Below are positions 1 through 64,000 of a stretch of 64,000 nucleotides of DNA, piece by piece. Positions within the stretch are counted from its first letter, which is position 1; every line of letters starts with the position of its first letter. The DNA is from Nocardia asteroides (GTDB lineage: Bacteria; Actinomycetota; Actinomycetes; Mycobacteriales; Mycobacteriaceae). The stretch spans positions 2,718,001-2,782,000 of the forward strand of contig NZ_LR134352.1 of the NCBI RefSeq assembly GCF_900637185.1, in the 5' to 3' direction. Below the pieces are notes generated by a model. It was given only the letters and a program-made list of their open reading frames with translations. It was not told the DNA's origin and did not search any database. The translations under genes and the position numbers were made by a program.

Positions 1-39
1 TGCCGCACGGCGACGATCACGCGGGGCACAATCGACGCC

Positions 40-1845
40 ATGGCTTCGCAGGCCCGGGACGCGCAGGAGCGCAAACGGCACGGCAGGCACTACACCCCGC
101 CGGCGCTCGCCCGGTTCCTGGCGCGCCGGGCGCTGCTGCACGCGCCCCGCGACCGCGAATTGCGGGTCCTCGACCCGGCCTGCGGCGACGGCGAGCTACT
201 GCTCGCGGTGCACGACGAACTGGCCGCGCGGGCACCCGGCGTCACGGTCCGGTTGACCGGATACGACCTGGACCGGCGGGCCGTCGACGACGCGGTCGCC
301 CGTGCCGCCGCCCGCGGTGTCACCATCGACGGCCGGGCCGGTGACTTCCTCGCCGCGTCGGGGCGGCTCCCGGCCGGTTCCTTCGACCTGGTGATCAGCA
401 ATCCGCCGTACGTGCGGACGCAGCAGCTCGGCGGGTCGACCGCCCAGCTGCTGAGCAAGCAGTTCGGGTTGCGTGGCCGCATCGACCTCACCCATCCGTT
501 CGTGGCCGTCGCGCCCCGGCTGCTCGCCGCCGACGGCGTCCTCGGATTGCTCTGCGCCAACCGGTTTCTCACCACCAGGGCCGGTGCCAACCTGCGCCGG
601 ATCCTGACCAGCGAGCTGCATCCGGCCGAGCTGTACGACCTCGGTGACACCAAGCTGTTCGCGGCCGCCGTGCTGCCCGCGATCACGGTCGCGACGCGGT
701 CGCCCCGGGAACGCGAGTGCCGGTATGTCTCCGCCTACGAACAGCTCGGCGCCGAACCCGACTGTGCCGCCGGCTTGTTCGACGCGCTGGCCGGGGAGGC
801 GGCGTGCCTGGTCGGGGCGGGTGGGCGGGTGTTCGCCGTCGAGGTGGGGGTGCTGTCCACCGGGGCCGAGGTGGACAAGGCTCGCACGGTGCCGGGCACG
901 TCTGCGCGCGCCGCTTCCGAGCGGCCGGGGCGGTCCACCCGGCCGAGCCGGGACCTGCCACGGCGGCCCGGACTCTCCACCCGGCCGGCCAAAGCCATGC
1001 CCCCGGACTCGTCGCGCCCCGGCTCCGACACCGTCTGGCGGATGTCCCGCCCCGGCGTCGACCGGTGGCTGGCCGCCATCGCCGAGCGCACCTGGCGCAC
1101 CTTCGGTGACACCGCCCGCATCCGGGTCGGCATCAAGACGACCGCCGACCGGGTGTTCATCTCCGACCGGTGGGACCAGATGGACCCCGCCCCGGAGCCG
1201 GAACTGTTGCGGCAGTTGATCACCCACCACGATCTGCAACCGTGGCGGATCGGGCGGGATCGTGGAACGCGGGTGCTGTACCCCTACGACGTCATGCAGC
1301 CCCGCCGAACGCCCATCGATCTCGCCGAATTCCCCGGTGCGGCACAGTATCTGCGCGCGCACGAGCAGGTGCTGTCCGGGCGGCGGTACGTGCTCGACGG
1401 CGGGCGCAAGTGGTTCGAGATCTGGGTGCCGCAGCGTCCGCATCTGTGGCGGGCGCCGAAACTGGTGTTCCCCGACATCAGTGAGCGGCCGCGGTTCGCG
1501 CTCGATCGGTCGGGGGCGGTGGTGAACGGGGACTGCTATTGGATCTCGCTGACCGACCTCGGGACCGGCCCGCAGGCGACCGATCTGGCGTATCTGCTGA
1601 TGGGCGTGGCGAATTCGGCGCTGGGGCTGCGGTTCTACGACGCGGTGTGCGGGAACCGGCTGTATTCGGGCAGGCGGCGCTGGATCACCCAGTACGTGGC
1701 CAGGCTGCCGGTGCCGGATCCGGCCCATCCCGCCTCAGCCGCCCTCGTCGCCCGGGTGCGCGCCGTGGTGGAGGAGGGCGCGGCCGCGGCGGAGGCGGGG
1801 ATCGACGACGCCGTCGCCGCCGCGTTCGGGGTGCGGGCTCAGTGA
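40..1845 (+). CDS. Orphan N6-adenine DNA methyltransferase, M.TaqI/Eco57I-like
   Basis: Predicted to methylate adenine in a specific DNA site using S-adenosylmethionine. The SAM-binding motif DPACGDG is at residues 45-51 and the catalytic motif NPPY at 121-124. The C-terminal half, with GIKTTADRVF near residue 367, looks like a TaqI-type target-recognition region. The 601-residue length suits M.TaqI or Eco57I-type enzymes. Residues about 278-336 form a Pro/Arg/Ser-rich stretch with a repeated STRP motif that does not look like part of the fold. No restriction endonuclease lies in the 1.8 kb to the right; the left side is cut by the window edge. The stop overlaps the convergent TetR gene by 7 bp. 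Family certain, specificity unknown. Confidence 0.88.
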   Translation: MASQARDAQERKRHGRHYTPPALARFLARRALLHAPRDRELRVLDPACGDGELLLAVHDELAARAPGVTVRLTGYDLDRRAVDDAVARAAARGVTIDGRAGDFLAASGRLPAGSFDLVISNPPYVRTQQLGGSTAQLLSKQFGLRGRIDLTHPFVAVAPRLLAADGVLGLLCANRFLTTRAGANLRRILTSELHPAELYDLGDTKLFAAAVLPAITVATRSPRERECRYVSAYEQLGAEPDCAAGLFDALAGEAACLVGAGGRVFAVEVGVLSTGAEVDKARTVPGTSARAASERPGRSTRPSRDLPRRPGLSTRPAKAMPPDSSRPGSDTVWRMSRPGVDRWLAAIAERTWRTFGDTARIRVGIKTTADRVFISDRWDQMDPAPEPELLRQLITHHDLQPWRIGRDRGTRVLYPYDVMQPRRTPIDLAEFPGAAQYLRAHEQVLSGRRYVLDGGRKWFEIWVPQRPHLWRAPKLVFPDISERPRFALDRSGAVVNGDCYWISLTDLGTGPQATDLAYLLMGVANSALGLRFYDAVCGNRLYSGRRRWITQYVARLPVPDPAHPASAALVARVRAVVEEGAAAAEAGIDDAVAAAFGVRAQ

Positions 1846-2462
1846 GCGGTGCGGATCCCGACCATCGGCAGCAGGGTGCGGCGAGCGAAGTCGCGGCCCG
1901 CCTCGACGTCGTCCAGCGGGATCAGGCCGTCCGGGGTGAGCGCCAGCGACAGGGCCAGCCGGGCCATGATCTCGGCGACCAGATCCGGATCGAAGTCGGG
2001 CACCGGGGACATGGCCTGGAGCTCGCGGAGCTTCTCGGCCACGTACTCGCGTCCGACGGCCAGGATCGGCCCGCCCTCGGTGGTCAGCCGGGGTAGCACG
2101 ACCTCCGGCTCGGTGGCCAGCAGCCTGCGCAGCAGCTCGTTGCCGGCCAGGGTGGTCATGAACGCGACGAAGATCTCGACCAGCTGTTCGGCCGGCTCGG
2201 TGACCGCCCGCACCCGCTCGTCGACCTCGGCCACATACCGCTGCGCCTCCCGCACGCCCACCGCTTCGACCAGCTCGTTCTTGGATTCGAAGCGCCGGTA
2301 CAGCGTCGCCGGACTGATCCCCGCCCGCCGCGCGATCTCGCCCATGCTCGTGCGTTTGATCCCGAAATCGAGGAAAGCCGACAGCGCGCTGTCGAGCAGC
2401 TTCTCCCCGTCGGAGACGGGTTTTTCCAGGATCCGCGCGAGGATGGACGAAACGGTCGGCAT
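1839..2462 (-). CDS. TetR family transcriptional regulator
   Basis: A 207-residue TetR repressor. The N-terminal helix-turn-helix is at about residues 20-65, with the typical core ISPATLYRRFESK. The C-terminal two thirds is a helical ligand-binding domain. I chose the ATG at 2462 because the longer frame upstream overlaps a separate small gene with its own strong ribosome-binding site. That small gene ends 13 bp upstream, so the two are probably cotranscribed. The ligand is not predictable. The 3' end overlaps the stop of the convergent DNA methyltransferase. Confidence 0.88.
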   Translation of the reverse strand: MPTVSSILARILEKPVSDGEKLLDSALSAFLDFGIKRTSMGEIARRAGISPATLYRRFESKNELVEAVGVREAQRYVAEVDERVRAVTEPAEQLVEIFVAFMTTLAGNELLRRLLATEPEVVLPRLTTEGGPILAVGREYVAEKLRELQAMSPVPDFDPDLVAEIMARLALSLALTPDGLIPLDDVEAGRDFARRTLLPMVGIRTAH

Positions 2463-2475
2463 CAACCCATTATCC

Positions 2476-2658
2476 CTACGGCGAGAGATCGAGGGCGGCC
2501 ATCTCCTGCTCGATCGCGTTGGCGGCGAAGTGGACTCCGCGGGAACGTAATTCGTGGACGCGGCAGTGGAGTGCCTCGATTCCGCCGGGCTGGGCGGCGA
2601 TGTCGGCCACGCTGAGCCGTCCCCCTGCTCGGTGCACACCGGACTGCATGTATGCCAC
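2476..2658 (-). CDS. Small hypothetical protein upstream of TetR
   Basis: A 60-residue protein of unknown function. The GTG start at 2658 is supported by a perfect GGAGG 7 nt upstream, one of the best ribosome-binding sites in the window. The sequence is soluble and probably helical, with no signal peptide, membrane segment or Cys pair. It lies just ahead of the TetR gene in the same direction, so it may be a partner or simply a leader gene. A longer in-frame start at 2748 has no such site. I recognise no family. Confidence 0.55.
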   Translation of the reverse strand: MAYMQSGVHRAGGRLSVADIAAQPGGIEALHCRVHELRSRGVHFAANAIEQEMAALDLSP

Positions 2659-2773
2659 CGTGATACCTCCTACCTCGCGTATCCGGTGCCGGCCGTCGCA
2701 CTCATGGCCGGACGCGATACGCAGGGCAAATGCTATCAGGGATCCCAACTGGTCACTTGCTCAATGTGACGTG

Positions 2774-3289
2774 TCACACCACTTCGGCGCCCTGGTGGAC
2801 CGAAAGACTGTGCACATACACGGCGGCGTTGAGCTTGATCCCGTCCCGCTGGGCCTCGGTGAGCTCGCGGCGCACCTTGCCGGGGACGCCGGCGACCAGG
2901 GAACCGGGCGGGATCTGGGCGCCCTCGGGGATCAGGGCGTTGGCCGCGATCAGGCTGCCCGCCCCGATCACCGCGCCGTTGAGCACGGTCGCGCCCATGC
3001 CGACCAGCACGTCGTCGCCGATGGTGCAGCCGTGCAGGATCGCGTTGTGGCCCACCGAGACTCCGCTGCCCACGGTGAGCGGGAAGCCGGGGTCGGCGTG
3101 CAGCACGCAGCCGTCCTGGATGTTGGTGCGCGCGCCGACGGTGATCTGCTCGATGTCGCCGCGCAGCACCGCCGAGTACCAGATGCCGACCTCGGCGGCC
3201 AGGCTCACCCGCCCGATGACAGTCGCGTTCGGCGCGATCCAGGCGGTGTCGTCGATCTCCGGCGCGAACCCGGCAACCTTGATGATCAT
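2774..3289 (-). CDS. Gamma-carbonic anhydrase-like hexapeptide-repeat protein
   Basis: A 171-residue left-handed beta-helix protein of the gamma-carbonic anhydrase / PaaY-YrdA group. Hexapeptide repeats of the [LIV]-G-x4 kind run from about residue 20 to 125, followed by a C-terminal helix. The three zinc-type histidines are at 64, 81 and 86 (VLHAD, VGHNAILHG), the spacing used across the trimer interface in this family. Carbonic anhydrase activity is not guaranteed, because many members are inactive or act on other substrates. The start is 8 bp from the end of the upstream GlxA-type regulator, suggesting cotranscription. Confidence 0.9.
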   Translation of the reverse strand: MIIKVAGFAPEIDDTAWIAPNATVIGRVSLAAEVGIWYSAVLRGDIEQITVGARTNIQDGCVLHADPGFPLTVGSGVSVGHNAILHGCTIGDDVLVGMGATVLNGAVIGAGSLIAANALIPEGAQIPPGSLVAGVPGKVRRELTEAQRDGIKLNAAVYVHSLSVHQGAEVV

Positions 3290-3296
3290 GCGGTGA

Positions 3297-4253
3297 TTAT
3301 TGCGCTGCCCCGCGGAACTGGGCGCGGTGGGCCGCCGGACTGGTGCCCAGCATGCGGTGGAAGTGGTGACGCAGGCTCACCGCGCTGCCGAAACCGGTGT
3401 CGCGCGCGATCCGGTCGACGGTCTCGTCGGTCGATTCCAGCAGCAGCCGGGCATGATCGGTGCGCTGCTGCAACAGCCACTGCTGCGGGCTGGTGCCGGT
3501 GCGTTCGCGGAACCGGCGGGTGAAGGTGCGCCGCGACATGAGCGCCTCGCGGGACCAGCCGTCCAGGCCGATGCCCGTGTCGAGGTGGGTGCGGGCCCAC
3601 ACCATGGCGCGTTCGATGGGATCGTCGGTGTCGTCGTCAGGGACCGCGACCGGGATGAACTGGGCCTGCGAGCCGTTGCGGTGCGGCGCGGTGACCAGCG
3701 CGCGGGCCAGGTCGGTGGCGGCGCGGGCGCCGAGGTCGCCGCGGACGATGTGCAGGCAGCAGTCCAGCGCGGCGGCCACGCCGGCGGAGGTGATGACATC
3801 GCCCAGGTCGGTCCACAGGGTGTCGGCGCGCACCCGGACCTTCGGGTAGGCCAGGGCCATCGCCTCCGCGGCCGCCCAGTGGGTGGTGAGTTCGCGGCCG
3901 TCGGCCAGGCCGGTCGCCGCGATGGCCCAGGCGCCCAGGCACAGCCCGACCAGGCGCGCGCCGGAGCCGTGGGCGGTGCGCACCGCGTCGCACAGCTGCG
4001 GGGACAGCTCCCTGCCGCGCAGCCAGCCGGGGAAGACCACCAGGTCGGCGCCGGCGATCGCGTCGAGGCCGTGATGCACGGTGATATCGAAACCCGCTGC
4101 GGTGGAGAGTGTTCCGGGCTCCTCGGCACACACCCGGACTTCGTAGGGTGAGTCGCCGGGGACGCCGGTGCCGGAGCGGCCGAAGACCAGCGTGGGCACC
4201 GACAGGTGGAAAGGACTGATGTCGTCGAACGCGACGACCGCCACCGAACGCAT
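3297..4253 (-). CDS. GlxA family regulator (DJ-1/PfpI plus AraC-type HTH)
   Basis: A 318-residue transcription factor. The N-terminal DJ-1/PfpI glutamine-amidotransferase-like domain (about 1-190) carries the nucleophile-elbow cysteine C105 in LVGLCLGAWA. The C-terminal AraC-type double helix-turn-helix (about 215-312) contains RRFRERTGTSPQQWL. In this family the first domain acts as a sensor and the second binds DNA. The next gene downstream, the gamma-carbonic anhydrase-like protein, is 8 bp away. The divergent MBL-fold gene starts 72 bp away across a shared promoter region, so either could be its target. Confidence 0.9.
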   Translation of the reverse strand: MRSVAVVAFDDISPFHLSVPTLVFGRSGTGVPGDSPYEVRVCAEEPGTLSTAAGFDITVHHGLDAIAGADLVVFPGWLRGRELSPQLCDAVRTAHGSGARLVGLCLGAWAIAATGLADGRELTTHWAAAEAMALAYPKVRVRADTLWTDLGDVITSAGVAAALDCCLHIVRGDLGARAATDLARALVTAPHRNGSQAQFIPVAVPDDDTDDPIERAMVWARTHLDTGIGLDGWSREALMSRRTFTRRFRERTGTSPQQWLLQQRTDHARLLLESTDETVDRIARDTGFGSAVSLRHHFHRMLGTSPAAHRAQFRGAAQ

Positions 4254-4324
4254 GGCCCGATCTTATCGATGCTCGGCCTGCAGGCCACTGTCGTGCCGGG
4301 TCGCGGTGGGCGACAGTGATCGTC

Positions 4325-5095
4325 ATGACCGAGACGATCACCCGCCCCGCCCTGCTCGACGTCCTGCACATCGGTGGTCCGACCCTGCGCTTCCGCTACG
4401 GCGGGCTCACCTGGCTCACCGACCCCACCTTCGACGAGCCCGGCGACTACCCCGGCCCGATCACCCTGCACAAGCTCAGCGGTCCCGCGGTGCCGGTGGA
4501 GTCGATCGGCGCGATCGACGTGGTGCTGCTCTCGCACGATCAGCACGCCGACAATCTCGACACCGCAGGCCGCGCGCTGCTGACCGAGGTCGGCACGGTG
4601 CTGTCCACACCGGACGCGGCCGGCCGCATCGACGGTGTGCGCGGGCTGGTGCCGTGGGAGCAGGCGCGCGTCGGCGCGGTGGTGGTGACCGCGGTGCCCG
4701 CGCTGCACGGGCCCGAGGGGTGCGAACCGCTCAGTGGCGTGGTCACCGGTTTCGTGCTGCGGGCCGAGGGCGAGCCGACGGTGTACGTGTCGGGCGACAA
4801 CGCCTCGGTGGACCTGGTCGAGCAGATCGTGGCGCGGGTCGGCCGGATCGATGTGGCGGTGCTGAACATCGGCGCGGCCAATGTCGGCCGGTTCGGCGAC
4901 AGCGACGTGACCCTGAACGCGCGCACGGCCGTGCGGGCGGCCCAGCTGCTCGGCGATGCCGTCGTCGTCGCGGTGCACGCGGAGGGCTGGGGGCATTTCA
5001 GCGAGTCGCTGGACTACCTCGAGCGGACCTTCGCCTACGCCGATCTCGCGGGCCGGCTCCGGATTCCGGTGCGGGGCGAAGTGTTCGCGGTCTGA
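4325..5095 (+). CDS. MBL-fold metallo-hydrolase, UlaG-like
   Basis: A 256-residue metallo-beta-lactamase-fold hydrolase. It begins with the family's typical strand pattern (LHIGGPTLRFRYGG, then LTDPTF) and carries the metal-binding motif SHDQHADNLD. Further ligands are likely the histidine in PALHGPEG, the aspartate in VYVSGDNAS and the histidine in VHAEGWGHF. This arrangement suits the UlaG-like / RomA-like branch, whose substrates vary widely. An in-frame GTG at 4316 is an alternative start; neither start has a clear ribosome-binding site. It is divergent from the GlxA regulator gene, which may control it. Confidence 0.85.
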   Translation: MTETITRPALLDVLHIGGPTLRFRYGGLTWLTDPTFDEPGDYPGPITLHKLSGPAVPVESIGAIDVVLLSHDQHADNLDTAGRALLTEVGTVLSTPDAAGRIDGVRGLVPWEQARVGAVVVTAVPALHGPEGCEPLSGVVTGFVLRAEGEPTVYVSGDNASVDLVEQIVARVGRIDVAVLNIGAANVGRFGDSDVTLNARTAVRAAQLLGDAVVVAVHAEGWGHFSESLDYLERTFAYADLAGRLRIPVRGEVFAV

Positions 5096-5151
5096 ACCGG
5101 GATTGTCGCGCCGCCGATCGCGGTGGCGCTGAACGAAATGGAGGAGAAGAG

Positions 5152-5754
5152 TTGCCCAAGAGACGGTTCCGTCGCGTGCGGGTGATCGCCGGGTTACTGC
5201 TGGCGCTGGCCGCGGTGATGTTCGTGGTGGCCGGGTGTTCGTCCGGCGACGCCGGGTCGGACCAGCCGGGATCGAGCACGGTGACGAAGTCGGTCACCGC
5301 CACGACCTCGGCGACGAGTACGGCGCCGACCTCGGCGAGCCCGAATGGGGGAACTCCGGCGCCCGGGCAGGCGGTGCCCGGCCAGCCCTCCGGCGGCGGG
5401 CAGACGGTCGCGCCGGGTGGCACCGAGCAGGTGCCGCCGCCCGGCTACAACTGCGTGCCCGGCCCCGACTGCGGGACCGACAGCTGCGGGCACAACGAAT
5501 GCGGGCTGCCGCCCGGCCACAACTGCATGCCCGGCCCGGAGTGCGGGACCGACAACTGCGGCCCCGGTCAGTGCGGCGAGAACCCCGCCCCGACCACCAC
5601 GGTCGCGCCGCCGGTGACGACGACCCCCGCCGCCACCACCCCCGCGGCGACCACGACGACTGCGCCGCCGGAGACCACCACCCCGGCGACGACCTCGGCG
5701 GCACCGGCGGCCGACCCGGCGGCGACCACCACCGCCACCGTGGCACCCGCCTAG
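5152..5754 (+). CDS. Lipoprotein with duplicated four-cysteine motif
   Basis: A 200-residue exported lipoprotein of unknown function. The TTG start at 5152 is set by GGAGG with a 7-nt spacer. A lipid signal peptide ends in VVAGC with the modified cysteine at 29. A Thr/Ser/Pro-rich linker follows. Then come two adjacent 24-residue repeats (95-118 and 119-142), each with four cysteines spaced C-x5-C-x4-C-x4-C, and then a Thr/Ala/Pro-rich tail typical of cell-wall-spanning segments. The eight cysteines could form disulfides outside the membrane or bind metal. The gene stands alone, 56 bp after the MBL-fold gene. Confidence 0.72.
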   Translation: MPKRRFRRVRVIAGLLLALAAVMFVVAGCSSGDAGSDQPGSSTVTKSVTATTSATSTAPTSASPNGGTPAPGQAVPGQPSGGGQTVAPGGTEQVPPPGYNCVPGPDCGTDSCGHNECGLPPGHNCMPGPECGTDNCGPGQCGENPAPTTTVAPPVTTTPAATTPAATTTTAPPETTTPATTSAAPAADPAATTTATVAPA

Positions 5755-5814
5755 CGGCCGACACACGCCCGGCAACCGCCCGAATCCCCTCGGCGACCGT
5801 CCTAAGCTGGCGCA

Positions 5815-6927
5815 ATGACGGGAACAGGCGGAACGGTCGGGGTACCGGCAGAGGTCAAACCGCAGGAGTTCCGGGTGGCGCTCACCCCGGCGGGCGCCAC
5901 CGAACTCATCGCGCACGGGCACCGGGTGCTCGTGCAGTCCGGCGCCGGGGCCGGCTCCGGCTTCCGGGACGAGGACTACCTCGCCGCCGGAGCCGGGATC
6001 GTGCCGGACGCCGACACCGTCTGGGCCAGGTCCGGGCTGATCCTCAAGGTGAAAGAGCCCATCGCGCAGGAGTATTCGCTGATGCGCCGCGATCAGGTGC
6101 TGTTCACCTACCTGCACCTGGCCGCGTCGAAGGAATGCACCGACGCGATCCTCACCTCCGGGATCACCGCCATCGCCTACGAGACGGTGCGTGCCGCGGA
6201 CGGCTCGCTGCCGCTGCTGGCGCCGATGAGCGAGGTCGCGGGCAAGCTCGGCACCCAGGTCGGCGCCTATCACCTGATGGCGCCGATGGGCGGCGCCGGC
6301 GTCTTGCTCGGTGGCGTGCCGGGGGTACGGCCGGCCGACGTGGTGGTGCTCGGCGGCGGCGTCGCGGGCACCAACGCGGCGAGCGTGGCGGTCGGGATGG
6401 GCGCCAGGGTGAGCGTGCTCGACACCAACCTGGCCCGCCTGCGCGCCCTCGACGCGCGATTCGGCGGCAGGCTCGGCACCCTCGCCTCGCACGCGCTGGA
6501 GATCGAGCGGGCGGTGCTCGGCGCCGATCTGGTGATCGGATCGGTGCTGGTGCCGGGCGCGAAGGCGCCCAAGCTGGTGTCCGACGAGCTCGTCGCGGGG
6601 ATGCGGCCCGGTTCGGTGCTCGTCGACATCGCCGTCGACCAGGGTGGCTGCTTCGCCTCCACCCGGCCGACCACGCACGCCGATCCCACCTTCCCCGTGG
6701 CGAACGCGCTGTTCTACTGCGTGGCGAACATGCCGGGCGCGGTCCCGCACACCTCCACCGTCGCCCTCACCAACGCCACCCTGCCGTTCGCGACCGCCAT
6801 CGCCGACAAGGGCTGGCGCGGTGCGTGCACCGCCGATCCCGGGCTCGCGGCCGGGCTCACCGCGGTCGACGGCAAACTGCTGTCGGCCGAAGTGGCCGCG
6901 GCGCACGGGTATTCGCTGGACGTGTGA
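5815..6927 (+). CDS. ald: Alanine dehydrogenase
   Basis: Converts L-alanine to pyruvate and ammonia with NAD, and runs in reverse to assimilate ammonia. The 370-residue length matches the family. Key residues align with a constant offset to the mycobacterial enzyme: R20 in FRVALTP, K80 in LKVKEP, H101 in YLHLAAS and the catalytic aspartate in VDIAVDQGG. The NAD-binding motif GGGVAGTNA lies near residue 180. The ATG start lies 60 bp after the lipoprotein gene. The stop abuts the stop of the convergent sigma-factor gene with no gap. Confidence 0.96.
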   Translation: MTGTGGTVGVPAEVKPQEFRVALTPAGATELIAHGHRVLVQSGAGAGSGFRDEDYLAAGAGIVPDADTVWARSGLILKVKEPIAQEYSLMRRDQVLFTYLHLAASKECTDAILTSGITAIAYETVRAADGSLPLLAPMSEVAGKLGTQVGAYHLMAPMGGAGVLLGGVPGVRPADVVVLGGGVAGTNAASVAVGMGARVSVLDTNLARLRALDARFGGRLGTLASHALEIERAVLGADLVIGSVLVPGAKAPKLVSDELVAGMRPGSVLVDIAVDQGGCFASTRPTTHADPTFPVANALFYCVANMPGAVPHTSTVALTNATLPFATAIADKGWRGACTADPGLAAGLTAVDGKLLSAEVAAAHGYSLDV

Positions 6928-7866
6928 CTACGCGCCGCCGCCCAGGTACCAATCCGGGGCGCCCTCGATCGGCAGGTCGTGCAGCTTGTCGGGGTTGCGC
7001 ACGATATTGATCGCGACGATGCGGCCCGCGTCGATCACGAACGAGAACACCCCGGTGTTCGCGCCGTCGAAGACCACCAGGCCGGGCACCCCGTTGACCA
7101 GGACCGCGCGGCCCCACGCGCCGGACGCCGACGGCGCGTGGTACCAGCCCAGCAGCGCCTTGGCGATGAGCTCGGCTCCGCGCAGCGGCTGGCGGACCGC
7201 GGGCACCTTGCCGCCGCCGTCGGCGGTGAGCACCACGTTCTCGTCGAGCACGCCGAGCAGCGAACTCAGATCACCCGAGCGCCACGCCAGCGCGAAGGCC
7301 GAGACCACCTTCTCCTGCTCGGCGGGCGAGGCGGGGAAACGGGGGGTGCCGGACTCGACATGCTTGCGGGCGCGCGAGGCCAGCTGGCGGACCGCGGCCG
7401 GCGTGCGGCCGACCACCGCGGCGACCTCGGGGCCGGTCATCCCGAACACGTCCTGGAGCACGAACGCGGTGCGCTCGGCGGGCGACAGCGATTCCAGCAC
7501 CACCAGCAGCGCCGTGGTGACCCGCTCGTCCTGGGAGATCCGGTCGGCCGGGTCGTCCCAGCTGGTGACCTCGGGTTCCGGCAGCCACTCGCCGACGTAC
7601 TGTTCGCGGCGGGCGCGCGCCGAACCCAGCTGGTCGAGGGCGAGCCTGCCGGTGACGGTGGACAGCCACGCGCGCAGGTTGTCGATCTCGCCCGCCTTGC
7701 CCGCCTCGTGCTGGCGTTGCAGGCGCAGCCACGCGTCCTGGACCACGTCGTCGGCGTCGGTGAGGCTGCCGAGCGTGCTGTAGGCGAGCCGGCGCAGGTA
7801 GGGGCGGTGTTCCTCGAAGCGTCGGGCCAGTTCGGCCTGGTCGAGGGGCTGTGCTGCGTCGGTCAT
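6928..7866 (-). CDS. ECF41-type RNA polymerase sigma factor
   Basis: A 312-residue extracytoplasmic-function sigma factor of the ECF41 (SigJ-like) group. Region 2 is at about residues 15-85 and region 4 at about 120-175. A SnoaL-like C-terminal domain carries DGGGK at 216-220 and NPDKL near the end. The linker motif WLPEP is at 94-98. In ECF41 factors the C-terminal domain replaces an anti-sigma factor and tunes activity. The usual partner, a small oxidoreductase or carboxymuconolactone decarboxylase, is absent: neighbours are ald and, divergently, cobD. Confidence 0.94.
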   Translation of the reverse strand: MTDAAQPLDQAELARRFEEHRPYLRRLAYSTLGSLTDADDVVQDAWLRLQRQHEAGKAGEIDNLRAWLSTVTGRLALDQLGSARARREQYVGEWLPEPEVTSWDDPADRISQDERVTTALLVVLESLSPAERTAFVLQDVFGMTGPEVAAVVGRTPAAVRQLASRARKHVESGTPRFPASPAEQEKVVSAFALAWRSGDLSSLLGVLDENVVLTADGGGKVPAVRQPLRGAELIAKALLGWYHAPSASGAWGRAVLVNGVPGLVVFDGANTGVFSFVIDAGRIVAINIVRNPDKLHDLPIEGAPDWYLGGGA

Positions 7867-7982
7867 CGTTGGTCGCCGTTCAGTCGTCCGGCCCGGTGCG
7901 GGGCGATTCTAGGAGGGTGTCACCGAGTAGACGAACCAGCACGGGCGGGTGTGACATTCCCGGGTCGGCTACCCTCGGCCGG

Positions 7983-8906
7983 GTGCAGCAGGGGACATCG
8001 ACCGCGCTCGGACTGGCGCTCGGATTCGCGCTCGACCGGATCTTCGCCGATCCGCGGCGCTACCACCCCGTCGCCGGATTCGGTTCCGCCGCTGCGGCAT
8101 TGGAAGAGGTGACCTACGCCGACGAGCGGCAGGCCGGGGTCGTGCACGAGGTGATCGCGGTGGGCGCGGTGCTCGGGATCGGGGCGATCGCGGCCCGCGC
8201 GGGTATCCTCGCGACGGCACTGGCCACCTGGACCGCGCTCGGCGGGCGCAGCCTCGCCCGCGCCGGGCACGCCATGGCCGAGCGGCTCGACGCCGGCGAC
8301 CTCGACGGCGCCCGCGAATTGCTGCCCTCGCTGTGCGGGCGCGACCCCTCGGTGCTCGACGCCGACGGACTGGCCAGGGCCGCCCTGGAATCGGTGGCCG
8401 AGAACACCTCCGACGCGACCGTGGCGCCGCTGCTCTGGGGTGCCGTCGCCGGGGTGCCGGGGCTGCTCGGGTATCGCGCCGTGAACACCCTCGACGCGAT
8501 GATCGGCTACCGCAACGAGCGCTACCTGCGCTTCGGCTGGGCCGCCGCCCGCACCGACGACCTGGCCAACGTGGTCCCCGCCCGCGTCACCGGCGTCCTC
8601 ACCGCCGCCCTCGCGCCCCTGGTCGGCGGCACCCCCGGCGCCGCGTGGCGGGCCTGGCGCCGCGACGCCGCCAAGCACCCGAGCCCGAACGCGGGCGTGG
8701 TCGAGGCGTCGATGGCAGGCGCCCTCGGCGTCCGCCTCGGCGGCCGCACCCAGTACCGGCACGGCGCCGAACTACGGCCCACCCTGGGCGACGGGCCCGC
8801 CCCGACCACCGCGGATCTGCGCCGGGCGGTGCGGATGTCGGAGGCGGTGCAGGTGGGCGCGCTCGTGGTGTCGGTGGTAGTTGCCAAGGGGCTCCGGCGG
8901 CGCTGA
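7983..8906 (+). CDS. cobD: Adenosylcobinamide-phosphate synthase CobD/CbiB
   Basis: An integral membrane enzyme of cobalamin synthesis that joins adenosylcobyric acid to aminopropanol or its phosphate. The 307-residue product from the GTG at 7983 begins with the family opening LGFALDRIFADP, followed by RYHPVAGFG. Other hallmarks are ESVAENTSDATVAPL, GYRAVNTLDAMIGYRNERY and HPSPNAGVVEASMAGALGV. An upstream frame extension to 7851 is unlikely because it has no family similarity. The ribosome-binding site is weak. The gene opens the block conserved with mycobacteria (Rv2236c equivalent), with cobC 1.6 kb away. Confidence 0.94.
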   Translation: MQQGTSTALGLALGFALDRIFADPRRYHPVAGFGSAAAALEEVTYADERQAGVVHEVIAVGAVLGIGAIAARAGILATALATWTALGGRSLARAGHAMAERLDAGDLDGARELLPSLCGRDPSVLDADGLARAALESVAENTSDATVAPLLWGAVAGVPGLLGYRAVNTLDAMIGYRNERYLRFGWAAARTDDLANVVPARVTGVLTAALAPLVGGTPGAAWRAWRRDAAKHPSPNAGVVEASMAGALGVRLGGRTQYRHGAELRPTLGDGPAPTTADLRRAVRMSEAVQVGALVVSVVVAKGLRRR

Positions 8907-9093
8907 GCGGATCGGTCGTCGGTCGAACCGAGAACTCCTCGCCGTGTGCGCCGACCGGCGCAGCGTCGTCGTGGTTGCGGCCGATGAACGGCTGCGGCCC
9001 GGTCGCAGGAGCGTTGTCGGGCGCTCGGGCTGGCGGGCGTGCTCGGCGCCCTGGTCGCCGTCGTCCTGCTGAATGCGCAGCGCGTTTGCTCGG

Positions 9094-9951
9094 TCAGCGG
9101 TTGCGGCCGTAGCGGTCGGCCAGGCGGGCTTCGGTGGTGGCCGGGGTCGCGGTATCCGTGGGCTGCGCGGCCGGGGTGGACTCGGCGCGGTCGCGGCGGC
9201 GGGCGCGGAGTTCGGCGACGACGAAGTACCCGAGGCCGAGCGGAGCCATGATGCCGAAGGCCAGCCACTGGAGGCCGTAGGAGAGGTAGGGGCCCGCGTC
9301 GAGCTGGGGGAGCGGGGTGGGAGTGAAGGCGCCGGGCTGGTCCGCGGCGAGCTGGAGATAACCGCCCTTGTCGGTGCCGGTGGGCAGGGCGGTCAGCGGG
9401 GTGCCGAGGACGGTGGCTTCCTGGGTGGTGTCGACGGTGTACACCTGGCGGTAGCCGTCCTGCGTGCTCGGCGGCTTGTCGGCGACGACGCCCTCCGAGG
9501 CGCGCACCCGCGCTTCGAGGCGCTGCGGGCCGGCCGGCGGGGCGGCGATCTGCGGCGGACGGGTGCCGTCCACCGCGGCGACCAGGCCGCGGTCGACCAG
9601 GAGGGTGCGGCCGTCGTCCAGCCGGAAGGCGGCCAGCACCGCGTAGCCGGGGGCGCCGTCGAGATGACGCAGCCGCACCAGCACCGTCGAATCCGCGACG
9701 TAGGCGCCGTTCGCGGTGACCCGCCGCCACTCGGTGTGAGCGGCCGGATCACCGTCGAGCACGCTCGTCACGTCCACCGGGTCGGCCCGCACCGAGTCGG
9801 CGATCAGCTGGTTGCGGTGCTCGGTGCTGGTGTTCTTGCCCAGCTGCCACGGCGCGAGCACCGTGAAGCACAGGTAGGCGAACGCCGCGACGATCACCGC
9901 GAGGATCAGCCAGCTCGGGCGCAGCAGGAAGGTGAGTTTGCGGATCATCAT
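9094..9951 (-). CDS. SURF1 family cytochrome oxidase assembly protein
   Basis: A 285-residue membrane protein of the SURF1 family, which helps assemble haem-copper cytochrome c oxidase. It has the expected two transmembrane helices: one near the N-terminus (about 11-31, after KLTFLLRPSW) and one near residue 230 (YGLQWLAFGIMAPLGLG). A large extracytoplasmic domain lies between them, with PWQLGK and LLVDRGLV. The start overlaps the stop of the upstream phosphatase gene in an ATGA junction, so the two are translationally coupled. An ATG one codon later is equally possible. Confidence 0.9.
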   Translation of the reverse strand: MMIRKLTFLLRPSWLILAVIVAAFAYLCFTVLAPWQLGKNTSTEHRNQLIADSVRADPVDVTSVLDGDPAAHTEWRRVTANGAYVADSTVLVRLRHLDGAPGYAVLAAFRLDDGRTLLVDRGLVAAVDGTRPPQIAAPPAGPQRLEARVRASEGVVADKPPSTQDGYRQVYTVDTTQEATVLGTPLTALPTGTDKGGYLQLAADQPGAFTPTPLPQLDAGPYLSYGLQWLAFGIMAPLGLGYFVVAELRARRRDRAESTPAAQPTDTATPATTEARLADRYGRNR

Positions 9952-10442
9952 CGCTGCGCGTCGGCCACGGTGTGGGCGTCCAGTGCGGCGCGCACCCAGT
10001 CGAGCAGGCCGGGGATGGCGGCCTCGATCTGGTCGCGGACCAGGTCGAAGTCGGTCTGGTCGCCGTAGTACGGGTCGGGCACGTCGCTGCCGTCGGCGGC
10101 GGGGTCGAAGCTGCGCAGCAGGCGGCGCTGCTCGGTGGGGACGCCGCGGTGCGCCAGCTCCCGGTCGTGCCCGGTGTCGAGGGCGATGATCAGGTCGGCG
10201 TCGCGGTGATCGGTGCCGAAGGTGGCCGCGATGTGGTCGGTGGGGTAGCCGGCCCGGCGCAGCGTGGCCTCGGTACGCGGATCGGCCGGATCGCCCACAT
10301 GCCACGATCCGGTGCCCGCGCTGGTCACCCGTACCCGGTTCGCGAGACCGGCACGGTACAGATGCGCCTCGAACATCTTCGCCGCCATCGGCGACCGGCA
10401 GATGTTTCCTGTGCAGATGAATGACACGTGCAGCTGACCCAC
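9948..10442 (-). CDS. ptpA: Low-molecular-weight protein tyrosine phosphatase
   Basis: A 164-residue cytosolic LMW-PTP. The phosphate-binding loop CTGNICRS begins at C10, and the general-acid aspartate lies in DVPDPYYGDQ near the C-terminal third. The GTG at 10442 places the P-loop at the usual distance from the N-terminus; longer in-frame starts run into the cobC promoter. The position next to SURF1 and cobC matches M. tuberculosis ptpA (Rv2234), a secreted phosphatase in that pathogen. Secretion here cannot be read from sequence, since there is no signal peptide. The gene is divergent from cobC. Confidence 0.93.
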   Translation of the reverse strand: MGQLHVSFICTGNICRSPMAAKMFEAHLYRAGLANRVRVTSAGTGSWHVGDPADPRTEATLRRAGYPTDHIAATFGTDHRDADLIIALDTGHDRELAHRGVPTEQRRLLRSFDPAADGSDVPDPYYGDQTDFDLVRDQIEAAIPGLLDWVRAALDAHTVADAQR

Positions 10443-10494
10443 GCAGCCATTGTCGCCGGTGCCGCCGAATCGCCGCCACGTAGGGTGTTCAGTT

Positions 10495-11784
10495 GTGTTC
10501 CAGGACTCCGTCGACCCCGCGATGCTGCGCCACCACGGCGACGTGGACGCGCGCCCTGGCATGCTCGATTTCGCGGTCAACGTCCGCGGCACCGCCCCGC
10601 CCGCCTGGTTGCGCGACCGCCTCGCCGCCCGCCTCGACGACCTCGGCCGCTACCCGTCCGCCGCGGACGAGGCCGCCGCCCGCGCCGCCGTCGCCGCCCG
10701 GCACGGCCGCCGTCCCGACGAAGTCCTGCTGCTCGCTGGCGCCGCCGAGGGCTTCGCCCTCCTACCCCGCCTGACCCCGCGCCTGGCCGCGGTGATCCAC
10801 CCGTCCTTCACCGAACCCGAGCTGGCCCTGCGCGAGGCGGGCATCCCGGTGACCCGCGTGGTGCTGGAACCGCCGTACACGCTCGACCCGGCTCTGGTCC
10901 CGGAGGACGCGGACCTCGTCGTTCTCGGCAACCCGACCAACCCCACCTCGGTGCTGCACCCCGCCGCGATGATCCACGCGCTGCGCAGGCCGGGCCGGAT
11001 CGTCGTGGTCGACGAGGCTTTTGCCGACGCCGTCGTCGGGGCCGGGTCGTCGGCCGATTCCGACAGCGACCAACCTGCGCTCGGTGCGGCCGTCGCCCAC
11101 GGGCCCGGCATCGCCTCATTGGCCGAATCGCGGCCACTCGCCCCAGCGGTACCCGACTCGTTCGTCGGGTCGGGGTCGCAGGCCGGTCAGGACGCGGTCG
11201 CCGGGCTGGGATTGAAGGCAGGTCAGGATGCGCTCGCAGGGTCGGCATCGTCCGGTGCTCCGGACACCCTCACTGTGCGCGCGGTGCAGGGCGATCCCGA
11301 ATCGCTGGCCGCACTTTCGGCGCCTGATGTGCTCGTGCTGCGCAGTCTCACCAAGACCTGGGCGCTGGCCGGGTTGCGGTGCGGGTATGCGCTGGGTGCG
11401 CCGGAGGTGCTGGCCCGGCTGACCCACGGGCGCCCGCACTGGCCGTTGGGCACTCTCCAGCTCGAGGCGATCAGCGCCACCGCCGAACCGTCGGCCGTCG
11501 CCGCGGCCCGGGAGCACGCGGGCGACATCGCCGTCGAGCGGTCGGCCATGATCGAGCGGCTCACCGCGCTCGGCATCGAGGTGCACACCCCGGCCGCGGG
11601 CCCGTTCCTGCTGCTGCGCGTCACCGACGGTGAGCTGGTGCGCAAACGCCTGGCCGATCGCGGGATCGCCGTGCGCCGAGCCGATACCTTCCCGGGCCTC
11701 GGACCGGATCACCTGCGGGTCGCCGTCCGCGCGCCCGGCGAGGTCGACCGATTGATCGACGGGCTGCGAGCGGCGCTGTGGTGA
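10495..11784 (+). CDS. cobC: CobC-like PLP aminotransferase/decarboxylase with internal insertion
   Basis: A fold-type I PLP enzyme resembling threonine-phosphate decarboxylase and histidinol-phosphate aminotransferase, placed in cobalamin synthesis by the nearby cobD and the conserved order (Rv2231c equivalent). The substrate-binding motif GNPTNP is at 145-150, the PLP aspartate is D173 (VVDEAF) and the Schiff-base lysine is K287 (SLTKTWALAGLR). Between D173 and K287 lies an unusual stretch of about 82 residues (181-262) rich in Ser/Ala/Gly. It includes two copies of an AGQDA[VL]AG motif, and most homologues lack it. The GTG at 10495 is the likely start. Confidence 0.88.
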   Translation: MFQDSVDPAMLRHHGDVDARPGMLDFAVNVRGTAPPAWLRDRLAARLDDLGRYPSAADEAAARAAVAARHGRRPDEVLLLAGAAEGFALLPRLTPRLAAVIHPSFTEPELALREAGIPVTRVVLEPPYTLDPALVPEDADLVVLGNPTNPTSVLHPAAMIHALRRPGRIVVVDEAFADAVVGAGSSADSDSDQPALGAAVAHGPGIASLAESRPLAPAVPDSFVGSGSQAGQDAVAGLGLKAGQDALAGSASSGAPDTLTVRAVQGDPESLAALSAPDVLVLRSLTKTWALAGLRCGYALGAPEVLARLTHGRPHWPLGTLQLEAISATAEPSAVAAAREHAGDIAVERSAMIERLTALGIEVHTPAAGPFLLLRVTDGELVRKRLADRGIAVRRADTFPGLGPDHLRVAVRAPGEVDRLIDGLRAALW

Positions 11785-11894
11785 TCGCGCCGCAGTGCAT
11801 CGTGTCACCGTGTGCGATCCGGCGAGCCGTGCGGCGGGCGAAAGCATTGTGGTGCAAGGTGATTCCCTAGCGTGATGACATGGAGGAGGCGGCG

Positions 11895-13010
11895 GTGTCC
11901 GACCTGGCCGAACTGATCGGGGTACTCGACGCGGCGTATCCGCCCCGGCTGGCCGAATCGTGGGATTCGGTGGGGCTGGTGTGTGGCGACCCGGCGCAGG
12001 AGGTGAGCAGGGTGCTGTTCGCCGTGGACGCCACCGCCGCCGTCGTCGACGAGGCGATCGCGTGGGGCGCCCAGGCGCTGGTCGTGCACCATCCGCTGCT
12101 GTTGCGTGGGGTCGACACCGTCGCGGCCGACACCCCCAAGGGCGCGCTGCTGCACCGGCTGATCCGTTCCGGCTGCGCCCTGTTCTCCGCGCACACCAAC
12201 GCCGACTCCGCCGACCCGGGCGTCTCCGACGCGCTCGCCGCCGCCGTCGGCCTCACCGTCACCGGCCCGCTGGACCCCAAACCCGTTGCCTCGGTGGACA
12301 AATGGGTGATCCAGGTGCCGCAGACGCATACCGCCTCGCTGATGTCGGCGCTGTTCACCGCGGGCGCCGGCGCGATCGGCGACTACCGCGAGGCCGCCTG
12401 GTACACCGCGGGCACCGGCCAATTCCGGCCGCTGCCCGGCGCGAATCCGGCGATCGGGGCGGTGGGCGCGGTGGAGACCGTCACCGAGGACGCCGTCGAG
12501 GTGGTCGCCGCGCCGACCTCGCGTCTCGCCGTGCTGGCCGCGCTGCGCGCCGCGCACCCGTATGAAGAGCCCGCCTACCACGTCACCGAGCGTGCGCCGC
12601 TGCCGTCCTCGCTCGGCATCGGCCGCATCGGCGAACTCGCCGAGCCCGAGACCCTGCGCGATTTCACCGCCCGGGTCGGCGTCGGCCTGCCGCGCACCGT
12701 CTGGGGTGTGCGCGCCGCGGGTGACCCGGACCGGCTGATCCACCGGGTCGCGGTGTGCGGCGGCGCGGGCGACTCCTACCTGAACGCCGCCATCCGCGCG
12801 GGTGTCGACGCCTACCTCACCTCCGACCTGCGCCACCACCCCGTCGACGAGCACCTGCGCCGCGGCGGCCCCGCCCTCATCGATGCCGCGCACTGGGCCA
12901 CCGAGTTCCCCTGGTGTGGGCAGGCCGAACAGTTCGTGCGCGCCGCCCTGCCCGGCGTCACGACCCGGGTGTCCGACCTGCGCACCGACCCGTGGACGGT
13001 CACCGGCTGA
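11895..13010 (+). CDS. NIF3/YbgI family dinuclear-metal protein
   Basis: A 371-residue member of the NIF3 family (Rv2230c equivalent). The N- and C-terminal halves form the di-metal site, here [18 protein letters not shown] and [10 protein letters not shown]. The middle section, about residues 125-230, corresponds to the PII-like insert found in longer members. The family is sometimes annotated as GTP cyclohydrolase 1 type 2, but its true reaction is unsettled. I chose the GTG at 11895 because GGAGGAGG lies just upstream; an ATG at 11880 would place that site inside the gene. It is followed by the zinc-ribbon gene. Confidence 0.9.
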
Positions 13011-13122
13011 CCCGCTCGCCCACGGCCCGGCACCGGGTCTCCGGGTCATGGCGTGCGCACCCCCCGCGGCGCGGTACGGTTGATCAACCCATCCGTCCAC
13101 TGCGTTCAGGAGTTCGTGCGCG

Positions 13123-13860
13123 TTGAATGTCGAACCGTCGGTCCAGTCCAAGCTGCTCCAGCTCGCCGCTGTCGATGCCGAGTTGACGCGGATCGCGCAC
13201 CGCAGGAACGCGCTGCCCGAGCAGCAGGAGGTGGCCCGGCTCGCGACCGAGCGCAACGGCTACAAGGATGCCGCCGTCGCCGTGGAGATCGGCATGGACG
13301 ATCTGGATCGCGACATCCGCAAGCTCGAGGGTGAGGTCGAGGCGGTCCGCAAGCGCGAGGACCGCGACCGCGGCATGCTCACCGCGGGCACCGTCGCCGC
13401 CAAGCAACTCGCCGAGATCCAGCACGAGCTGGGCAGCCTGGAACGCCGCCGCTCGGTGCTCGAGGACGAACTGCTGACCGTGATGGAACAGCGCGAGGCC
13501 ATGGCCGCCGACCACGATCACGCCGGTGCCCGGCTGAGCAAGGCCGACCAGGACCTCGCCGACGCCGAACGCCTGCGTGACGAGGCGCTGGCCGATCTCG
13601 ACGTCGCCCAGCAGCGCTGCGATCAGGACCGGTCCGGCCTGGTCGGCCTTTTCCCCGACGAGCTGCTCGCCGTCTACGACAAGCAGCGCGCCGCCCACGG
13701 GGTCGGCGCCGCCCTGCTGCAGGCCCGCCGCTGCGGCGCCTGCCGGATCGAGATCGACCGCGGCGAGATGCAGCGCATCGCCAAGGCCGCGCCCGAGGCG
13801 GTGCTGCGCTGCCCGGAATGCTCCGCGATCATGGTGCGCACCAAGGAATCGGGGCTGTGA
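13123..13860 (+). CDS. Coiled-coil protein with C4-type zinc ribbon
   Basis: A 245-residue protein (Rv2229c equivalent). Residues about 10-180 form a long charged coiled coil, and the C-terminus carries a C4 zinc ribbon with cysteines 204, 207, 230 and 233 (CGAC and CPEC). The family is conserved in actinomycetes beside NIF3 and RNase H, suggesting a nucleic-acid-linked role, but the function is unknown. The TTG at 13123 lies downstream of an AGGAG. The gap to the RNase H gene is 16 bp, consistent with one operon from NIF3 through RNase H. Confidence 0.9.
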   Translation: MNVEPSVQSKLLQLAAVDAELTRIAHRRNALPEQQEVARLATERNGYKDAAVAVEIGMDDLDRDIRKLEGEVEAVRKREDRDRGMLTAGTVAAKQLAEIQHELGSLERRRSVLEDELLTVMEQREAMAADHDHAGARLSKADQDLADAERLRDEALADLDVAQQRCDQDRSGLVGLFPDELLAVYDKQRAAHGVGAALLQARRCGACRIEIDRGEMQRIAKAAPEAVLRCPECSAIMVRTKESGL

Positions 13861-13876
13861 GCGGATCGGCGCGCCG

Positions 13877-15022
13877 ATGACCGAGGTGATCGTCGAGGCC
13901 GACGGTGGTTCGCGCGGCAATCCCGGCCCGGCCGGGTACGGCGCGGTGGTCTTCGACGCCGACCACGCGCGGGTGCTGGCCGAGCGCAAGGAGTTCGTGG
14001 GTGTCGCCACGAACAATGTGGCCGAATATCGCGGCCTGATCGCCGGTTTGGCGGCCGCGGCCGAACTCGGCGCGCGGGTGGTCGCGGTGCGGATGGACTC
14101 CAAGCTCGTGGTCGAGCAGATGTCGGGACGCTGGAAGGTCAAGCACCCGTCGATGATTCCGCTGGCCGAGCAGGCCCGTGCGCTGGCCGCCGGGTTCGAT
14201 CGGGTCAGCTTCACCTGGATCCCGCGCGCGCAGAACTCCCATGCCGACCGGCTGGCGAACGAGGCGATGGACGACGGCGACACGGTCGCCACCGTGCGCA
14301 CCGCCGTCGCCGCCGGGCACGCGCCCGGCGACCAGGTCGCCGTGCCCGCGGCGCCGGAACCCACTGCGGCGCAGAAGGTTTCGGTGGCGCCGGGCTGGAC
14401 GGGCGCGGTCGGCAGGCCGACCCGGCTGTTGCTGCTGCGGCACGGCCAGACCGAGCTGTCGGTGCAGCGCCGCTATTCCGGCCGCGGCAATCCGCCGCTC
14501 ACCGAACTGGGGCGTGAACAGGCCGACCGGGCCGCGAAGATGCTGGCCGCCAAGGGCGATATCGCCGCCGTGGTCACCTCGCCGCTGCAGCGGGCCCGCG
14601 CCACCGCCGAGGCCGCGGCCGCCGCGCTGGACGTGCCGCTGCGAGTCCTGGACGGGCTGATCGAAACCGACTTCGGCGACTGGGAGGGACTCACCTTCGC
14701 CGAGGCCGTGCAGCGCGATCCGCAACTGCACGCCGACTGGCTGGGCGATCCGTCGATCCCCGCGCCGGGTGGGGAGAGCTTCGACCAGGTGCGTGAGCGG
14801 ATCGAAGGGGTGCGCCGCGATCTGGTGGCGCTGTATCCGGGCGAGAACGTCGTGGTGGTCAGCCATGTCACGCCGATCAAGACGCTGGTGCAGCTGGCAC
14901 TGGGTGTCGGACCCTCGTTGCTGTACCGGTTGCACCTGGATCTGGCCTCGCTGTGCGTCGCCGAGTTCTATCCCGACGGCGGCTCCTCGGTGCGGCTGGT
15001 CAACGACACCTCCTACCTGTAG
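13877..15022 (+). CDS. Bifunctional RNase HI / histidine acid phosphatase
   Basis: A 381-residue two-domain enzyme (Rv2228c equivalent). The N-terminal RNase HI domain (1-135) cleaves RNA in RNA:DNA hybrids and shows the acidic active site: D in EADGGSRGNPG, E in NNVAEYRG, D in VRMDSK and D in SHADRLAN. A linker leads to a histidine-phosphatase domain (about 175-380) with the phospho-histidine motif LLRHGQTE and the second histidine in VVVSHVTPIK. In mycobacteria this second domain has alpha-ribazole phosphatase (CobC-type) activity, which fits the cobalamin neighbours. Confidence 0.94.
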   Translation: MTEVIVEADGGSRGNPGPAGYGAVVFDADHARVLAERKEFVGVATNNVAEYRGLIAGLAAAAELGARVVAVRMDSKLVVEQMSGRWKVKHPSMIPLAEQARALAAGFDRVSFTWIPRAQNSHADRLANEAMDDGDTVATVRTAVAAGHAPGDQVAVPAAPEPTAAQKVSVAPGWTGAVGRPTRLLLLRHGQTELSVQRRYSGRGNPPLTELGREQADRAAKMLAAKGDIAAVVTSPLQRARATAEAAAAALDVPLRVLDGLIETDFGDWEGLTFAEAVQRDPQLHADWLGDPSIPAPGGESFDQVRERIEGVRRDLVALYPGENVVVVSHVTPIKTLVQLALGVGPSLLYRLHLDLASLCVAEFYPDGGSSVRLVNDTSYL

Positions 15023-15150
15023 CGCTGGCCGCCTGTCGCCGGGGCGCGGTACGGTCGCCCCGGTTCGCGGTGCGGCGTAACGACGACGCCCCGGCGCCCG
15101 ACATCGGTTCGGGCGTGCGGAGACACCGCGGCCGTCGAGAAAGGTACTTG

Positions 15151-15855
15151 ATGAGGTTTCTACGGATGGCGGCGTTCGCGGCGGCCATCGCGGGGGCGCT
15201 CACCGCGTCCGCTGGTGCGGGCAGCGTGTCGGCCGATCCGAGCGTGGTGCTCGGCGCGGCCTCGGGCATCGTCTTCGACAACAACTCCGGTTGCTCGCTG
15301 ACGGCCATCGGCCACGACAACGCAGGCCGTCTGGTCGGCCTGACCGCCGGGCACTGCGCGCCGACGGGGGCGCGGGTCGGCGCCGAGCAGGCGCTGCAGG
15401 CCGGCGTGATCGGCACCGTCGCCTTCTCCGACGACGGCGACTACCTGGACTTCGCGGTGCTGCAGCTGGACGCGTCGAAGGTGGTGCCGGTCCGCACCAT
15501 CGGGCAGACCACCGTCGCCGGCATCGGGGCCCAGCCGGGTCCGGGCGCCACCGTGTGCTCGGACGGTCGCACCAGCGGTCGCAGCTGCGGCGTGGTGTGG
15601 GGTGAGCTCGAAGGCACCTCGATCAACCAGTACTGCTCGCAGCCGGGCGATTCCGGCGGTCCGGTCGTCGTCGGCGACCAGCTGGTCGGCATGAACCAGG
15701 GCAGGCTCACCGGCCTGGGCCCCGTCGATTTCGACGTGCCGTGCACCGGTGGCGCCAACCCGATCCACTCGCCCGCCTACTTCCAGCCCATCCAGGTCAT
15801 CCTGGACGTGCTGAACCGCGCGGGTGGCGTCGGCGCGGGCTTCCGCCCGATCTGA
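15151..15855 (+). CDS. Secreted chymotrypsin-like serine protease (S1 family)
   Basis: A 234-residue exported protease. A Sec signal peptide (about 1-29) ends near SVSADP. The catalytic triad is visible: histidine in LTAGHCA, aspartate in YLDFAVL and serine in QPGDSGGPV. Paired cysteines flank the histidine and serine as in streptogrisin-type enzymes, but no long pro-domain is present. The ATG at 15151 follows AAAGG by 7 nt. A strong palindromic terminator lies immediately downstream. It is a single-gene unit, 128 bp after the RNase H gene. Confidence 0.88.
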   Translation: MRFLRMAAFAAAIAGALTASAGAGSVSADPSVVLGAASGIVFDNNSGCSLTAIGHDNAGRLVGLTAGHCAPTGARVGAEQALQAGVIGTVAFSDDGDYLDFAVLQLDASKVVPVRTIGQTTVAGIGAQPGPGATVCSDGRTSGRSCGVVWGELEGTSINQYCSQPGDSGGPVVVGDQLVGMNQGRLTGLGPVDFDVPCTGGANPIHSPAYFQPIQVILDVLNRAGGVGAGFRPI

Positions 15856-15864
15856 TCCCCGGCT

Positions 15865-15917
15865 CGAACAGACAAGGGGCGCAGCACCGAATCGGTGCTG
15901 CGCCCCTTGTCTGTTCG
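15865..15917. terminator. Bidirectional palindromic terminator
   Basis: A 53-nt perfect inverted repeat: arms 15865-15890 and 15892-15917 are exact reverse complements around a single base. It sits between the stops of the convergent S1 protease and XRE regulator genes, 9 and 6 bp from them, so it can end transcription from both sides. There is no U-tract, as is common in actinomycetes. Confidence 0.88.
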
Positions 15918-15923
15918 CGACCT

Positions 15924-16715
15924 TCACTGCGCGGCCATCGCGCGCAGCGCCGCCGCGGTGGTGTCGTCCATCGGGTAGAAGAACTCGATCGCGAGCTCGG
16001 ACAGGGTCACATCGGCCGGGGCGCCGAAGGTGGCCATGGTGGAGAACATCGTGAGCGGGCCGAGTGGCGAGCTGATCCGGATCGGCACCTGGAACGGTCC
16101 GGTCGGCTCGTAGCCGCCGGGCGAATCCGCCGGTACCGGATAGCCGCGCACCTCGTCGTAGAGCGAGCGCAGCCGCGCGTCACCGGTCGCGCCGAGCTGA
16201 CGCAGCAGCCGTTCCAGGAACAGCTCGCGCACCTGGCGCAGGTTCTCCAGCCGCCGCGCGAGTCCGTCGGGGTGCAGGACCAGCCGGAAGACGTTGGGGC
16301 GCGGCGTCAGCAGGTGTTCGGGCACGCCGGTCATCAGCACGGGCATCGCGGCATTGCCCGCCACCACATCCCACCAGCGATCGACCACCACCGCCGGATA
16401 CGGCTCGTGTGCGGCGAGCATCGTCTCGATCGCGTGCCGCGCGGGCGACAGCGCGGCATCGTCGAGCGCCGACTCCCGGTACGCGGGCGCGTAACCGGCG
16501 GCCAGGAGCAGCGTATTGCGTTCCCGCAGCGGCACATCCAGGGTTTCGCACAGGCGCAGCACCATCGCCCGGCTCGGCTGGGAACGCCCGGTCTCGAGAT
16601 AGGACAGATGCCGCGAGGAGGTGTCGGCCGCGAGCGCCAGCTCGAGCTGGCTGAGCTTGCGCCGCTGCCGCCATTCCCGCAGCAGCGGCCCGATCCCCGT
16701 CCGAAGCGCCGTCAT
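15924..16715 (-). CDS. XRE family regulator with MmyB-like ligand domain
   Basis: A 263-residue transcription regulator. The Cro/CI-type helix-turn-helix spans about 9-66 (KLSQLELALAADTSSRHLSYLETG), and the rest is an MmyB-like PAS-type domain that in its family binds a small ligand such as a fatty acid. It is divergent from a small membrane protein gene. A perfect 8-bp-arm palindrome at 16751-16767 lies between the two starts and is the obvious operator. It probably represses itself and the membrane-protein gene. Confidence 0.92.
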   Translation of the reverse strand: MTALRTGIGPLLREWRQRRKLSQLELALAADTSSRHLSYLETGRSQPSRAMVLRLCETLDVPLRERNTLLLAAGYAPAYRESALDDAALSPARHAIETMLAAHEPYPAVVVDRWWDVVAGNAAMPVLMTGVPEHLLTPRPNVFRLVLHPDGLARRLENLRQVRELFLERLLRQLGATGDARLRSLYDEVRGYPVPADSPGGYEPTGPFQVPIRISSPLGPLTMFSTMATFGAPADVTLSELAIEFFYPMDDTTAAALRAMAAQ

Positions 16716-16750
16716 CGGGCCAGCGTATCCACCTCTCCGGTGGCCCGGCC

Positions 16751-16767
16751 ATGACCTCGGAGGTCAT
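16751..16767. promoter_or_regulatory. Probable operator of the XRE/MmyB regulator
   Basis: Perfect inverted repeat ATGACCTC-G-GAGGTCAT in the 112-bp divergent promoter between the XRE regulator and the small membrane protein gene. A third half-site, TGACCTCC, follows at about 16776. Position and symmetry support an operator; the binding protein is inferred from adjacency. Confidence 0.6.
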
Positions 16768-16827
16768 TGCGACGCTGACCTCCACCACCGCACAGTGGGT
16801 CGGTCACCCCGAGAACAGGAGCCGACG

Positions 16828-17250
16828 ATGAGCACCGCCACCACTGCCCGGACCGACCTGCTGACCACCGTGCTGCGCGTAGACGGCTGGAGCACCGCCG
16901 TTTTCGGCGTCGCCCTCGCCGCGGCCGCCCCGCTACTCGCCGATCCGCTCGGCCTGCCCGCCTCGCTGTCGGTCCTGTTCGGCGCCGTCCTGATCACCGG
17001 CGGCGCCGCCCTGCTGACCATCGCCACCCGCGGGCCCCATCGCCACGGCCGTCTCGTGGTCGCCGTCAACGCCATCTCGGCGGTCGGCATGACTCTGTCG
17101 GCCTGCACCGGTCTTCTGCCGTTGACCGCCGCGGGCATCGCGTTCCTGCTCGCCGGTGCCGTCCTGGTGGCGACCTTCGCCGCCCTGGAATACGCGGGCC
17201 TGCGCGCCGGGGATCGACGTGGTCAGAGGGTGAGCCCGCGCTCCCCATGA
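16828..17250 (+). CDS. Small four-helix membrane protein
   Basis: A 140-residue integral membrane protein of unknown function. Hydrophobic segments at about 22-41, 46-65, 74-96 and 98-122 predict four transmembrane helices with short loops. The ATG at 16828 follows a good AGGAG. It is divergent from the XRE/MmyB regulator and shares a palindromic operator with it, so it is the likely regulated target. The last 28 bases overlap, on the opposite strand, the tail of a NUDIX gene remnant. Confidence 0.78.
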   Translation: MSTATTARTDLLTTVLRVDGWSTAVFGVALAAAAPLLADPLGLPASLSVLFGAVLITGGAALLTIATRGPHRHGRLVVAVNAISAVGMTLSACTGLLPLTAAGIAFLLAGAVLVATFAALEYAGLRAGDRRGQRVSPRSP

Positions 17251-17391
17251 GCAGCAGTCCGTAGGCGGCGACGGCGTGGGCGTCGACGATCTCGCCGCGC
17301 AGGATCATGGCCTCCACCTGGGCGCGGGAGAACCAGGCCGTGCGCATGTCCTGTTCCTCGAGCTCCCGGCCACCCGGCGGAAACGGCGGGG
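17223..17391 (-). pseudogene. C-terminal remnant of a NUDIX hydrolase
   Basis: Reading leftwards from 17391, one frame gives PPGGRELEEQDMRTAWFSRA followed by a helix ending AAYGLLLM. That is the characteristic end of NUDIX pyrophosphohydrolases. No NUDIX box (GX5EX7REUXEEXGU) lies upstream, because that space is filled by the alpha/beta hydrolase gene. The natural C-terminus (ERGLTL then stop at 17223) is reached only after a one-base shift near the GGGG at about 17244. It is therefore truncated and frameshifted. Confidence 0.5.
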
Positions 17392-18279
17392 TCAGGGACG
17401 CAGGACCGAGACCAGGAAGTCGGTCTGGTCGCGGACCACCTGCTCGAACACGTCGTCGAAGTAGACGTCGAAATGGCCCACCGGGTACTGCTTGACCACG
17501 GCGTGCTTGGTGCGTTCGGCGGCCTTGCGGGTGGGGCCGGCGGGGGCCACCGAGTCGTTTTCGGCGATGGCGTAGAACACCGGGACCTTGAGCGACTTGG
17601 CGCGGCGGCCGGGGGAGTCGAACAGGGTCGAGAAGGCTACGCGGGCACCGACTTTCGGGCGGTAGGTCTCGCTCTCCTCGGCGAGCCTGCCGAACCCCTC
17701 CGGCACGTCGGCGGCACTCATCAGCGCCGCCGCGCGCTTGCGGCCCGCCAGCCGGATCGGCACCGGCTTGCGGCGGATCGGGCCGACCAGCAGGTCGGTG
17801 GCGGCGATGGTGGCGACCTTGGTGACGCTGATCGGTCCCTTCGCCAGCGCCGAAGCCCACCCGCTGGTGAACGGCACCTGCGCGACCACCGCGGCCAGAT
17901 AGTCGTCGTCGGGCGCCACGGACAGCACATGCCCGCCGCCGAACGAGGTGCCCCACAGCGCGATCCGGGTGGCGTCGAAGCCACGGATGCTGCGCGCGTA
18001 GGCGATTGCGGCCTTCCAGTCCTGCCGCTGGCGGGGGATGTTGAGCACCTGGCGGGGCGCACCCTCGCTGGCACCGAAATGCCGGTAGTCGAACGCCAGC
18101 ACCCCCATCCCCGCCGCGACGAACCGCCGCGCATATCGATCCAACCCCATTTCGCGGGTTGCCCCCAGCCCGTGTCCCATGATCACCAGCGGGCGCGGCC
18201 GGGGCGCACCGTCGGGCAGGTAGAGCCAGGCAGCGCACTGCTGGTCTCCCGAAGGGAAACTGACGTCGACACGTTCCAT
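17392..18279 (-). CDS. Alpha/beta hydrolase
   Basis: A 295-residue serine hydrolase. It has the oxyanion motif MGHGLGATRE, the nucleophile elbow GTSFGGGH and a likely acid in AIAENDSVAP, with the catalytic histidine in YPVGHFDVYF. The pattern resembles the dienelactone hydrolase / acetylxylan esterase-like branch, but the substrate is not predictable. I used the ATG at 18279; a longer frame runs back over the RNase P RNA gene on the other strand and is not credible. The gene directly abuts the NUDIX remnant at its 3' end. Confidence 0.87.
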   Translation of the reverse strand: MERVDVSFPSGDQQCAAWLYLPDGAPRPRPLVIMGHGLGATREMGLDRYARRFVAAGMGVLAFDYRHFGASEGAPRQVLNIPRQRQDWKAAIAYARSIRGFDATRIALWGTSFGGGHVLSVAPDDDYLAAVVAQVPFTSGWASALAKGPISVTKVATIAATDLLVGPIRRKPVPIRLAGRKRAAALMSAADVPEGFGRLAEESETYRPKVGARVAFSTLFDSPGRRAKSLKVPVFYAIAENDSVAPAGPTRKAAERTKHAVVKQYPVGHFDVYFDDVFEQVVRDQTDFLVSVLRP

Positions 18280-18309
18280 GGAAGCTGAGGGTACCGAGTA
18301 CTCTGTACG

Positions 18310-18724
<415 letters not shown>

Positions 18725-18733
18725 TTCGGCAGA

Positions 18734-18774
18734 CGACGAGGCGGCGGTCCCGCACGGGAACCGCCGCCTCGTCG
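18734..18774 (+). terminator. Terminator of rnpB
   Basis: A 15-bp GC-rich stem (18734-18748 with 18760-18774), extended inward by a CCCG/CGGG pairing, lies 9 nt after the end of RNase P RNA. There is no U-tract. It also lies 15 bp beyond the stop of the convergent lipoprotein gene and could serve both. Confidence 0.8.
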
Positions 18775-18789
18775 AGCCGGGCACCGGCC

Positions 18790-19158
18790 TCAGCACATGA
18801 GCTTGGCCATCTGGTAGATCGCCTGCGCCTCTTCGGTGGTCGGGGCGGTGGCGCCGTTCTTCGCGTTCTTCACGACACCGGCCACGACGTCGGCCTCGGC
18901 CTTGCCCGCTTTGATGTCGCCGCAGGTCTGGGTCAGCAGTCCGCCGATCGCGGCGTCGTCGCGGCCCTCGGCCAGCTTCGGGAAGGCGTTGCGGTAGCTC
19001 ACCACGAACATGCCCGCCTTGCCGGAGTCGACCTGGGCGGCCGCCGCGGCGGAGGTGGAAGTGGCGGCGGTGGTGGTGGAGGTGTCGTCGCCGCAACCGG
19101 CCAGAAGCAGGGCGAAGACGGTGGCGCTGGCCGCGATGGCGGCGGTAGTTCTACTCAC
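18790..19158 (-). CDS. Small lipoprotein
   Basis: A 122-residue exported lipoprotein of unknown function, read from the GTG at 19158. The signal peptide ends in LLAGC (cysteine 22). A Thr/Ala/Ser-rich linker leads to a small helical domain of about 75 residues with a likely disulfide (TQTCGD and the C-terminal KLMC). A TTG at 19188 is an alternative start, but its apparent ribosome-binding site is part of a terminator hairpin, so I do not favour it. Confidence 0.68.
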   Translation of the reverse strand: MSRTTAAIAASATVFALLLAGCGDDTSTTTAATSTSAAAAAQVDSGKAGMFVVSYRNAFPKLAEGRDDAAIGGLLTQTCGDIKAGKAEADVVAGVVKNAKNGATAPTTEEAQAIYQMAKLMC

Positions 19159-19188
19159 GGAGCGGGATGCTAGCGCCCCAGAAAACAA

Positions 19189-19219
19189 GTCGCCTCCCGT
19201 CAGGTTAACGGGAGGCGAC
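19189..19219 (-). terminator. Hairpin terminator after the 30-residue ORF
   Basis: A perfect 12-bp inverted repeat (19189-19200 with 19208-19219, 7-nt loop), 23 bp beyond the stop of a minus-strand small ORF. On the minus strand the stem is followed by a TTTT run, a weak U-tract. Its presence implies a transcript ends here and supports a real gene to the right. Confidence 0.68.
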
Positions 19220-19242
19220 AGGTACTCGATCGAATCGGTGAG

Positions 19243-19335
19243 CTACGCGGGGTTGATCACCAGCAGCTGGGCCCAGTAGGACGCCTGGTCCGGACCGAGG
19301 ATCGGCAAGAGGTAATCGAAAAGCAGCGACGACAT
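19243..19335 (-). CDS. Candidate 30-residue small protein
   Basis: A short ORF (ATG at 19335, stop at 19243) encoding a hydrophobic, aromatic-rich peptide starting MSSLLFDYLLPILGPD. An in-frame ATG at 19353 would make it 36 residues. Support is indirect: a 12-bp hairpin terminator follows the stop, GGGAG lies about 10 nt upstream of the shorter start, and the 410-bp gap between the lipoprotein and the secreted-protein gene otherwise has no gene. Function unknown. It may be a small membrane-associated peptide. Confidence 0.42.
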   Translation of the reverse strand: MSSLLFDYLLPILGPDQASYWAQLLVINPA

Positions 19336-19403
19336 ACGCTCGGATACTCCCATTTATCGACGTGGGTGCCGCACTGCCCGGCGTGTGCCGGGGGTGCCGC
19401 GCA

Positions 19404-19419
19404 CACAGTAACAACTGTG
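19404..19419. promoter_or_regulatory. Inverted repeat in a divergent promoter region
   Basis: Perfect 6-bp arms CACAGT-AACA-ACTGTG. It lies between the minus-strand 30-residue ORF and the plus-strand secreted-protein gene, where a regulator controlling either could bind. No regulator gene is adjacent, so the assignment is weak. Confidence 0.3.
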
Positions 19420-19572
19420 GGCGCGACGGCGGGCGGAGTGTGTCGGCCCGGTGAAAATGCGCAGGAACTCGCCGGGAACGTGAGCGAGGTCATAGAGTGT
19501 TCGCCGTCGGCAGGACTCGCTGCCCGGGCAGCGAGCCCAACACATTCGATCGCGGAAGCAGGTCACATTTAC

Positions 19573-19905
19573 ATGCGGGTAGTTCGTTCCATTGTCGCCG
19601 GTGCACTGATCGCCGGTGCCGCCGCGGTTTTCACCTCCCTTGGGGCCGGTTCGGCGAGCGCGGTCGCGGTGACCCCGCTGGCGGGCGGGGTCCAGGTGGA
19701 CCTGAGCCCGGCCGATACCGCCTGGGTGCACCAGACCCGGTTCGGTCTGACCGTCGCCGGTCTGCCGCACCCGTCGGCCGCCTCCTTCGGTCAGGCGCTC
19801 GACGCGGCGGCGACCGTGTCCTCGGCCGTGCCCAACGGCCGGGTCACCTTCACCGTGTACGGCCCGTTCGATCAGCTCAACGGCACCATGCTGGCGCTGC
19901 AGTAG
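19573..19905 (+). CDS. Small secreted protein
   Basis: A 110-residue exported protein of unknown function. A Sec signal peptide (about 1-31) has an Arg-containing start (MRVVRSIVAG) and an Ala-x-Ala cleavage site at GSASA. The mature part of about 79 residues is compact, without cysteines, lipobox or membrane helix. Similar short secreted proteins are common in Nocardia and Rhodococcus, but I cannot name a family. The gene ends 20 bp before the RNB ribonuclease gene; it probably has its own promoter in the divergent gap. Confidence 0.7.
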   Translation: MRVVRSIVAGALIAGAAAVFTSLGAGSASAVAVTPLAGGVQVDLSPADTAWVHQTRFGLTVAGLPHPSAASFGQALDAAATVSSAVPNGRVTFTVYGPFDQLNGTMLALQ

Positions 19906-19925
19906 GCACTCGCTAACCTGCCAGG

Positions 19926-21365
19926 ATGGAACTCCATCAGCGGATCGTCTCGGCGCCGGTCGACTTCGGCGCCATCCGTTCCGAATTCGGGCTGGCCTCG
20001 GACTATCCTGCCGAGGCCGTCTCGGAGGCCCGCGACGCGGTCGACGCGTTCGCGGGCGCCAGGGCCGACCGGACCGACATCGAGTTCGTCACCATCGACC
20101 CGCCCAGCGCCATGGATCTGGACCAGGCGCTGCATCTGACCCGCACCCCCACCGGCTTCACGCTGCACTACGCGATCGCCGACCTCGGCGCCGTGATCAG
20201 CCCCGGCGGTGCGCTCGCCCGCGAATCCGAAGCGCGCGGCCAGACCTTCTATCTCCCCGACGGGACCGTGCCGCTGCATCCGCCGGTGCTGTCCGAGGAC
20301 GCGGCCAGTCTGCTGCCCGGTGTCGACCGGCCCGCCGCGCTGTGGACCATCGAACTCGACGACAAGGCCACCCCGCTGACCTTCTCGGTGACGCGCGCGC
20401 TGGTGCGCTCCCGGGAACGGTTCGACTACGCCCAGGTGCAGGCCGCCGCCGAGGCCGGGACCCTGCACCCGTCGCTGGCCGCGCTGCCCGAGTTCGGCAG
20501 GCTGCGCATCGAGGCGGGCCTGGACCAGGGCGCGATCTCGCTGCGCCTGCCCGCCCAGGACGTGGTGCGCGACGGCGACAACTGGCGCCTGGAACTGGAA
20601 CCGCGTACCGCCGCCGACGACTGGAACGAGCAGGTCTCGCTGCTCACCGGGATGTGCGCGGCGCGGATCATGCTCGACCACGACGGCGGCTCGCTCGGCC
20701 TGCTGCGGACGATGCCGCCGCCCCCGGAGTCCGCCATCGCCTCGATGCGCCGCACCGCCGCGGCCCTGGGCGTCTCCTGGCCCGCCGAGCTGCCCGTGGG
20801 CAGGCTGCTGGCCGGTCTCGATCCGAACACCCCGGCCGCGCTGGTGCTGATGTCGGAGGCGACGAGCCTGCTCCGCGGTGCCGGCTACACCCTGCTCGCC
20901 GACCTCGACGACCCGGCGCCCGACCAGCTGACGCACAGCGCGATCGGCGCGCCCTACGCCCACGTCACCGCCCCGCTGCGCCGCCTGGCCGACCGGTTCA
21001 CCACCGAGATCTGCCTGGCCCACTGCGCGGGCACGGCGGTGCCGGACTGGGTGCGCGACGGCTTGGCCCCGGCCGCGGAAACCCTGCGCCGCACCGACTC
21101 CGTGGCGAACAAGGTCGACCGCGCCTGCGTCGACCTCACCGAGGCCACCGTGCTCACGCCCCGGGTGGGCACCGACTTCGCCGCCCTGGTCCTGCGCGAG
21201 GCCAACGGCACCCGGCCCGCCGAGATCTTCGTCGCCGAACCGCCGATCCTGGGCCGCTGCGAGGGCAGGCCACCGGAGGGCGAGCACGTCACCGTCCGGC
21301 TGGTGACCGCCGACATCGCCACCCGCACCGTCGGATTCGAGTACGACGGCACGCCCCGGGCGTGA
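19926..21365 (+). CDS. RNB-domain exoribonuclease (RNase II/R catalytic core)
   Basis: A 479-residue protein dominated by an RNB domain, the 3'-5' exoribonuclease core of RNase II and RNase R. The conserved motif TIDPPSAMDLDQAL near residue 56 supplies the metal-binding aspartates, and YAIADLGAVI and FYLPDGTVPL follow as in the family. The later motif APYAHVTAPLRRLADR is the RNB C-terminal signature. The cold-shock domains of full RNase R are absent, as in the short actinobacterial forms. Likely role is RNA turnover in the cytosol. Confidence 0.93.
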   Translation: MELHQRIVSAPVDFGAIRSEFGLASDYPAEAVSEARDAVDAFAGARADRTDIEFVTIDPPSAMDLDQALHLTRTPTGFTLHYAIADLGAVISPGGALARESEARGQTFYLPDGTVPLHPPVLSEDAASLLPGVDRPAALWTIELDDKATPLTFSVTRALVRSRERFDYAQVQAAAEAGTLHPSLAALPEFGRLRIEAGLDQGAISLRLPAQDVVRDGDNWRLELEPRTAADDWNEQVSLLTGMCAARIMLDHDGGSLGLLRTMPPPPESAIASMRRTAAALGVSWPAELPVGRLLAGLDPNTPAALVLMSEATSLLRGAGYTLLADLDDPAPDQLTHSAIGAPYAHVTAPLRRLADRFTTEICLAHCAGTAVPDWVRDGLAPAAETLRRTDSVANKVDRACVDLTEATVLTPRVGTDFAALVLREANGTRPAEIFVAEPPILGRCEGRPPEGEHVTVRLVTADIATRTVGFEYDGTPRA

Positions 21366-21380
21366 GCCGGTGACCGCCGC

Positions 21381-22238
21381 TCAGTCGGCGACGGAGACGA
21401 ACGCCGCGGCGGCGGGGTAGTGGGCGATGGCCCGGCCCGCGGCGGCTTCCTCGGTGTCGGCGAGGAGCTCGTAGACGGTCGCGGCGGCGCCGTGGGCGCC
21501 CGCGGCGGCCGCGAGGATGGCCTCGCGGGATTCCACGGCGTCGCGGTGGTCGCCCAGGACGCTCTGCAGGCGTTTGGCCCTGGCGCCGAGATCGGTGGCA
21601 TCGGCGCCGAGCACCTCGCCCGCCGCTTCACAGGAATAGCGCAACCGCTTGGCGCCCTTGCGGATGTCGTGCAGCAGCTCCACCCGGTCGGCCGGGGTGG
21701 CCCGCGGTTCGGCGAAGACCAGCTTGCGCAGCCGCTTGTGGTCGCGGCGCAGGACGCGGTTGAACACCGCGCTCGCGTCGGCCTTGGCCAGGGCGCGCGC
21801 GAGCGGTGGCCCGGTGCGCCAGGCCACCAGCGTCTCGGCCAGTGCCTGATAGCGGTCGCGGTCGAGCTCGGTGACGACGGCGGTGTGCGCCTCGGCGTAG
21901 GCGCCGCGCGCCGCGTCGACGAGTGCCGCGGTGACCTCGGCGGGCACGTCGTCATAGCCGGCCAGCAGCTCGGCGAAGCGTTCGCCGCGCACCTCCGCGT
22001 CGCGGGCGACGCCGAGCAGCTCGGCCAGCCACTTCAGTTCCGTCACGGTGTCGGTGGCGGCGTCGTGGTCGAACAGGTCGCGGTAGGAGCGCAGCACGCT
22101 GCGCAACCGCCGGGTGGCCACCCGCATCTGGTGGATCGAGTCGTCGGCGTCGGCGCGCACGTCGGGTTCGGCCGCGAGCAGCCGGTCGATGTCCTCGCGC
22201 AGTGCCGCGACGACGGCTTTTCCGGCCTTGCGCGCCAT
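21381..22238 (-). CDS. CHAD domain protein
   Basis: A 285-residue, mostly alpha-helical CHAD protein. The family signature of conserved histidines and basic residues is clear: SIHQMRVATRRLRSVLRSYR near the N-terminus and LHDIRKGAKRLRYSCE later, two four-helix units that bind polyphosphate. The CYTH domain often fused to CHAD is missing. The M. tuberculosis gene beside panB (Rv2226) may be the counterpart, but I recall that assignment only loosely. The start is 3 bp from the prolyl aminopeptidase stop, suggesting one transcript. Confidence 0.92.
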   Translation of the reverse strand: MARKAGKAVVAALREDIDRLLAAEPDVRADADDSIHQMRVATRRLRSVLRSYRDLFDHDAATDTVTELKWLAELLGVARDAEVRGERFAELLAGYDDVPAEVTAALVDAARGAYAEAHTAVVTELDRDRYQALAETLVAWRTGPPLARALAKADASAVFNRVLRRDHKRLRKLVFAEPRATPADRVELLHDIRKGAKRLRYSCEAAGEVLGADATDLGARAKRLQSVLGDHRDAVESREAILAAAAGAHGAAATVYELLADTEEAAAGRAIAHYPAAAAFVSVAD

Positions 22239-22241
22239 GAT

Positions 22242-23207
22242 TCAGCCTCCCCGTTTCCCGAACGCGTCGGTCGCCTCGACCAGGTGGTGGGTGATGCCCG
22301 GCTCGTGCGCGGTGTGCCCGGCGTCCTCGACGATGTGCAGGGTCGAGGACGGCCAGGCGTGGTGCAGGTCCCAGGCGCTCACGGCGGGGCACACGATGTC
22401 GTGGCGCCCCTGCACGATCACGCCGGGGATGTCGGCGATCCGGTCCATGTCCCGCAGCAACTGTCCCTCGTCGAGGAATCCGCCGTGCCGGAAATAGTGA
22501 TTCTCGATCCGCGCGAAGGCGAGTGCGAACCGCGCCTCGCCGGTCTCGGCGACCCGATCCGGTTGCGGCAGCAGCGAACTCGTCGCCCCTTCCCACGTCG
22601 ACCAGGCGACGGCGGCATCGAGCGCCACCTGCGGATCGGGGGAGTGCAGCAGCCGGTGATACACCTCGACGAGGTCCTCGCCACGCTCGGAAACCGGCAC
22701 GCGCGCGAGGAATTTCGCCCACTCGGCCGGGTAGACGTTGCCTGCGGCGCCGTTGTAGTACCAGTCGATCTCCTTGCGCCGCAACAGGAAGATGCCGCGC
22801 AGTACCAGCTCGGTCACCCGCGCGGGGTGCGCCTGCGCGTAGGCCAGGCCGAGTGTGGAACCCCAGGACCCGCCGAACACCTGCCACCGCTCGATGCCGA
22901 GATGCTCACGCAGCAGCTCCATGTCGGCGATCAAGTGTTTGGTGGTGTTCACGTCCAGGCTCGCGCCGTCGGCGATGTGCGGCACCGACTGTCCACAGCC
23001 GCGCTGATCGAACAGCACGATGCGGTAGACGGCCGGATCGAAGAAGCGCCGTTGCAGCGGACCGGTACCGCCACCGGGCCCGCCGTGCACGAACACCACC
23101 GGCTTGCCCGCCGGGTTGCCGCTGACCTCCCAGTACATCCGCTGGCCGTCGCCGACGTCGAGCAGGCCGTGCTGGAACGGCTCGATCGGCGGGTAGAGGG
23201 TGCGCAT
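22242..23207 (-). CDS. pip: Prolyl aminopeptidase
   Basis: A 321-residue alpha/beta hydrolase that removes N-terminal proline from peptides (S33 family). Visible motifs are the oxyanion HGGPGGGTGP, DQRGCGQS, the nucleophile elbow GGSWGSTLGLAYAQ, the acid in VQGRHDIVCP and the histidine in EDAGHTAHE. The opening YPPIEPFQHGLLDVGDG is typical of Pip. The ATG at 23207 overlaps the stop of the preceding lipoprotein gene (ATGA), so the two are translationally coupled. Cytosolic; no signal peptide. Confidence 0.94.
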   Translation of the reverse strand: MRTLYPPIEPFQHGLLDVGDGQRMYWEVSGNPAGKPVVFVHGGPGGGTGPLQRRFFDPAVYRIVLFDQRGCGQSVPHIADGASLDVNTTKHLIADMELLREHLGIERWQVFGGSWGSTLGLAYAQAHPARVTELVLRGIFLLRRKEIDWYYNGAAGNVYPAEWAKFLARVPVSERGEDLVEVYHRLLHSPDPQVALDAAVAWSTWEGATSSLLPQPDRVAETGEARFALAFARIENHYFRHGGFLDEGQLLRDMDRIADIPGVIVQGRHDIVCPAVSAWDLHHAWPSSTLHIVEDAGHTAHEPGITHHLVEATDAFGKRGG

Positions 23208-23635
23208 CAGAACGCCAATCCGGCGGCGAGAGTGGGCAGTTCGAGGGCGGTCAGCGCCTCGGTGCGCACATCGGCGCAGGCGCCGGTGGTGACCCGGTCG
23301 ACGATCGCCTTGTCGGCGAGCACCTGGGCGTTGATCCCGCCGTTGCGCAGCGCCCACTCGTGCACCATCGTGTTCAGCGCGAACCGGCCCAGCGTCGGGC
23401 CCTGCACCCGGAAGTTCGACAGCTCGGGCCGGATCAGGTCGCACAGCTGGCCTGCGGCGGCGTCGCTGATCACCAGGGCGCCCGGCGTCGCGGCGGTGGT
23501 GGTCGCCGGTGTCGTGGCGGGAGCGGAGGTGGGGGTCGCCGTGGGTTCGGTAGTGCCGCAAGCGGTCAGGCCCGCGACGGCGAGCGCGCCCGCCACCAGC
23601 AGTGCGGGGCGGGTCTTCCAACGGCGATGCGGCAT
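23207..23635 (-). CDS. Hypothetical lipoprotein
   Basis: A 142-residue exported lipoprotein. The signal peptide starts with basic residues (PHRRWKTRP) and ends in GLTAC (cysteine 26). A Thr/Pro/Ala-rich linker follows, then a helical domain of about 90 residues with two cysteines (AGQLCDLI and TGACADV) that may form a disulfide. The ATG at 23635 has AGAGG upstream; a further in-frame start at 23680 looks non-coding. It is coupled to the prolyl aminopeptidase gene. Function unknown. Confidence 0.72.
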   Translation of the reverse strand: MPHRRWKTRPALLVAGALAVAGLTACGTTEPTATPTSAPATTPATTTAATPGALVISDAAAGQLCDLIRPELSNFRVQGPTLGRFALNTMVHEWALRNGGINAQVLADKAIVDRVTTGACADVRTEALTALELPTLAAGLAF

Positions 23636-23724
23636 CGGTACCTCTACTCGTGTCGACTGTGTCGGCATCGAGTCTGCCACTTCCCCCGCATCGCCGCCGA
23701 CGCCTCAGTGCGCCGGATCGGTCG

Positions 23725-24585
23725 TCAGAAGCTGTGCTCGGGGCCGGGGAACGTGCCCTGGCGCACCTCGTCGGCGTACGCGGCGGCGGCCGAGCGCAGC
23801 TCGTCGCCGACGTTGCCGAAGCGCTTGACGAACTTGGCGGTCTTGCCGCTGGTGTAGCCGGCCATGTCCTGCCAGACCAGCACCTGGGCATCGCAGTCGG
23901 CGCCGGCGCCGATACCGATGGTCGGGATGGTCAGCTTGTGGGTGACCTGCCCGGCCAGCTCGGCGGGCACCATCTCCATGACCACCGAGAACGCCCCGGC
24001 CTCCTGCACGGCGATCGCGTCGGCGACGAGCTGCTCGGCCCCGTCGCCGCGGCCCTGCACGCGGAACCCGCCCAGGGTGTTGACGCTCTGCGGGGTGAAC
24101 CCGATGTGCGCCATCACCGGGATGCCGGCCGCGGTGATCAGCGCGATCTGCTCGGCGACGCGTTCGCCGCCCTCGAGCTTCACCGCGTGCGCGCCGCCCT
24201 CCTTCATGAAGCGGGTGGCGGTGGCCAGCGCCTGCTGCGGGGAGGACTCGTAGGTGCCGAACGGCAGGTCGGCGACGACCAGCGCGTGCGGCGCGCCGCG
24301 GACCACGCCGCGCACCAGCGGGATCAGCTCGTCGACGGTGATCGGCACGGTGGTGTCGTAGCCGTACACCACGTTGGCGGCGGAATCGCCGACCAGCAGG
24401 ACTGGAATGCCGGCTTCCTCGAAGAGGCGCGCGGAGGAGTAGTCGTAGGCCGTCAGCATCGACCAGCGCTCGCCCTCGGCCTTCATCTGCTGCAGATGCT
24501 GGACGCGGGTCTTGCGGCGGGGCTTGTCGACAGCGGCGGGAGCGGCACCGTAGGCAGGGGTCTGCTCATCGGATACGGACATCAT
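23725..24585 (-). CDS. panB: 3-methyl-2-oxobutanoate hydroxymethyltransferase
   Basis: Makes ketopantoate from alpha-ketoisovalerate and methylene-tetrahydrofolate, the first committed step to pantothenate and CoA. The 286-residue length fits. Family motifs include [34 protein letters not shown] (metal-binding aspartate), [25 protein letters not shown] and the catalytic glutamate in [10 protein letters not shown]. The preferred start is ATG 24585 or 24582, after GAAAGGG. It matches Rv2225, between the CHAD block and the exported protease as in mycobacteria. Confidence 0.97.
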
Positions 24586-24796
24586 CGTCCCTTTCGTCTG
24601 GTTCCTCGAGGCCCGTAGCGGGTCCCCGGGTGTTTCTGACGCATCCAGTGTGCCACCCCGGGCCGAGCCGGTTTAAGGGCGGACGCCGGTGTGATCGGTC
24701 ACAGCCGGTATTCGGCTACCGTGATGGCGAGCCCAGGTCGGACCGATTCGGGCGCATCGTGTTGTGCGCCGGACGGCGCGGAAAGGTGGGCCCACC

Positions 24797-26329
24797 GTGC
24801 AGCGTGGCAGGTTCGTCGTGCTCCTGGGCGCTCTCGGCGCGCTGGTGTTGTCCGGCTGTAGCGCCACCGAGAGCGGCACGCCGTACGCGCAGTGGCCCCC
24901 CGCGCCTGCGGGCCTGGAGAAGTTCTATCAGCAGCAGGTCGACTGGGGTTCGTGCGAGGGCTTCGGCAGCCCCGAGGACCGGCTGCCGCCCAAGACCGAG
25001 TGCGCCCGGGTCACCGTGCCCGTCGACTACGCGAACCCGGAGGGCGCCACCGCCCAGATCGCGCTCTCGCGGATCCCGGCGACCGGCGAGAAGATCGGCT
25101 CGCTGCTGCTGAACCCCGGCGGTCCCGGCGTCTCGGGGCTGTCGATGGTCACCGTCGGCAACCGCACCGAGCTGGCCGAGCGGTTCGACCGGGTCGGGTT
25201 CGATCCGCGCGGCGTCGGCTCGTCGGTGCCCGCGATCTCCTGCCTGACCCCGCAGCAGGCCGACGCCGAACGCGCCGAACCCCCGCTCGACAACACCCCC
25301 GCAGGCATCGCCGCGGCCGAGGCCGACAACAAGCAGTACGCCGACCGCTGTGCCGAACGCAGCGGCACCGACCTGCTCGCCCATGTCGGCACCCGCGAGG
25401 TGATCCAGGACATGGACGTGCTGCGCTCGGCCCTGGGCGACGAGAAGCTGAGCTACCTGGGCTACTCCTACGGCACCCGGCTCGGGTCGGCCTACGCCGA
25501 GAAGTTCCCGCTGAACGTGCGGGCCATGGTCCTGGACGGCGCGGTCGACTCCTCGCAGGACCCGGTGCAGGAGTCGCTGCGCCAGGCGGCCGGCTTCCAG
25601 GGCGTGTTCGACGCCTACGCCGCCGACTGCGCCAAGAGCGCCGACTGCCCGCTCGGGACCGATCCGGCGCAGTTCGTCGCCCGGTTCCGCGCGCTGGTCG
25701 ACCCGCTCGCGGCCACCCCCGCCGCGACCACCGACCCGCGCGGGCTGTCCTACGGCGACGCGATCACCGGCGTGCAGCAGGCCCTCTACAGCGACGACCT
25801 GTGGCAGGTGCTCACCGAGGGCCTGACCGAGCTGCGTGCCGGCCGCGGCGACACCCTGCTGCAACTGGCCGACCTCTACGACGGCCGCCGCGAGGACGGC
25901 ACCTACGCCAACACCCAGGACGCCTTCAACGCGATCCGCTGCGTCGACGACCCGCGCATCACCGATCCCGCCGTCGTGGCCCGCCAGGACGCCGAATACC
26001 GCAGGGCCGCGCCCTTCCTCGACGACGGCCGGGGCACCGGCGCCGCGCCGCTGGAGCTGTGCGCCGCCTGGCCGGTGCCCAACACCAGTACCCCGCACCG
26101 GGTGTCGGCGCCCGGCCTGCCGACCACGGTCGTCGTCTCCACCACCGACGATCCGGCGACGCCGTACCAGGCAGGCGTCGACCTGGCCGCCCAGCTGGGC
26201 GCGGACCTGATCACCTTCCGCGGCAACCGGCACACCGCGGCGCTGGTCGCGGGCGATCGGTGCCTCGACGACGCGGTGATCAGCTACCTGGTGGACCTCG
26301 CCGCGCCCGGGTCCGGGCTCACCTGCTGA
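24797..26329 (+). CDS. Exported lipoprotein protease/esterase (CaeA-like, TAP family)
   Basis: A 510-residue serine hydrolase of the tripeptidyl-aminopeptidase-like family (Rv2223c/Rv2224c equivalents). From the GTG at 24797, a lipid signal peptide ends in LVLSGC. The alpha/beta hydrolase core shows LLNPGGPGVSG (oxyanion), GYSYGTRLG (nucleophile) and a C-terminal TAP-like segment with the acid in STTDDPATPY and the histidine in GNRHTAALV. It acts outside the membrane, probably on peptides or esters. Mycobacteria have two tandem copies; here there is one. A longer start at 24764 would spoil the signal peptide. Confidence 0.9.
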   Translation: MQRGRFVVLLGALGALVLSGCSATESGTPYAQWPPAPAGLEKFYQQQVDWGSCEGFGSPEDRLPPKTECARVTVPVDYANPEGATAQIALSRIPATGEKIGSLLLNPGGPGVSGLSMVTVGNRTELAERFDRVGFDPRGVGSSVPAISCLTPQQADAERAEPPLDNTPAGIAAAEADNKQYADRCAERSGTDLLAHVGTREVIQDMDVLRSALGDEKLSYLGYSYGTRLGSAYAEKFPLNVRAMVLDGAVDSSQDPVQESLRQAAGFQGVFDAYAADCAKSADCPLGTDPAQFVARFRALVDPLAATPAATTDPRGLSYGDAITGVQQALYSDDLWQVLTEGLTELRAGRGDTLLQLADLYDGRREDGTYANTQDAFNAIRCVDDPRITDPAVVARQDAEYRRAAPFLDDGRGTGAAPLELCAAWPVPNTSTPHRVSAPGLPTTVVVSTTDDPATPYQAGVDLAAQLGADLITFRGNRHTAALVAGDRCLDDAVISYLVDLAAPGSGLTC

Positions 26330-26411
26330 GCTGTCGCGTGGTTCACCACGCCCCGTCGTGGCCGGTGAGAAGTGCGAACTCGGTGATCGAATAGCAAAAG
26401 CGAGTCCGTAT

Positions 26412-26427
26412 GTAACACGGATTTAAC
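26412..26427 (+). promoter_or_regulatory. Possible GlnR half-box pair upstream of glnA2
   Basis: GTAAC-N6-TTAAC lies 24 bp upstream of the glnA2 start. The spacing matches the GlnR consensus (GTnAC-N6-GAAAC), but the second box is imperfect and I see no clear second pair. Binding is therefore less certain than at glnA1. It may also overlap a promoter. Confidence 0.4.
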
Positions 26428-26450
26428 GCCAGGTGCTTACGCTCGCCGGT

Positions 26451-27788
26451 ATGGATCGCCAGAAGGAATTCGTGCTGCGGACGCTCGAAGAGCGGGACAT
26501 CCGCTTCGTACGGCTCTGGTTCACCGACGTGCTGGGCTATCTGAAGTCCGTCGCCATCGCGCCCGCCGAGCTCGAAGGCGCCTTCGAGGAAGGCATCGGC
26601 TTCGACGGTTCGGCCATCGAGGGCTTCGCGCGCGTGTCCGAGGCGGACATGGTCGCGCGGCCCGATCCGTCGACCTTCCAGGTGCTGCCCTGGTCCACCT
26701 CCAAGGGACATCAGCACTCGGCCCGCATGTTCTGCGACATCACCATGCCCGACGGCTCGCCGTCCTGGGCCGACCCGCGCCACGTGCTGCGGCGTCAGCT
26801 CAACAAGGCCGCCGACGTGGGCTTCAGCTGCTACGTGCACCCCGAGATCGAGTTCTTCCTGCTGGAGAACGGCCTCAAGAACGGCGAGCCGGTGCCCGCC
26901 GACAACGGCGGCTTCTTCGACCAGGCCGTGCACGACTCGGCCCCGAACTTCCGCCGCCACGCCATCGACGCGCTCGAGTCGATGGGCATCTCGGTGGAGT
27001 TCAGCCACCACGAGGGCGCCCCCGGCCAGCAGGAGATCGACCTGCGCTACGCCGACGCGCTGTCGATGGCCGACAACGTGATGACCTTCCGCTACCTCAT
27101 CAAGGAGGTCGCGATCGACGAGGGCGTGCGCGCCACGTTCATGCCCAAGCCGTTCGCGCAGTACCCGGGCTCGGCCATGCACACGCACATGAGCCTGTTC
27201 GAGGGCGAGTCCAACGCCTTCGCCGATCCCGACGACCCGGACAACCTGTCCGCGACGGCGCGCTCGTTCATCGCCGGCATCCTCGAGCACGCCCCGGAGA
27301 TCAGCGCGATCAGTAACCAGTGGGTGAACTCCTACAAGCGCCTGATCCACGGCGGCGAGGCTCCGACGGCGGGCTCCTGGGGCCGGTCCAACCGGTCGGC
27401 GCTGGTGCGCGTGCCGATGTACACGCCGAACAAGGCGTCCTCGCGGCGCGTCGAGATCCGCAGCCCCGATTCGGCCTGCAACCCGTACCTGACCTTCGCG
27501 GTGCTGCTCGCGGCCGGTCTGCGCGGCATCGAGAAGGGCTACACGCTGCCGCCCGAGGCCGAGGACGACGTGTGGTCGCTGACCGACGCCGAGCGCCGCG
27601 CCATGGGCTTCCGCTCGCTGCCCGGCACCCTCGACGAGGCGCTGCAGGCGATGGAACGCTCGGAGCTGGTGGCCGAGACGCTGGGCGAGCACGTGTTCGA
27701 CTTCTTCCTGCGCAACAAGCGCCGGGAGTGGGCCGACTACCGCAGCCAGGTGACGCCGTGGGAGCTGAAGGAATACCTCAGCCTGTGA
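26451..27788 (+). CDS. glnA2: Glutamine synthetase, GlnA2 type
   Basis: A 445-residue type I glutamine synthetase (glutamate + ammonia + ATP to glutamine). Active-site motifs are present: GFDGSAIEGF, the metal-binding HPEIEFF, NGGFFDQA and the ATP-binding MPKPFAQYPGSAMHTH. The tyrosine motif adenylylated in GlnA1 (DLYELPPE) is replaced by GYTLPPEAED, so GlnE probably does not modify it. It resembles mycobacterial GlnA2 (Rv2222c) and, as there, precedes glnE on the same strand, 60 bp away. Actinomycetes also use glnA paralogues for polyamine or ethanolamine use; synteny favours plain GlnA2. Confidence 0.95.
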   Translation: MDRQKEFVLRTLEERDIRFVRLWFTDVLGYLKSVAIAPAELEGAFEEGIGFDGSAIEGFARVSEADMVARPDPSTFQVLPWSTSKGHQHSARMFCDITMPDGSPSWADPRHVLRRQLNKAADVGFSCYVHPEIEFFLLENGLKNGEPVPADNGGFFDQAVHDSAPNFRRHAIDALESMGISVEFSHHEGAPGQQEIDLRYADALSMADNVMTFRYLIKEVAIDEGVRATFMPKPFAQYPGSAMHTHMSLFEGESNAFADPDDPDNLSATARSFIAGILEHAPEISAISNQWVNSYKRLIHGGEAPTAGSWGRSNRSALVRVPMYTPNKASSRRVEIRSPDSACNPYLTFAVLLAAGLRGIEKGYTLPPEAEDDVWSLTDAERRAMGFRSLPGTLDEALQAMERSELVAETLGEHVFDFFLRNKRREWADYRSQVTPWELKEYLSL

Positions 27789-27848
27789 CACCGCGTCCGG
27801 CGCGCAGGACGTAACGCGGTCGATGCGCGGACCATGTACTTTTAGGGC

Positions 27849-30800
27849 ATGGTCCGGCCCCCGACTGCCCGCTCCGCTGTTCCCGGCGTCGGCAGGCTCG
27901 GCTTGCTAGAGCCCGCCGCGGCGGCATCCCTGCACCAGCTCGGCTGGGACAACGTCGACGGCGTCCCGGTGCTGTGGGCGCTGTCCCGCTCGCCCGACGC
28001 CGATCTGGCGCTGTCGACCCTGGTCCGGCTGCGTGAGTCGCTCGGAAACGATTGGGCCGAACTGGATTCGGCGATCCGTGCCGACACCATGTTGCGCGGC
28101 AGGCTGTTCGGTCTGCTCGGGTCCTCCACCGCCTTCGGTGATCACCTGGTCGCCACGCCCGCCGCGTGGAAGCTGTTGCGCGCCACCCGGCTTCCCGAGC
28201 GCGACGAGCTGATCGCCGACCTGCTCGACGCGGTCGAGGCCACACCCGAGACCGGACCCAACGCGGGCCCGATGCTGTACCGGGCCGAGATCGCGGGCCC
28301 GGAGGCGATCGCCCTGCTGCGCAGCCGCTATCGCGATCAGCTCATGCTGCTGGCCGCGGTCGACCTGGCCTCCACCGTCGAGAACGAGCCGGTGCCGCCG
28401 TATCAGGTGGTGGGCAGGCACCTGTCGGATCTTGCCGACGCGGCGCTCACCGCGGCGCTGGCCGTGGCCGTGGCGCGGGTCTGCAAGACCGGCCCGGTGC
28501 CGGTGCGTCTCGCGGTGATCGCGATGGGCAAATGCGGTGCGCGCGAACTGAACTACGTCAGCGATGTCGACGTGGTGTTCGTCGCCGAACCGGCCGACGC
28601 CACCGCCACCCGGCTGGCCGCGGAGATGATGAGCGTCGCGAGTTCGGCGTTCTTCGAGGTCGACGCGGCGCTGCGCCCCGAAGGCAAAGCCGGCGCGCTG
28701 GTGCGCACCCTCGATTCCCATCTGGCCTACTACAAGCGCTGGGCCCGCACCTGGGAGTTCCAGGCCCTGCTGAAGAACCGGCCGATGACCGGCGACCTCG
28801 AACTCGGGCAGCAGTACCGCGACGCCCTGATGCCGATGGTCTGGGCCGCCTCGGAGCGTCCCGACTTCGTCGCCGACGTACAGGCCATGCGCCGCCGGGT
28901 GGAGGACCTGGTCCCCGCCGACCTGCGCGAGCGCGAACTCAAACTCGGCGCGGGCAGCCTGCGCGATGTCGAATTCGCCGTGCAGCTGCTGCAATTGGTG
29001 CACGGGCGGGTCGACGACTCGCTGCACGCCACCAACACCGTCGAGGCGCTGACGGCACTGGCCGCGGGCGGCTATGTCGGCCGCGAGGACGCCGCCAATC
29101 TCACCGCCTCGTACGAGTTCCTGCGCCTGCTCGAACACCGGCTGCAACTGCAGCGACTCAAGCGCACCCACACCCTGCCCGCGGCCGACGACGAGGAGGG
29201 CATGCGCTGGCTCGCGCGCGCCGCCCACATCCGGCCCGACGGCAGGCAGGACGCGGTGGGCGTGCTGGAGACCGAGATCCGGCGCAACTCGCTGCGGGTG
29301 CGGCGGCTGCACGGCAAGCTGTTCTACCGGCCGCTGCTCGAGTCGGTGGCCCGGCTCGACTCCGACGCGCTGCGGCTGAGCCCCGACGCCGCCGTTCGCC
29401 AGCTCGCCGCCCTCGGCTACGCCGCGCCCGCCAACGCGCTGGGCCATCTCAAGGCGCTCACCGGCGGCGTCTCGCGCAAGGGCCGCATCCAGGCGCTGCT
29501 GCTGCCGACGCTGCTCGAATGGCTCGGCGACACCCCGAATCCCGACGCGGGCCTGCTCGCGTATCGCCGGGTGTCGGAGGGCCTCGACGACCAGATCTGG
29601 TTCCTGCGCGAACTGCGCGACGAGGGCGCCATCGCGCAGCGGCTGATGATCGTGCTCGGCTCCTCGGAGTACCTGCCCGATCTGCTGATCAACGCCCCCG
29701 AGACGATCCGGATGTACGCCGACGGCCCCGCGGGCCCGCAGCTGCTCGGACCGCAGCCAGAGGACGTGGCCCGCGGCATCCAGACCGCCGCGGCCCGCTA
29801 CGACGATCCGGCGCGCGCCGTCGCGGCGGCCCGCTCGCTGCGCAGGCACGAACTGGCCCGCGTCGCCTCGGCCGACCTGCTGGGCATGCTCGACGTCCCG
29901 CAGGTGTGCGCGGCGCTGTCCTCGGTGTGGGTGGCCGTGCTCGAGGCGTCGTTGCAGGCGGTCATCCGGGCCTCGGAGGCCGAGCGCGGCGCACCGGCGC
30001 CCGCCGACTTCGCGGTGATCGGCATGGGCAGGCTCGGTGGCATGGAACTGGGCTACGGTTCCGACGCCGACGTGCTGTTCGTCTGCGATCCACGCCCCGG
30101 CGAGGACGAGACCACCGCGGTGAAGTGGGCGATCGGGATCGCGGAGAAGGTCCAGCGCCTGCTCGGGGCGCCGAGCACCGACCCGCCACTGCAGGTCGAC
30201 GCGGGCCTGCGCCCGGAGGGCCGCAACGGCGCGCTGGTCCGGACCCTGGCGGCCTATCAGGCCTACTACGACCAGTGGGCCCAGCCGTGGGAGGTGCAGG
30301 CGCTGCTGCGCGCGCACCAGGTGGCGGGCGACCAGGATCTCGGGTTGCGATTCCTGCACGTCATCGACCCGATCCGGTATCCGGCGGGTGGCGTGTCGGC
30401 CGAGGCGGTCCGGGAGATCCGCCGGATCAAGGCGCGGGTCGACGCCGAGCGCCTGCCGCGCGGCGCCAACCCGGCTACGCACACCAAACTGGGCCGCGGC
30501 GGTCTCGCCGACATCGAATGGACCGTGCAACTGCTGCAACTGCGGCACGCGCACGAGGTGCCGGCCCTGCACAACACCTCGACCCTGCAGTCGCTGGACG
30601 TGATCGAGGCCGAGGGCATCCTCGAGCCCGACGACGTCGCGCTGTTGCGGGAATCGTGGATCACCGCCACGGCCGCGCGCAACGCCCTCGTCCTGGTGAA
30701 GGGCAAGCCGACCGATCAGCTGCCCGGCCCTGGGCGTCTACTATCGGCGGTCGCGCGGGTGGCGGGCTGGCCCACCGACGACGGCAGCGAATTCCTCGAC

Positions 30801-30860
30801 AACTACATGCGCATCACCCGTCGCGCCAAGGCGGTGGTCGAGCGGGTGTTCGGGGGCTGA
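27849..30860 (+). CDS. glnE: Glutamine synthetase adenylyltransferase/deadenylylase
   Basis: A 1003-residue bifunctional enzyme that adds AMP to, and removes it from, the regulatory tyrosine of GlnA1 in response to nitrogen status. Two nucleotidyltransferase halves are visible. Their metal-binding motifs are VSDVDVVFV (about residue 239) and GSDADVLFV (about 735), each followed by a (D/G)-x-LRPEG signature. The N-terminal half is the deadenylylase and the C-terminal half the adenylylase. It lies directly downstream of glnA2 and probably shares its transcript. A strong bidirectional terminator follows the stop. Confidence 0.97.
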
Positions 30861-30865
30861 GCGCA

Positions 30866-30904
30866 CGAGAAAGGCCCCGCACTTCAAGTGCGGGGCCTTT
30901 CTCG
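30866..30904. terminator. Bidirectional terminator between glnE and csp
   Basis: A 39-nt perfect inverted repeat: 19-bp arms (30866-30884, 30886-30904) around a single C. Its core GGCCCCGCACTT is preceded by AAA and followed by TTT, so it resembles an intrinsic terminator on both strands. It separates the convergent glnE and cold-shock genes. Confidence 0.93.
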
Positions 30905-30916
30905 TTCACGCCGGAA

Positions 30917-31120
30917 TCAGATGGCGCGGACGTCCTGAGCCTGAGGGCCCTTCTGGCCCTGACCGACCTCGAACTCCACCCGCTGACCCTCGTCGAGGGA
31001 CTTGAAGCCGGAGCCGCTGATGGCCGAGTAATGCACGAAGACGTCGGGGCCGCCTCCGTCTTGGGCGATGAAGCCGAAGCCCTTCTCGCCGTTGAACCAC
31101 TTGACAGTGCCTTGAGTCAT
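30917..31120 (-). CDS. cspA: Cold-shock protein, CspA family
   Basis: A 67-residue single cold-shock domain that binds single-stranded RNA and DNA. Both RNA-binding motifs are intact: KGFGFIAQ (RNP1) and DVFVHYSAI (RNP2), after the family opening [13 protein letters not shown]. The ATG at 31120 gives the standard length. The 199-bp leader region shared with the divergent gene may contain a long 5' UTR, as is usual for cold-shock mRNAs, though no element is recognisable. Confidence 0.96.
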
Positions 31121-31188
31121 GATTTTTGCAAGTCTTTTCCGTCGATGAGCCATGGCGATCTCTGTGATCAGCCCAGTCTCAGTAGGCA

Positions 31189-31201
31189 AGTATGCCATAC
31201 T
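31189..31201. promoter_or_regulatory. Inverted repeat in the csp divergent promoter
   Basis: AGTATG-C-CATACT, with perfect 6-bp arms, lies 69 bp upstream of the cold-shock gene and 119 bp upstream of the divergent hypothetical gene. It is AT-richer than its surroundings. It may be an operator or part of a promoter; no regulator is assigned. Confidence 0.3.
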
Positions 31202-31319
31202 CTCCGGCAAACTGTGCCGACGGCCTCGTCACACGGCGATCTGGGCGGAGTCTGCGGCCTGTCGCGGGTCGCGGAGCGCCGAGATCACGGATCCGCGCGC
31301 GGTATGTCACGCTGGGCGC

Positions 31320-32339
31320 ATGGGTGAGACCAACGAGGGGCACGGGGGACACGTCGATCTGGCACTGCGGGTGCTCGACGCGCATGTGGCCTTCACCAAG
31401 GATCAGCTGCTGACCTCGGCCGGCTTCCGCGAGCTCGTCGACGACGAGGTCGACGGCCTGCTCGCCGAGGCCGCCGAACTGACCCTGGCCGAGGCCGTCA
31501 CCCGCGAGCAGATCAAGGACGTCGCGCACAAGTACGCGGTGCAGATCCCGGTCGAGGGCGCCATCCCCGAACTCGTCGGCGAGATCGCCGCCCGCCTGTA
31601 CAACCACCGCGCCCAGGACGAGATCCCGGTCGGCGAGGTGGTGGACAACCGCCGGTTCGACGAACTGGTCTCGGCGGTGGCCGACATGGAGGTCTCGCAC
31701 CGGCTGGTCCGGCTGGTCCTCAACAGCCCGGTGACGGTCGACGCCTGCGTCGAGGCCGTCCAGCGCGCGGTGGTCACCGCCGTCGACGACGGCAGGCACG
31801 CCGACGGCGGCGGCCTGGCGCACACGCTGCGCGGGGCGCTGGCCCGGCTGGCCGAGCCGGCGCTGCCCGCGATCGAGAACGGCGTCGGCAGGCTCACCCG
31901 CACGGGCGCCCGCTTCGTCCTGCGCGGCAATCGCGACGACGCCGACGACGTGCTGCTCGACGCGGCCCGCGAGACCTGGCGCAAGCACACCAACGACTCG
32001 ATCGGCTCGTTCCGCGAACTGGTCTCGGCCAACGACGTGGAAGACGCCGTCGTGCTCACCTTCGAGTTCTGGCGCACCTTCCGCGACACCGACTATTTCC
32101 ACGCGCTGCTCGACGAGGGCATCGACCACGTCTTCGACAAATACGGCGACACCCCGCTGGCCGACCTGCTCGCCGAACTCGGCATCGGGCGCGCCGACCT
32201 GGTCGAGGAAGCCCTGCGCTTCGGTCCCTCGGTGCTCGGAAAACTCGACGAGCGTGGCTATCTCGACACGGTGATCCGGCGCAGGCTGGCGCCCTTCTAC
32301 GCCTCCGAGGCGTTCCGCGCGGCGGTGACCGGCGAGTAG
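31320..32339 (+). CDS. Conserved hypothetical alpha-helical protein
   Basis: A 339-residue, acidic, almost entirely helical soluble protein. There is no signal peptide, membrane helix, Cys cluster or nucleotide-binding motif. The N-terminal half has regular amphipathic helices. The central stretch VLNSPVTVDACVEAVQRAVV and the C-terminal EFWRTFRDTDYFHALLDEG look conserved but match no family I know. The ATG at 31320 is the first sensible start. It is divergent from the cold-shock gene and 116 bp ahead of the DUF262 gene, so it is probably a separate unit. Confidence 0.8.
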   Translation: MGETNEGHGGHVDLALRVLDAHVAFTKDQLLTSAGFRELVDDEVDGLLAEAAELTLAEAVTREQIKDVAHKYAVQIPVEGAIPELVGEIAARLYNHRAQDEIPVGEVVDNRRFDELVSAVADMEVSHRLVRLVLNSPVTVDACVEAVQRAVVTAVDDGRHADGGGLAHTLRGALARLAEPALPAIENGVGRLTRTGARFVLRGNRDDADDVLLDAARETWRKHTNDSIGSFRELVSANDVEDAVVLTFEFWRTFRDTDYFHALLDEGIDHVFDKYGDTPLADLLAELGIGRADLVEEALRFGPSVLGKLDERGYLDTVIRRRLAPFYASEAFRAAVTGE

Positions 32340-32455
32340 CAGCGCACCCCCGGCGAACGCGAGTCCTGTTCGGCCGCTGGCGCGTCGGTGTTTGTCGGTA
32401 CGATCCGTGCAACGATGGAGCGCCTGCGCTACCGGATCGCGATCGAAAGGCTGCC

Positions 32456-34975
32456 GTGACACGTCTGTCCTCCCTGCTCGACCAGATCGACTCCGGCGCG
32501 GTGCTGCTGCCCGAATTCCAGCGCGGGTACGTGTGGAACCGGGACCAGGTGCGCGGGCTGATGCGGTCGCTGTACCTCGGGTACCCGGTCGGCGGGCTGC
32601 TGGTGTGGGAGACCGGTTCCGAGGACATCGCGGTGCGCGGCCCGGGCGGCGGTGGCTCGGGTCTGCGGCAGCTGCTGCTCGACGGGCAGCAACGCATCAC
32701 CACCCTCTACGGCATCCTGCGCGGGCGCGCGCCGTCTTTCTTCGAGGGCGACGCGGTGGCCTTCACCGGACTCCACTTCGACGTCGACCGTGAGGTTTTC
32801 GAGTTCCAGGTGCCCGGCCGCGACACCGCGCCCACCTGGATCGACGTCACCGAACTGTTCGCCCAGGGCCCGGTGCACTACCTGCCCCGCTTCACCGATG
32901 TCGCGCCGGACACCCTCGCGGTCTATCTGGACCGGCTGAACAAGCTGCGCGAGATCACCCATCGCGAATTCAACGTCGAGACCATCACCGGGTCGGACCG
33001 GACCGTCGACGAGGTCGTCGACATCTTCAACCGGGTCAACTCCGGCGGCACCAAGCTGTCCAAGGGCGACCTGGCGCTGGCGACGCTGTGCGCGCAGTGG
33101 CCACAGGCCCGCGGCAATCTGCGCGACCACCTGATCCGCTGGGACAAGGAGGGCTACACCTTCACCCTGGACTGGTTGCTGCGCAATGTGATCGCCGTCG
33201 GCAACGGCCGCGCGCACTTCGACGCGCTCGGCGATCTCTCACCCGCCGAGTTCGAGCAGGCGCTCAGTGCCACCGCCACCCAGGTCGACACCTTCCTCGA
33301 CACGGTCGCGGGCCGTCTCGGCCTCGATCACGACCGGGTCCTGATGGGGCGCTACGCGATTCCGGTGCTCACCCGCCTGCTGTTCCTCAACGGGGGCCGC
33401 TTCGACGACGACCTGCACCGCGACCGGGCGCTGTACTGGTACATCCACTCCGCGCTGTGGGGCCGGTTCAGCGGCTCCACCGAGGCTTTCCTGCAACAGG
33501 ACTACGAAACCCTCGAGCGCGGCGGCATCAATGCCCTGATCGGTTCGCTGGAACGGCTGCGCGGCGGTTCGCTCGACCTGTGCGCCGACGATTTCGGCGG
33601 CGCCACCCGGGGTTCCCGGTTCTACCCGCTGCTGTACCTGCTCACCCGCGTCGACGGGTCCCGCGACCTGGGCACCGGCTCCGAACTGGGCATCGAGCAG
33701 TTCGGCGAGCGCACGCCGGTGCAGGTGCACTACCTGTTCCCGAAGACCACGCTGCGCGACGCGGGCTACGAGCGTAACGAGATCAACGCCATCGCCAACT
33801 TCTGCTTCCTCAGCCCAGGCTCGGAAGCCGAACTCGGCGAACGCGAACCGGCCGACTACCTCGCCGAGGTGGAGCGCCGGAACCCGGGAGTGCTCGCCTC
33901 ACAATGGATTCCGACCGATCCGGCACTGTGGCGGGTGGAGAACTACCGCGAATTCCTGCGCGCGCGCCGGCTGCTGCTGTCCACCGCGGCCGACGCGTTC
34001 CTGGAGAAGCTGCGCACCGGCAAGCTGCACCGGCCCACGCTGCTCACCGTCGGCGTGGCCGGGGCGACCCTGGGTGACCCGGCGGTGGATCAGGTGAACG
34101 CGCTGGTCGACGACCTGGTCGCCGACGGTTTCGGTTTCCCGCTGCTCGACAGCGAGGTGTCCGACCCGGTCACCGGCCGCGAACTCGCCGTCGCCGAGGC
34201 GTTCTGGCCCGAGGGCCTGCAACCCGGCGTCGGCATGCCGGTGGTGCTGGTGCTCGAACCGGCCAACGCCGACCTGACCCGGCTGGCCCAGCTCGGCTAC
34301 GCCGTGTTCACCTCCGTCGACGCGCTGCGCGGCTACGTCGACAATCTGCGCGTGGAGGTCTCCGGCGACACCGGGCTCTACGGCCCCGCCGCCGATATGG
34401 CCGCGCTGGCCGACCGCCTGCCCGCCACCTGGGTCGGCAATTCCGAGCAGGTGTGGTTCCGCTACGCCTGGAACCAGCTCGAACGCGACCGCGCCGAGGG
34501 TCCCGACGCGGTCGTCCTCGAACCCGAACAGGTCGCCCTGCGCTACATCGCTCTGTGGGCGCTCACCCGCACCTTCTACATCCACGCCTTCGACCAGGGC
34601 AATCCGGGCGAGTGGCGCTACTACCTGGGCGACGCCATCGGCCCGAATCCGCTGGTGCCCTACGACTGGCTGGCCCGCCGCGCCGTCGAATCCGGCGCAC
34701 TCGCCCCCGGCGCCACCCCCACCGACGAGGACATCGCCATCGCCATGGTGCACGGCGTCCTCGAGGTCGTCGACGAGGTCGCCACCGCCCTGTCCCACCT
34801 CTTCGGCGGCCCCGGCCTCTTCGCCTCCCTCTGGGCCTCCGCCGGCGCCGCCGAACACTACGGCTACCCCCTGTCCACCGACCAGATCAACGACCTCATC
34901 AACCAGGTCGTCAACGACCCCGCCTCCCGAAAGATCCAGGCCTACAACTGGATCGAAGCGGGATTGCCGCTGTAG
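32456..34975 (+). CDS. DUF262 (GmrSD-like) protein with HNH-type motif and unknown C-terminus
   Basis: An 839-residue protein. The N-terminal DUF262 domain (about 1-210) has the ParB/Srx-like signature: LPEFQRGYVW (18-27), the nucleotidase motif DGQQR (76-80) and FNRVNSGGTKLSKGDL (191-206). A helical region follows, then a DUF1524-like His-Me nuclease motif, VHYLFPK (424-430) with NEINAIANFCFL (441-452). Residues about 520-839 match no domain I recognise. GmrSD proteins are type IV restriction enzymes against modified phage DNA; a similar role here is inference. The GTG start follows GAAAGG. A toroid-fold gene follows 66 bp downstream. Confidence 0.82.
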   Translation: MTRLSSLLDQIDSGAVLLPEFQRGYVWNRDQVRGLMRSLYLGYPVGGLLVWETGSEDIAVRGPGGGGSGLRQLLLDGQQRITTLYGILRGRAPSFFEGDAVAFTGLHFDVDREVFEFQVPGRDTAPTWIDVTELFAQGPVHYLPRFTDVAPDTLAVYLDRLNKLREITHREFNVETITGSDRTVDEVVDIFNRVNSGGTKLSKGDLALATLCAQWPQARGNLRDHLIRWDKEGYTFTLDWLLRNVIAVGNGRAHFDALGDLSPAEFEQALSATATQVDTFLDTVAGRLGLDHDRVLMGRYAIPVLTRLLFLNGGRFDDDLHRDRALYWYIHSALWGRFSGSTEAFLQQDYETLERGGINALIGSLERLRGGSLDLCADDFGGATRGSRFYPLLYLLTRVDGSRDLGTGSELGIEQFGERTPVQVHYLFPKTTLRDAGYERNEINAIANFCFLSPGSEAELGEREPADYLAEVERRNPGVLASQWIPTDPALWRVENYREFLRARRLLLSTAADAFLEKLRTGKLHRPTLLTVGVAGATLGDPAVDQVNALVDDLVADGFGFPLLDSEVSDPVTGRELAVAEAFWPEGLQPGVGMPVVLVLEPANADLTRLAQLGYAVFTSVDALRGYVDNLRVEVSGDTGLYGPAADMAALADRLPATWVGNSEQVWFRYAWNQLERDRAEGPDAVVLEPEQVALRYIALWALTRTFYIHAFDQGNPGEWRYYLGDAIGPNPLVPYDWLARRAVESGALAPGATPTDEDIAIAMVHGVLEVVDEVATALSHLFGGPGLFASLWASAGAAEHYGYPLSTDQINDLINQVVNDPASRKIQAYNWIEAGLPL

Positions 34976-35041
34976 CCGCCCCGGCCCGCGTATCCTCGGC
35001 GGCAACGCCGCGCGACAGCGTGCGCGGAGGGCGGGGGCAGC

Positions 35042-36448
35042 ATGGTCGACCTGAGAACACGCATCGATCTGGCCGTGCGCTGGCTCGAGCGCACCCAGAA
35101 GTCGGACGGTCAGGGCGGCGCGGGGTGGGGCTGGGTGGACGATGTCCCGCCGAACCCGCAGAACACCGCCGAGGTCGTCTGCGCCGTGCACGCGGTGTGC
35201 TCGCTGGGACCCCGCGCCGGTGAAATGGCCTCGCCCACAGGGGGAGTGCTGCCACATACCGAGGAGCAGCCGCCCACCGTCCGGGAGGTCCTGCCCCGCG
35301 CCGACGAGGTGATCACCCTGTTGCGGCGGCGGTCGGTGCGGCACGGCACCCAGCCCTGGGAGTTCGACGAGCCGATCGACACCGCGTGGCGGCTGCGCGC
35401 CCTGCTGGTGCTCGGCGTCCCGCACGACGATCCGGATGTGGAACGCGCCGCGCGGCAGCTGCGCGCCACCCAGAACAGTGAATCGGGCGGCTGGGGATTC
35501 TCCGGTGCGACCGACCCGGACACCGAATCGATCACCGTCACCACGGCGGTCCTGCACGCGCTGGCCGCTGTGACGCCCACCGACGAAGCCTCCGCCGCGT
35601 GTGTCCGGTCCGGGGTCGGCTTCCTGGTGCGGGCCTATCGGGAGGATGCGTTCGAGGGACCGGCGATGGCGTCCACGGCGCTGATCGTCTCCGTGCTGTC
35701 GCTGCCCGAATGCGCGGCGCTGGGCGGCCGCCGGGCCCGGCGGGTCGTCTCATCCGGTGTGCGGACCCTGCTGGGGTTGTTGCGCGGAGGCGGCGACCGG
35801 GTCGAAGAGGAGACCTTCGCACGCGGGCCGCTGCTGCACAGCTGGCGGCACCTCGGCCTGCATCTGGCCGTGGCCGCCGTCGCGACGGCCGAACCGAAGG
35901 CGGTGCTCGACCCGGTACTGCGCGAGTCGCTGATCGAACTGCTCGATCTGCAGGAGACCGCCCAGGCCCACGTACGCACCGGCGGATTCCGCACCTCCCG
36001 GCACGGCCCGTTCGCCTCCTACGCGACGACCATCGCGCTCGAAGCCATGGTCGCCACCCAGCGCGCGCTGCTCACCCACATCAATCCGGGCGAAGCCCTC
36101 GACCTGTTCTGCCGCACCGACGGCAGGCACCACACCGACGGGCGCCGGATCGTCGGCTGGGGCAGGCACGGTGTGGTGCTCAACAGCTACGCGGGCTCGC
36201 TGTTCGCCCTGCTGACCGGCGCGGCCGGGGCCACGATCATGCTGATGTCGATCGCCTTCACCACCGCCCAGAACAAGGCCGGGATGCGGGCCCTGCTCAT
36301 CTGGGGCATGGCGGTGCTGGCGATCGGCGCCTACATCGCGCTGATCACCCGCCTGCCCGCGGTCCCCTCGGCGCGGATCTACGCCGGGGTCTTCACCACG
36401 CTCACGGCCATCGCGATCCCGGTGATCACCTTCATGCTGTCGTCCTGA
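35042..36448 (+). CDS. Alpha-alpha toroid (prenyltransferase/squalene-oxidase repeat) protein with C-terminal membrane helices
   Basis: A 468-residue protein. Repeats typical of the squalene-oxidase/prenyltransferase toroid appear as GGAGWGWVDD, NSESGGWGFSGA and RTGGFRTSRHGPFASYATT. The DxDD motif of true cyclases is missing, so a terpene cyclase role is unlikely; it may be a binding scaffold. Three hydrophobic segments (about 391-413, 419-437 and 444-466) anchor the C-terminus in the membrane. It follows the DUF262 gene on the same strand and converges on the TrpF-like gene. The pair may act together, with DUF262 as effector and this as membrane partner (inference). Confidence 0.75.
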   Translation: MVDLRTRIDLAVRWLERTQKSDGQGGAGWGWVDDVPPNPQNTAEVVCAVHAVCSLGPRAGEMASPTGGVLPHTEEQPPTVREVLPRADEVITLLRRRSVRHGTQPWEFDEPIDTAWRLRALLVLGVPHDDPDVERAARQLRATQNSESGGWGFSGATDPDTESITVTTAVLHALAAVTPTDEASAACVRSGVGFLVRAYREDAFEGPAMASTALIVSVLSLPECAALGGRRARRVVSSGVRTLLGLLRGGGDRVEEETFARGPLLHSWRHLGLHLAVAAVATAEPKAVLDPVLRESLIELLDLQETAQAHVRTGGFRTSRHGPFASYATTIALEAMVATQRALLTHINPGEALDLFCRTDGRHHTDGRRIVGWGRHGVVLNSYAGSLFALLTGAAGATIMLMSIAFTTAQNKAGMRALLIWGMAVLAIGAYIALITRLPAVPSARIYAGVFTTLTAIAIPVITFMLSS

Positions 36449-36458
36449 GCCACGCGGG

Positions 36459-37136
36459 CTACGGCAGCGACGATCGATCCGCCGGATAGCGGGCCGCCCG
36501 CACGAAGGCGCGGCACTCGGCGAGCGACTTGGTGCCGTCGGGGTCCTCGACGCCGCTGTTGACGTCGACGGCGAACGGGCGGACCCGCTCGATCGCCGCG
36601 GCGACATTGCGGGCGTTCAGACCACCGGCGAGCACGACCGGGCAGTCGAGCCGGGACAGCTCGGCGACGATCCTGGCGCTGATCGTCCAGTCGTGCACGC
36701 ACCCGGTGCCGCCCAGCCGGTCGGTGGTCCGGGAATCGAGCAGGACGGCGTCGCAGTGCGCGGCGGCGGCCTTGGCCTCCTCGACAGAGTGTTCGCCCGT
36801 GACGTGTACGGCCTTGACGATGGTGCGCCGTCCCGCGCCGTCCCTGACCTGCTTCATCGTCTGCGGCGTGACCAGCCCGTGCACCTGGATGGTGTCGACG
36901 CCGACTCGCTCGGCCAGGTCGAGGATGGCGACCGCCTCTTCGCGATGGGTCACCAGGACTTTGTTGACGAACGGTGGCACCTGGTCCGCGATGTGTTTCG
37001 CGTCGTCGATGCCCAGCCCGTCTTCGCTGAAATGGGTCAGGCCACACAGGAATCCGACCGCGTCGGCCCCTGCCTGGACCGCCAGTCGCAGGTCGTGTTC
37101 CGACCGGATGCCGCAGATCTTCGTCCGGACCGTCAC
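36459..37136 (-). CDS. TrpF-like phosphoribosylanthranilate isomerase family protein
   Basis: A 225-residue TIM-barrel protein of the TrpF family. It has the hallmark TKICGI with the catalytic-base cysteine C8, the general-acid aspartate in VLLDSRTTDRLGGTG, the phosphate-binding VVLAGGLN, and a variant of the C-terminal SGVE motif (VNSGVEDPDGTKS). Actinomycetes normally do this step with the dual-function PriA, and no trp gene is nearby, so this may be a second TrpF or a relative with another substrate. It converges with the toroid gene 10 bp away. Confidence 0.8.
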   Translation of the reverse strand: MTVRTKICGIRSEHDLRLAVQAGADAVGFLCGLTHFSEDGLGIDDAKHIADQVPPFVNKVLVTHREEAVAILDLAERVGVDTIQVHGLVTPQTMKQVRDGAGRRTIVKAVHVTGEHSVEEAKAAAAHCDAVLLDSRTTDRLGGTGCVHDWTISARIVAELSRLDCPVVLAGGLNARNVAAAIERVRPFAVDVNSGVEDPDGTKSLAECRAFVRAARYPADRSSLP

Positions 37137-37194
37137 CCGGGGAACGATACCGCCGTACCGGATCCGCTGCCGGGACTTGGCCGGGCGGCGTGGT

Positions 37195-37479
37195 TCAGGC
37201 CGGTGCGCCGGTGGTCCGCTGGAACGTGTCGACGAAGTCGCGCAGGGCTGTGCGGTCCTCGAGATCGGCTGGCCGGTGGCCGCGCGCGGCTTCGACGGTG
37301 ACGGGGGTGCCCGCGCGGATGGGCAGCTCGGTCCAGCAGACCGGCAGGACCGGGAGCTGCACGGTCCGGTCGGCGACGGTGAGGGTCAGCGCCGAGGTGT
37401 AGCGCAGGCCCAGGCTGGTCAGGGCCTCGACGGCGTCTTCGGTGAGGGGTCCTGCGGCCGTGAATTCTTCGATGTACAC
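37195..37479 (-). CDS. Small conserved hypothetical protein
   Basis: A 94-residue soluble protein of unknown function. The GTG at 37479 is well set by AAGGAGG, 5 nt upstream. The sequence alternates short strands and helices, has one cysteine and no signal or membrane segment. Its predicted beta-alpha pattern weakly recalls small carrier-type folds, but no motif supports a family call. It lies 58 bp upstream of the TrpF-like gene on the same strand and may be cotranscribed with it. The divergent membrane phosphatase-like gene starts 95 bp away. Confidence 0.68.
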   Translation of the reverse strand: MYIEEFTAAGPLTEDAVEALTSLGLRYTSALTLTVADRTVQLPVLPVCWTELPIRAGTPVTVEAARGHRPADLEDRTALRDFVDTFQRTTGAPA

Positions 37480-37574
37480 GGGTACCTCCTTCGGCAGCGC
37501 CAGTGTAGGCCCCTCAGAGAATCCTCAGAAGCGTCACAGTGGGGCCCGATCCAGGCCCGCCTAGGCTGAGCCGC

Positions 37575-38525
37575 ATGATGCGGAAATGGATGGACCGGGT
37601 GTTGCTGGTCCTGGGGTGGGGCGCACTGATCGCGGCGGTGACCGGGATCGTCTTACACCTGGGGGATTGGCAGCGGGAATCGATGGTGCTACTGGCCTCG
37701 GGGGCGATGTGGCTGATGCTCGGCGCGATCGTCGGGCTGGTGCTCGTGCTGCTGGCGCGCGGCTGGCGCAGCGCGGTGGCCGCCGGGGTGGTGCTGGCCG
37801 GGGTGCTGTGGCTGGTGTTGCCGTCCTACGTTCCCGAGGCGGCGGCCGCCGAAGGGCCGGAACTGGTTGTGCTGCAGTCGAACCTGCTGTTCGGGCAGGC
37901 CGATGCCGGTGCCGTGGTCGCCACCGTGCGCGACAACGACGTAGACGTGCTCACCGTCGAGGAACTGACCGACGACTCGATCGTGCGGCTGCGGGCGGCC
38001 GGCCTGGAGGAACGGCTGCCGCACTTCTACCTCGAACCGGCCCGTTCGGGTGGTGGCGGCACGGGCATCTACAGCCGATACCCGTTGCGCGACAACAAGA
38101 AATACGACGGCTTCATCATGAGCAACATCTCCGCCACGATGGAGCACCCGCAGCGCGGCCCGATCGCGGTGTTCGCCTTCCATCCGATCCCGCCGAACAT
38201 CGACTTCGGCGCGTGGTCGGCCGAGCTGCGCCGGGTCGACGAGATCCTCGCCGCAGCCAGCGCGCCCGCCATCGTGGGCGCGGATTTCAATGCCACGCAG
38301 AACCATTCGGCCTATCGCGCGCTGCTCGACGGGCCGTTCCAGGCAGCGGCCGAACAGACCGGCGACGGCGTGCTGCTCACCTTTCCCGCGGATCGCCGGT
38401 GGGGACCGGTGATCGGGATCGACCACATCCTCGTCGCCGGCGGGGTGGCCGAAAAGGTGCGCACACTCACCATTCCCGGCAGCGATCATCGCGCGATGCT
38501 GGCGACGGTCCGGATGCAGGGTTGA
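37575..38525 (+). CDS. Membrane-anchored endonuclease/exonuclease/phosphatase family protein
   Basis: A 316-residue protein. Three N-terminal transmembrane helices (about 8-28, 37-58 and 66-84) precede an EEP-fold domain outside the membrane. Catalytic motifs are LTVEELTDD (metal-binding glutamate), GADFNATQNHSAYR, GIDHILV and the final histidine in SDHRAM. The family includes DNases, sphingomyelinases and phosphodiesterases; substrate unknown. Similar actinobacterial proteins are common. The ATG at 37575 gives a proper first helix. It is followed 75 bp later by a lipoprotein peptidase. Confidence 0.88.
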   Translation: MMRKWMDRVLLVLGWGALIAAVTGIVLHLGDWQRESMVLLASGAMWLMLGAIVGLVLVLLARGWRSAVAAGVVLAGVLWLVLPSYVPEAAAAEGPELVVLQSNLLFGQADAGAVVATVRDNDVDVLTVEELTDDSIVRLRAAGLEERLPHFYLEPARSGGGGTGIYSRYPLRDNKKYDGFIMSNISATMEHPQRGPIAVFAFHPIPPNIDFGAWSAELRRVDEILAAASAPAIVGADFNATQNHSAYRALLDGPFQAAAEQTGDGVLLTFPADRRWGPVIGIDHILVAGGVAEKVRTLTIPGSDHRAMLATVRMQG

Positions 38526-38600
38526 CGGCGTCGATTACCATGTGAGCGCTCGACATCGGACCGCTCGGCGTCCGTGTCATTCCTTGGGGAGGAACAGCGG

Positions 38601-40049
38601 ATGATCAGACAGCGCTTCGGCATGGCCGCGGCGGCGGCCATGGTGAGCATCGGGATGCTCGTATCCGGTTGCTCGGCGACGACCGTCGCCAGCGACCAGG
38701 CGATGCCCACCATCGACAACCCGTGGGAGGTGGCAGGCGCGTCGTCGAGCACCGGTCCCAGCGGGTCCAGGCCGGGCGTGCCCGACACCGACAAGAAGGC
38801 GGACAACGGCGACAACGGCAAGATCGACAAGCTCGCGCTCAACGCCATCGCCGATATCGAAGAGTATTGGCAGACCGAGTATTCCAAGACCTTCCGGGGC
38901 AACTTCAAGCCCGCCTCGAAGTACATCTCCTGGTCGGCGAAGGCGCCGGAGTCCGAGTCGGTGCAGTTCTGCAAGTCCAGCACCTACAAGCTGGTCAACG
39001 CCGCGTACTGCCCGCTCGACCACACCATCGGCTGGGACCGTTCGGTCCTGCTGCCGCTGCTGGTCGACAAGTACAAGGAGATGTCGGTGGTGATGGTGCT
39101 GGCCCACGAGTACGGCCACGCCATCCAGTCCCAGGCCGATCTGCTGCGCGGCTTCCTCACCGACGCGCTGGTGAAGGAGCAGCAGGCCGACTGCCTGGCC
39201 GGGGTCTTCCTGCGCCATGTCGCGGAGGGCAAGTCCAAGCACTTCACCCTCAACACCACCGACGGCCTCAACGGCGTGCTCGGCGCGACCGTCGCCGTGC
39301 GCGACCGTGACCCCAACGACCCCGACGCCGTGCACGGTTCGGCCTTCGAACGCGTCACCGCGGTGCAGATGGGTTACACCGACGGCGCCGGGTCCTGCAA
39401 GAACATCAACAAGGACGAGATCGAGAAGCGCCGCGAGGGCCTGCCGGTCACCTTCCAGGAGAACGAGCGCGATCTGCAGCTGCCGGTGGACAAGGAGAAC
39501 CTGAGCAACCTGGCCACCCAGCTGCAGAAGTCGATGCCGGTGAAGAACGCGCCGAAGTTCGACTACAACGGCGTGGTGCGCAACTGCGCGTCGACCGCCA
39601 CCACCGAGCCGGTGTCGTACTGCCCGGGCAGCAACACCATCGGCACCGACGTGCCCGCCATGGCCAAGCGCGCGGGCGAGGGTGCCAACGGTAAGGAGGA
39701 ACCGCTGTCGGCAGTCGTCACCGGTGACTACAACGCGGCGGTGGTCTTCGTGTCGCGCTACGCGCTGGCCGTCCAGCAGGATCGCAAGCTGTCGCTGACC
39801 GGAGCCGAGTCGGCGGGCCTGCGCACCGCGTGCCTGTCCGGCGCGCTGACCACGAAACTCAGTGAGCCCAGCAGTGATCCGCGCCTGTCGGCCGGCGACC
39901 TCGACGAGGCCGTGTCCGGCCTGCTCGCCGACGGCCTCGCGGCCGCCGACGTCAACGGCAAGGTGGTGGCCAGCGGCTACCAGCGCCTGGAGGCCTTCCG
40001 CACCGGCGTGCTGAAGGGCGAGTCGGCCTGCCTGACCCAGTTCAAGTAG
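38601..40049 (+). CDS. Zinc metallopeptidase lipoprotein (YpfJ-like)
   Basis: A 482-residue exported lipoprotein with a lipobox in LVSGC. The catalytic zinc motif HEYGH (HExxH) sits in VMVLAHEYGHAIQSQ, and EQQADCLAG about 30 residues later supplies the third ligand, the pattern of the neutral zinc metallopeptidase family. Cysteine pairs in the later half suggest disulfides outside the cell. The ATG at 38601 is supported by GGGGAGG. It converges on ribH with 1 bp between stops. Substrate unknown. Confidence 0.88.
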   Translation: MIRQRFGMAAAAAMVSIGMLVSGCSATTVASDQAMPTIDNPWEVAGASSSTGPSGSRPGVPDTDKKADNGDNGKIDKLALNAIADIEEYWQTEYSKTFRGNFKPASKYISWSAKAPESESVQFCKSSTYKLVNAAYCPLDHTIGWDRSVLLPLLVDKYKEMSVVMVLAHEYGHAIQSQADLLRGFLTDALVKEQQADCLAGVFLRHVAEGKSKHFTLNTTDGLNGVLGATVAVRDRDPNDPDAVHGSAFERVTAVQMGYTDGAGSCKNINKDEIEKRREGLPVTFQENERDLQLPVDKENLSNLATQLQKSMPVKNAPKFDYNGVVRNCASTATTEPVSYCPGSNTIGTDVPAMAKRAGEGANGKEEPLSAVVTGDYNAAVVFVSRYALAVQQDRKLSLTGAESAGLRTACLSGALTTKLSEPSSDPRLSAGDLDEAVSGLLADGLAAADVNGKVVASGYQRLEAFRTGVLKGESACLTQFK

Positions 40050-40050
40050 C

Positions 40051-40515
40051 TCAGGGCGCCACGGGCAGGGATCGGAGGGAGCTGAGGGTGTTCGCCACTG
40101 CGCGGGCGGCCTCGGCTCCCTTTGTCACGAAGTGGTTGGTGTAGTAGTCGACGTGCTCGCTGTGCTCGTGGAAGTGGTGCGGGGTGAGCACCACCGAGAA
40201 CACCGGGACGTCGGTGTCGAGCTGGACGCGCATCAGGCCGTCGATCACCGCGGAGGCGACGAAGTCGTGGCGGTAGATGCCGCCGTCGACCACCAGCGCG
40301 GCCGCGACGATCGCCTCGTAGCGGCCGGTGCGGGCCAGGCGCTGCGCGTGCAGTGGGATTTCGAAGGCGCCGGGGACGTCGAACACCTCGACGGCGGCCG
40401 GGTCGAACCCGAGTCCGGCGTACTCGGCGAGGAAGCCCTCGTGAGCCTTGTTGACGATGGAGCTGTGCCAGCTGGCGCGGATGAAGGCGACGGCGCCGGT
40501 AGACGTGGTTCCCAT
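40051..40515 (-). CDS. ribH: 6,7-dimethyl-8-ribityllumazine synthase (RibH2-like)
   Basis: The penultimate enzyme of riboflavin synthesis. The 154-residue length fits. Substrate-binding motifs are SWHSSIV near the N-terminus, VPGAFEIPL, and AALVVDGGIYRHDFVASAVIDG in place of the type I sequence. VVLTPHHFHEHSEHVDYYTNHF is the type II (RibH2) form, known from Brucella and Mesorhizobium, where the enzyme is decameric. No other rib genes are in the window, so it may be a second copy. The downstream MGL-like hydrolase is separate. Confidence 0.87.
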   Translation of the reverse strand: MGTTSTGAVAFIRASWHSSIVNKAHEGFLAEYAGLGFDPAAVEVFDVPGAFEIPLHAQRLARTGRYEAIVAAALVVDGGIYRHDFVASAVIDGLMRVQLDTDVPVFSVVLTPHHFHEHSEHVDYYTNHFVTKGAEAARAVANTLSSLRSLPVAP

Positions 40516-40539
40516 GGGCGGAGTCTACTAGCTCATAAG

Positions 40540-41376
40540 CTACTCGTCGGTAACATGCCCGGAGAGCCAGGCGACGACGTCGCCGAGGACCTGATCGCGC
40601 TCGGGCTCGTTGAACACCTCGTGATAGAGCCCCGCGTAGCGCCGCACGGTCAGGTCGGTCGAGCCCGCCGCGCGCTCGATCAGGTCGGTGCTCGAGGGCG
40701 CGGCGATGGTGTCGGCGGTGCCGTGCAGCACCAGCAGGGGCGCGGTCAGCTTGCCGAGACGCTGCTTCACCAGGGCGGTGTGCTGCAGGATCTCCACCGC
40801 GGTGCGCGCGGGCAACTTGCCGCGGAACACCAGCGGGTCCTCGTCGTAGGCCCGCACCACCGCGGGGTCGCGGCTGATCGTCGACGAATCCAGCGTCAGC
40901 ACCCCGAGATTCGGGGCGATGCGGGTGAGCAGCGGGGCGGCCAGCCGCTGCACCGGGTTACCGATCGGGATGTCCAGCGGCGGCGCCGACAGCACGATGC
41001 CGCTGACGTCGACGGGCCCGCGGGTCGCCAGGTGCAGCACCACCAGACTGCCCATCGAATGGCCGAGCAGGAAGCGGGGGACGCCCGGGTGGGCGGCGGC
41101 GGCGAGGTCGAGCAGCGCGGCCACATTGTCGGCGGCGGCGTGCAGCGAGCCGATATTGGCCGCCGCGCCCTCGGACAGGCCGTGCCCGACGTGGTCGAGC
41201 GCGTACACCGCGAACCCCTGGGCGGCCAGGGTGTCACCGACGTACTCGTAGCGTCCCGAATGCTCGGCCACACCGTGCACCAGCGCCACCACCGCGCGCG
41301 CCGGACCCTCGGGTTCCCATGCGCGCCAGGCGATCCGGCCGCCGTTGCCGGCGAATTCGCCCGTGTCCGTCGTCAT
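40540..41376 (-). CDS. Monoacylglycerol lipase-like alpha/beta hydrolase
   Basis: A 278-residue serine hydrolase of the monoacylglycerol lipase group. Motifs are ALVHGVAEHSGRYEYV (oxyanion), ALDHVGHGLSEG, the nucleophile elbow LGHSMGSLV, the acid in LHGTADTIAAP and the histidine in AGLYHEVFNEPE. This set is typical of MGL (Rv0183 in M. tuberculosis), which degrades monoacylglycerols. No signal peptide. The ATG at 41376 overlaps the end of the M20 peptidase gene (ATGA), showing translational coupling. Confidence 0.92.
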   Translation of the reverse strand: MTTDTGEFAGNGGRIAWRAWEPEGPARAVVALVHGVAEHSGRYEYVGDTLAAQGFAVYALDHVGHGLSEGAAANIGSLHAAADNVAALLDLAAAAHPGVPRFLLGHSMGSLVVLHLATRGPVDVSGIVLSAPPLDIPIGNPVQRLAAPLLTRIAPNLGVLTLDSSTISRDPAVVRAYDEDPLVFRGKLPARTAVEILQHTALVKQRLGKLTAPLLVLHGTADTIAAPSSTDLIERAAGSTDLTVRRYAGLYHEVFNEPERDQVLGDVVAWLSGHVTDE

Positions 41377-42803
41377 CGCTGCGCTCCTTCGTCGTCGCCG
41401 GGCGCCACCGCGAGCCGCGTGAGCAGTCGCCGGTTGAACTCGATCAGCCGAGCGTAGTTGAGCCGGGAGATCCGCTCGTCGGTTCCGTGGATCCGCTCCA
41501 GGTCGGCCGCGGTGAGCACGATCGGGGCGAAGTTACAGCGGGTCGTGGCCAGGCCGTCGTAGTGGCGGGAGTCGGTCGCGCCCGGCACCAGCCCGGTCGT
41601 GGTGACGATGCCGGGCACGATGTCGGAGGCCAGCTCGGCGATCAGGTCGTAGGCCGGTCCCGGCCCGGTGACCCGCGACGGTTCGGACGCGGGCCCGACG
41701 AGGTCGACGGCCACGCCGATATCGCGGATCACCCGGCGGCAGTGCGCGAGCACCGCCGACACCGAATCACCGGGCAGGATCCGGAAATTCACCAGCGCCT
41801 CGGCGCTCTGCGGCAGCACATTGGCCTTCACCCCGCCCTTGATCACCGTCGGCGCCGTGGTCGTGCGGACCAGCGCCTCGGTGGTGGGGCCGGTGGCCAG
41901 GATCCGGGCGACCAGCGGCCCGGCCAGCGCGCCGAGCCCGCGGGTGTCGGTGAATTCGAGCAGCCTGCGGCGCGGTTCGGGCAGCGCCACCCGCATGCGG
42001 GCCAGCATGTCGGCGATCACCGGCGTCAGCCGCAGCGGCATCGGGTGGTCCTGCACCCGGGCCACCGCGCGCGCGAGTCGCCCCACCGCGGTCTGCCTGC
42101 CCGGCATCGACGAGTGCCCGCCGGTCTCGGCGACCGAGAGCCGCACCGTCGCATAGCCCTTCTCGCCGAGCATGATGCTGGCCACCGGCCGGTCGACCCC
42201 GTCGGCGACGCCGTCGGTGATCACCCCGCCCTCGTCGAGCAGCAGGTCGGCGCGCACCCCGGCCGCGCGCAGGTGCTCGGCCATCAGGACCGCGCCGCCG
42301 TCGCCGAAGACCTCCTCGTCGTGACCGAAGGCCAGGTACACGGTGTGGCGCGGCCGGAGACCGGTCGTGAGCGCCCATTCCACCGCCTCGAGCACGGCCA
42401 GCACCCGGCTCTTGTCGTCGATCGCGCCGCGTCCCCAGATGAACTCGGCGTCGACGACTCCGGCGAAGGGCGGGTGGGTCCAGCGCTGCGGATCGTCGAC
42501 CGGGACCACGTCCTGATGGGCCAGCAGGATCGTCGACACCGGGCCGGGTTCGGCGCCGTCCCAGCGGTAGAGCCTGCTGCGGCCGAAGGTGGTGACGGCG
42601 AGCTCGGCGTGGACCCGGGGAAACGACGCCTCGAGGTGCTCGGCCAGCCGGGCGAACTCCGCGTCGGCGGTGACGGCGGGGTCCTCGGTGGAGACCGTCG
42701 CGCAGCGCAGCGCCGCGGCCAGCCGCTCGGCGACCTTGTCGTCGACCCCCGCGGTGACGGGGGATCCGGTCGGTTTCTCGGTGATCGGGCGCATCCCAGA
42801 CAT
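41373..42803 (-). CDS. M20 family metallopeptidase
   Basis: A 476-residue co-catalytic zinc hydrolase of the M20 family (peptidase/deacylase). Motifs in order are LLAHQDVVPV (first zinc histidine), WGRGAIDDKSR (bridging aspartate), GHDEEVFGDGG (catalytic glutamates), a dimerisation insert, and the late histidine in ATDSRHYDG. The length and long insert match carboxypeptidase PM20D1-like members. Cytosolic. The two candidate starts, 42803 and 42794, are both ATG. Coupled by overlap to the downstream lipase; a lipid-amide or N-acyl-amino-acid substrate would make sense but is inference. Confidence 0.92.
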   Translation of the reverse strand: MSGMRPITEKPTGSPVTAGVDDKVAERLAAALRCATVSTEDPAVTADAEFARLAEHLEASFPRVHAELAVTTFGRSRLYRWDGAEPGPVSTILLAHQDVVPVDDPQRWTHPPFAGVVDAEFIWGRGAIDDKSRVLAVLEAVEWALTTGLRPRHTVYLAFGHDEEVFGDGGAVLMAEHLRAAGVRADLLLDEGGVITDGVADGVDRPVASIMLGEKGYATVRLSVAETGGHSSMPGRQTAVGRLARAVARVQDHPMPLRLTPVIADMLARMRVALPEPRRRLLEFTDTRGLGALAGPLVARILATGPTTEALVRTTTAPTVIKGGVKANVLPQSAEALVNFRILPGDSVSAVLAHCRRVIRDIGVAVDLVGPASEPSRVTGPGPAYDLIAELASDIVPGIVTTTGLVPGATDSRHYDGLATTRCNFAPIVLTAADLERIHGTDERISRLNYARLIEFNRRLLTRLAVAPGDDEGAQR

Positions 42804-42913
42804 TCTTGCCCGTGCGCGGCCGCCGTGTCGGCGAAGGCGTCCGAATCGCCGTGTTCGGGTCGGACCCTTATGCGGTCAGACGGGTCCGCGAGCGGGCATC
42901 TAAGCTGAACACC

Positions 42914-43657
42914 ATGGCAGGAGGCAAGGGCGGCAAGCCGTCGAAGGAAGCCAAGGCCGCGGCTAAAGCGGCCCGTAAGCAGGCATCACGCGAACGGCGT
43001 CAGCAGCTGTGGCAGGCGTTCAACATGCAGCGCAAGGAAGACAAGGCGCTGCTGCCGCTGATGATCGGCGCGCTCGTCGGCACGACGGTGGTGTTCTTCC
43101 TCGTCGGTTTGATCTTCGACCTGCAGTGGTTCCTGCTGCCGCTGGGTCTGCTGCTGGGCGTGCTGTTCGCGTTCATCATCTTCGGCCGGCGTGTGCAGAA
43201 GAACGTCTACCGCAAGGCCGAGGGCCAGGCGGGCGCGGCCGCGTGGGTGCTGGAGAACCTGCAGGGCAAGTGGCGGGTCGCCAACGGCGTCGCGGCCACC
43301 ACCCAGCTCGACGCGGTGCACCGCGTCATCGGCCTGCCCGGCGTGATCTTCGTCGCCGAGGGCTCGCCGCAGCGGGTGAAGTCGCTGGTCGCGCAGGAGA
43401 AGAAGCGCACCGCCCGGCTGATCGGTGACACCCCCATCTACGAGGTGATCGTCGGCAACGACGAGGGCCAGACCCCGCTCAAGGATCTGCAGAAGTTCCT
43501 CACCAAGCTGCCGCGCAATATCGACGTGAAGCGGATCGACCAGATCGAGGGCAGGCTCTCGGCGCTGTCCTCGCGCAGCGGTCCCGCGATGCCGAAGGGT
43601 CCGATGCCCCCCGGCGCCAAGATGAAGGGCATGCAGCGCGCGATCCGTCGCCGCTGA
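42914..43657 (+). CDS. DUF4191 membrane protein
   Basis: A 247-residue protein of the actinobacterial DUF4191 family (Rv2219 equivalent). A Lys/Ala-rich N-terminus leads to two transmembrane helices (about 47-66 and 70-92). A cytoplasmic domain follows, with GQAGAAAWVLENLQGKWRV and a basic C-terminal tail rich in Pro, Lys and Met. The function is unknown. The family sits beside lipA or glnA in mycobacteria. The ATG at 42914 gives the standard N-terminus. A strong hairpin terminator follows. Confidence 0.92.
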   Translation: MAGGKGGKPSKEAKAAAKAARKQASRERRQQLWQAFNMQRKEDKALLPLMIGALVGTTVVFFLVGLIFDLQWFLLPLGLLLGVLFAFIIFGRRVQKNVYRKAEGQAGAAAWVLENLQGKWRVANGVAATTQLDAVHRVIGLPGVIFVAEGSPQRVKSLVAQEKKRTARLIGDTPIYEVIVGNDEGQTPLKDLQKFLTKLPRNIDVKRIDQIEGRLSALSSRSGPAMPKGPMPPGAKMKGMQRAIRRR

Positions 43658-43668
43658 GCCTCGGTTTC

Positions 43669-43706
43669 CACGAGCCCGGCACCTGATCGCAGGTGCCGGG
43701 CTCGTG
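43669..43706. terminator. Bidirectional terminator after DUF4191
   Basis: Perfect 16-bp arms (43669-43684 and 43691-43706) with a 6-nt loop. It lies between the stops of convergent genes, 12 bp after DUF4191 and 5 bp from the DUF2568 stop. GC-rich, no U-tract. Confidence 0.88.
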
Positions 43707-43711
43707 TCGTC

Positions 43712-44095
43712 TCAGGAGTTCGGTGTGCGCCCGGTGAGCAGCCAGAGGATCCGGTCGTAGGCGAGCAGCTGATAACCCACGAGCACCGCCGTGGAGATCA
43801 GCGCGAGCCGGGGCAGACCCGCGCCCCACAGCGCGGCGGCGCCGCCGAACAGCACCGCGAACTCGACGATCAGCCGCACCGGACCCGGCACCGGCACGGG
43901 CGCGGCACCGCTGCGGCTCGGGTCGTCGGGGACGGCGAAGGTCCCCCACAGCGCGGCGGCGACGATGGGCAACACGACGACGAGCAGATATCGCCAGGGC
44001 GAGTCGGCGACCCGCCAGCCGTAGACGCCGAACGAGGCGATGGCGATCAGTTCGAGCAGGAAACGCACGGCCAGCAGGGCCGGATTCAGTGACAC
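43712..44095 (-). CDS. YrdB/DUF2568 family membrane protein
   Basis: A 127-residue integral membrane protein with four predicted helices (about 5-25, 35-52, 73-92 and 97-118). The pattern FLLELIAIASFGVYGW, WGTFAVPDDPSRSG and the aspartate in YDRILWLLTGR match the DUF2568 (YrdB) family. The function is unknown. It is divergent from the saccharopine dehydrogenase-like gene with about 100 bp between starts. The start at 44095 gives the standard length. Confidence 0.85.
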   Translation of the reverse strand: MSLNPALLAVRFLLELIAIASFGVYGWRVADSPWRYLLVVVLPIVAAALWGTFAVPDDPSRSGAAPVPVPGPVRLIVEFAVLFGGAAALWGAGLPRLALISTAVLVGYQLLAYDRILWLLTGRTPNS

Positions 44096-44198
44096 CGTCA
44101 GGAGCGTACCGGCGGGTCTGCTACTCCGCGGCCGGCTCGGCGATCCGCCGGAACCGTTCGCGCGGCGGCGCGCGCCTGCCGCGCCTATTGTCGGAACC

Positions 44199-45251
44199 GT
44201 GTCCTGGATGATCTACGGAGCCAACGGTTATACCGGCGCGCTGGTGGCCGCCGCGGCGGTGGCGGCAGGCCACCGGCCCGTTCTCGCCGGACGCACCTGC
44301 GCGGCTGTCGCCCGGCTGGCCGCCGAGCTCGGGGTACCGAGCCGGACCGTCGGACTGGACGACCCCGCGGCCCTGGATGCCGCGCTCGCCGAGGTCACCG
44401 TGGTCGCGCACTGCGCGGGGCCGTTCTCGGCCACGTCGGCGCCGATGGTCGACGCGTGCCTGCGCACCGGGACCCACTATGTCGACCTGACCGGCGAGGT
44501 CGAGGTGTTCGAGTCCATCTACGCCCGGCACGAGCAGGCCGTGGCCGCCGGGGTCGCGCTCGTGCCCGGCGTCGGCTTCGATGTCGTGCCGACCGAGCAC
44601 CTCGCGGTCCGCTTGGCGGCCGAACTGCCGACGGCCACCGAGCTGGACATCGCGCTGATCAGCCGTGGCGGATTCAGCGCGGGCACCCTGCTGACGGCGT
44701 TGGAAAGCGCCGGCCGCGGCGGTCTGGTGCGGCGCGCCGGGAAACTGTCCGGGGTGCCGCTGTCGCATCGCTCGGTCCGCGTGCCGACGACGCGGGGAAC
44801 CGTCGTCGCGCACAGTGTTCCGCTCGGCGACATCAGCGCGGCGTACCGGTCGACCGGTATCCCGAACATCACCGACTTCACCGTCGTGCCGCTGGGTGGT
44901 GTGGCCGGCCTGGCCGACCCGGCGCTGCGTCTGCTCCTCAGTCCCCGGCCCGTCCGCTGGGCTCTCGCCGGCGCGGTCCGGACCGTGATCTCCGGTCCGT
45001 CGGACGCGGCGCGCGCCGATACCCGCAGCGAACTGTGGGCCCGCGCCATCGCCCCCGACGGGCACGTGGCCGCGGCCGGCTTGGTCGTGGCCAACACCTA
45101 CGACTTCACCGCGGCGAGCGCGCTGGCCGCGGTCGAGCGGCTGCTGTCGGAACCCGCGGTCCCGCCCGGCGCGTGGACACCGAGCCAGGCTTTCGGCGCC
45201 GACTTCCTGGCGACCATCCCGGGCGGCTTGGTCGAGAACCGAGCGCTCTGA
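44199..45251 (+). CDS. Saccharopine dehydrogenase-like NAD(P)-binding oxidoreductase
   Basis: A 350-residue Rossmann-fold protein with the N-terminal dinucleotide motif IYGANGYTG, followed by AGRT and HCAGPFSATSAPMVDACLRTGTHYVDLTGE as in the saccharopine dehydrogenase-like (trans-acting enoyl reductase / SDH NADP-binding) family. In mycobacteria a longer relative (Rv2953) acts on lipids. No membrane segment. The substrate is unknown. The GTG at 44199 is followed by an ATG at 44208, an alternative start. The neighbours do not suggest a pathway. Confidence 0.87.
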   Translation: MSWMIYGANGYTGALVAAAAVAAGHRPVLAGRTCAAVARLAAELGVPSRTVGLDDPAALDAALAEVTVVAHCAGPFSATSAPMVDACLRTGTHYVDLTGEVEVFESIYARHEQAVAAGVALVPGVGFDVVPTEHLAVRLAAELPTATELDIALISRGGFSAGTLLTALESAGRGGLVRRAGKLSGVPLSHRSVRVPTTRGTVVAHSVPLGDISAAYRSTGIPNITDFTVVPLGGVAGLADPALRLLLSPRPVRWALAGAVRTVISGPSDAARADTRSELWARAIAPDGHVAAAGLVVANTYDFTAASALAAVERLLSEPAVPPGAWTPSQAFGADFLATIPGGLVENRAL

Positions 45252-45324
45252 GCCTCGGTCATGAACCGGGTCGTGCAGCCGACCGCGCCGAACGCGGGAT
45301 GTTCGACGGCGGTAGCCCGCACGC

Positions 45325-45780
45325 TCAGCGCGCGTTGACCAGCGCAGTCCCGGTCGCCCGGTCGTGCATGCCACGTCCGTCGGCGTCGGTGAACAGCGCC
45401 GGGACCACGAACACCAGCAGCACCTGCCGCACCAGCGCGCGGACGAACCCGACCGCCACCGGGGCGTCGATCCGCATCACCCGCAGCTTCATGAAGTACT
45501 GGCCCGGGGTGAACCCGAACAGCGTCACCGCCGCGATGCCGACCACGAACCACACCAGCAGCGGCACCGACGACGAGGCGAAGCTGCGCGTGATCACCGC
45601 CGCGATCCCGACCGCGATGAACCAGTCGATGAACAACGCCACCACCCGGCGCCAGGTCGCCGCCAGCGAACCGGCGCCCTCGCGCGGCAGCCCGTACAGC
45701 TCGCCGGGGTAGCCGGATGTTTCCGGGTCGCCCGGTTCCGCCGGATTGCCGGAGAGCCATGTGCCGGTGATACGCGCCAT
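45325..45780 (-). CDS. RDD family membrane protein
   Basis: A 151-residue RDD-domain protein (Rv2219A equivalent). Three hydrophobic segments (about 46-65, 70-89 and 114-131) and the family signature RRVVALFIDWFI with GFTPGQYFMKLRVMRID are visible. The initial Arg-Asp-Asp is here Arg...Asp. The soluble N-terminus is Pro/Gly-rich. Function unknown. It sits between DUF4191 and glnA as in mycobacteria, and its start is 251 bp upstream of glnA in divergent orientation. Confidence 0.9.
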   Translation of the reverse strand: MARITGTWLSGNPAEPGDPETSGYPGELYGLPREGAGSLAATWRRVVALFIDWFIAVGIAAVITRSFASSSVPLLVWFVVGIAAVTLFGFTPGQYFMKLRVMRIDAPVAVGFVRALVRQVLLVFVVPALFTDADGRGMHDRATGTALVNAR

Positions 45781-45918
45781 GGCTTCCAGGATAGAGGCGA
45801 GCTACCGCCCGCTCACGACCGCATTCGTGGAGGTCACGTCACCGCGCCGCCCGGCGGATGGCAGGATTACGATGCAGCTCGCGACCGGATGGCAGACATC
45901 ACCCCGAATCCGGCACGC

Positions 45919-45956
45919 GTAACACTGGCGAAACACAGCCTTGACTGTAGGGAAAC
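45919..45956 (+). promoter_or_regulatory. Tandem GlnR-binding site upstream of glnA1
   Basis: GTAAC-N6-GAAAC-N6-TTGAC-N6-GAAAC, four half-boxes with exact 6-bp spacing, as in the Streptomyces GlnR consensus. It lies 75 bp upstream of the glnA start. GlnR is the global nitrogen regulator that induces glnA under nitrogen limitation. The spacing is strong evidence; the regulator gene is outside this window. Confidence 0.9.
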
Positions 45957-46031
45957 ACCGCGTCCATAGCGTCGTGTCGCGACGAACCCATGCATCGTGA
46001 CTGGCTGGGAACCGATCCGTAAGGAGAACAA

Positions 46032-47468
<1,437 letters not shown>

Positions 47469-47501
47469 GTCGTTTCGACGGCTTGACCTGCGGCTGAGCA
47501 C

Positions 47502-48024
47502 CTAACCTCGGTCCTCTGTCCGCAGTTCGTCCGCAGTTGCAGTACCCGAGTCCATCCGTTCCGCGACCACTTCACCGATTGCGGTTCGGGTGGACTCGTC
47601 TGCGTCCGGCCACAGATGCCCGTAGGTGACGTCAGCGACCTCGAGCGCGGATACCTCAGCGACTCGGAGATCCGCGAACGCGCCGAGGAGAACGGCCACC
47701 CGGAGGTGTTCCGGAAACGCGTCATGGATCGCCCAAACCTGTTGCGGCGTAGCTACATACGGCTTCTGCTTGCCCATCGGGGGAGCGGTTCAGTTGAGCA
47801 TCCCGTGGTGACACGTGAGTGCCCTGCACAAGCGTGGACATCTGCGCGTTCAGCCAGGATTGCGCATCGGTCTTGCGGTCGAACCCCTTGGCGTGTTCGT
47901 CGACGTACCGAGCACGCCACTTCTTGCCAACTCCGTAGTTCGCCGATGGCACCTGCTCGCGCTTCTTCGTCCCGTCGTCGCTCACCACGGTGACGGTCTT
48001 GAACCAGCGCGGTTCCCCCTTCAT
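47502..48024 (-). pseudogene. Phage-type tyrosine integrase, broken
   Basis: Pieces of one integrase in two frames. From 48024 the first frame gives the arm-binding N-terminus (GKKWRARYVDEHAKGFDRKT, then LVQGTHVSPRDAQ). A second frame starting near 47777 gives the catalytic-domain opening (PYVATPQQVWAIHDAFPEHL, LGAFADLRVAEVSALEVADV). It jumps straight to the usual tail (TYGHLWPDADESTR). The core-binding domain, the HxxR segment and probably the tyrosine are missing. The gene is dead by frameshift and internal deletions. It places the element's mobility in the past. Confidence 0.8.
47518..47535 (+). repeat. Paired GTCCGCA motif, left end
   Basis: GTCCGCA-GTTC-GTCCGCA, an 11-bp-period direct repeat about 50 bp inside the left attachment copy. 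The same arrangement occurs at 49221-49238 near the right end. It resembles integrase arm-binding sites. It also lies within the end of the integrase pseudogene. Confidence 0.45.
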
Positions 48025-48159
48025 GCGCGGGCCAACCCAGACCAGGGCCGATGCCGGTCACCAGAACGTGCGATAGGCGGCAATTGCAGGGTATTGAGTT
48101 CGGCCGTCTCAGCAGGCAAACCGGTCGCTTGGCCCCGATCGCTGATCGATACTCTTTTC

Positions 48160-48660
48160 ATGGGAAAGAAGACTGGCCATCGCTGCGACCGCGCCGATCC
48201 GGCCGACCGATCCCTGCTATCGGCGGCGGCCAACGCTGCGCTCCTCCTCGAGGAGACGATGTCGGCCACCAATCACGCCGTCAGCATCGACCTCGACCCA
48301 GTCATTGCGTTGGACGGCGAGCTGTTCATTCGCCGTACGCCACCGCGGGATCGCATACTCCGCGTCGTCGCGGACCCGGTTCTCAACACCGAGGTGATAA
48401 AACCGGTCTCGCGATGGCCAGAGTACTTGCGCAGCGCCGTGCGTCGGATGCACCCACCGCGAGGTTTATGCGCCCATGAGGGCGCGCTGGATGCGCTGGT
48501 AGACGATTACGCCCGCGACGTCGAGAACTTGCTCGGCACCATCCGATTCGCAGCGCAGGTGAAGATCCAGCCGGAAGGGTACTACGCCAATATCTGGGAT
48601 GATTTCGTGTTGATCTCCCGCACGCACGTGGCTCGCCTGTCCTTGAGTGCCGCCGATTGA
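48160..48660 (+). CDS. Hypothetical cargo protein of the element
   Basis: A 166-residue soluble protein of unknown function. The opening GKKTGHRCDRADPADR is basic; the rest is mixed alpha/beta. No signal, membrane helix or known motif. The ATG at 48160 lacks a ribosome-binding site, whereas an ATG at 48259 has AGGAG just before it and would give 133 residues starting SATNHAVSIDLDP. It is the first of two genes inside the glnA-associated element; the second starts 55 bp after it. It resembles no phage structural or regulatory protein I know. Confidence 0.55.
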   Translation: MGKKTGHRCDRADPADRSLLSAAANAALLLEETMSATNHAVSIDLDPVIALDGELFIRRTPPRDRILRVVADPVLNTEVIKPVSRWPEYLRSAVRRMHPPRGLCAHEGALDALVDDYARDVENLLGTIRFAAQVKIQPEGYYANIWDDFVLISRTHVARLSLSAAD

Positions 48661-48715
48661 CGACTGTCGACGGGGTGGCGGCACGGCTTGCAACACAAAA
48701 TCTAGGACTCGACAG

Positions 48716-49144
48716 ATGAACACCGTGCTCGAATCCGCGCCCTACATGACCGAGTGCATCGAATGTGGATCGCTGATCGAAGTAACGATCGTCGAAGTGC
48801 TCACAGGCGGTACACATCTGTGGGATCTCGAAGGTGATTGCCCCGAGTGCGGGTGCTGCTGGAACGAATGCGGATACCCGACGCCGCTCACCGGTATGCG
48901 CATCGCAATCTTGGACGCGAACGGCCCGACCGCCCTTGAGCTTGCCGCGGGTAGCGCCACGCCAGTGGTGGTGATGCAGGCGCTTCGCAAGGTCAGAGCG
49001 CTGTCGCTCGTCGAAGCCCGCGCGATGGCCGAGGAACTCTGTAGCAGGGGGCTCGAAGGAACCAGGGTCGAGATGGAGGTTCTGGCAATTGAACTGCGCG
49101 CAGCGGGTGCGATCGTCAGTATCCGGTCCTCCGATGCGGTTTGA
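48716..49144 (+). CDS. Zinc-ribbon protein with ribosomal L7/L12-like C-terminal domain
   Basis: A 142-residue protein in the element. Residues 11-53 hold a Cys-rich unit: C14-x2-C17, then C42-x2-C45 with C47, C48 and C52, probably binding zinc. Residues about 85-136 (VVVMQALRKVRALSLVEARA onward, ending LRAAGAIVSI) match the pattern of the L7/L12 ribosomal stalk C-terminal domain: V-x2-LR-x(4)-L-x-LVEA, a helix, then ELxxAGAxVxI. That domain binds translation GTPases. No role is known for such a fusion. AGGA lies 8 nt before the ATG. Confidence 0.68.
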   Translation: MNTVLESAPYMTECIECGSLIEVTIVEVLTGGTHLWDLEGDCPECGCCWNECGYPTPLTGMRIAILDANGPTALELAAGSATPVVVMQALRKVRALSLVEARAMAEELCSRGLEGTRVEMEVLAIELRAAGAIVSIRSSDAV

Positions 49145-49220
49145 GCACTCGCTCGTCGGCATGAGCGGACGTTCGACGATGGGCGATTGGCTCCGCGCGG
49201 TAGGAAGCAAAAGGTCGACC

Positions 49221-49238
49221 GTCCGCAATCCGTCCGCA
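49221..49238 (+). repeat. Paired GTCCGCA motif, right end
   Basis: GTCCGCA-ATCC-GTCCGCA, 118 bp inside the right attachment copy, with the same orientation and spacing as the left pair at 47518. Two precise pairs at both ends of a 1.9-kb element suggest recognition sites for its recombinase. Confidence 0.45.
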
Positions 49239-49356
49239 GCGAACGCGGAGACACCCACATGCGACCAACGACGGCATCAATCAAACGAGCAGGTCAGGCA
49301 ACCGTGCCGTTGGTGTCCGTCACCTGCAAACGTCCTGCAGTGAGTCCGAGCACTTT

Positions 49357-49370
49357 CTACGACGTGTAAG
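49357..49370 (+). repeat. Right attachment repeat (attR-like)
   Basis: Exact copy of CTACGACGTGTAAG from the glnA end. The preceding 16 bases are also similar to the glnA 3' coding sequence, differing at several positions. The sequence to its right begins the ordinary chromosome. Confidence 0.7.
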
Positions 49371-49485
49371 CCTGACCTGCGCCGCCAGGGCTGAAAGGTC
49401 CGCCGGTACGTGGTAAGTGCAGGAAAATCCCCTTCGACCCATCGGAGGTGATTTTCTGTTGTCCGGTGGTGAACGGCGCGCGGAC

Positions 49486-49698
49486 TCAGTGCACGCAATC
49501 GTTGTGCGCGGGCGGGCTGTAGGTGGTCGCGCCGCAGGCGAGGCAGGAGTGCATGCGGTGGTGGCCACCGATGCGCCGACACGGCATCACGGTGACGATC
49601 GACCGCCCGGCGCCCAGGCGGTGCCCGTTCGGGCAGAACCGGGGCGCCGGTTCTGTCCACACGCCGGTGCGCACATAAGGGCGCACAGATTCGCACAT
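49486..49698 (-). CDS. Small zinc-ribbon protein
   Basis: A 70-residue protein with zinc-binding residues in order: C22-x3-H26 (FCPNGHRL), C40, H46/H47/H50 and C52-x2-C55 (SCLACGATTY). The CPNGHRLG...TCxxCG pattern recurs in short Nocardia and Rhodococcus proteins of unknown function. The ATG at 49698 is chosen because the longer frame upstream (to 49791) looks non-coding. It lies between the element and a conserved hypothetical gene on the same strand. Confidence 0.6.
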   Translation of the reverse strand: MCESVRPYVRTGVWTEPAPRFCPNGHRLGAGRSIVTVMPCRRIGGHHRMHSCLACGATTYSPPAHNDCVH

Positions 49699-49831
49699 GT
49701 GTTCGATTATGGACCGTCGGTGCCGAGCGCGCTCATCGGGGGCAACCTTCTGGCACCGCGGAGGTCCGGTCGCACCCGCGCGGAACTTCACCCACGACTT
49801 GCTCGTGCTTCGGTCGTCGAGCCGGGTGAAC

Positions 49832-50290
49832 CTACCGCGTGGTGAGGCGGGCCTGGATGGCGGCGACGAAGGCGGTGGGGTCGGGGTGGGGGCCCGGGCC
49901 CAGGTTGAAGTGGCTGTGGTCGGACCAGGAGCCGAGCATGGTGGCGTCGGGCTGGAGTGCGGCGCGTTCGAGGGTGAAGTAGCGGACCTGGTCGGCGTCC
50001 TCGGGCAGGACGACGGCGACGAAGTGGGCTTCGGTGGGGGCGGCGGGTTCCGGGAGCTGCACGAGGAGCAGGCGGAAGCCGTCGGCCTCGATGCGGCGGC
50101 CCGTGACGCTGTCGCTGGGTAGCCGGTCTTCGGGCGCCAGGTTCTCGCCGACGTTGTCCCACAGGAACTTCAGCACGTCGGTGTAGCCGGCGGGCGGCTC
50201 CTCGGTGACCATCTGCGGGCCGATACGCTGCGCCAGTTCCGGCAGTACGCGATGCGCGAACTGATAGTGGTGATTTCTGGGTTCCGCCAC
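49832..50290 (-). CDS. Conserved hypothetical protein
   Basis: A 152-residue soluble protein. The GTG at 50290 is supported by GGGAGG 8 nt upstream. The N-terminus (HHYQFAHRVLPELAQRIGPQ) is helical; the second half is beta-rich, with RLLLVQLPEPAAPTEAHFVA and a C-terminal GSWSDHSHFNLGPGP. Actinobacterial homologues of this type exist without assigned function, to my knowledge. No signal peptide or membrane helix. Same strand as the TetR gene 84 bp upstream. Confidence 0.76.
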   Translation of the reverse strand: MAEPRNHHYQFAHRVLPELAQRIGPQMVTEEPPAGYTDVLKFLWDNVGENLAPEDRLPSDSVTGRRIEADGFRLLLVQLPEPAAPTEAHFVAVVLPEDADQVRYFTLERAALQPDATMLGSWSDHSHFNLGPGPHPDPTAFVAAIQARLTTR

Positions 50291-50374
50291 GGTGATTCCC
50301 TCCCGGACCGAACGGGAATTCCCCGCCCGCGCCGCCACCCTACTCGCCCGGTCCGACACCGTGGTGCGGGTCGA

Positions 50375-51001
50375 TCAGGCCCGGATGAACAGGCGCAGCG
50401 CTTCGTCGACGACGGCGTCGCGGGTGCGCCCGTCCGGATCGGCGTCCGGGCGCAGCCAGATCGAGGCGTGGTTGAGGATGCCGTGCAGGCAGTGCAGCGC
50501 CACCGACGGATCGGGACAGTCGAACTCGCCCGCCGCGATCCCGCGATCGACGACCTCGCGGAAGATCCGGTCGTGGCGCCGCCGCATGGTCTTGATCGAC
50601 TCGGTGTGCTCGGTCGGCCACGGCGCCGGGAACGAGAACAGCGTGCCCACTTCGGGATACAGCACCGTCAGCACCCGCAACTGGGCCGCGACGAGCGCGC
50701 GCAGCTGGTCGGTGGCCGACCGGTCGGCCGCCATGTCCAAGGCTTCGCCGAGGTGGGTCAGCACGTCGCCGGTCAGTTTCTCCAGCGCCGCCGAGACCAG
50801 CGCGTCTTTGCTCGGGAAGTAGTGGTAGAGCGTGGCTTTCGCGATGTCGGAGCGTTCGGCGACATCTTCGAACCGCATCCCCTGGTAGCCGCTGCTCACC
50901 AGGATCTGCAGCGCGGCGTCGATCATCTCCGCCTTGCGGCGATCGCGGCGTCTGGCCGCGCGCCCGGCGGGCGCGACGCTCTCGTCCGCCATCGAAGTCA
51001 T
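50375..51001 (-). CDS. TetR family transcriptional regulator
   Basis: A 208-residue TetR repressor. The helix-turn-helix is at about residues 25-70, with the core DIAKATLYHYFPSKDALVSAAL. The C-terminal helical domain contains SIKTMRRRHDRIFREVV. ATG 51001 or 50992 are both possible starts. The divergent thioesterase-like gene starts 105 bp away, and two inverted repeats lie in between, so this protein most likely represses itself and that gene. The ligand may be an acyl-CoA or fatty acid, judged only from the target's type. Confidence 0.9.
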   Translation of the reverse strand: MTSMADESVAPAGRAARRRDRRKAEMIDAALQILVSSGYQGMRFEDVAERSDIAKATLYHYFPSKDALVSAALEKLTGDVLTHLGEALDMAADRSATDQLRALVAAQLRVLTVLYPEVGTLFSFPAPWPTEHTESIKTMRRRHDRIFREVVDRGIAAGEFDCPDPSVALHCLHGILNHASIWLRPDADPDGRTRDAVVDEALRLFIRA

Positions 51002-51041
51002 CGGCCGATCATATCCGGGCCCGACCATCGCTCGCGCCGTG

Positions 51042-51071
51042 AAGTCGACCACGAAGATGGTGGTTCGACTT
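51042..51071. promoter_or_regulatory. Probable TetR operator
   Basis: Near-perfect inverted repeat AAGTCGACCAC...GTGGTTCGACTT between the divergent TetR and thioesterase-like genes. A weaker related repeat, AACTCGACC-CGTA-GGTTGATT, follows at about 51082-51101, ending at the thioesterase start. Two similar sites suggest one regulator binding both. Confidence 0.62.
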
Positions 51072-51105
51072 GTGGGATGAAAACTCGACCCGTAGGTTGA
51101 TTTTT

Positions 51106-51942
51106 GTGACGGAGACGAGCGCAACCAGCTACTTCCAGCGCGTGGGCGAACACCGATTCGTGCCCACCGTCCACGCGGGCGGTGCCTGGGCCGACGACGA
51201 GCAGCACTTCAGCCCGCTCGGGGGCCTGATCGTCCACGAGATCCAGCGCAGCCGCGGCGAAAACGCCCTGGTCATGAGCCGGATCAGTTTCGACATCCTC
51301 GGCCGCATCGGCTTCGAGGAATTCGAGATCGAGGTGCGGACCCTGCGTCCGGGCCGGACGATCGAACTGGTCGAAGCCACGGTCGTCATCGCGGGCCGCA
51401 GTGTCGTCAGCGCCAGGGCCTGGCTGCTGAGCGCCCAGGACACCGACAGCGTCGCCGGCGGTGAGCCCGACCGGCTGCCTGCGCCCGAGACCTTGGAGTC
51501 GTGGCAGCTCAGCTCGCTGTGGTCCGGCGGCTACATCGCCTCGATCGACACCCGTCCCGTCAGCCGTCCGGAGCCGGGACGCACCGCCGCCTGGATCCAC
51601 TCGGCCCTTGATCTGGTGGCCGGTGAACCCACCGATGCGCTGGCCTCGTTCGTCGCGTTGGTCGACACCGCCAACGGCATCGCGGTCCGGCAGGAACCCA
51701 CCAAGTGGATGTTCCCCAACGTGGACCTGACGATCCACCTGTACCGGCGGCCCGAGGGCGAGTGGACCGGCCTCGACACCTCTGTCACCTTCGGCCGGTC
51801 CGGCCAGGGCCTGACCAGCACCGTGCTGCACGACGTCAACGGTCCGGTCGGCGTCGCCGAGCAGATCCTCACCGTCCGCCCGCAACCGCACCAGCGGCCC
51901 CCGGATCTCGGGGCTGGACGCCGGACCGGCGAACGGCGATAG
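51106..51942 (+). CDS. Acyl-CoA thioesterase-like hotdog protein
   Basis: A 278-residue protein that looks like a double-hotdog thioesterase. Features are an opening strand SYFQRVGEHRFVPTVHAGGAW, the helix QHFSPLGGLIVHEIQRS, and RISFDILGRIGFEEFEIEV. The C-terminal half ends VTFGRSGQGLTSTVLHDVNG, the usual active-site region of these enzymes. The start is GTG 51106 without a clear ribosome-binding site; a leaderless transcript is possible. It is controlled by the divergent TetR. It ends 22 bp before the secreted CocE-type hydrolase. Confidence 0.82.
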   Translation: MTETSATSYFQRVGEHRFVPTVHAGGAWADDEQHFSPLGGLIVHEIQRSRGENALVMSRISFDILGRIGFEEFEIEVRTLRPGRTIELVEATVVIAGRSVVSARAWLLSAQDTDSVAGGEPDRLPAPETLESWQLSSLWSGGYIASIDTRPVSRPEPGRTAAWIHSALDLVAGEPTDALASFVALVDTANGIAVRQEPTKWMFPNVDLTIHLYRRPEGEWTGLDTSVTFGRSGQGLTSTVLHDVNGPVGVAEQILTVRPQPHQRPPDLGAGRRTGERR

Positions 51943-51964
51943 TCCATCCGTGCAATGGGGTGCG

Positions 51965-53602
51965 ATGGTGGCGCGGGTGCTGACCGGTGTGGCGCTGGTC
52001 CTGGGTATGACGGCGCCGGCCTCGGCCGACCCGCTGACGGTCCCGTTCACCTGGACCCAGGACTACCTCACCGCGCCCGACGGCACCCGCCTGCACGCCG
52101 ACATCCTGCGCCCGGCCGGCCTCCCCGACGACGCGCGCACCCCGGTCCTGCTGACCGCGAGCCCCTATCGCGCGCACCTGGCCTACCTCACCCAGCCACG
52201 TCCCGAAGGCGGCCCGTCGACCGACAACCTGCCGGTCGAGTGGGCGCTGCGCGCCGGATACACCTATGTGATCGTGGACCTGCGCGGTTTCGGCGGCTCC
52301 AACGGCTGCCCCGACTTCGGCGGCCCGGGGGAGCAGTCCGACGTGGTCACCGCGGTCGAGTGGGCGGCGAGCAGACCGTGGTCGACGGGCCGGGTCGGCG
52401 TGGTCGGCACCTCCTACGAGGGCTGGACCGGCATGCTCGCGCTGGCCGCGAAACCGAAGGGCCTGGCCGCCGTGGCCGCGTTCGAACCGGTCGTCGACCC
52501 GTATTCCTACCTGTACATGCAGGGCATCTCGTGGAAGTTCGGCGGTAAACCGCTCACCGAGGACGGCCTGCGTCCCGCCGATCTCGCGGGCCCGGAACAC
52601 CTGGCCATCGCGCACACCCCCGGCCGCTGGGACGACTCACCCGAATATCAGGCCAACGCCGTCCAGATGACGCAGGCCTGCCTCGACGGCTATCTCGCCC
52701 TCACCACCGACCACGACGCCGCCAACCCCGGCTGGCGCGACCGCGACATCGTCGAAGACCTGCGCGGCAACACCACTCCGCTGTTCCTCGGCCAGAGTTT
52801 CCTCGACTCCAACACCCGCGCCGACCGTGTCCTCGACGCCTGGCAGGCGATGGGCCCCGGCGAACATCGCGCCTGGTTCGGTCAGTGGGGTCACTCCGAC
52901 TGCCGCAGCCGATGCGGCACACCGCATTTCACCGACGAACTGGCCGCGTTCCTGGACCGGCACGTGGCAGGTACCGGTGTGGAGGTGCCGGGTCCGCCGG
53001 TCACCGTGGGTCAGTTCGACGGCGGCTGGCGTGGCGAAAACGTCTGGCCCCCGGCCGATTCCCAGCGCGTGCCGGTCGACCTGCGCACCGGCACCTTCAC
53101 CGATCGCGGCCTGCTGCCCGGCCCCGACCGTGAGATCTGGTCCGTCTCGGCGCCGGTGACCGCGCCCCTGCATCTGGCAGGCCGTTCCACGGCGACCCTG
53201 TCCCTGTCCGGACCGCCGGAAGCCACCGTGGCGCTCGAGCTCTACGACATCGCGCCCGACGGTCGCGCCACCGTCCTGTCGCGTGGCATCGCGCCGGTCC
53301 GCCCGCAGGCCGAGATCCGCCTGCTCTGGCAGGACGCGCGCCTGGCCACCGGGCACCGCCTGGGCATCCGCATCACCGATGTCGTCGACGACGTGTGGTC
53401 GCACGCCCCGGCCAACGCCGCCGTCACCGTGCGCGCGGCGCGCCTCGAACTCCCGCTGCTCACCACGGCCAGGGACACGAATCTGCCCGGCGGCGTACCG
53501 ATCTGGCACGCGCGGTGGCGCACCGAGGAAACCGTCCAGCTCGACCACGGATTGCTCGACGATCCGGCGCGCGCGGTCGAGCTGCGCAATCCGGTCGGCT
53601 GA
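51965..53602 (+). CDS. Secreted CocE/NonD family hydrolase
   Basis: A 545-residue exported serine hydrolase of the X-Pro dipeptidyl-peptidase / cocaine-esterase-like group. A signal peptide (ending APASA) precedes the alpha/beta hydrolase with ASPYRAHLAY, VDLRGFGGSNG, the nucleophile elbow GTSYEGWTG and a late histidine in QWGHSDCR. A C-terminal jelly-roll domain (from about residue 385) contains LSGPPEATVALELYDI. The substrate could be an ester or amide. The ATG at 51965 gives a clean signal peptide; a GTG at 51950 is also in frame. Probably cotranscribed with the thioesterase. Confidence 0.9.
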   Translation: MVARVLTGVALVLGMTAPASADPLTVPFTWTQDYLTAPDGTRLHADILRPAGLPDDARTPVLLTASPYRAHLAYLTQPRPEGGPSTDNLPVEWALRAGYTYVIVDLRGFGGSNGCPDFGGPGEQSDVVTAVEWAASRPWSTGRVGVVGTSYEGWTGMLALAAKPKGLAAVAAFEPVVDPYSYLYMQGISWKFGGKPLTEDGLRPADLAGPEHLAIAHTPGRWDDSPEYQANAVQMTQACLDGYLALTTDHDAANPGWRDRDIVEDLRGNTTPLFLGQSFLDSNTRADRVLDAWQAMGPGEHRAWFGQWGHSDCRSRCGTPHFTDELAAFLDRHVAGTGVEVPGPPVTVGQFDGGWRGENVWPPADSQRVPVDLRTGTFTDRGLLPGPDREIWSVSAPVTAPLHLAGRSTATLSLSGPPEATVALELYDIAPDGRATVLSRGIAPVRPQAEIRLLWQDARLATGHRLGIRITDVVDDVWSHAPANAAVTVRAARLELPLLTTARDTNLPGGVPIWHARWRTEETVQLDHGLLDDPARAVELRNPVG

Positions 53603-53605
53603 CCC

Positions 53606-54565
53606 TCAGCGACGCAGCAGCGCCGCGGCCTGCCCGCACATCCGCTCGACGATCGCCGCGGCGGGCTCGATGTGTCTGATCAGGCCCACCCCTTGGCCCG
53701 CGTCGACCGGCGCGATGGTCACATCGTCGTCGGCCATGGCCGCGCGCAGCCGGTCGGGGCCGGGCCGCGATTCGTCGAGCTCGGGTCGCGACCACGGATC
53801 GGTGAAATCGTTGCGCAGCACCCGCGCCGGGTAGATCGGCGGCCACGGCAGGTCGAGGACTTCGTCGAACGACGTGGTCAGCACGGTGTGTGTGGAGTCG
53901 GCGGCGAGCATCGCCCGGCGCGCGTTCTCCGGCAGCAACGATTCCTCCGCCGCGGCCAGGGAGGTCCCCAGCCAGGCTCCGGACGCGCCGGCCGCCAGCA
54001 CCGCGGCCAGTGTGCGTCCCGACCCGATACCACCCGCCGCCAGCACCGGCACGTTCGCGATGTCGAGCACCGCGTCGAGCAGCGGCAGCAGTGCGAGCCG
54101 GTCCGCGCCGTGCCCACCGCCTTCGCTACCCCGGGCCACGATCACATCGATGCCCGCGTCCTGCGCCCGATGCGCACCCGGCACGTCGTACACCTGGGTG
54201 ACCGCGAGAATCCCGGCCTCCCGCACCAGTGGCACCCAGGAGAAATCGGTGCCGAAACTGATCGACAGCAGCCGCGGCCGGGCCGCGATCGCCGTTTCGA
54301 GCAGCCCCGCCTCGCGCTGTCGCACCCAGTCGACGAGGCCGATCCCCGGCACCGTGCCGTCGGCGGCGGCCAGTTCGCGCTCCAGCGCGGCCACCGAGCC
54401 GGCACTGCCCATCCCGATCATGCCCAGCCCGCCCGCCGCGGTCACCGCCGCCGCGAGCCGGCCACCGGCGGCGCCGCCCATCGGCGCGTTCACCACCGGG
54501 ACGCGCAGACCGAGCGAACGTGACCAGGGCGTCGCCAGGATGTCGAGCTCCGGGGTGGTGGTCAT
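53606..54565 (-). CDS. Nitronate monooxygenase / FMN-dependent oxidoreductase
   Basis: A 319-residue TIM-barrel flavoprotein of the nitronate monooxygenase (2-nitropropane dioxygenase) family, which oxidises propionate 3-nitronate or related compounds. Motifs are VVNAPMGGAAGGRLAAAVT, GLGMIGMGS, ARGSEGGGHG (FMN phosphate and active-site histidine region) and VLAAGGIGSGRTLAAVLAAG. Homologues are often misannotated as enoyl reductases. The stop is 3 bp from the convergent hydrolase stop. The substrate remains open. Confidence 0.92.
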   Translation of the reverse strand: MTTTPELDILATPWSRSLGLRVPVVNAPMGGAAGGRLAAAVTAAGGLGMIGMGSAGSVAALERELAAADGTVPGIGLVDWVRQREAGLLETAIAARPRLLSISFGTDFSWVPLVREAGILAVTQVYDVPGAHRAQDAGIDVIVARGSEGGGHGADRLALLPLLDAVLDIANVPVLAAGGIGSGRTLAAVLAAGASGAWLGTSLAAAEESLLPENARRAMLAADSTHTVLTTSFDEVLDLPWPPIYPARVLRNDFTDPWSRPELDESRPGPDRLRAAMADDDVTIAPVDAGQGVGLIRHIEPAAAIVERMCGQAAALLRR

Positions 54566-54686
54566 GGGCGCGGCACCTCTCGTCGTGGCTGGGGCTCATC
54601 CATCATGCCAAGTCGGTCCGGCTCCCGTCGTGCCCTCGCTCGCGTATGTTCGTCAGCAGTGTCGCGACGACGAACCGGGGGTTCGG

Positions 54687-54986
54687 ATGACGATCAGGGA
54701 CAAGGTCGAACAGCTGGTCACCGAGCCACCCGTGGTGTTCGGCGAGCCGGTGGAGACCGCCGACGGCGCCACGGTGATCACCGTCGCGCGCGGTGGCGGA
54801 TTCGGCAGGCCACCGCGCCCGGTCGGGGTGTTCGTGATCCACGCGGGTCGCGCGCACTGGACCCCGGCGATGGACAGCAACCGCATCGCGCAACTGGGGG
54901 AATGGATAGGGTTGCTCACCGGTGTGATCGCGGCGCTGGCGCTGCTGCGCCGCCCGCCGTGGCCGGATCTGCGCTGGCACCACTGA
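54687..54986 (+). CDS. GerW/YtfJ family protein
   Basis: A 99-residue member of the GerW (YtfJ) family. The characteristic stretch VFGEPVETADGATVITVAR followed by GGGFG matches this group, which is linked to spore germination in Bacillus but is widespread in non-sporulating actinomycetes, function unknown. A hydrophobic segment near the C-terminus (about 70-89) could be a membrane anchor. The ATG at 54687 fits. Its last 71 bp overlap the 3' end of the convergent TetR gene, an unusually long overlap. Confidence 0.8.
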   Translation: MTIRDKVEQLVTEPPVVFGEPVETADGATVITVARGGGFGRPPRPVGVFVIHAGRAHWTPAMDSNRIAQLGEWIGLLTGVIAALALLRRPPWPDLRWHH

Positions 54987-55500
54987 TTCCGTGCAGTGCC
55001 AGCGCCTCGAACCGCCGCCAGGCCTTCTCGGGCGGGGTCGGGGATGCTCGGTCGATCACGGTGCCGAGGCTGCCCAGCAGCGCCCATGACAGGAACGGCA
55101 CCGCCTCGGCGGACTGATCGGGAAGCAGTTCACCGACTAGGTCGGTGACCGCCTGCCGATAGCTGTGCAGCACCGTCGTCGACGCTTTCGGCCCGATCAG
55201 CGGCAGATACACCTCCGGGTAGCGCGCGGCGAGCTGGAACATCACCCGCAGCGGCGCGAGCGGTGATCCCGGCGCGGCGGTCCGGGTGATCTCGCTGCGG
55301 AGGAAATCGGTGCAGCTCACCAGGAGCAGGTCGTCCTTGTCGCGATAGTGCGCGTAGAAGGTGGACCGCCCGACATCGGCCCGCTCGATGACATCGCTGA
55401 CGGTCACCCGGTCGTAGCCGCGCTCGATCATCAGCTCGATGAGGGCGCGGTGCAGGTTGTCCCTGGTCCGGCGGACCCGGCGATCGGTGTGCTCGGCCAT
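54916..55500 (-). CDS. TetR family transcriptional regulator
   Basis: A 194-residue TetR regulator. The helix-turn-helix is at about 10-58, with VTVSDVIERADVGRSTFYAHYRDKDDLL, matching TetR members with a TetR_C_33-like ligand domain. The ATG at 55500 is used because the longer frame runs over the operator region. The divergent methyltransferase gene starts 101 bp away and a perfect inverted repeat lies between. It overlaps the GerW-like gene at the 3' end. Ligand unknown. Confidence 0.9.
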   Translation of the reverse strand: MAEHTDRRVRRTRDNLHRALIELMIERGYDRVTVSDVIERADVGRSTFYAHYRDKDDLLLVSCTDFLRSEITRTAAPGSPLAPLRVMFQLAARYPEVYLPLIGPKASTTVLHSYRQAVTDLVGELLPDQSAEAVPFLSWALLGSLGTVIDRASPTPPEKAWRRFEALALHGISGASADPATAGGAAAPAPRSHR

Positions 55501-55529
55501 CGTTCCTCCACGGGACGGATTCCCCCGAT

Positions 55530-55547
55530 CTGTCCGGAAACGGACAG
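55530..55547. promoter_or_regulatory. Probable TetR operator
   Basis: Perfect inverted repeat CTGTCCG-GAAA-CGGACAG in the divergent promoter between this TetR gene and the methyltransferase gene. TetR members of this type often recognise such CTGTCCG or similar arms. Assignment rests on symmetry and position. Confidence 0.72.
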
Positions 55548-55601
55548 TTCCGGCGATTCTGGTCCTGGTCGGGGGCGTTGTCGGCGTCCGACCATGGACC
55601 C

Positions 55602-56258
55602 ATGTCAAGGAATCAGCTTCTCACTCCCATGTTCGTCGACGACGGCGACACCGGCCTCGTCATGACCGGGCTGCGCCGCTACAACCTGTTCACCGCGGTG
55701 TTCTTCCTCGGCAGGCAGCGCACACTGCTCGCCGAATTCGTGGCGCGCGCCGGGATCACGCCGGGCCGTCGCACGCTCGATATCGGGTGTGGTCCGGGCA
55801 AACTCGTCCGCGCTTCGGGCGACGCGGCCGGTCCGTCGGGACTCGCCACCGGCGTCGACCCGTCCGAGGTGGCCGTCGCCGACAACCGCCGCCGTGATCG
55901 CGCGGGCCGGTACCGCTACGAGCGGGGTCCAGCCCAGGAACTCCCGTTCGGCGATGCCGAATTCGACGTTGTCACCTGCACTTTCGTCATGCACCACATC
56001 CCGGAGCGGCATCGCTCCGCCGCGCTCGCCGAGATGGCGAGGGTGCTGCGTCCCGGCGGCACGCTGCTGCTGGCCGATGCCTCGCCCAGCCCGCGGATGC
56101 GGCGGGTTTTCGCCCGCTTCCAGGACGGTGACCCGTTCGCCGCCGTCGACATCCGGCGCTATCGCGATCAGCTCGAGGCACTCGGCTTCACCGACCCGGT
56201 CTACACCCAGAGCCGGTATCAGACCGGCATCCTCACGGCGGTGAAGCCGGCCACCTGA
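55602..56258 (+). CDS. Class I SAM-dependent methyltransferase
   Basis: A 218-residue methyltransferase of the UbiE/Coq5 or type 11 group. SAM-binding motif I is LDIGCGPGKLV, motif II VDPSEVAV, and motif IV in VVTCTFVMHHIPE; RVLRPGGTLLLADAS follows. The substrate is unknown and probably small. It is divergent from, and likely repressed by, the adjacent TetR; such pairs often handle a toxic or signalling molecule. ATG 55602 is the best start. An HD-domain gene follows 71 bp later. Confidence 0.9.
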   Translation: MSRNQLLTPMFVDDGDTGLVMTGLRRYNLFTAVFFLGRQRTLLAEFVARAGITPGRRTLDIGCGPGKLVRASGDAAGPSGLATGVDPSEVAVADNRRRDRAGRYRYERGPAQELPFGDAEFDVVTCTFVMHHIPERHRSAALAEMARVLRPGGTLLLADASPSPRMRRVFARFQDGDPFAAVDIRRYRDQLEALGFTDPVYTQSRYQTGILTAVKPAT

Positions 56259-56329
56259 TCGGACCGCACCTGTCGGTGCCCTCGGCTAGGGTCGAGCTCG
56301 ACACGATCAGTCGAGCACGGGGGTGCGGC

Positions 56330-56971
56330 ATGGCCATCGATCAGCGGGAATCCGAAGCCCGGGAGTTCGCGCTCGCCGCGCACGGCGACCAGCGCTACGG
56401 CGACCATCCCTACAGTTACCATCTCGCCGCGGTACGCCGGGTCCTCGACGACTTCGGCTACGACGGCGAGCTGGGGACCGCCGCCTGGCTGCACGACGTC
56501 GTCGAGGACACCCCGATCACCGCCGACGAGGTCGAATCCCGTTTCGGCCGTGCGGTTCTCGACCTCGTGTGGGCGGTGACCGGCGTCGGCCCCGACCGCA
56601 AGGCCCGCAATCTCGACGCCTACACCAAGATCGCCGCCCATCCGCCCGCCGTCATCCTGAAACTGGCCGACCGCACCGCCAATGCCGAGGCCAGCCCCTC
56701 CGGCAGCAGCTGGATGGGCATGTACCGCACCGAACACCCGACGTTCAAGTCCCACCTCGGTGCGCTTCTGGAAGGCGATCCGACCGTCGCCCGCATGTGG
56801 GAACGGCTCGAGCGTGCTCTCGACCTGTCGGTGGCGCCGCCGACAGATCACTGGGTCGAGATCGACCGCCTCGTCGCGGCGGGAGACCACACACAGGCGA
56901 TCGCCGCGGTCCAGGCCGCCTTCGAGTGCAGTCCCGGCGAGGCGGAACTGATTCTCGCCGAACGCTCTTGA
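56330..56971 (+). CDS. HD-domain (p)ppGpp hydrolase-like protein (MESH1/SAH type)
   Basis: A 213-residue protein whose first 150 residues form a SpoT/MESH1-type HD domain. Motifs are HPYSYHLAAVRRVL, the metal-binding pair HD in AWLHDVVEDT, and KLADRTANAE. No synthetase or TGS domain follows, so it resembles a small alarmone hydrolase, although related HD enzymes hydrolyse other nucleotides. The C-terminal 45 residues are extra. The ATG at 56330 is the natural start. It stands between the methyltransferase and a 152-bp non-coding stretch. Confidence 0.82.
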   Translation: MAIDQRESEAREFALAAHGDQRYGDHPYSYHLAAVRRVLDDFGYDGELGTAAWLHDVVEDTPITADEVESRFGRAVLDLVWAVTGVGPDRKARNLDAYTKIAAHPPAVILKLADRTANAEASPSGSSWMGMYRTEHPTFKSHLGALLEGDPTVARMWERLERALDLSVAPPTDHWVEIDRLVAAGDHTQAIAAVQAAFECSPGEAELILAERS

Positions 56972-57123
56972 TGCTGCGGACTCGGCCCCGCGGCCTGGCG
57001 TGGTGGCATCGTCGTCACGCAGTGCCTTTCGCTCGACGGGAACATGCTCCTCGCTGACCTACGACGTTGGTCTCTAATACCTGGACCGCCTACAGCGGGT
57101 ACCCACCCCGCCCCGTCGCGCGG

Positions 57124-57900
57124 TCAGCTGCCGAAGCCGGGGTAGTTCTGGACCGCCTGTTCGCCGGGAACGACGCGGGCCGCGTCCAACGCGCGCAGCT
57201 CAGCGGCGACCGCGGCCGCCAAGACCTCGTCGAGCTGGTCGCGCCCGGACGTGCCACCACCGCCCGGTCCGCCGTCATCGGTGACGATGCGGCGGGCCGA
57301 CAGGTGCACCGCATCGACGCCGATCCGATGTAGGGCCGCGATGTCGTCCACGGTGACGCCGCCGCCGGCCATGATCTGGATGCGACCTGCCGCGTGTCGG
57401 ACCAGGGCGGCCAGCTCGTCCATGCCGTCGGCGCACCGCCGTGCGCCGCCCGAGGTGAGGACCCGGGTGATCCCGTGCGAGATCAGTTCGTCCAAAGCCG
57501 CTGCCCGATCATCGATGCGATCGATGGCCCGATGAAAGGTGAGTTCGATGTCGTCGACCGGAACTCCGTCGAGCACGCGCCCCAGCACCTCGGTGTCGAC
57601 CTGCCCATCCGGGGTCAGCGCGCCGAGTACGAGGCCGGCAGCCCCGGCCGCGACAGCAGCCATAGCGTCGGCGTTCAGCACCGCGACCTCGTCCGCGTCG
57701 TACACGAAACCGCCTGCCCGGCAGCGGATCAGCACGTGCACCGGAATCCCGGTGGCCACCACCGCGGACAGAGTCCCGATGCTCGGGGTCAGTCCACCGG
57801 TGCCGCCCAGCGCCGCACACAGCTCCACCCGGTCCGCGCCGACCCGGCGGGCGGCCAGCGCACCCGCCACATCCTGCACCGCGAACTCGAGCGCGGTCAT
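57124..57900 (-). CDS. cutC: CutC family protein
   Basis: A 258-residue TIM-barrel of the CutC family, named for copper homeostasis but of uncertain biochemical role. Motifs are GADRVELCAALGGTGGLTPS, VLIRCRAGGF (here CRAGGF replaces the usual RPRGGDF), VLGALTPDG, ELTFHRAID and VLTSGGA, with MAGGGVTVDD for phosphate binding. The start is 1 bp from the nagB stop, so it is the last gene of the aminosugar operon. That context points to carbohydrate-linked metabolism rather than copper; a sugar-phosphate substrate is inference. Confidence 0.9.
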   Translation of the reverse strand: MTALEFAVQDVAGALAARRVGADRVELCAALGGTGGLTPSIGTLSAVVATGIPVHVLIRCRAGGFVYDADEVAVLNADAMAAVAAGAAGLVLGALTPDGQVDTEVLGRVLDGVPVDDIELTFHRAIDRIDDRAAALDELISHGITRVLTSGGARRCADGMDELAALVRHAAGRIQIMAGGGVTVDDIAALHRIGVDAVHLSARRIVTDDGGPGGGGTSGRDQLDEVLAAAVAAELRALDAARVVPGEQAVQNYPGFGS

Positions 57901-57901
57901 C

Positions 57902-58681
57902 TCAGAACGACTGCCAGGCAGGCTTGTTCGCCAGTGCGTACTTGTAATAGTCGGCCAGCTTCAGCTTGCTCGCCGCCGCCTCGTCGCTCACCACGGTGAC
58001 GTGCCGATGCCACTGCATGACCGAGGCGGGGCAGAACGCCGAGAGCGGTCCCTCCGCCGCCGCGGCGATGGCATCGGCCTTGCCCGCCCCCAGCGCGATC
58101 ATCACCAGGTGCCCGGCTTCGCCGATGGTGCCGAGCCCCTGGGTCAACACGTGATGCGGCACATCGTCCGGGCCGTCGAAGAAACGGGCATTGTCCTTGC
58201 GGGTCTGCTCGGTCAGCGTCTTCACCCTGGTCCGCGAGGTGAGCGCCGAGCCCGGCTCGTTGAATCCGATGTGGCCGTCGGTGCCGATCCCGAGCAGTTG
58301 CACGTCGACCCCACCCGCCGCGGCGATGGCGGCGTCGTAGCGCCTGCCCTCGCCGCCGATGTCACCCGCCTCGCCGTTCGGGCTCAGCACCCGCGCCGGA
58401 TCGAGGTTCACGTGGTCGACGAATTCGGCGCGGATCACCGAGAAGTACGACTGCGGATGCTCTTTCGGCAACCCCACATACTCGTCGAGCAGGAACGCGC
58501 TCGCCGTCGAGAAGTCGATCTCCCCGGCTCGGCAGCGACGCGCCAGTTCCTGGTAGCTGCCCAGCGGCGACGACCCGGTGGCGAGCCCCAGGATCGCGTT
58601 GCCGCGCGCCACATAGCCGCCGACGATATCGGCGACGGTGGTGGCCACCTCGTGTTCGTCCGCCCGGATCACGATTTCCAT
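57902..58681 (-). CDS. nagB: Glucosamine-6-phosphate deaminase
   Basis: Converts glucosamine-6-phosphate to fructose-6-phosphate and ammonia, the last step of GlcNAc use. The 259-residue length is standard. Motifs are LGLATGSSPLGSYQEL, the substrate-binding FLLDEYVGLPKEHPQSYFS, and LLGIGTDGHIGFNEPGSAL with the catalytic aspartate and histidine. The ATG at 58681 overlaps the nagA stop (ATGA), so translation is coupled. The ammonia it releases links this locus to the GlnA genes. Confidence 0.97.
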   Translation of the reverse strand: MEIVIRADEHEVATTVADIVGGYVARGNAILGLATGSSPLGSYQELARRCRAGEIDFSTASAFLLDEYVGLPKEHPQSYFSVIRAEFVDHVNLDPARVLSPNGEAGDIGGEGRRYDAAIAAAGGVDVQLLGIGTDGHIGFNEPGSALTSRTRVKTLTEQTRKDNARFFDGPDDVPHHVLTQGLGTIGEAGHLVMIALGAGKADAIAAAAEGPLSAFCPASVMQWHRHVTVVSDEAAASKLKLADYYKYALANKPAWQSF

Positions 58682-59857
58682 CAGGTTCCTTCCGTTCCGG
58701 CGACGAGCACCCGCCGCGGCTGCAATGACTGGTCGGTGACGAGCAGGTCGGCCCGCGCCCCGACGGACAGCGTGCCGCGATCGGCGAGCCCGAGCACCCG
58801 GGCCGGCGTGCGGGTCGCGGCGGTGACGGCGTCGACGAGCGGAACCTTCGCGTCCCGCACTGTCCGGCCGCACCACATCGAGCAGGCGAGCGGTGCCGCC
58901 CGCGATCGCGCCCGGTACACCGTCGGTGGTGGCGAGCCGGGCGACACCCTCGCGCACCCGCACGTCCAGCGCGCCGAGCTGATAGTCACCGTCGCCCAGC
59001 CCGGCGGCCGCCATCGCGTCCGACACCAACGCGACCTGGTCCGGCCCGACCGTGTCGAACACCATCGCGACGGTCTCGGGCGCCAGATGCACACCGTCCG
59101 CGATCAATTCGACCACCATGTCCCCGCGTCCGGCGGCCGCGAGGCACGCGGCGACCGGCCCGGGGGAGCGGTGATGCAGCCCCGGCATCCCGTTGAACAG
59201 ATGCGTCGCGGTGATCGGCCCGCCGATCGCGTCGGCGATGCGCGCAGCCGTGGTCGCCGCGTCGGCATCGGTGTGCCCGAGACTCGGCACAACCCCGTGC
59301 CGGCGCATGGCAGCGAGCAGTTCCGCGAAGTGCGCGGTCTCGGGCGCCAATGTCATCGACCGCACCGTGCCGCGTGCGGCTGCACAGATCCGCTCGAACA
59401 ACGCGGGATCGCCCGGGATGATCGCTGCCGGATCCTGCGCACCACACCGCGTCGCATTGAGGAAAGGCCCCTCGAGATGGATTCCGAGCAACTGCCCGTC
59501 GGCCACGAGATCGGCGAGGATTCCCGCCTGCCGGATCAGCACGTCCGGCCGCGCCGACACCAAACTCCCGAGCAACCCGGTACTGCCCTGCCCCCGATGC
59601 TCGGCGGCCGCCACTCGACCCCCACCGGCATCGGCATTGGGAAATCCGAACCCGCCCCCACCATGGCAGTGCAGGTCGATCAGCCCCGGCACCACCAGAT
59701 CATCACCAGGGATCGGAAGCTCTTCAGCGGCAGGATATTCGGAGGCTCCTCCCACCCACGTAATGACCCCATCCGCGTATTCGATTACCCCGTCCGCGAT
59801 TTCGCCGCTGTCCGCCCCGACCAGTCGCCCCCGCACTACGCCGGCAGCGCTCACCAC
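58681..59857 (-). pseudogene. nagA: N-acetylglucosamine-6-phosphate deacetylase, frameshifted
   Basis: Removes acetate from GlcNAc-6-phosphate. The amidohydrolase motifs are intact in the first frame: VPGLIDLHCHGGGG (metal), LGIHLEGPFLN, SLGHTDA, THLFNGMPGLHHR and LVSDAMAAAG. After ARLLDVV near 58870 the frame must shift by one base. The second frame then continues normally (TVRDAKVPLVDAV, PARVLGLADRGTL) to the stop at 58681. Without the shift the frame runs straight into nagB. It is either a sequencing error in a CCGG run or a real lesion. The start is uncertain (59857 has GGAG upstream; 59884 is the longest). Confidence 0.85.
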
Positions 59858-60029
59858 TGCTTCCACTCCGCTGGATGGAGGCACCGGCTCGAGTCGAACA
59901 GGTCGACGAATCGCGCAGGCGCACGGTGTACCGCGTGATCGACAGCATCGTCGGTGTCAGAGGCCGAACTTGCCATCACCCGGCCGGCGGCCACCGACCG
60001 CACCCGACCTACCCGGACTCTTCTCCGAT

Positions 60030-61694
60030 TCATGCCCGCCCGATGATCGCCGCGACCGCCTCACGCGCCAGCTGTGGATTCCGCGCCGCGCACGCCGCAT
60101 CGGCCGCGTCCCGGCACTGCTCCACATCCACCGCCGACAACGCCGCCCGCACCGCGGGTAACGCGGGCACCGACATCGACAGACTCGTCACCCCGAGCCC
60201 CACCAGCACCGGCGCCAGCGCCGGATCCGACGCCGCCTCACCACACACCCCGACCGGCTTCCCTGCCGCCGACCCCGCCGCGCCGACCATGGCGATCAGA
60301 TCGAGCACCGCGGGCTGCCACGGATCGAGCAGGTGCGCGAGCCCGCCGGCCATCCGGTCGACCGCGCACGTGTACTGGCTGAGATCGTTGGTGCCGATAC
60401 TGACGAAATCGAGGTGGGTCAGCAGATCGTTGGCCCGTAGCGCCGCCGCCGGGATCTCGATCATCGCGCCGACGGTCCGCAACCCGGATTCCCGTGCGAG
60501 CGTGGCGAATCCGACCGCCTCGTCGGCGGTGGCGACCATCGGCGCCATCACCCACAGATCGGCACCGGTGGCTTCCTGGGCCCGCGCCAGCGCGGTGAGC
60601 TGGGTGGCCAGGGTATCCGGGAACACCGTCCCGATCCGCAGCCCGCGCACACCCAGCGCGGGATTCTCCTCGGTCCCCAGATCGAGGAACGGCAGCGGCT
60701 TGTCCGAGCCGGCGTCGAGGGTGCGCACCACCACTTTGCGCCCCGCGAACTGCTCGAGAACCGCGGTGTAGGAGGCGATCTGCTCGTCGAGACCGGGCGC
60801 GGACGCCTTCCCGAGATACATGAACTCGGTGCGGAACAGTCCGACACCCTCACTGTCCTCGGGCCCCGCCTTGGCCGCGTCGTCGACGGTTCCGATGTTC
60901 ACCAGCAGTTGCACCGGTGTCCCGTCGGCGGTCCGACCGGGCCCGCTGGCCGCGGCGAGCCGCGCCGCGTCGGCGGCCGCTTGCTCGATCGCGGCCTGCT
61001 GACGCAGCGGACTCGGATCGATCACCACATCGCCGGTACCGCCGTCGAGCAGCACCGGCGCGTCCTCGACGAGCCGGTCGGTGTCGGGGCAGTTCACCAC
61101 CGCGGGCAGCCCGAGCGACTTCGCCAGAATCGCGGTGTGACTGGTGGGCCCGCCCTCGGTGGTCAGCAGCCCGACCACATCGCTGTCGCCGAGCATGGCG
61201 GTATCGGCGGGTGCGAGATCCCGCGCGACCAGCACGAACGGATGTCCCGGCGCCGGAATACCCGGCATCGGTTCGCCCAGCAGCACCGCGACGGTGCGCC
61301 CGCCGATATCGCGCAGATCGGTCGCGCGTTCGGCCATGTACCCGCCGAGCGCCTCGAGTTTGGCGCAGAACCCCTCGAACGCCAGGTGCACCGCGTGCGC
61401 GGTCGGCATCCCGTCGCCGAGCTGCTGCTCGGTGGCGGCGACGATGCCCGGATCGCGGGCCATCGTCGCCGACATCGACAGGATCTCCGCCGCGACGCCA
61501 CTCACGCGCGCCGCCCTGGCCTGCATCTCGTCGGCCACGCCGCCGAGCGCCTCTTTGACCCGCGCCAGCTCGTCCTCGACCGAGCCGCCCACCGGGTCCT
61601 GCGGGGAGGTCGCGAGCTGGGAGCCGAACCGCAGCCACGGCGCGCACACCACCCCGGGACTCACGCCGAGACCGCGGATCACGTGTTCGCCCAT
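60030..61694 (-). CDS. ptsI: PTS enzyme I
   Basis: Phosphoenolpyruvate-protein phosphotransferase, the first step of every PTS. The 554-residue length is typical. The phosphorylated histidine is H186 in GGPTSHTAI, the HPr-binding helical part precedes it, and the PEP-binding C-terminus shows GLFRTEFMYLG, MIEIPAAALRA, SIGTNDLSQYT and the active cysteine in VGVCGEAASDP. The ATG overlaps the ptsH stop (ATGA). A 172-bp gap separates it from nagA downstream. It is general and serves all sugar PTS in the cell. Confidence 0.97.
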   Translation of the reverse strand: MGEHVIRGLGVSPGVVCAPWLRFGSQLATSPQDPVGGSVEDELARVKEALGGVADEMQARAARVSGVAAEILSMSATMARDPGIVAATEQQLGDGMPTAHAVHLAFEGFCAKLEALGGYMAERATDLRDIGGRTVAVLLGEPMPGIPAPGHPFVLVARDLAPADTAMLGDSDVVGLLTTEGGPTSHTAILAKSLGLPAVVNCPDTDRLVEDAPVLLDGGTGDVVIDPSPLRQQAAIEQAAADAARLAAASGPGRTADGTPVQLLVNIGTVDDAAKAGPEDSEGVGLFRTEFMYLGKASAPGLDEQIASYTAVLEQFAGRKVVVRTLDAGSDKPLPFLDLGTEENPALGVRGLRIGTVFPDTLATQLTALARAQEATGADLWVMAPMVATADEAVGFATLARESGLRTVGAMIEIPAAALRANDLLTHLDFVSIGTNDLSQYTCAVDRMAGGLAHLLDPWQPAVLDLIAMVGAAGSAAGKPVGVCGEAASDPALAPVLVGLGVTSLSMSVPALPAVRAALSAVDVEQCRDAADAACAARNPQLAREAVAAIIGRA

Positions 61695-61954
61695 CAGGCG
61701 GCGTCCAGATCGGTGGCGATCAGCGCGGCCAGCTGGTCCAGCACCGCCTCGTCGTCGGCGTGGAGGGTCACCTCGGCGCCGTGTGCAGCGCCGAGCGTCA
61801 TCACCGCGAGCACGCTCGCCGCGTCGACCGGTTCGCCGCCGCCCACCGAGATCCGCACGGGGACCCCGGTGGCCTGTACGGCCTGGGTGAATGTCGCGGC
61901 GGGCCGGGCGTGCAGCCCCACTTCGGATCCGACGACGACAGTGCGGGTGGTCAT
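61694..61954 (-). CDS. ptsH: Phosphocarrier protein HPr
   Basis: An 86-residue HPr that carries phosphate from enzyme I to EIIA. The active-site histidine is H15 in GLHARPAAT. The regulatory serine of Firmicutes HPr (position 46) sits in a different context here (AASVLAVMTLGA), as in actinomycetes without HPr kinase control. I prefer ATG 61954, which gives the standard length, over GTG 61966, which overlaps nagE2. Coupled on both sides: 4 bp after nagE2 and overlapping ptsI. Confidence 0.95.
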   Translation of the reverse strand: MTTRTVVVGSEVGLHARPAATFTQAVQATGVPVRISVGGGEPVDAASVLAVMTLGAAHGAEVTLHADDEAVLDQLAALIATDLDAA

Positions 61955-61958
61955 GTCC

Positions 61959-63305
<1,347 letters not shown>

Positions 63306-63376
63306 GTCGACCTTCTTCGTGCCGGGTTCCCGGCGGTCTCGGCGAGCCGGACGGACTTGGCGGCCGGTCCGGGTTA

Positions 63377-63392
63377 ACTGTTGTGAACCGGT
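63377..63392 (+). promoter_or_regulatory. DasR-like operator (dre) 1
   Basis: ACTGTTGTGAACCGGT matches the DasR consensus ACTGGTCTAGACCAGT at 11 of 16 positions. It lies 72 bp upstream of nagE2 in the divergent region. DasR is a GntR repressor of GlcNAc PTS genes in actinomycetes, released by glucosamine-6-phosphate. Confidence 0.55.
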
Positions 63393-63409
63393 GCCCTCGA
63401 CGGGTACTG

Positions 63410-63425
63410 TCCGGTCATAACCAGT
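63410..63425 (-). promoter_or_regulatory. DasR-like operator (dre) 2
   Basis: On the minus strand ACTGGTTATGACCGGA, again 11 of 16 matches to the DasR consensus. It lies 108 bp upstream of the EIIB start and 105 bp upstream of nagE2. Together with site 1 it could control both directions. Confidence 0.55.
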
Positions 63426-63532
63426 TGTCAGTTTGACCAGGTGGCCGCCGGATGTCAACCGCGAAATATGACGTGGCGCACATTCGAGGCTCCCATACTG
63501 GAACCGGCAACCACCGCGGAAAGGGAGAACAC

Positions 63533-63763
63533 ATGTCCAAAGCGGAAGCGATCGTCCAGGGTCTCGGTGGCGCGGACAACATCGTCGAGATCGAGGCCTG
63601 CATCACCCGGTTGCGCACCGAGGTGAAGGACGGCGCCAAGGTCGACGAGGCCGCGCTCAAGGCCGCAGGCGCGCACGGCGTGCTCAAGTCGGGCACGGTC
63701 GTCCAGGTGGTCGTCGGCCCCGAAGCGGACACCCTCGCCGAGGACATCGAGGACATCCTGTGA
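63533..63763 (+). CDS. nagF: PTS EIIB component (NagF-like)
   Basis: A 76-residue EIIB domain of the glucose/GlcNAc family. The phosphorylated cysteine is C23 in IEACITRLRTEV, and the rest (AAGAHGVLKSGTVVQVVVGP) is canonical. Phosphate passes from EIIA here and then to GlcNAc through NagE2. The ATG at 63533 has AAGGGAG upstream. It is separate from EIIC, as in Streptomyces. The stop overlaps the GTG of the next gene (GTGA), so EIIB and EIIA are coupled. Confidence 0.95.
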   Translation: MSKAEAIVQGLGGADNIVEIEACITRLRTEVKDGAKVDEAALKAAGAHGVLKSGTVVQVVVGPEADTLAEDIEDIL

Positions 63764-64000
63764 GCATTCCGGTGCTCGCCCCGCTCGCCGGGAAGGTCGT
63801 CGCCCTGGCCGACGTTCCCGACCCGGTCTTCGCCGGCCAACTCGTCGGCTCCGGCGTGGCGATCGACCCCGACCGCACCCGCGGCACCCTGATGGTCACC
63901 GCCCCCATCGCGGGCAAGATCCTCAAGCTGCACCCGCACGCCTTCGTCATCTTCGGCGGCGGCGTCGGCGTCCTGGTCCACCTGGGCATCGACACCGTGA
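63760..64000 (+). CDS. crr: PTS EIIA-Glc family component, partial
   Basis: The first 80 residues of an EIIA of the glucose family, cut by the window end. The core strands LAPLAGKVVALADVPDPVFA, GSGVAIDP and TAPIAGKILKLHPHAFVIF, together with the phosphorylated histidine in VLVHLGIDTV, identify it. It accepts phosphate from HPr and passes it to EIIB. The GTG at 63760 overlaps the EIIB stop. The full protein should be about 150 residues. Confidence 0.94.
   Translation, partial: MSIPVLAPLAGKVVALADVPDPVFAGQLVGSGVAIDPDRTRGTLMVTAPIAGKILKLHPHAFVIFGGGVGVLVHLGIDTV

Follow-up and report, generated by a model that had tools for sequence, protein, structure and literature searches.

A decayed integrative element in the 3' end of glnA1 of Nocardia asteroides and its integrase-encoded hairpin as a putative replacement terminator

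The glutamine synthetase gene glnA1 of Nocardia asteroides is followed by 1.9 kb of DNA which, by comparison with related genomes, is supported as a decayed integrative element sitting in the 3' end of the gene. A hairpin encoded opposite the last codons of its broken integrase is put forward, with a probability of about four in five, as a domesticated and still putative replacement terminator of glnA1. The DNA analysed comprises 64,000 nucleotides and is called the window in the following. An element at this place had already been proposed in an initial annotation of the window and this part stands; the hairpin within the integrase gene had been missed there.

According to the mechanism proposed here a tyrosine integrase of the glnA1 clade, which relies on paired arm-type sites and on a core of about 22 bp, would recombine inside the last codons of the gene. 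Comparison of loci shows that the final codons and the stop come from the element, the glnA1 protein being restored, and that the older terminator is displaced to the element's own far end. The integrase gene runs towards glnA1 and its last codons fold as a strong hairpin on the glnA1 strand, most likely the replacement transcription terminator of the gene. Many Nocardia glnA1 genes now end in an integrase fossil, and the likely reason is that during decay by deletion selection would spare this hairpin and let the remainder be lost.

The element in the window and its attachment sites

The 14-bp sequence CTACGACGTGTAAG, which the initial annotation had described as an exact repeat of the glnA1 end, is indeed found in exact copies at both places (Table 1), the left copy being the end of the glutamine synthetase reading frame. 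If up to two mismatches are allowed the window contains three matches where 0.18 would be expected; the third one is located at 32030 and carries two mismatches. In other genomes the identical core on both sides of intact elements is longer, about 22 bp, so the 14 bp of the window look like the rest of a longer one. The initial annotation is to be amended accordingly: the repeat probably derives by decay from a core of about 22 bp.

Table 1. Coordinates of glnA1 and of the features found at and behind its 3' end in the window
Feature	Position	Strand	Remarks
glnA1, encoding glutamine synthetase (478 aa), with the attachment site at its 3' end	46032..47468	+	ORF; Pfam PF00120 E 2.1e-136, PF03951 E 4.4e-27
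Left attachment core TTCGAGCTCTACTACGACGTGTAAG	47445..47469	+	right end repeats the final 14 nt (47456-47469)
Integrase remnant, box I arginine region fused to tyrosine region and C-terminus	47502..47777	-	
Left arm-type integrase site	47518..47535	+	two GTCCGCA boxes spaced 11 bp
Hairpin with 3' tail opposite the integrase C-terminal codons; putative replacement terminator of glnA1	47545..47609	+	77.9 bits, E 5.4e-20
Integrase remnant, N-terminal part	47722..48024	-	frame differs from C-terminal part
Inner ORF, 166 aa	48160..48660	+	family of 14 proteins; organism-named members are Nocardia
Inner ORF, 142 aa	48716..49144	+	weak L7/L12 C-terminal-like match under cut-off
Right arm-type integrase site	49221..49238	+	
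Right attachment core, 14 bp exact	49357..49370	+	
Displaced older terminator, hairpin with T-rich tail	49423..49456	+	resembles one close behind glnA1 in L033/L035

The arm-type box pairs of the window are positioned at +49 from the left and at -137 from the right core, and in intact elements the right pair is found 134-136 nt before the right core. L102 and L153 share the GTCCGCA box sequence of the window and have their boxes at +49 and -136, and L038, L069, and L079 have theirs at +37 and -134 to -136 with the sequence GTACGCA. By the strict pattern the right pair alone is seen in L109, and no paired boxes in L147, L126, and L077. As the box type is the same at both ends wherever both were found, there is strong evidence that 49357 marks the true right end of the element. 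Otherwise the paired arm motif is rare, with 12 occurrences in 2.3 Mb past the first 300 nt, right arms counted. The number of repeats against expectation and the paired arm sites led to rejection of a chance origin of the repeat. A tRNA as attachment target was likewise rejected, the window being free of tRNA genes.

Information on the crossover came from genome G131, where a second glnA1-type integrase occupies a secondary site located within a different reading frame (L312, contig C5, approximately 2560-3811); it aligns over residues 1-389 and its hairpin scores 82.6 bits. The junction carries ...TTCGAGCTGTACTACGACGTGTAAG, the last glnA1 codons and the stop having been brought along. As this element brings the glnA1 end to a secondary site, it suggests strand exchange near TTCGAGCT, with last codons and stop coming from the element, and it corroborates the restored gene end assumed in the initial annotation. 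For the window a crossover at or near 47445-47453 would follow, which would make the last glnA1 codons element-derived.

A broken integrase just inside the left copy had also been noted, and the two remnant reading frames proved to be pieces of one integrase which align piecewise to glnA1-type integrases. Neither has a Pfam match at E<=1; to an intact integrase they align in three blocks (46-63%). The closest intact DNA is that of L147 (genome G024), with blocks at 47480-47631 (93%), 47632-47791 (85%), and 47790-48015 (82%), between which 360 bp and about 276 bp of L147 are missing from the window.

The longer reading frame containing the 166-amino-acid inner ORF has no Pfam match. The family of the 142-amino-acid ORF comprises 28 proteins, occurs in 22 of 150 Nocardia genomes, and has organism-named members from Nocardia throughout. 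Neither inner ORF has a match in the other loci read at glnA1, and relatives of one of them (L326-L344) have no neighbouring integrase, bar a distant match in L329. A known structured RNA at the site was rejected, no Rfam match at E<=1 being obtained in 45500-50500. Right beside the element a 101-amino-acid ORF with cysteine pairs and no Pfam match is located at 49486-49791 on the minus strand.

Occupied, empty, and reused sites behind glnA1

A match to the glnA1 3' end was obtained in 149 of 150 Nocardia genomes, the one of the window included, and the downstream DNA was first read in 141 other genomes (142 loci). The larger elements anticipated at the same place, with their integrases intact, turned up in the form of an uninterrupted glnA1-adjacent integrase in 10 of the 141 genomes (L038, L069, L075, L079, L102, L126, L136, L147/L148, L153, L157); in L109 the integrase is in two pieces. 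Second core copies yield element lengths of 10.0 kb (L038), 10.2 kb (L069), 8.6 kb (L079), 11.1 kb (L126), 5.8 kb (L109), 6.5 kb (L102), 6.1 kb (L153), and 7.9 kb (L147), and the scar in L077 has 1.7 kb between core copies. No exact second core was present in the DNA searched for L075, L136, and L157, and likewise in the 1.8 kb of L148. Six further genomes (L316-L321) comprise five with ordinary terminators and one, L320, with a scar.

Pfam searches of these relatives detected a tyrosine integrase and RepSA (PF20199, E 2.3e-100) in L153, FtsK-type proteins in L147 and L038, NUDIX and HD proteins in L038, and a GntR/UTRA regulator in L079; L038 and L147 also carry Rep-sized ORFs. The tyrosine recombinase catalytic domain PF00589 is found in L153 and L069, and the conserved active-site motifs GLR, RHY, RHA, and TYGHLW are invariant in nine aligned intact integrases. 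In L069 (G136, 300-10540) the element encodes an integrase, a terminase large subunit, and phage capsid genes and is a candidate phage satellite, as it combines an integrase with packaging and capsid functions and is too small for a full phage. G386 (L309-L310), a member of the same family, has a siphovirus-like prophage of 38.7 kb at glnA1 with terminase, protease, tape measure, and minor tail protein genes; its integrase and hairpin are of the glnA1 type, and an older integrase end lies behind it.

Additional hairpins or ends of integrase genes past the right core or farther downstream occur in L038, L044, L064, L077, L114, L123, L126, and L147, and by the covariance model described below also in G015, G081, and G106. 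Since insertions stack in this way the glnA1 3' end is reused, and the suspicion of a reusable hotspot was justified. In L147, L148, L172-L174, L186, L199, and L202 one and the same glnA1-type element end is repeated several times, both in tandem and on separate contigs, and the copies probably form an array at the site. A repeat at 2200 in L155 (G061) was considered as a second decayed element and left out; what is seen there is an apparent direct duplication of the glnA1 end and its own terminator, about 2.2 kb apart and with no integrase.

Empty sites joining the two flanks had been predicted, and a clean one exists for L153. Its counterpart L318 (G076) agrees to 95% over the first 80 bp, terminator included, and to 94% over the 556 bp of a second stretch. 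The prediction came true only in part for the window. With its flanks joined 47469-49371, a single alignment runs across the junction with L033 (394 columns, 89%) and L035 (395 columns, 89%), 300 of these columns being glnA1, and over the 86 nt past the junction the match is short and weak, 58 of 92 and 59 of 93 columns, respectively, being alike with gaps counted. It includes a terminator similar to the displaced one of the window, and gene order differs thereafter. In L031, L032, and L044 the downstream genes of the window from about 49832 are present, with scars of their own in between. After the stop L033 and L035 have paired GTTCGCA/GTACGCA boxes, and as this sequence resembles an older element end the site of the window was probably used before. 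Two observations named beforehand as speaking against the element, namely the same 1.9 kb in all related genomes with an empty site in none, and the lack of the repeat in close relatives having the intervening genes, were not made. Ordinary terminators displaced past the right core were found in L069, L102, L109, L153, and the window, and show that insertion shifts an older terminator to the distal side of the element.

A hairpin opposite the integrase C-terminus

The hairpin of the window has an outer stem of 11 bp (47548-47558 with 47587-47597) and folds with -34.5 kcal/mol (z -5.03) on the plus strand and with -29.6 kcal/mol (z -2.32) on the minus strand; the corresponding hairpin in L153 yields -43.0 (z -6.74) on the glnA1 strand and -37.5 (z -4.88) on the other. 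On the glnA1 strand the hairpins of the integrase ends have up to 22 pairs. A covariance model was built from 20 glnA1-type integrases, most of which adjoin glnA1; in L197 and L249 only the glnA1 core is present, the contig breaking off or diverging at this point. As these 20 were chosen with the hairpin known, their high scores are by construction. Scores of 71-87 bits were obtained in 11 glnA1-type loci and none of 31 others exceeded 36 bits.

In the phylogenetic tree the glnA1 integrases and a ccsB group form one clade, with the ccsB group (L189-L195), L188, and L196 nested inside. Some placements have a support below 95, L197, L200, L242, and L246 are long branches, and the tree does not contain L250-L253. 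The nested branches reach model scores of 35.5 (L193), 31.7 (L188), 28.5 (L196), 26.8 (L195), 21.7 (L191), 18.8 (L190), and 16.7 bits (L192), no model score being reported for L189, and other integrases have at most 19.5 bits. Given their nested position the hairpin has weakened where the target changed. A ccsB-like gene for cytochrome c biogenesis has the integrases L189-L193 and L195 at its 3' end; this target was assigned by reading of a CcsB-like ORF, for which the names ccsB and ResB are used. Behind the integrase a tRNA gene is found in 18 of 25 scanned integrase loci away from glnA1.

A strong model-scored hairpin in every glnA1-adjacent integrase had to be rejected, since L250 (38.1 bits) and L252 (30.9 bits) score low, within the range of the retargeted L193. 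The corresponding values are 61.5 bits for L251 and 38.9 bits for L253. L250-L253 come from viral contigs and are more distant integrases with hairpins of differing sequence at the same place, the stem of L253 sharing little; L250 has another strong hairpin (-44.4 kcal/mol) between integrase and glnA1. Because of the low scores of L250 and L252 a fold test independent of sequence was added, in which 78 nt from a conserved proline codon were compared on both strands with 100 dinucleotide shuffles. On the target strand all 22 glnA1-type integrases had z values from -2.9 to -10.7 (model set of 20, -3.8 to -10.7; L250, -3.2; L252, -2.9), and all 22 integrases at other places ranged from -2.1 to +1.7 (six ccsB-type, -2.1 to +1.6; the nested L188 and L196, +0.9 each; 14 others, -0.8 to +1.7). 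L251 (z -7.5) and L253 (z -4.7), which have no assigned target, fold well too and were counted apart, and L194, L198, L215, L217, L219, L220, L228, L231, L238, L242, and L246 had no region for the test. In the model set the energy is lower on the glnA1 strand in 17 of 20 cases; ranked by z, 5 of the 20 favour the integrase strand, which makes for a modest strand bias.

The hairpin leaves its mark on the coding sequence. Among 109 invariant degenerate amino acid columns of 19 intact integrases seven use a single codon, and five of these (D374, E375, S376, T377, and D390) are in the stem or at its edge; just beyond the stem the third base of R378 takes all four letters. In this alignment the stem codons are thus synonymously frozen, which is a constraint at the coding level. 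Of the cells in the stem alignment 90.7% are paired, and two-sided changes occur in 8 of 22 pairs against a mean of 4.2 in shuffles which ignore relatedness, none of 500 being as high. In L197 both arms are changed and the hairpin is kept. One stem pair is U-G on the glnA1 strand in 16 of 19 distinct sequences, corresponding to C-A on the other strand.

Matches to the model at E<=0.01 are present in 72 of 150 Nocardia genomes, with at least 84 non-redundant matches. Among the 84 matches listed, 64 (63 genomes) are located at most 200 bp after glnA1 on its strand, 11 farther downstream, and 9 elsewhere by script, one of which, in G098, directly follows glnA1 on reading. A family sample of 401 genomes, which includes some of the same Nocardia, has 98 with a match at E<=1e-4 from 19 of 31 genera; among 30 loci returned (9 Nocardia, window included) 29 are glnA1-adjacent, the exception (L282) being the distal hairpin behind the G386 prophage. 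A loose hairpin rule with up to three mismatches had given 91 loci with ordinary terminators mixed in and was replaced by a strict rule and the covariance model. The strict scan of 142 loci (window included, L148 omitted as duplicate) found the hairpin in 61, of which 10 are intact and 51 are not.

In these 51 loci, which include the window and L109 and were picked for having the hairpin, it persists without an intact integrase, often with little else left. Integrase DNA homology stops 0-30 nt past the hairpin in 34 and 0-60 nt past it in 41 of the 51. Among the loci that have no intact integrase and still show protein homology, residues 363-391 of the integrase remain in 23 loci, 341-362 in 15, 271-340 in 5, 181-270 in 2, 91-180 in none, and 1-90 in one, a gradient to be expected beside an essential gene even if no selection acts. 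Two-sided changes that keep the pairing are found in integrase-less loci at stem pair 7 (three loci) and at stem pair 10 (four loci). The T content of the tail is higher in decayed copies (3.96 versus 3.10, p 0.005), a modest effect with 10 intact loci only, and a TTT occurs in the 12-nt tail of 9 of 51 decayed copies versus none of 10 intact ones. Fully Watson-Crick stems amount to 17 of 51 decayed versus 1 of 10 intact copies, which is not significant (p 0.26). By eye nine loci keep arm-site remnants without the integrase hairpin, and each of them has another hairpin nearby. We infer that transcription stops at the hairpin and that its retention would be due to selection for this function.

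The same element and the same decay could also be combined with a hairpin that serves the integrase, as a DNA site or in expression control, and lingers by its nearness to an essential gene. We regard this as rather unlikely, though it draws on several observations: the hairpin has the left arm site on one side and the catalytic region on the other, it is without a T-tract, it folds on both strands, with the lower z on the integrase strand in 5 of 20, and deletion geometry alone would retain it, DNA beside an essential gene being lost last. What weighs against a role of this kind is that clade relatives sited elsewhere have a weakened hairpin or none, that pairing is maintained by two-sided changes after the integrase has been lost, and that integrase homology ends just past the hairpin.

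Terminators of glnA1 and relation to known systems

Strong hairpins follow glnA1 in nearly all of 143 loci, the best 50 nt having a median of -35.4 kcal/mol (n=140) and the weakest, in L054, -10.0 kcal/mol. Their near-universal occurrence fits a need for one. Of the features of an intrinsic terminator the integrase hairpin has a strong stem-loop and a poor U-tract, and the window hairpin was not flagged by a consensus terminator scan limited to loops of 3-8. Terminators similar in design (GAGCCCTCCCG.., GAAGCCCCATCCG..) are present in many element-free loci, and the one of L046 looks intermediate by eye. Such likeness would be expected if an ancestral element had captured the host's own glnA1 terminator and versions had been exchanged since, the hairpin still terminating glnA1; however, GC-rich terminators look alike in general, and we consider a capture very unlikely. 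That the 1.9 kb are chromosomal DNA in which the 14-bp repeat arose by chance and the integrase fragment is unrelated is barely credible, since, in spite of the inner ORFs being unmatched at other glnA1 loci and one having relatives elsewhere in Nocardia genomes, and of the short empty-site match past the junction (58 of 92 columns), arm sites of an otherwise rare paired motif are in register with intact elements at both ends, the repeat is exact, and the integrase fragments keep the place and order of intact integrases.

If the replacement terminator is real it answers how an element can sit harmlessly between an essential gene and its terminator, namely by bringing its own terminator inside the integrase gene. 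Protein and RNA information would then clearly overlap on opposite strands, a case backed by the freezing of synonymous codons, and the remnant of a mobile element would have been domesticated to regulate a housekeeping gene. Since intact, decayed, and empty sites coexist across the family the steps can be followed. A further-reaching idea, offered tentatively and with the odds somewhat against it, is that mobile elements are a main source of glnA1 terminators in the family: the integrase gene would be read two ways, successive elements would swap terminators, and some native-looking terminators such as that of L046 would be old integrase ends with both arms altered and still paired.

Among known systems the actinomycete integrative and conjugative elements (AICEs) of the pSAM2 type are similar in that relatives at the site encode a tyrosine integrase, RepSA, FtsK-type proteins, and GntR/UTRA, NUDIX, and HD proteins. 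From the AICE set L153 has integrase and RepSA, and L147 and L038 each have FtsK by Pfam, direct repeats being present. In the main text of PMC3218068 the known AICEs with tyrosine integrases are mostly found in tRNA 3' ends. The glnA1 elements differ in targeting a protein gene, and the remnant in the window keeps no Rep or Tra: it has the site-specific integrase as remnants only, and its remaining ORFs have no Pfam match to a replication initiator (RepSA, RepAM, or Prim-Pol), which may have been lost by deletion, nor to an FtsK/SpoIIIE-type transfer protein. Consisting of an integrase and two other ORFs only, it is not filed as an AICE. The word glnA does not occur in the main texts of PMC3218068, PMC10654092, and PMC12884075. 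A literature search, with most subscription journals and all supplements outside its scope, retrieved no paper joining glnA, attB, integrase, and Nocardia, which does not establish absence from print.

Actinobacterial phage satellites and prophages are resembled by L069 with its terminase and capsid genes and by the G386 prophage; the difference is that the glnA1-type integrase and hairpin are common to these and to the AICE-like elements. The integrase of L153 had no match at 60% identity in a phage collection (26-29% in the best 20 matches listed) or among plasmids (24-33% in the best 15 matches listed). The glnA1 3' end is a hotspot to be checked when AICEs, satellites, and prophages are annotated in Nocardia, Rhodococcus, and mycobacteria.

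Other islands and prophages target the 3' ends of conserved protein genes such as icd, prfC, and guaA and restore them. The glnA1 elements share with them the 3' end target, the restored gene end, and the direct-repeat core; unlike in these systems the coding sequence of the glnA1-type integrase contains a hairpin on the target strand which outlives the element.
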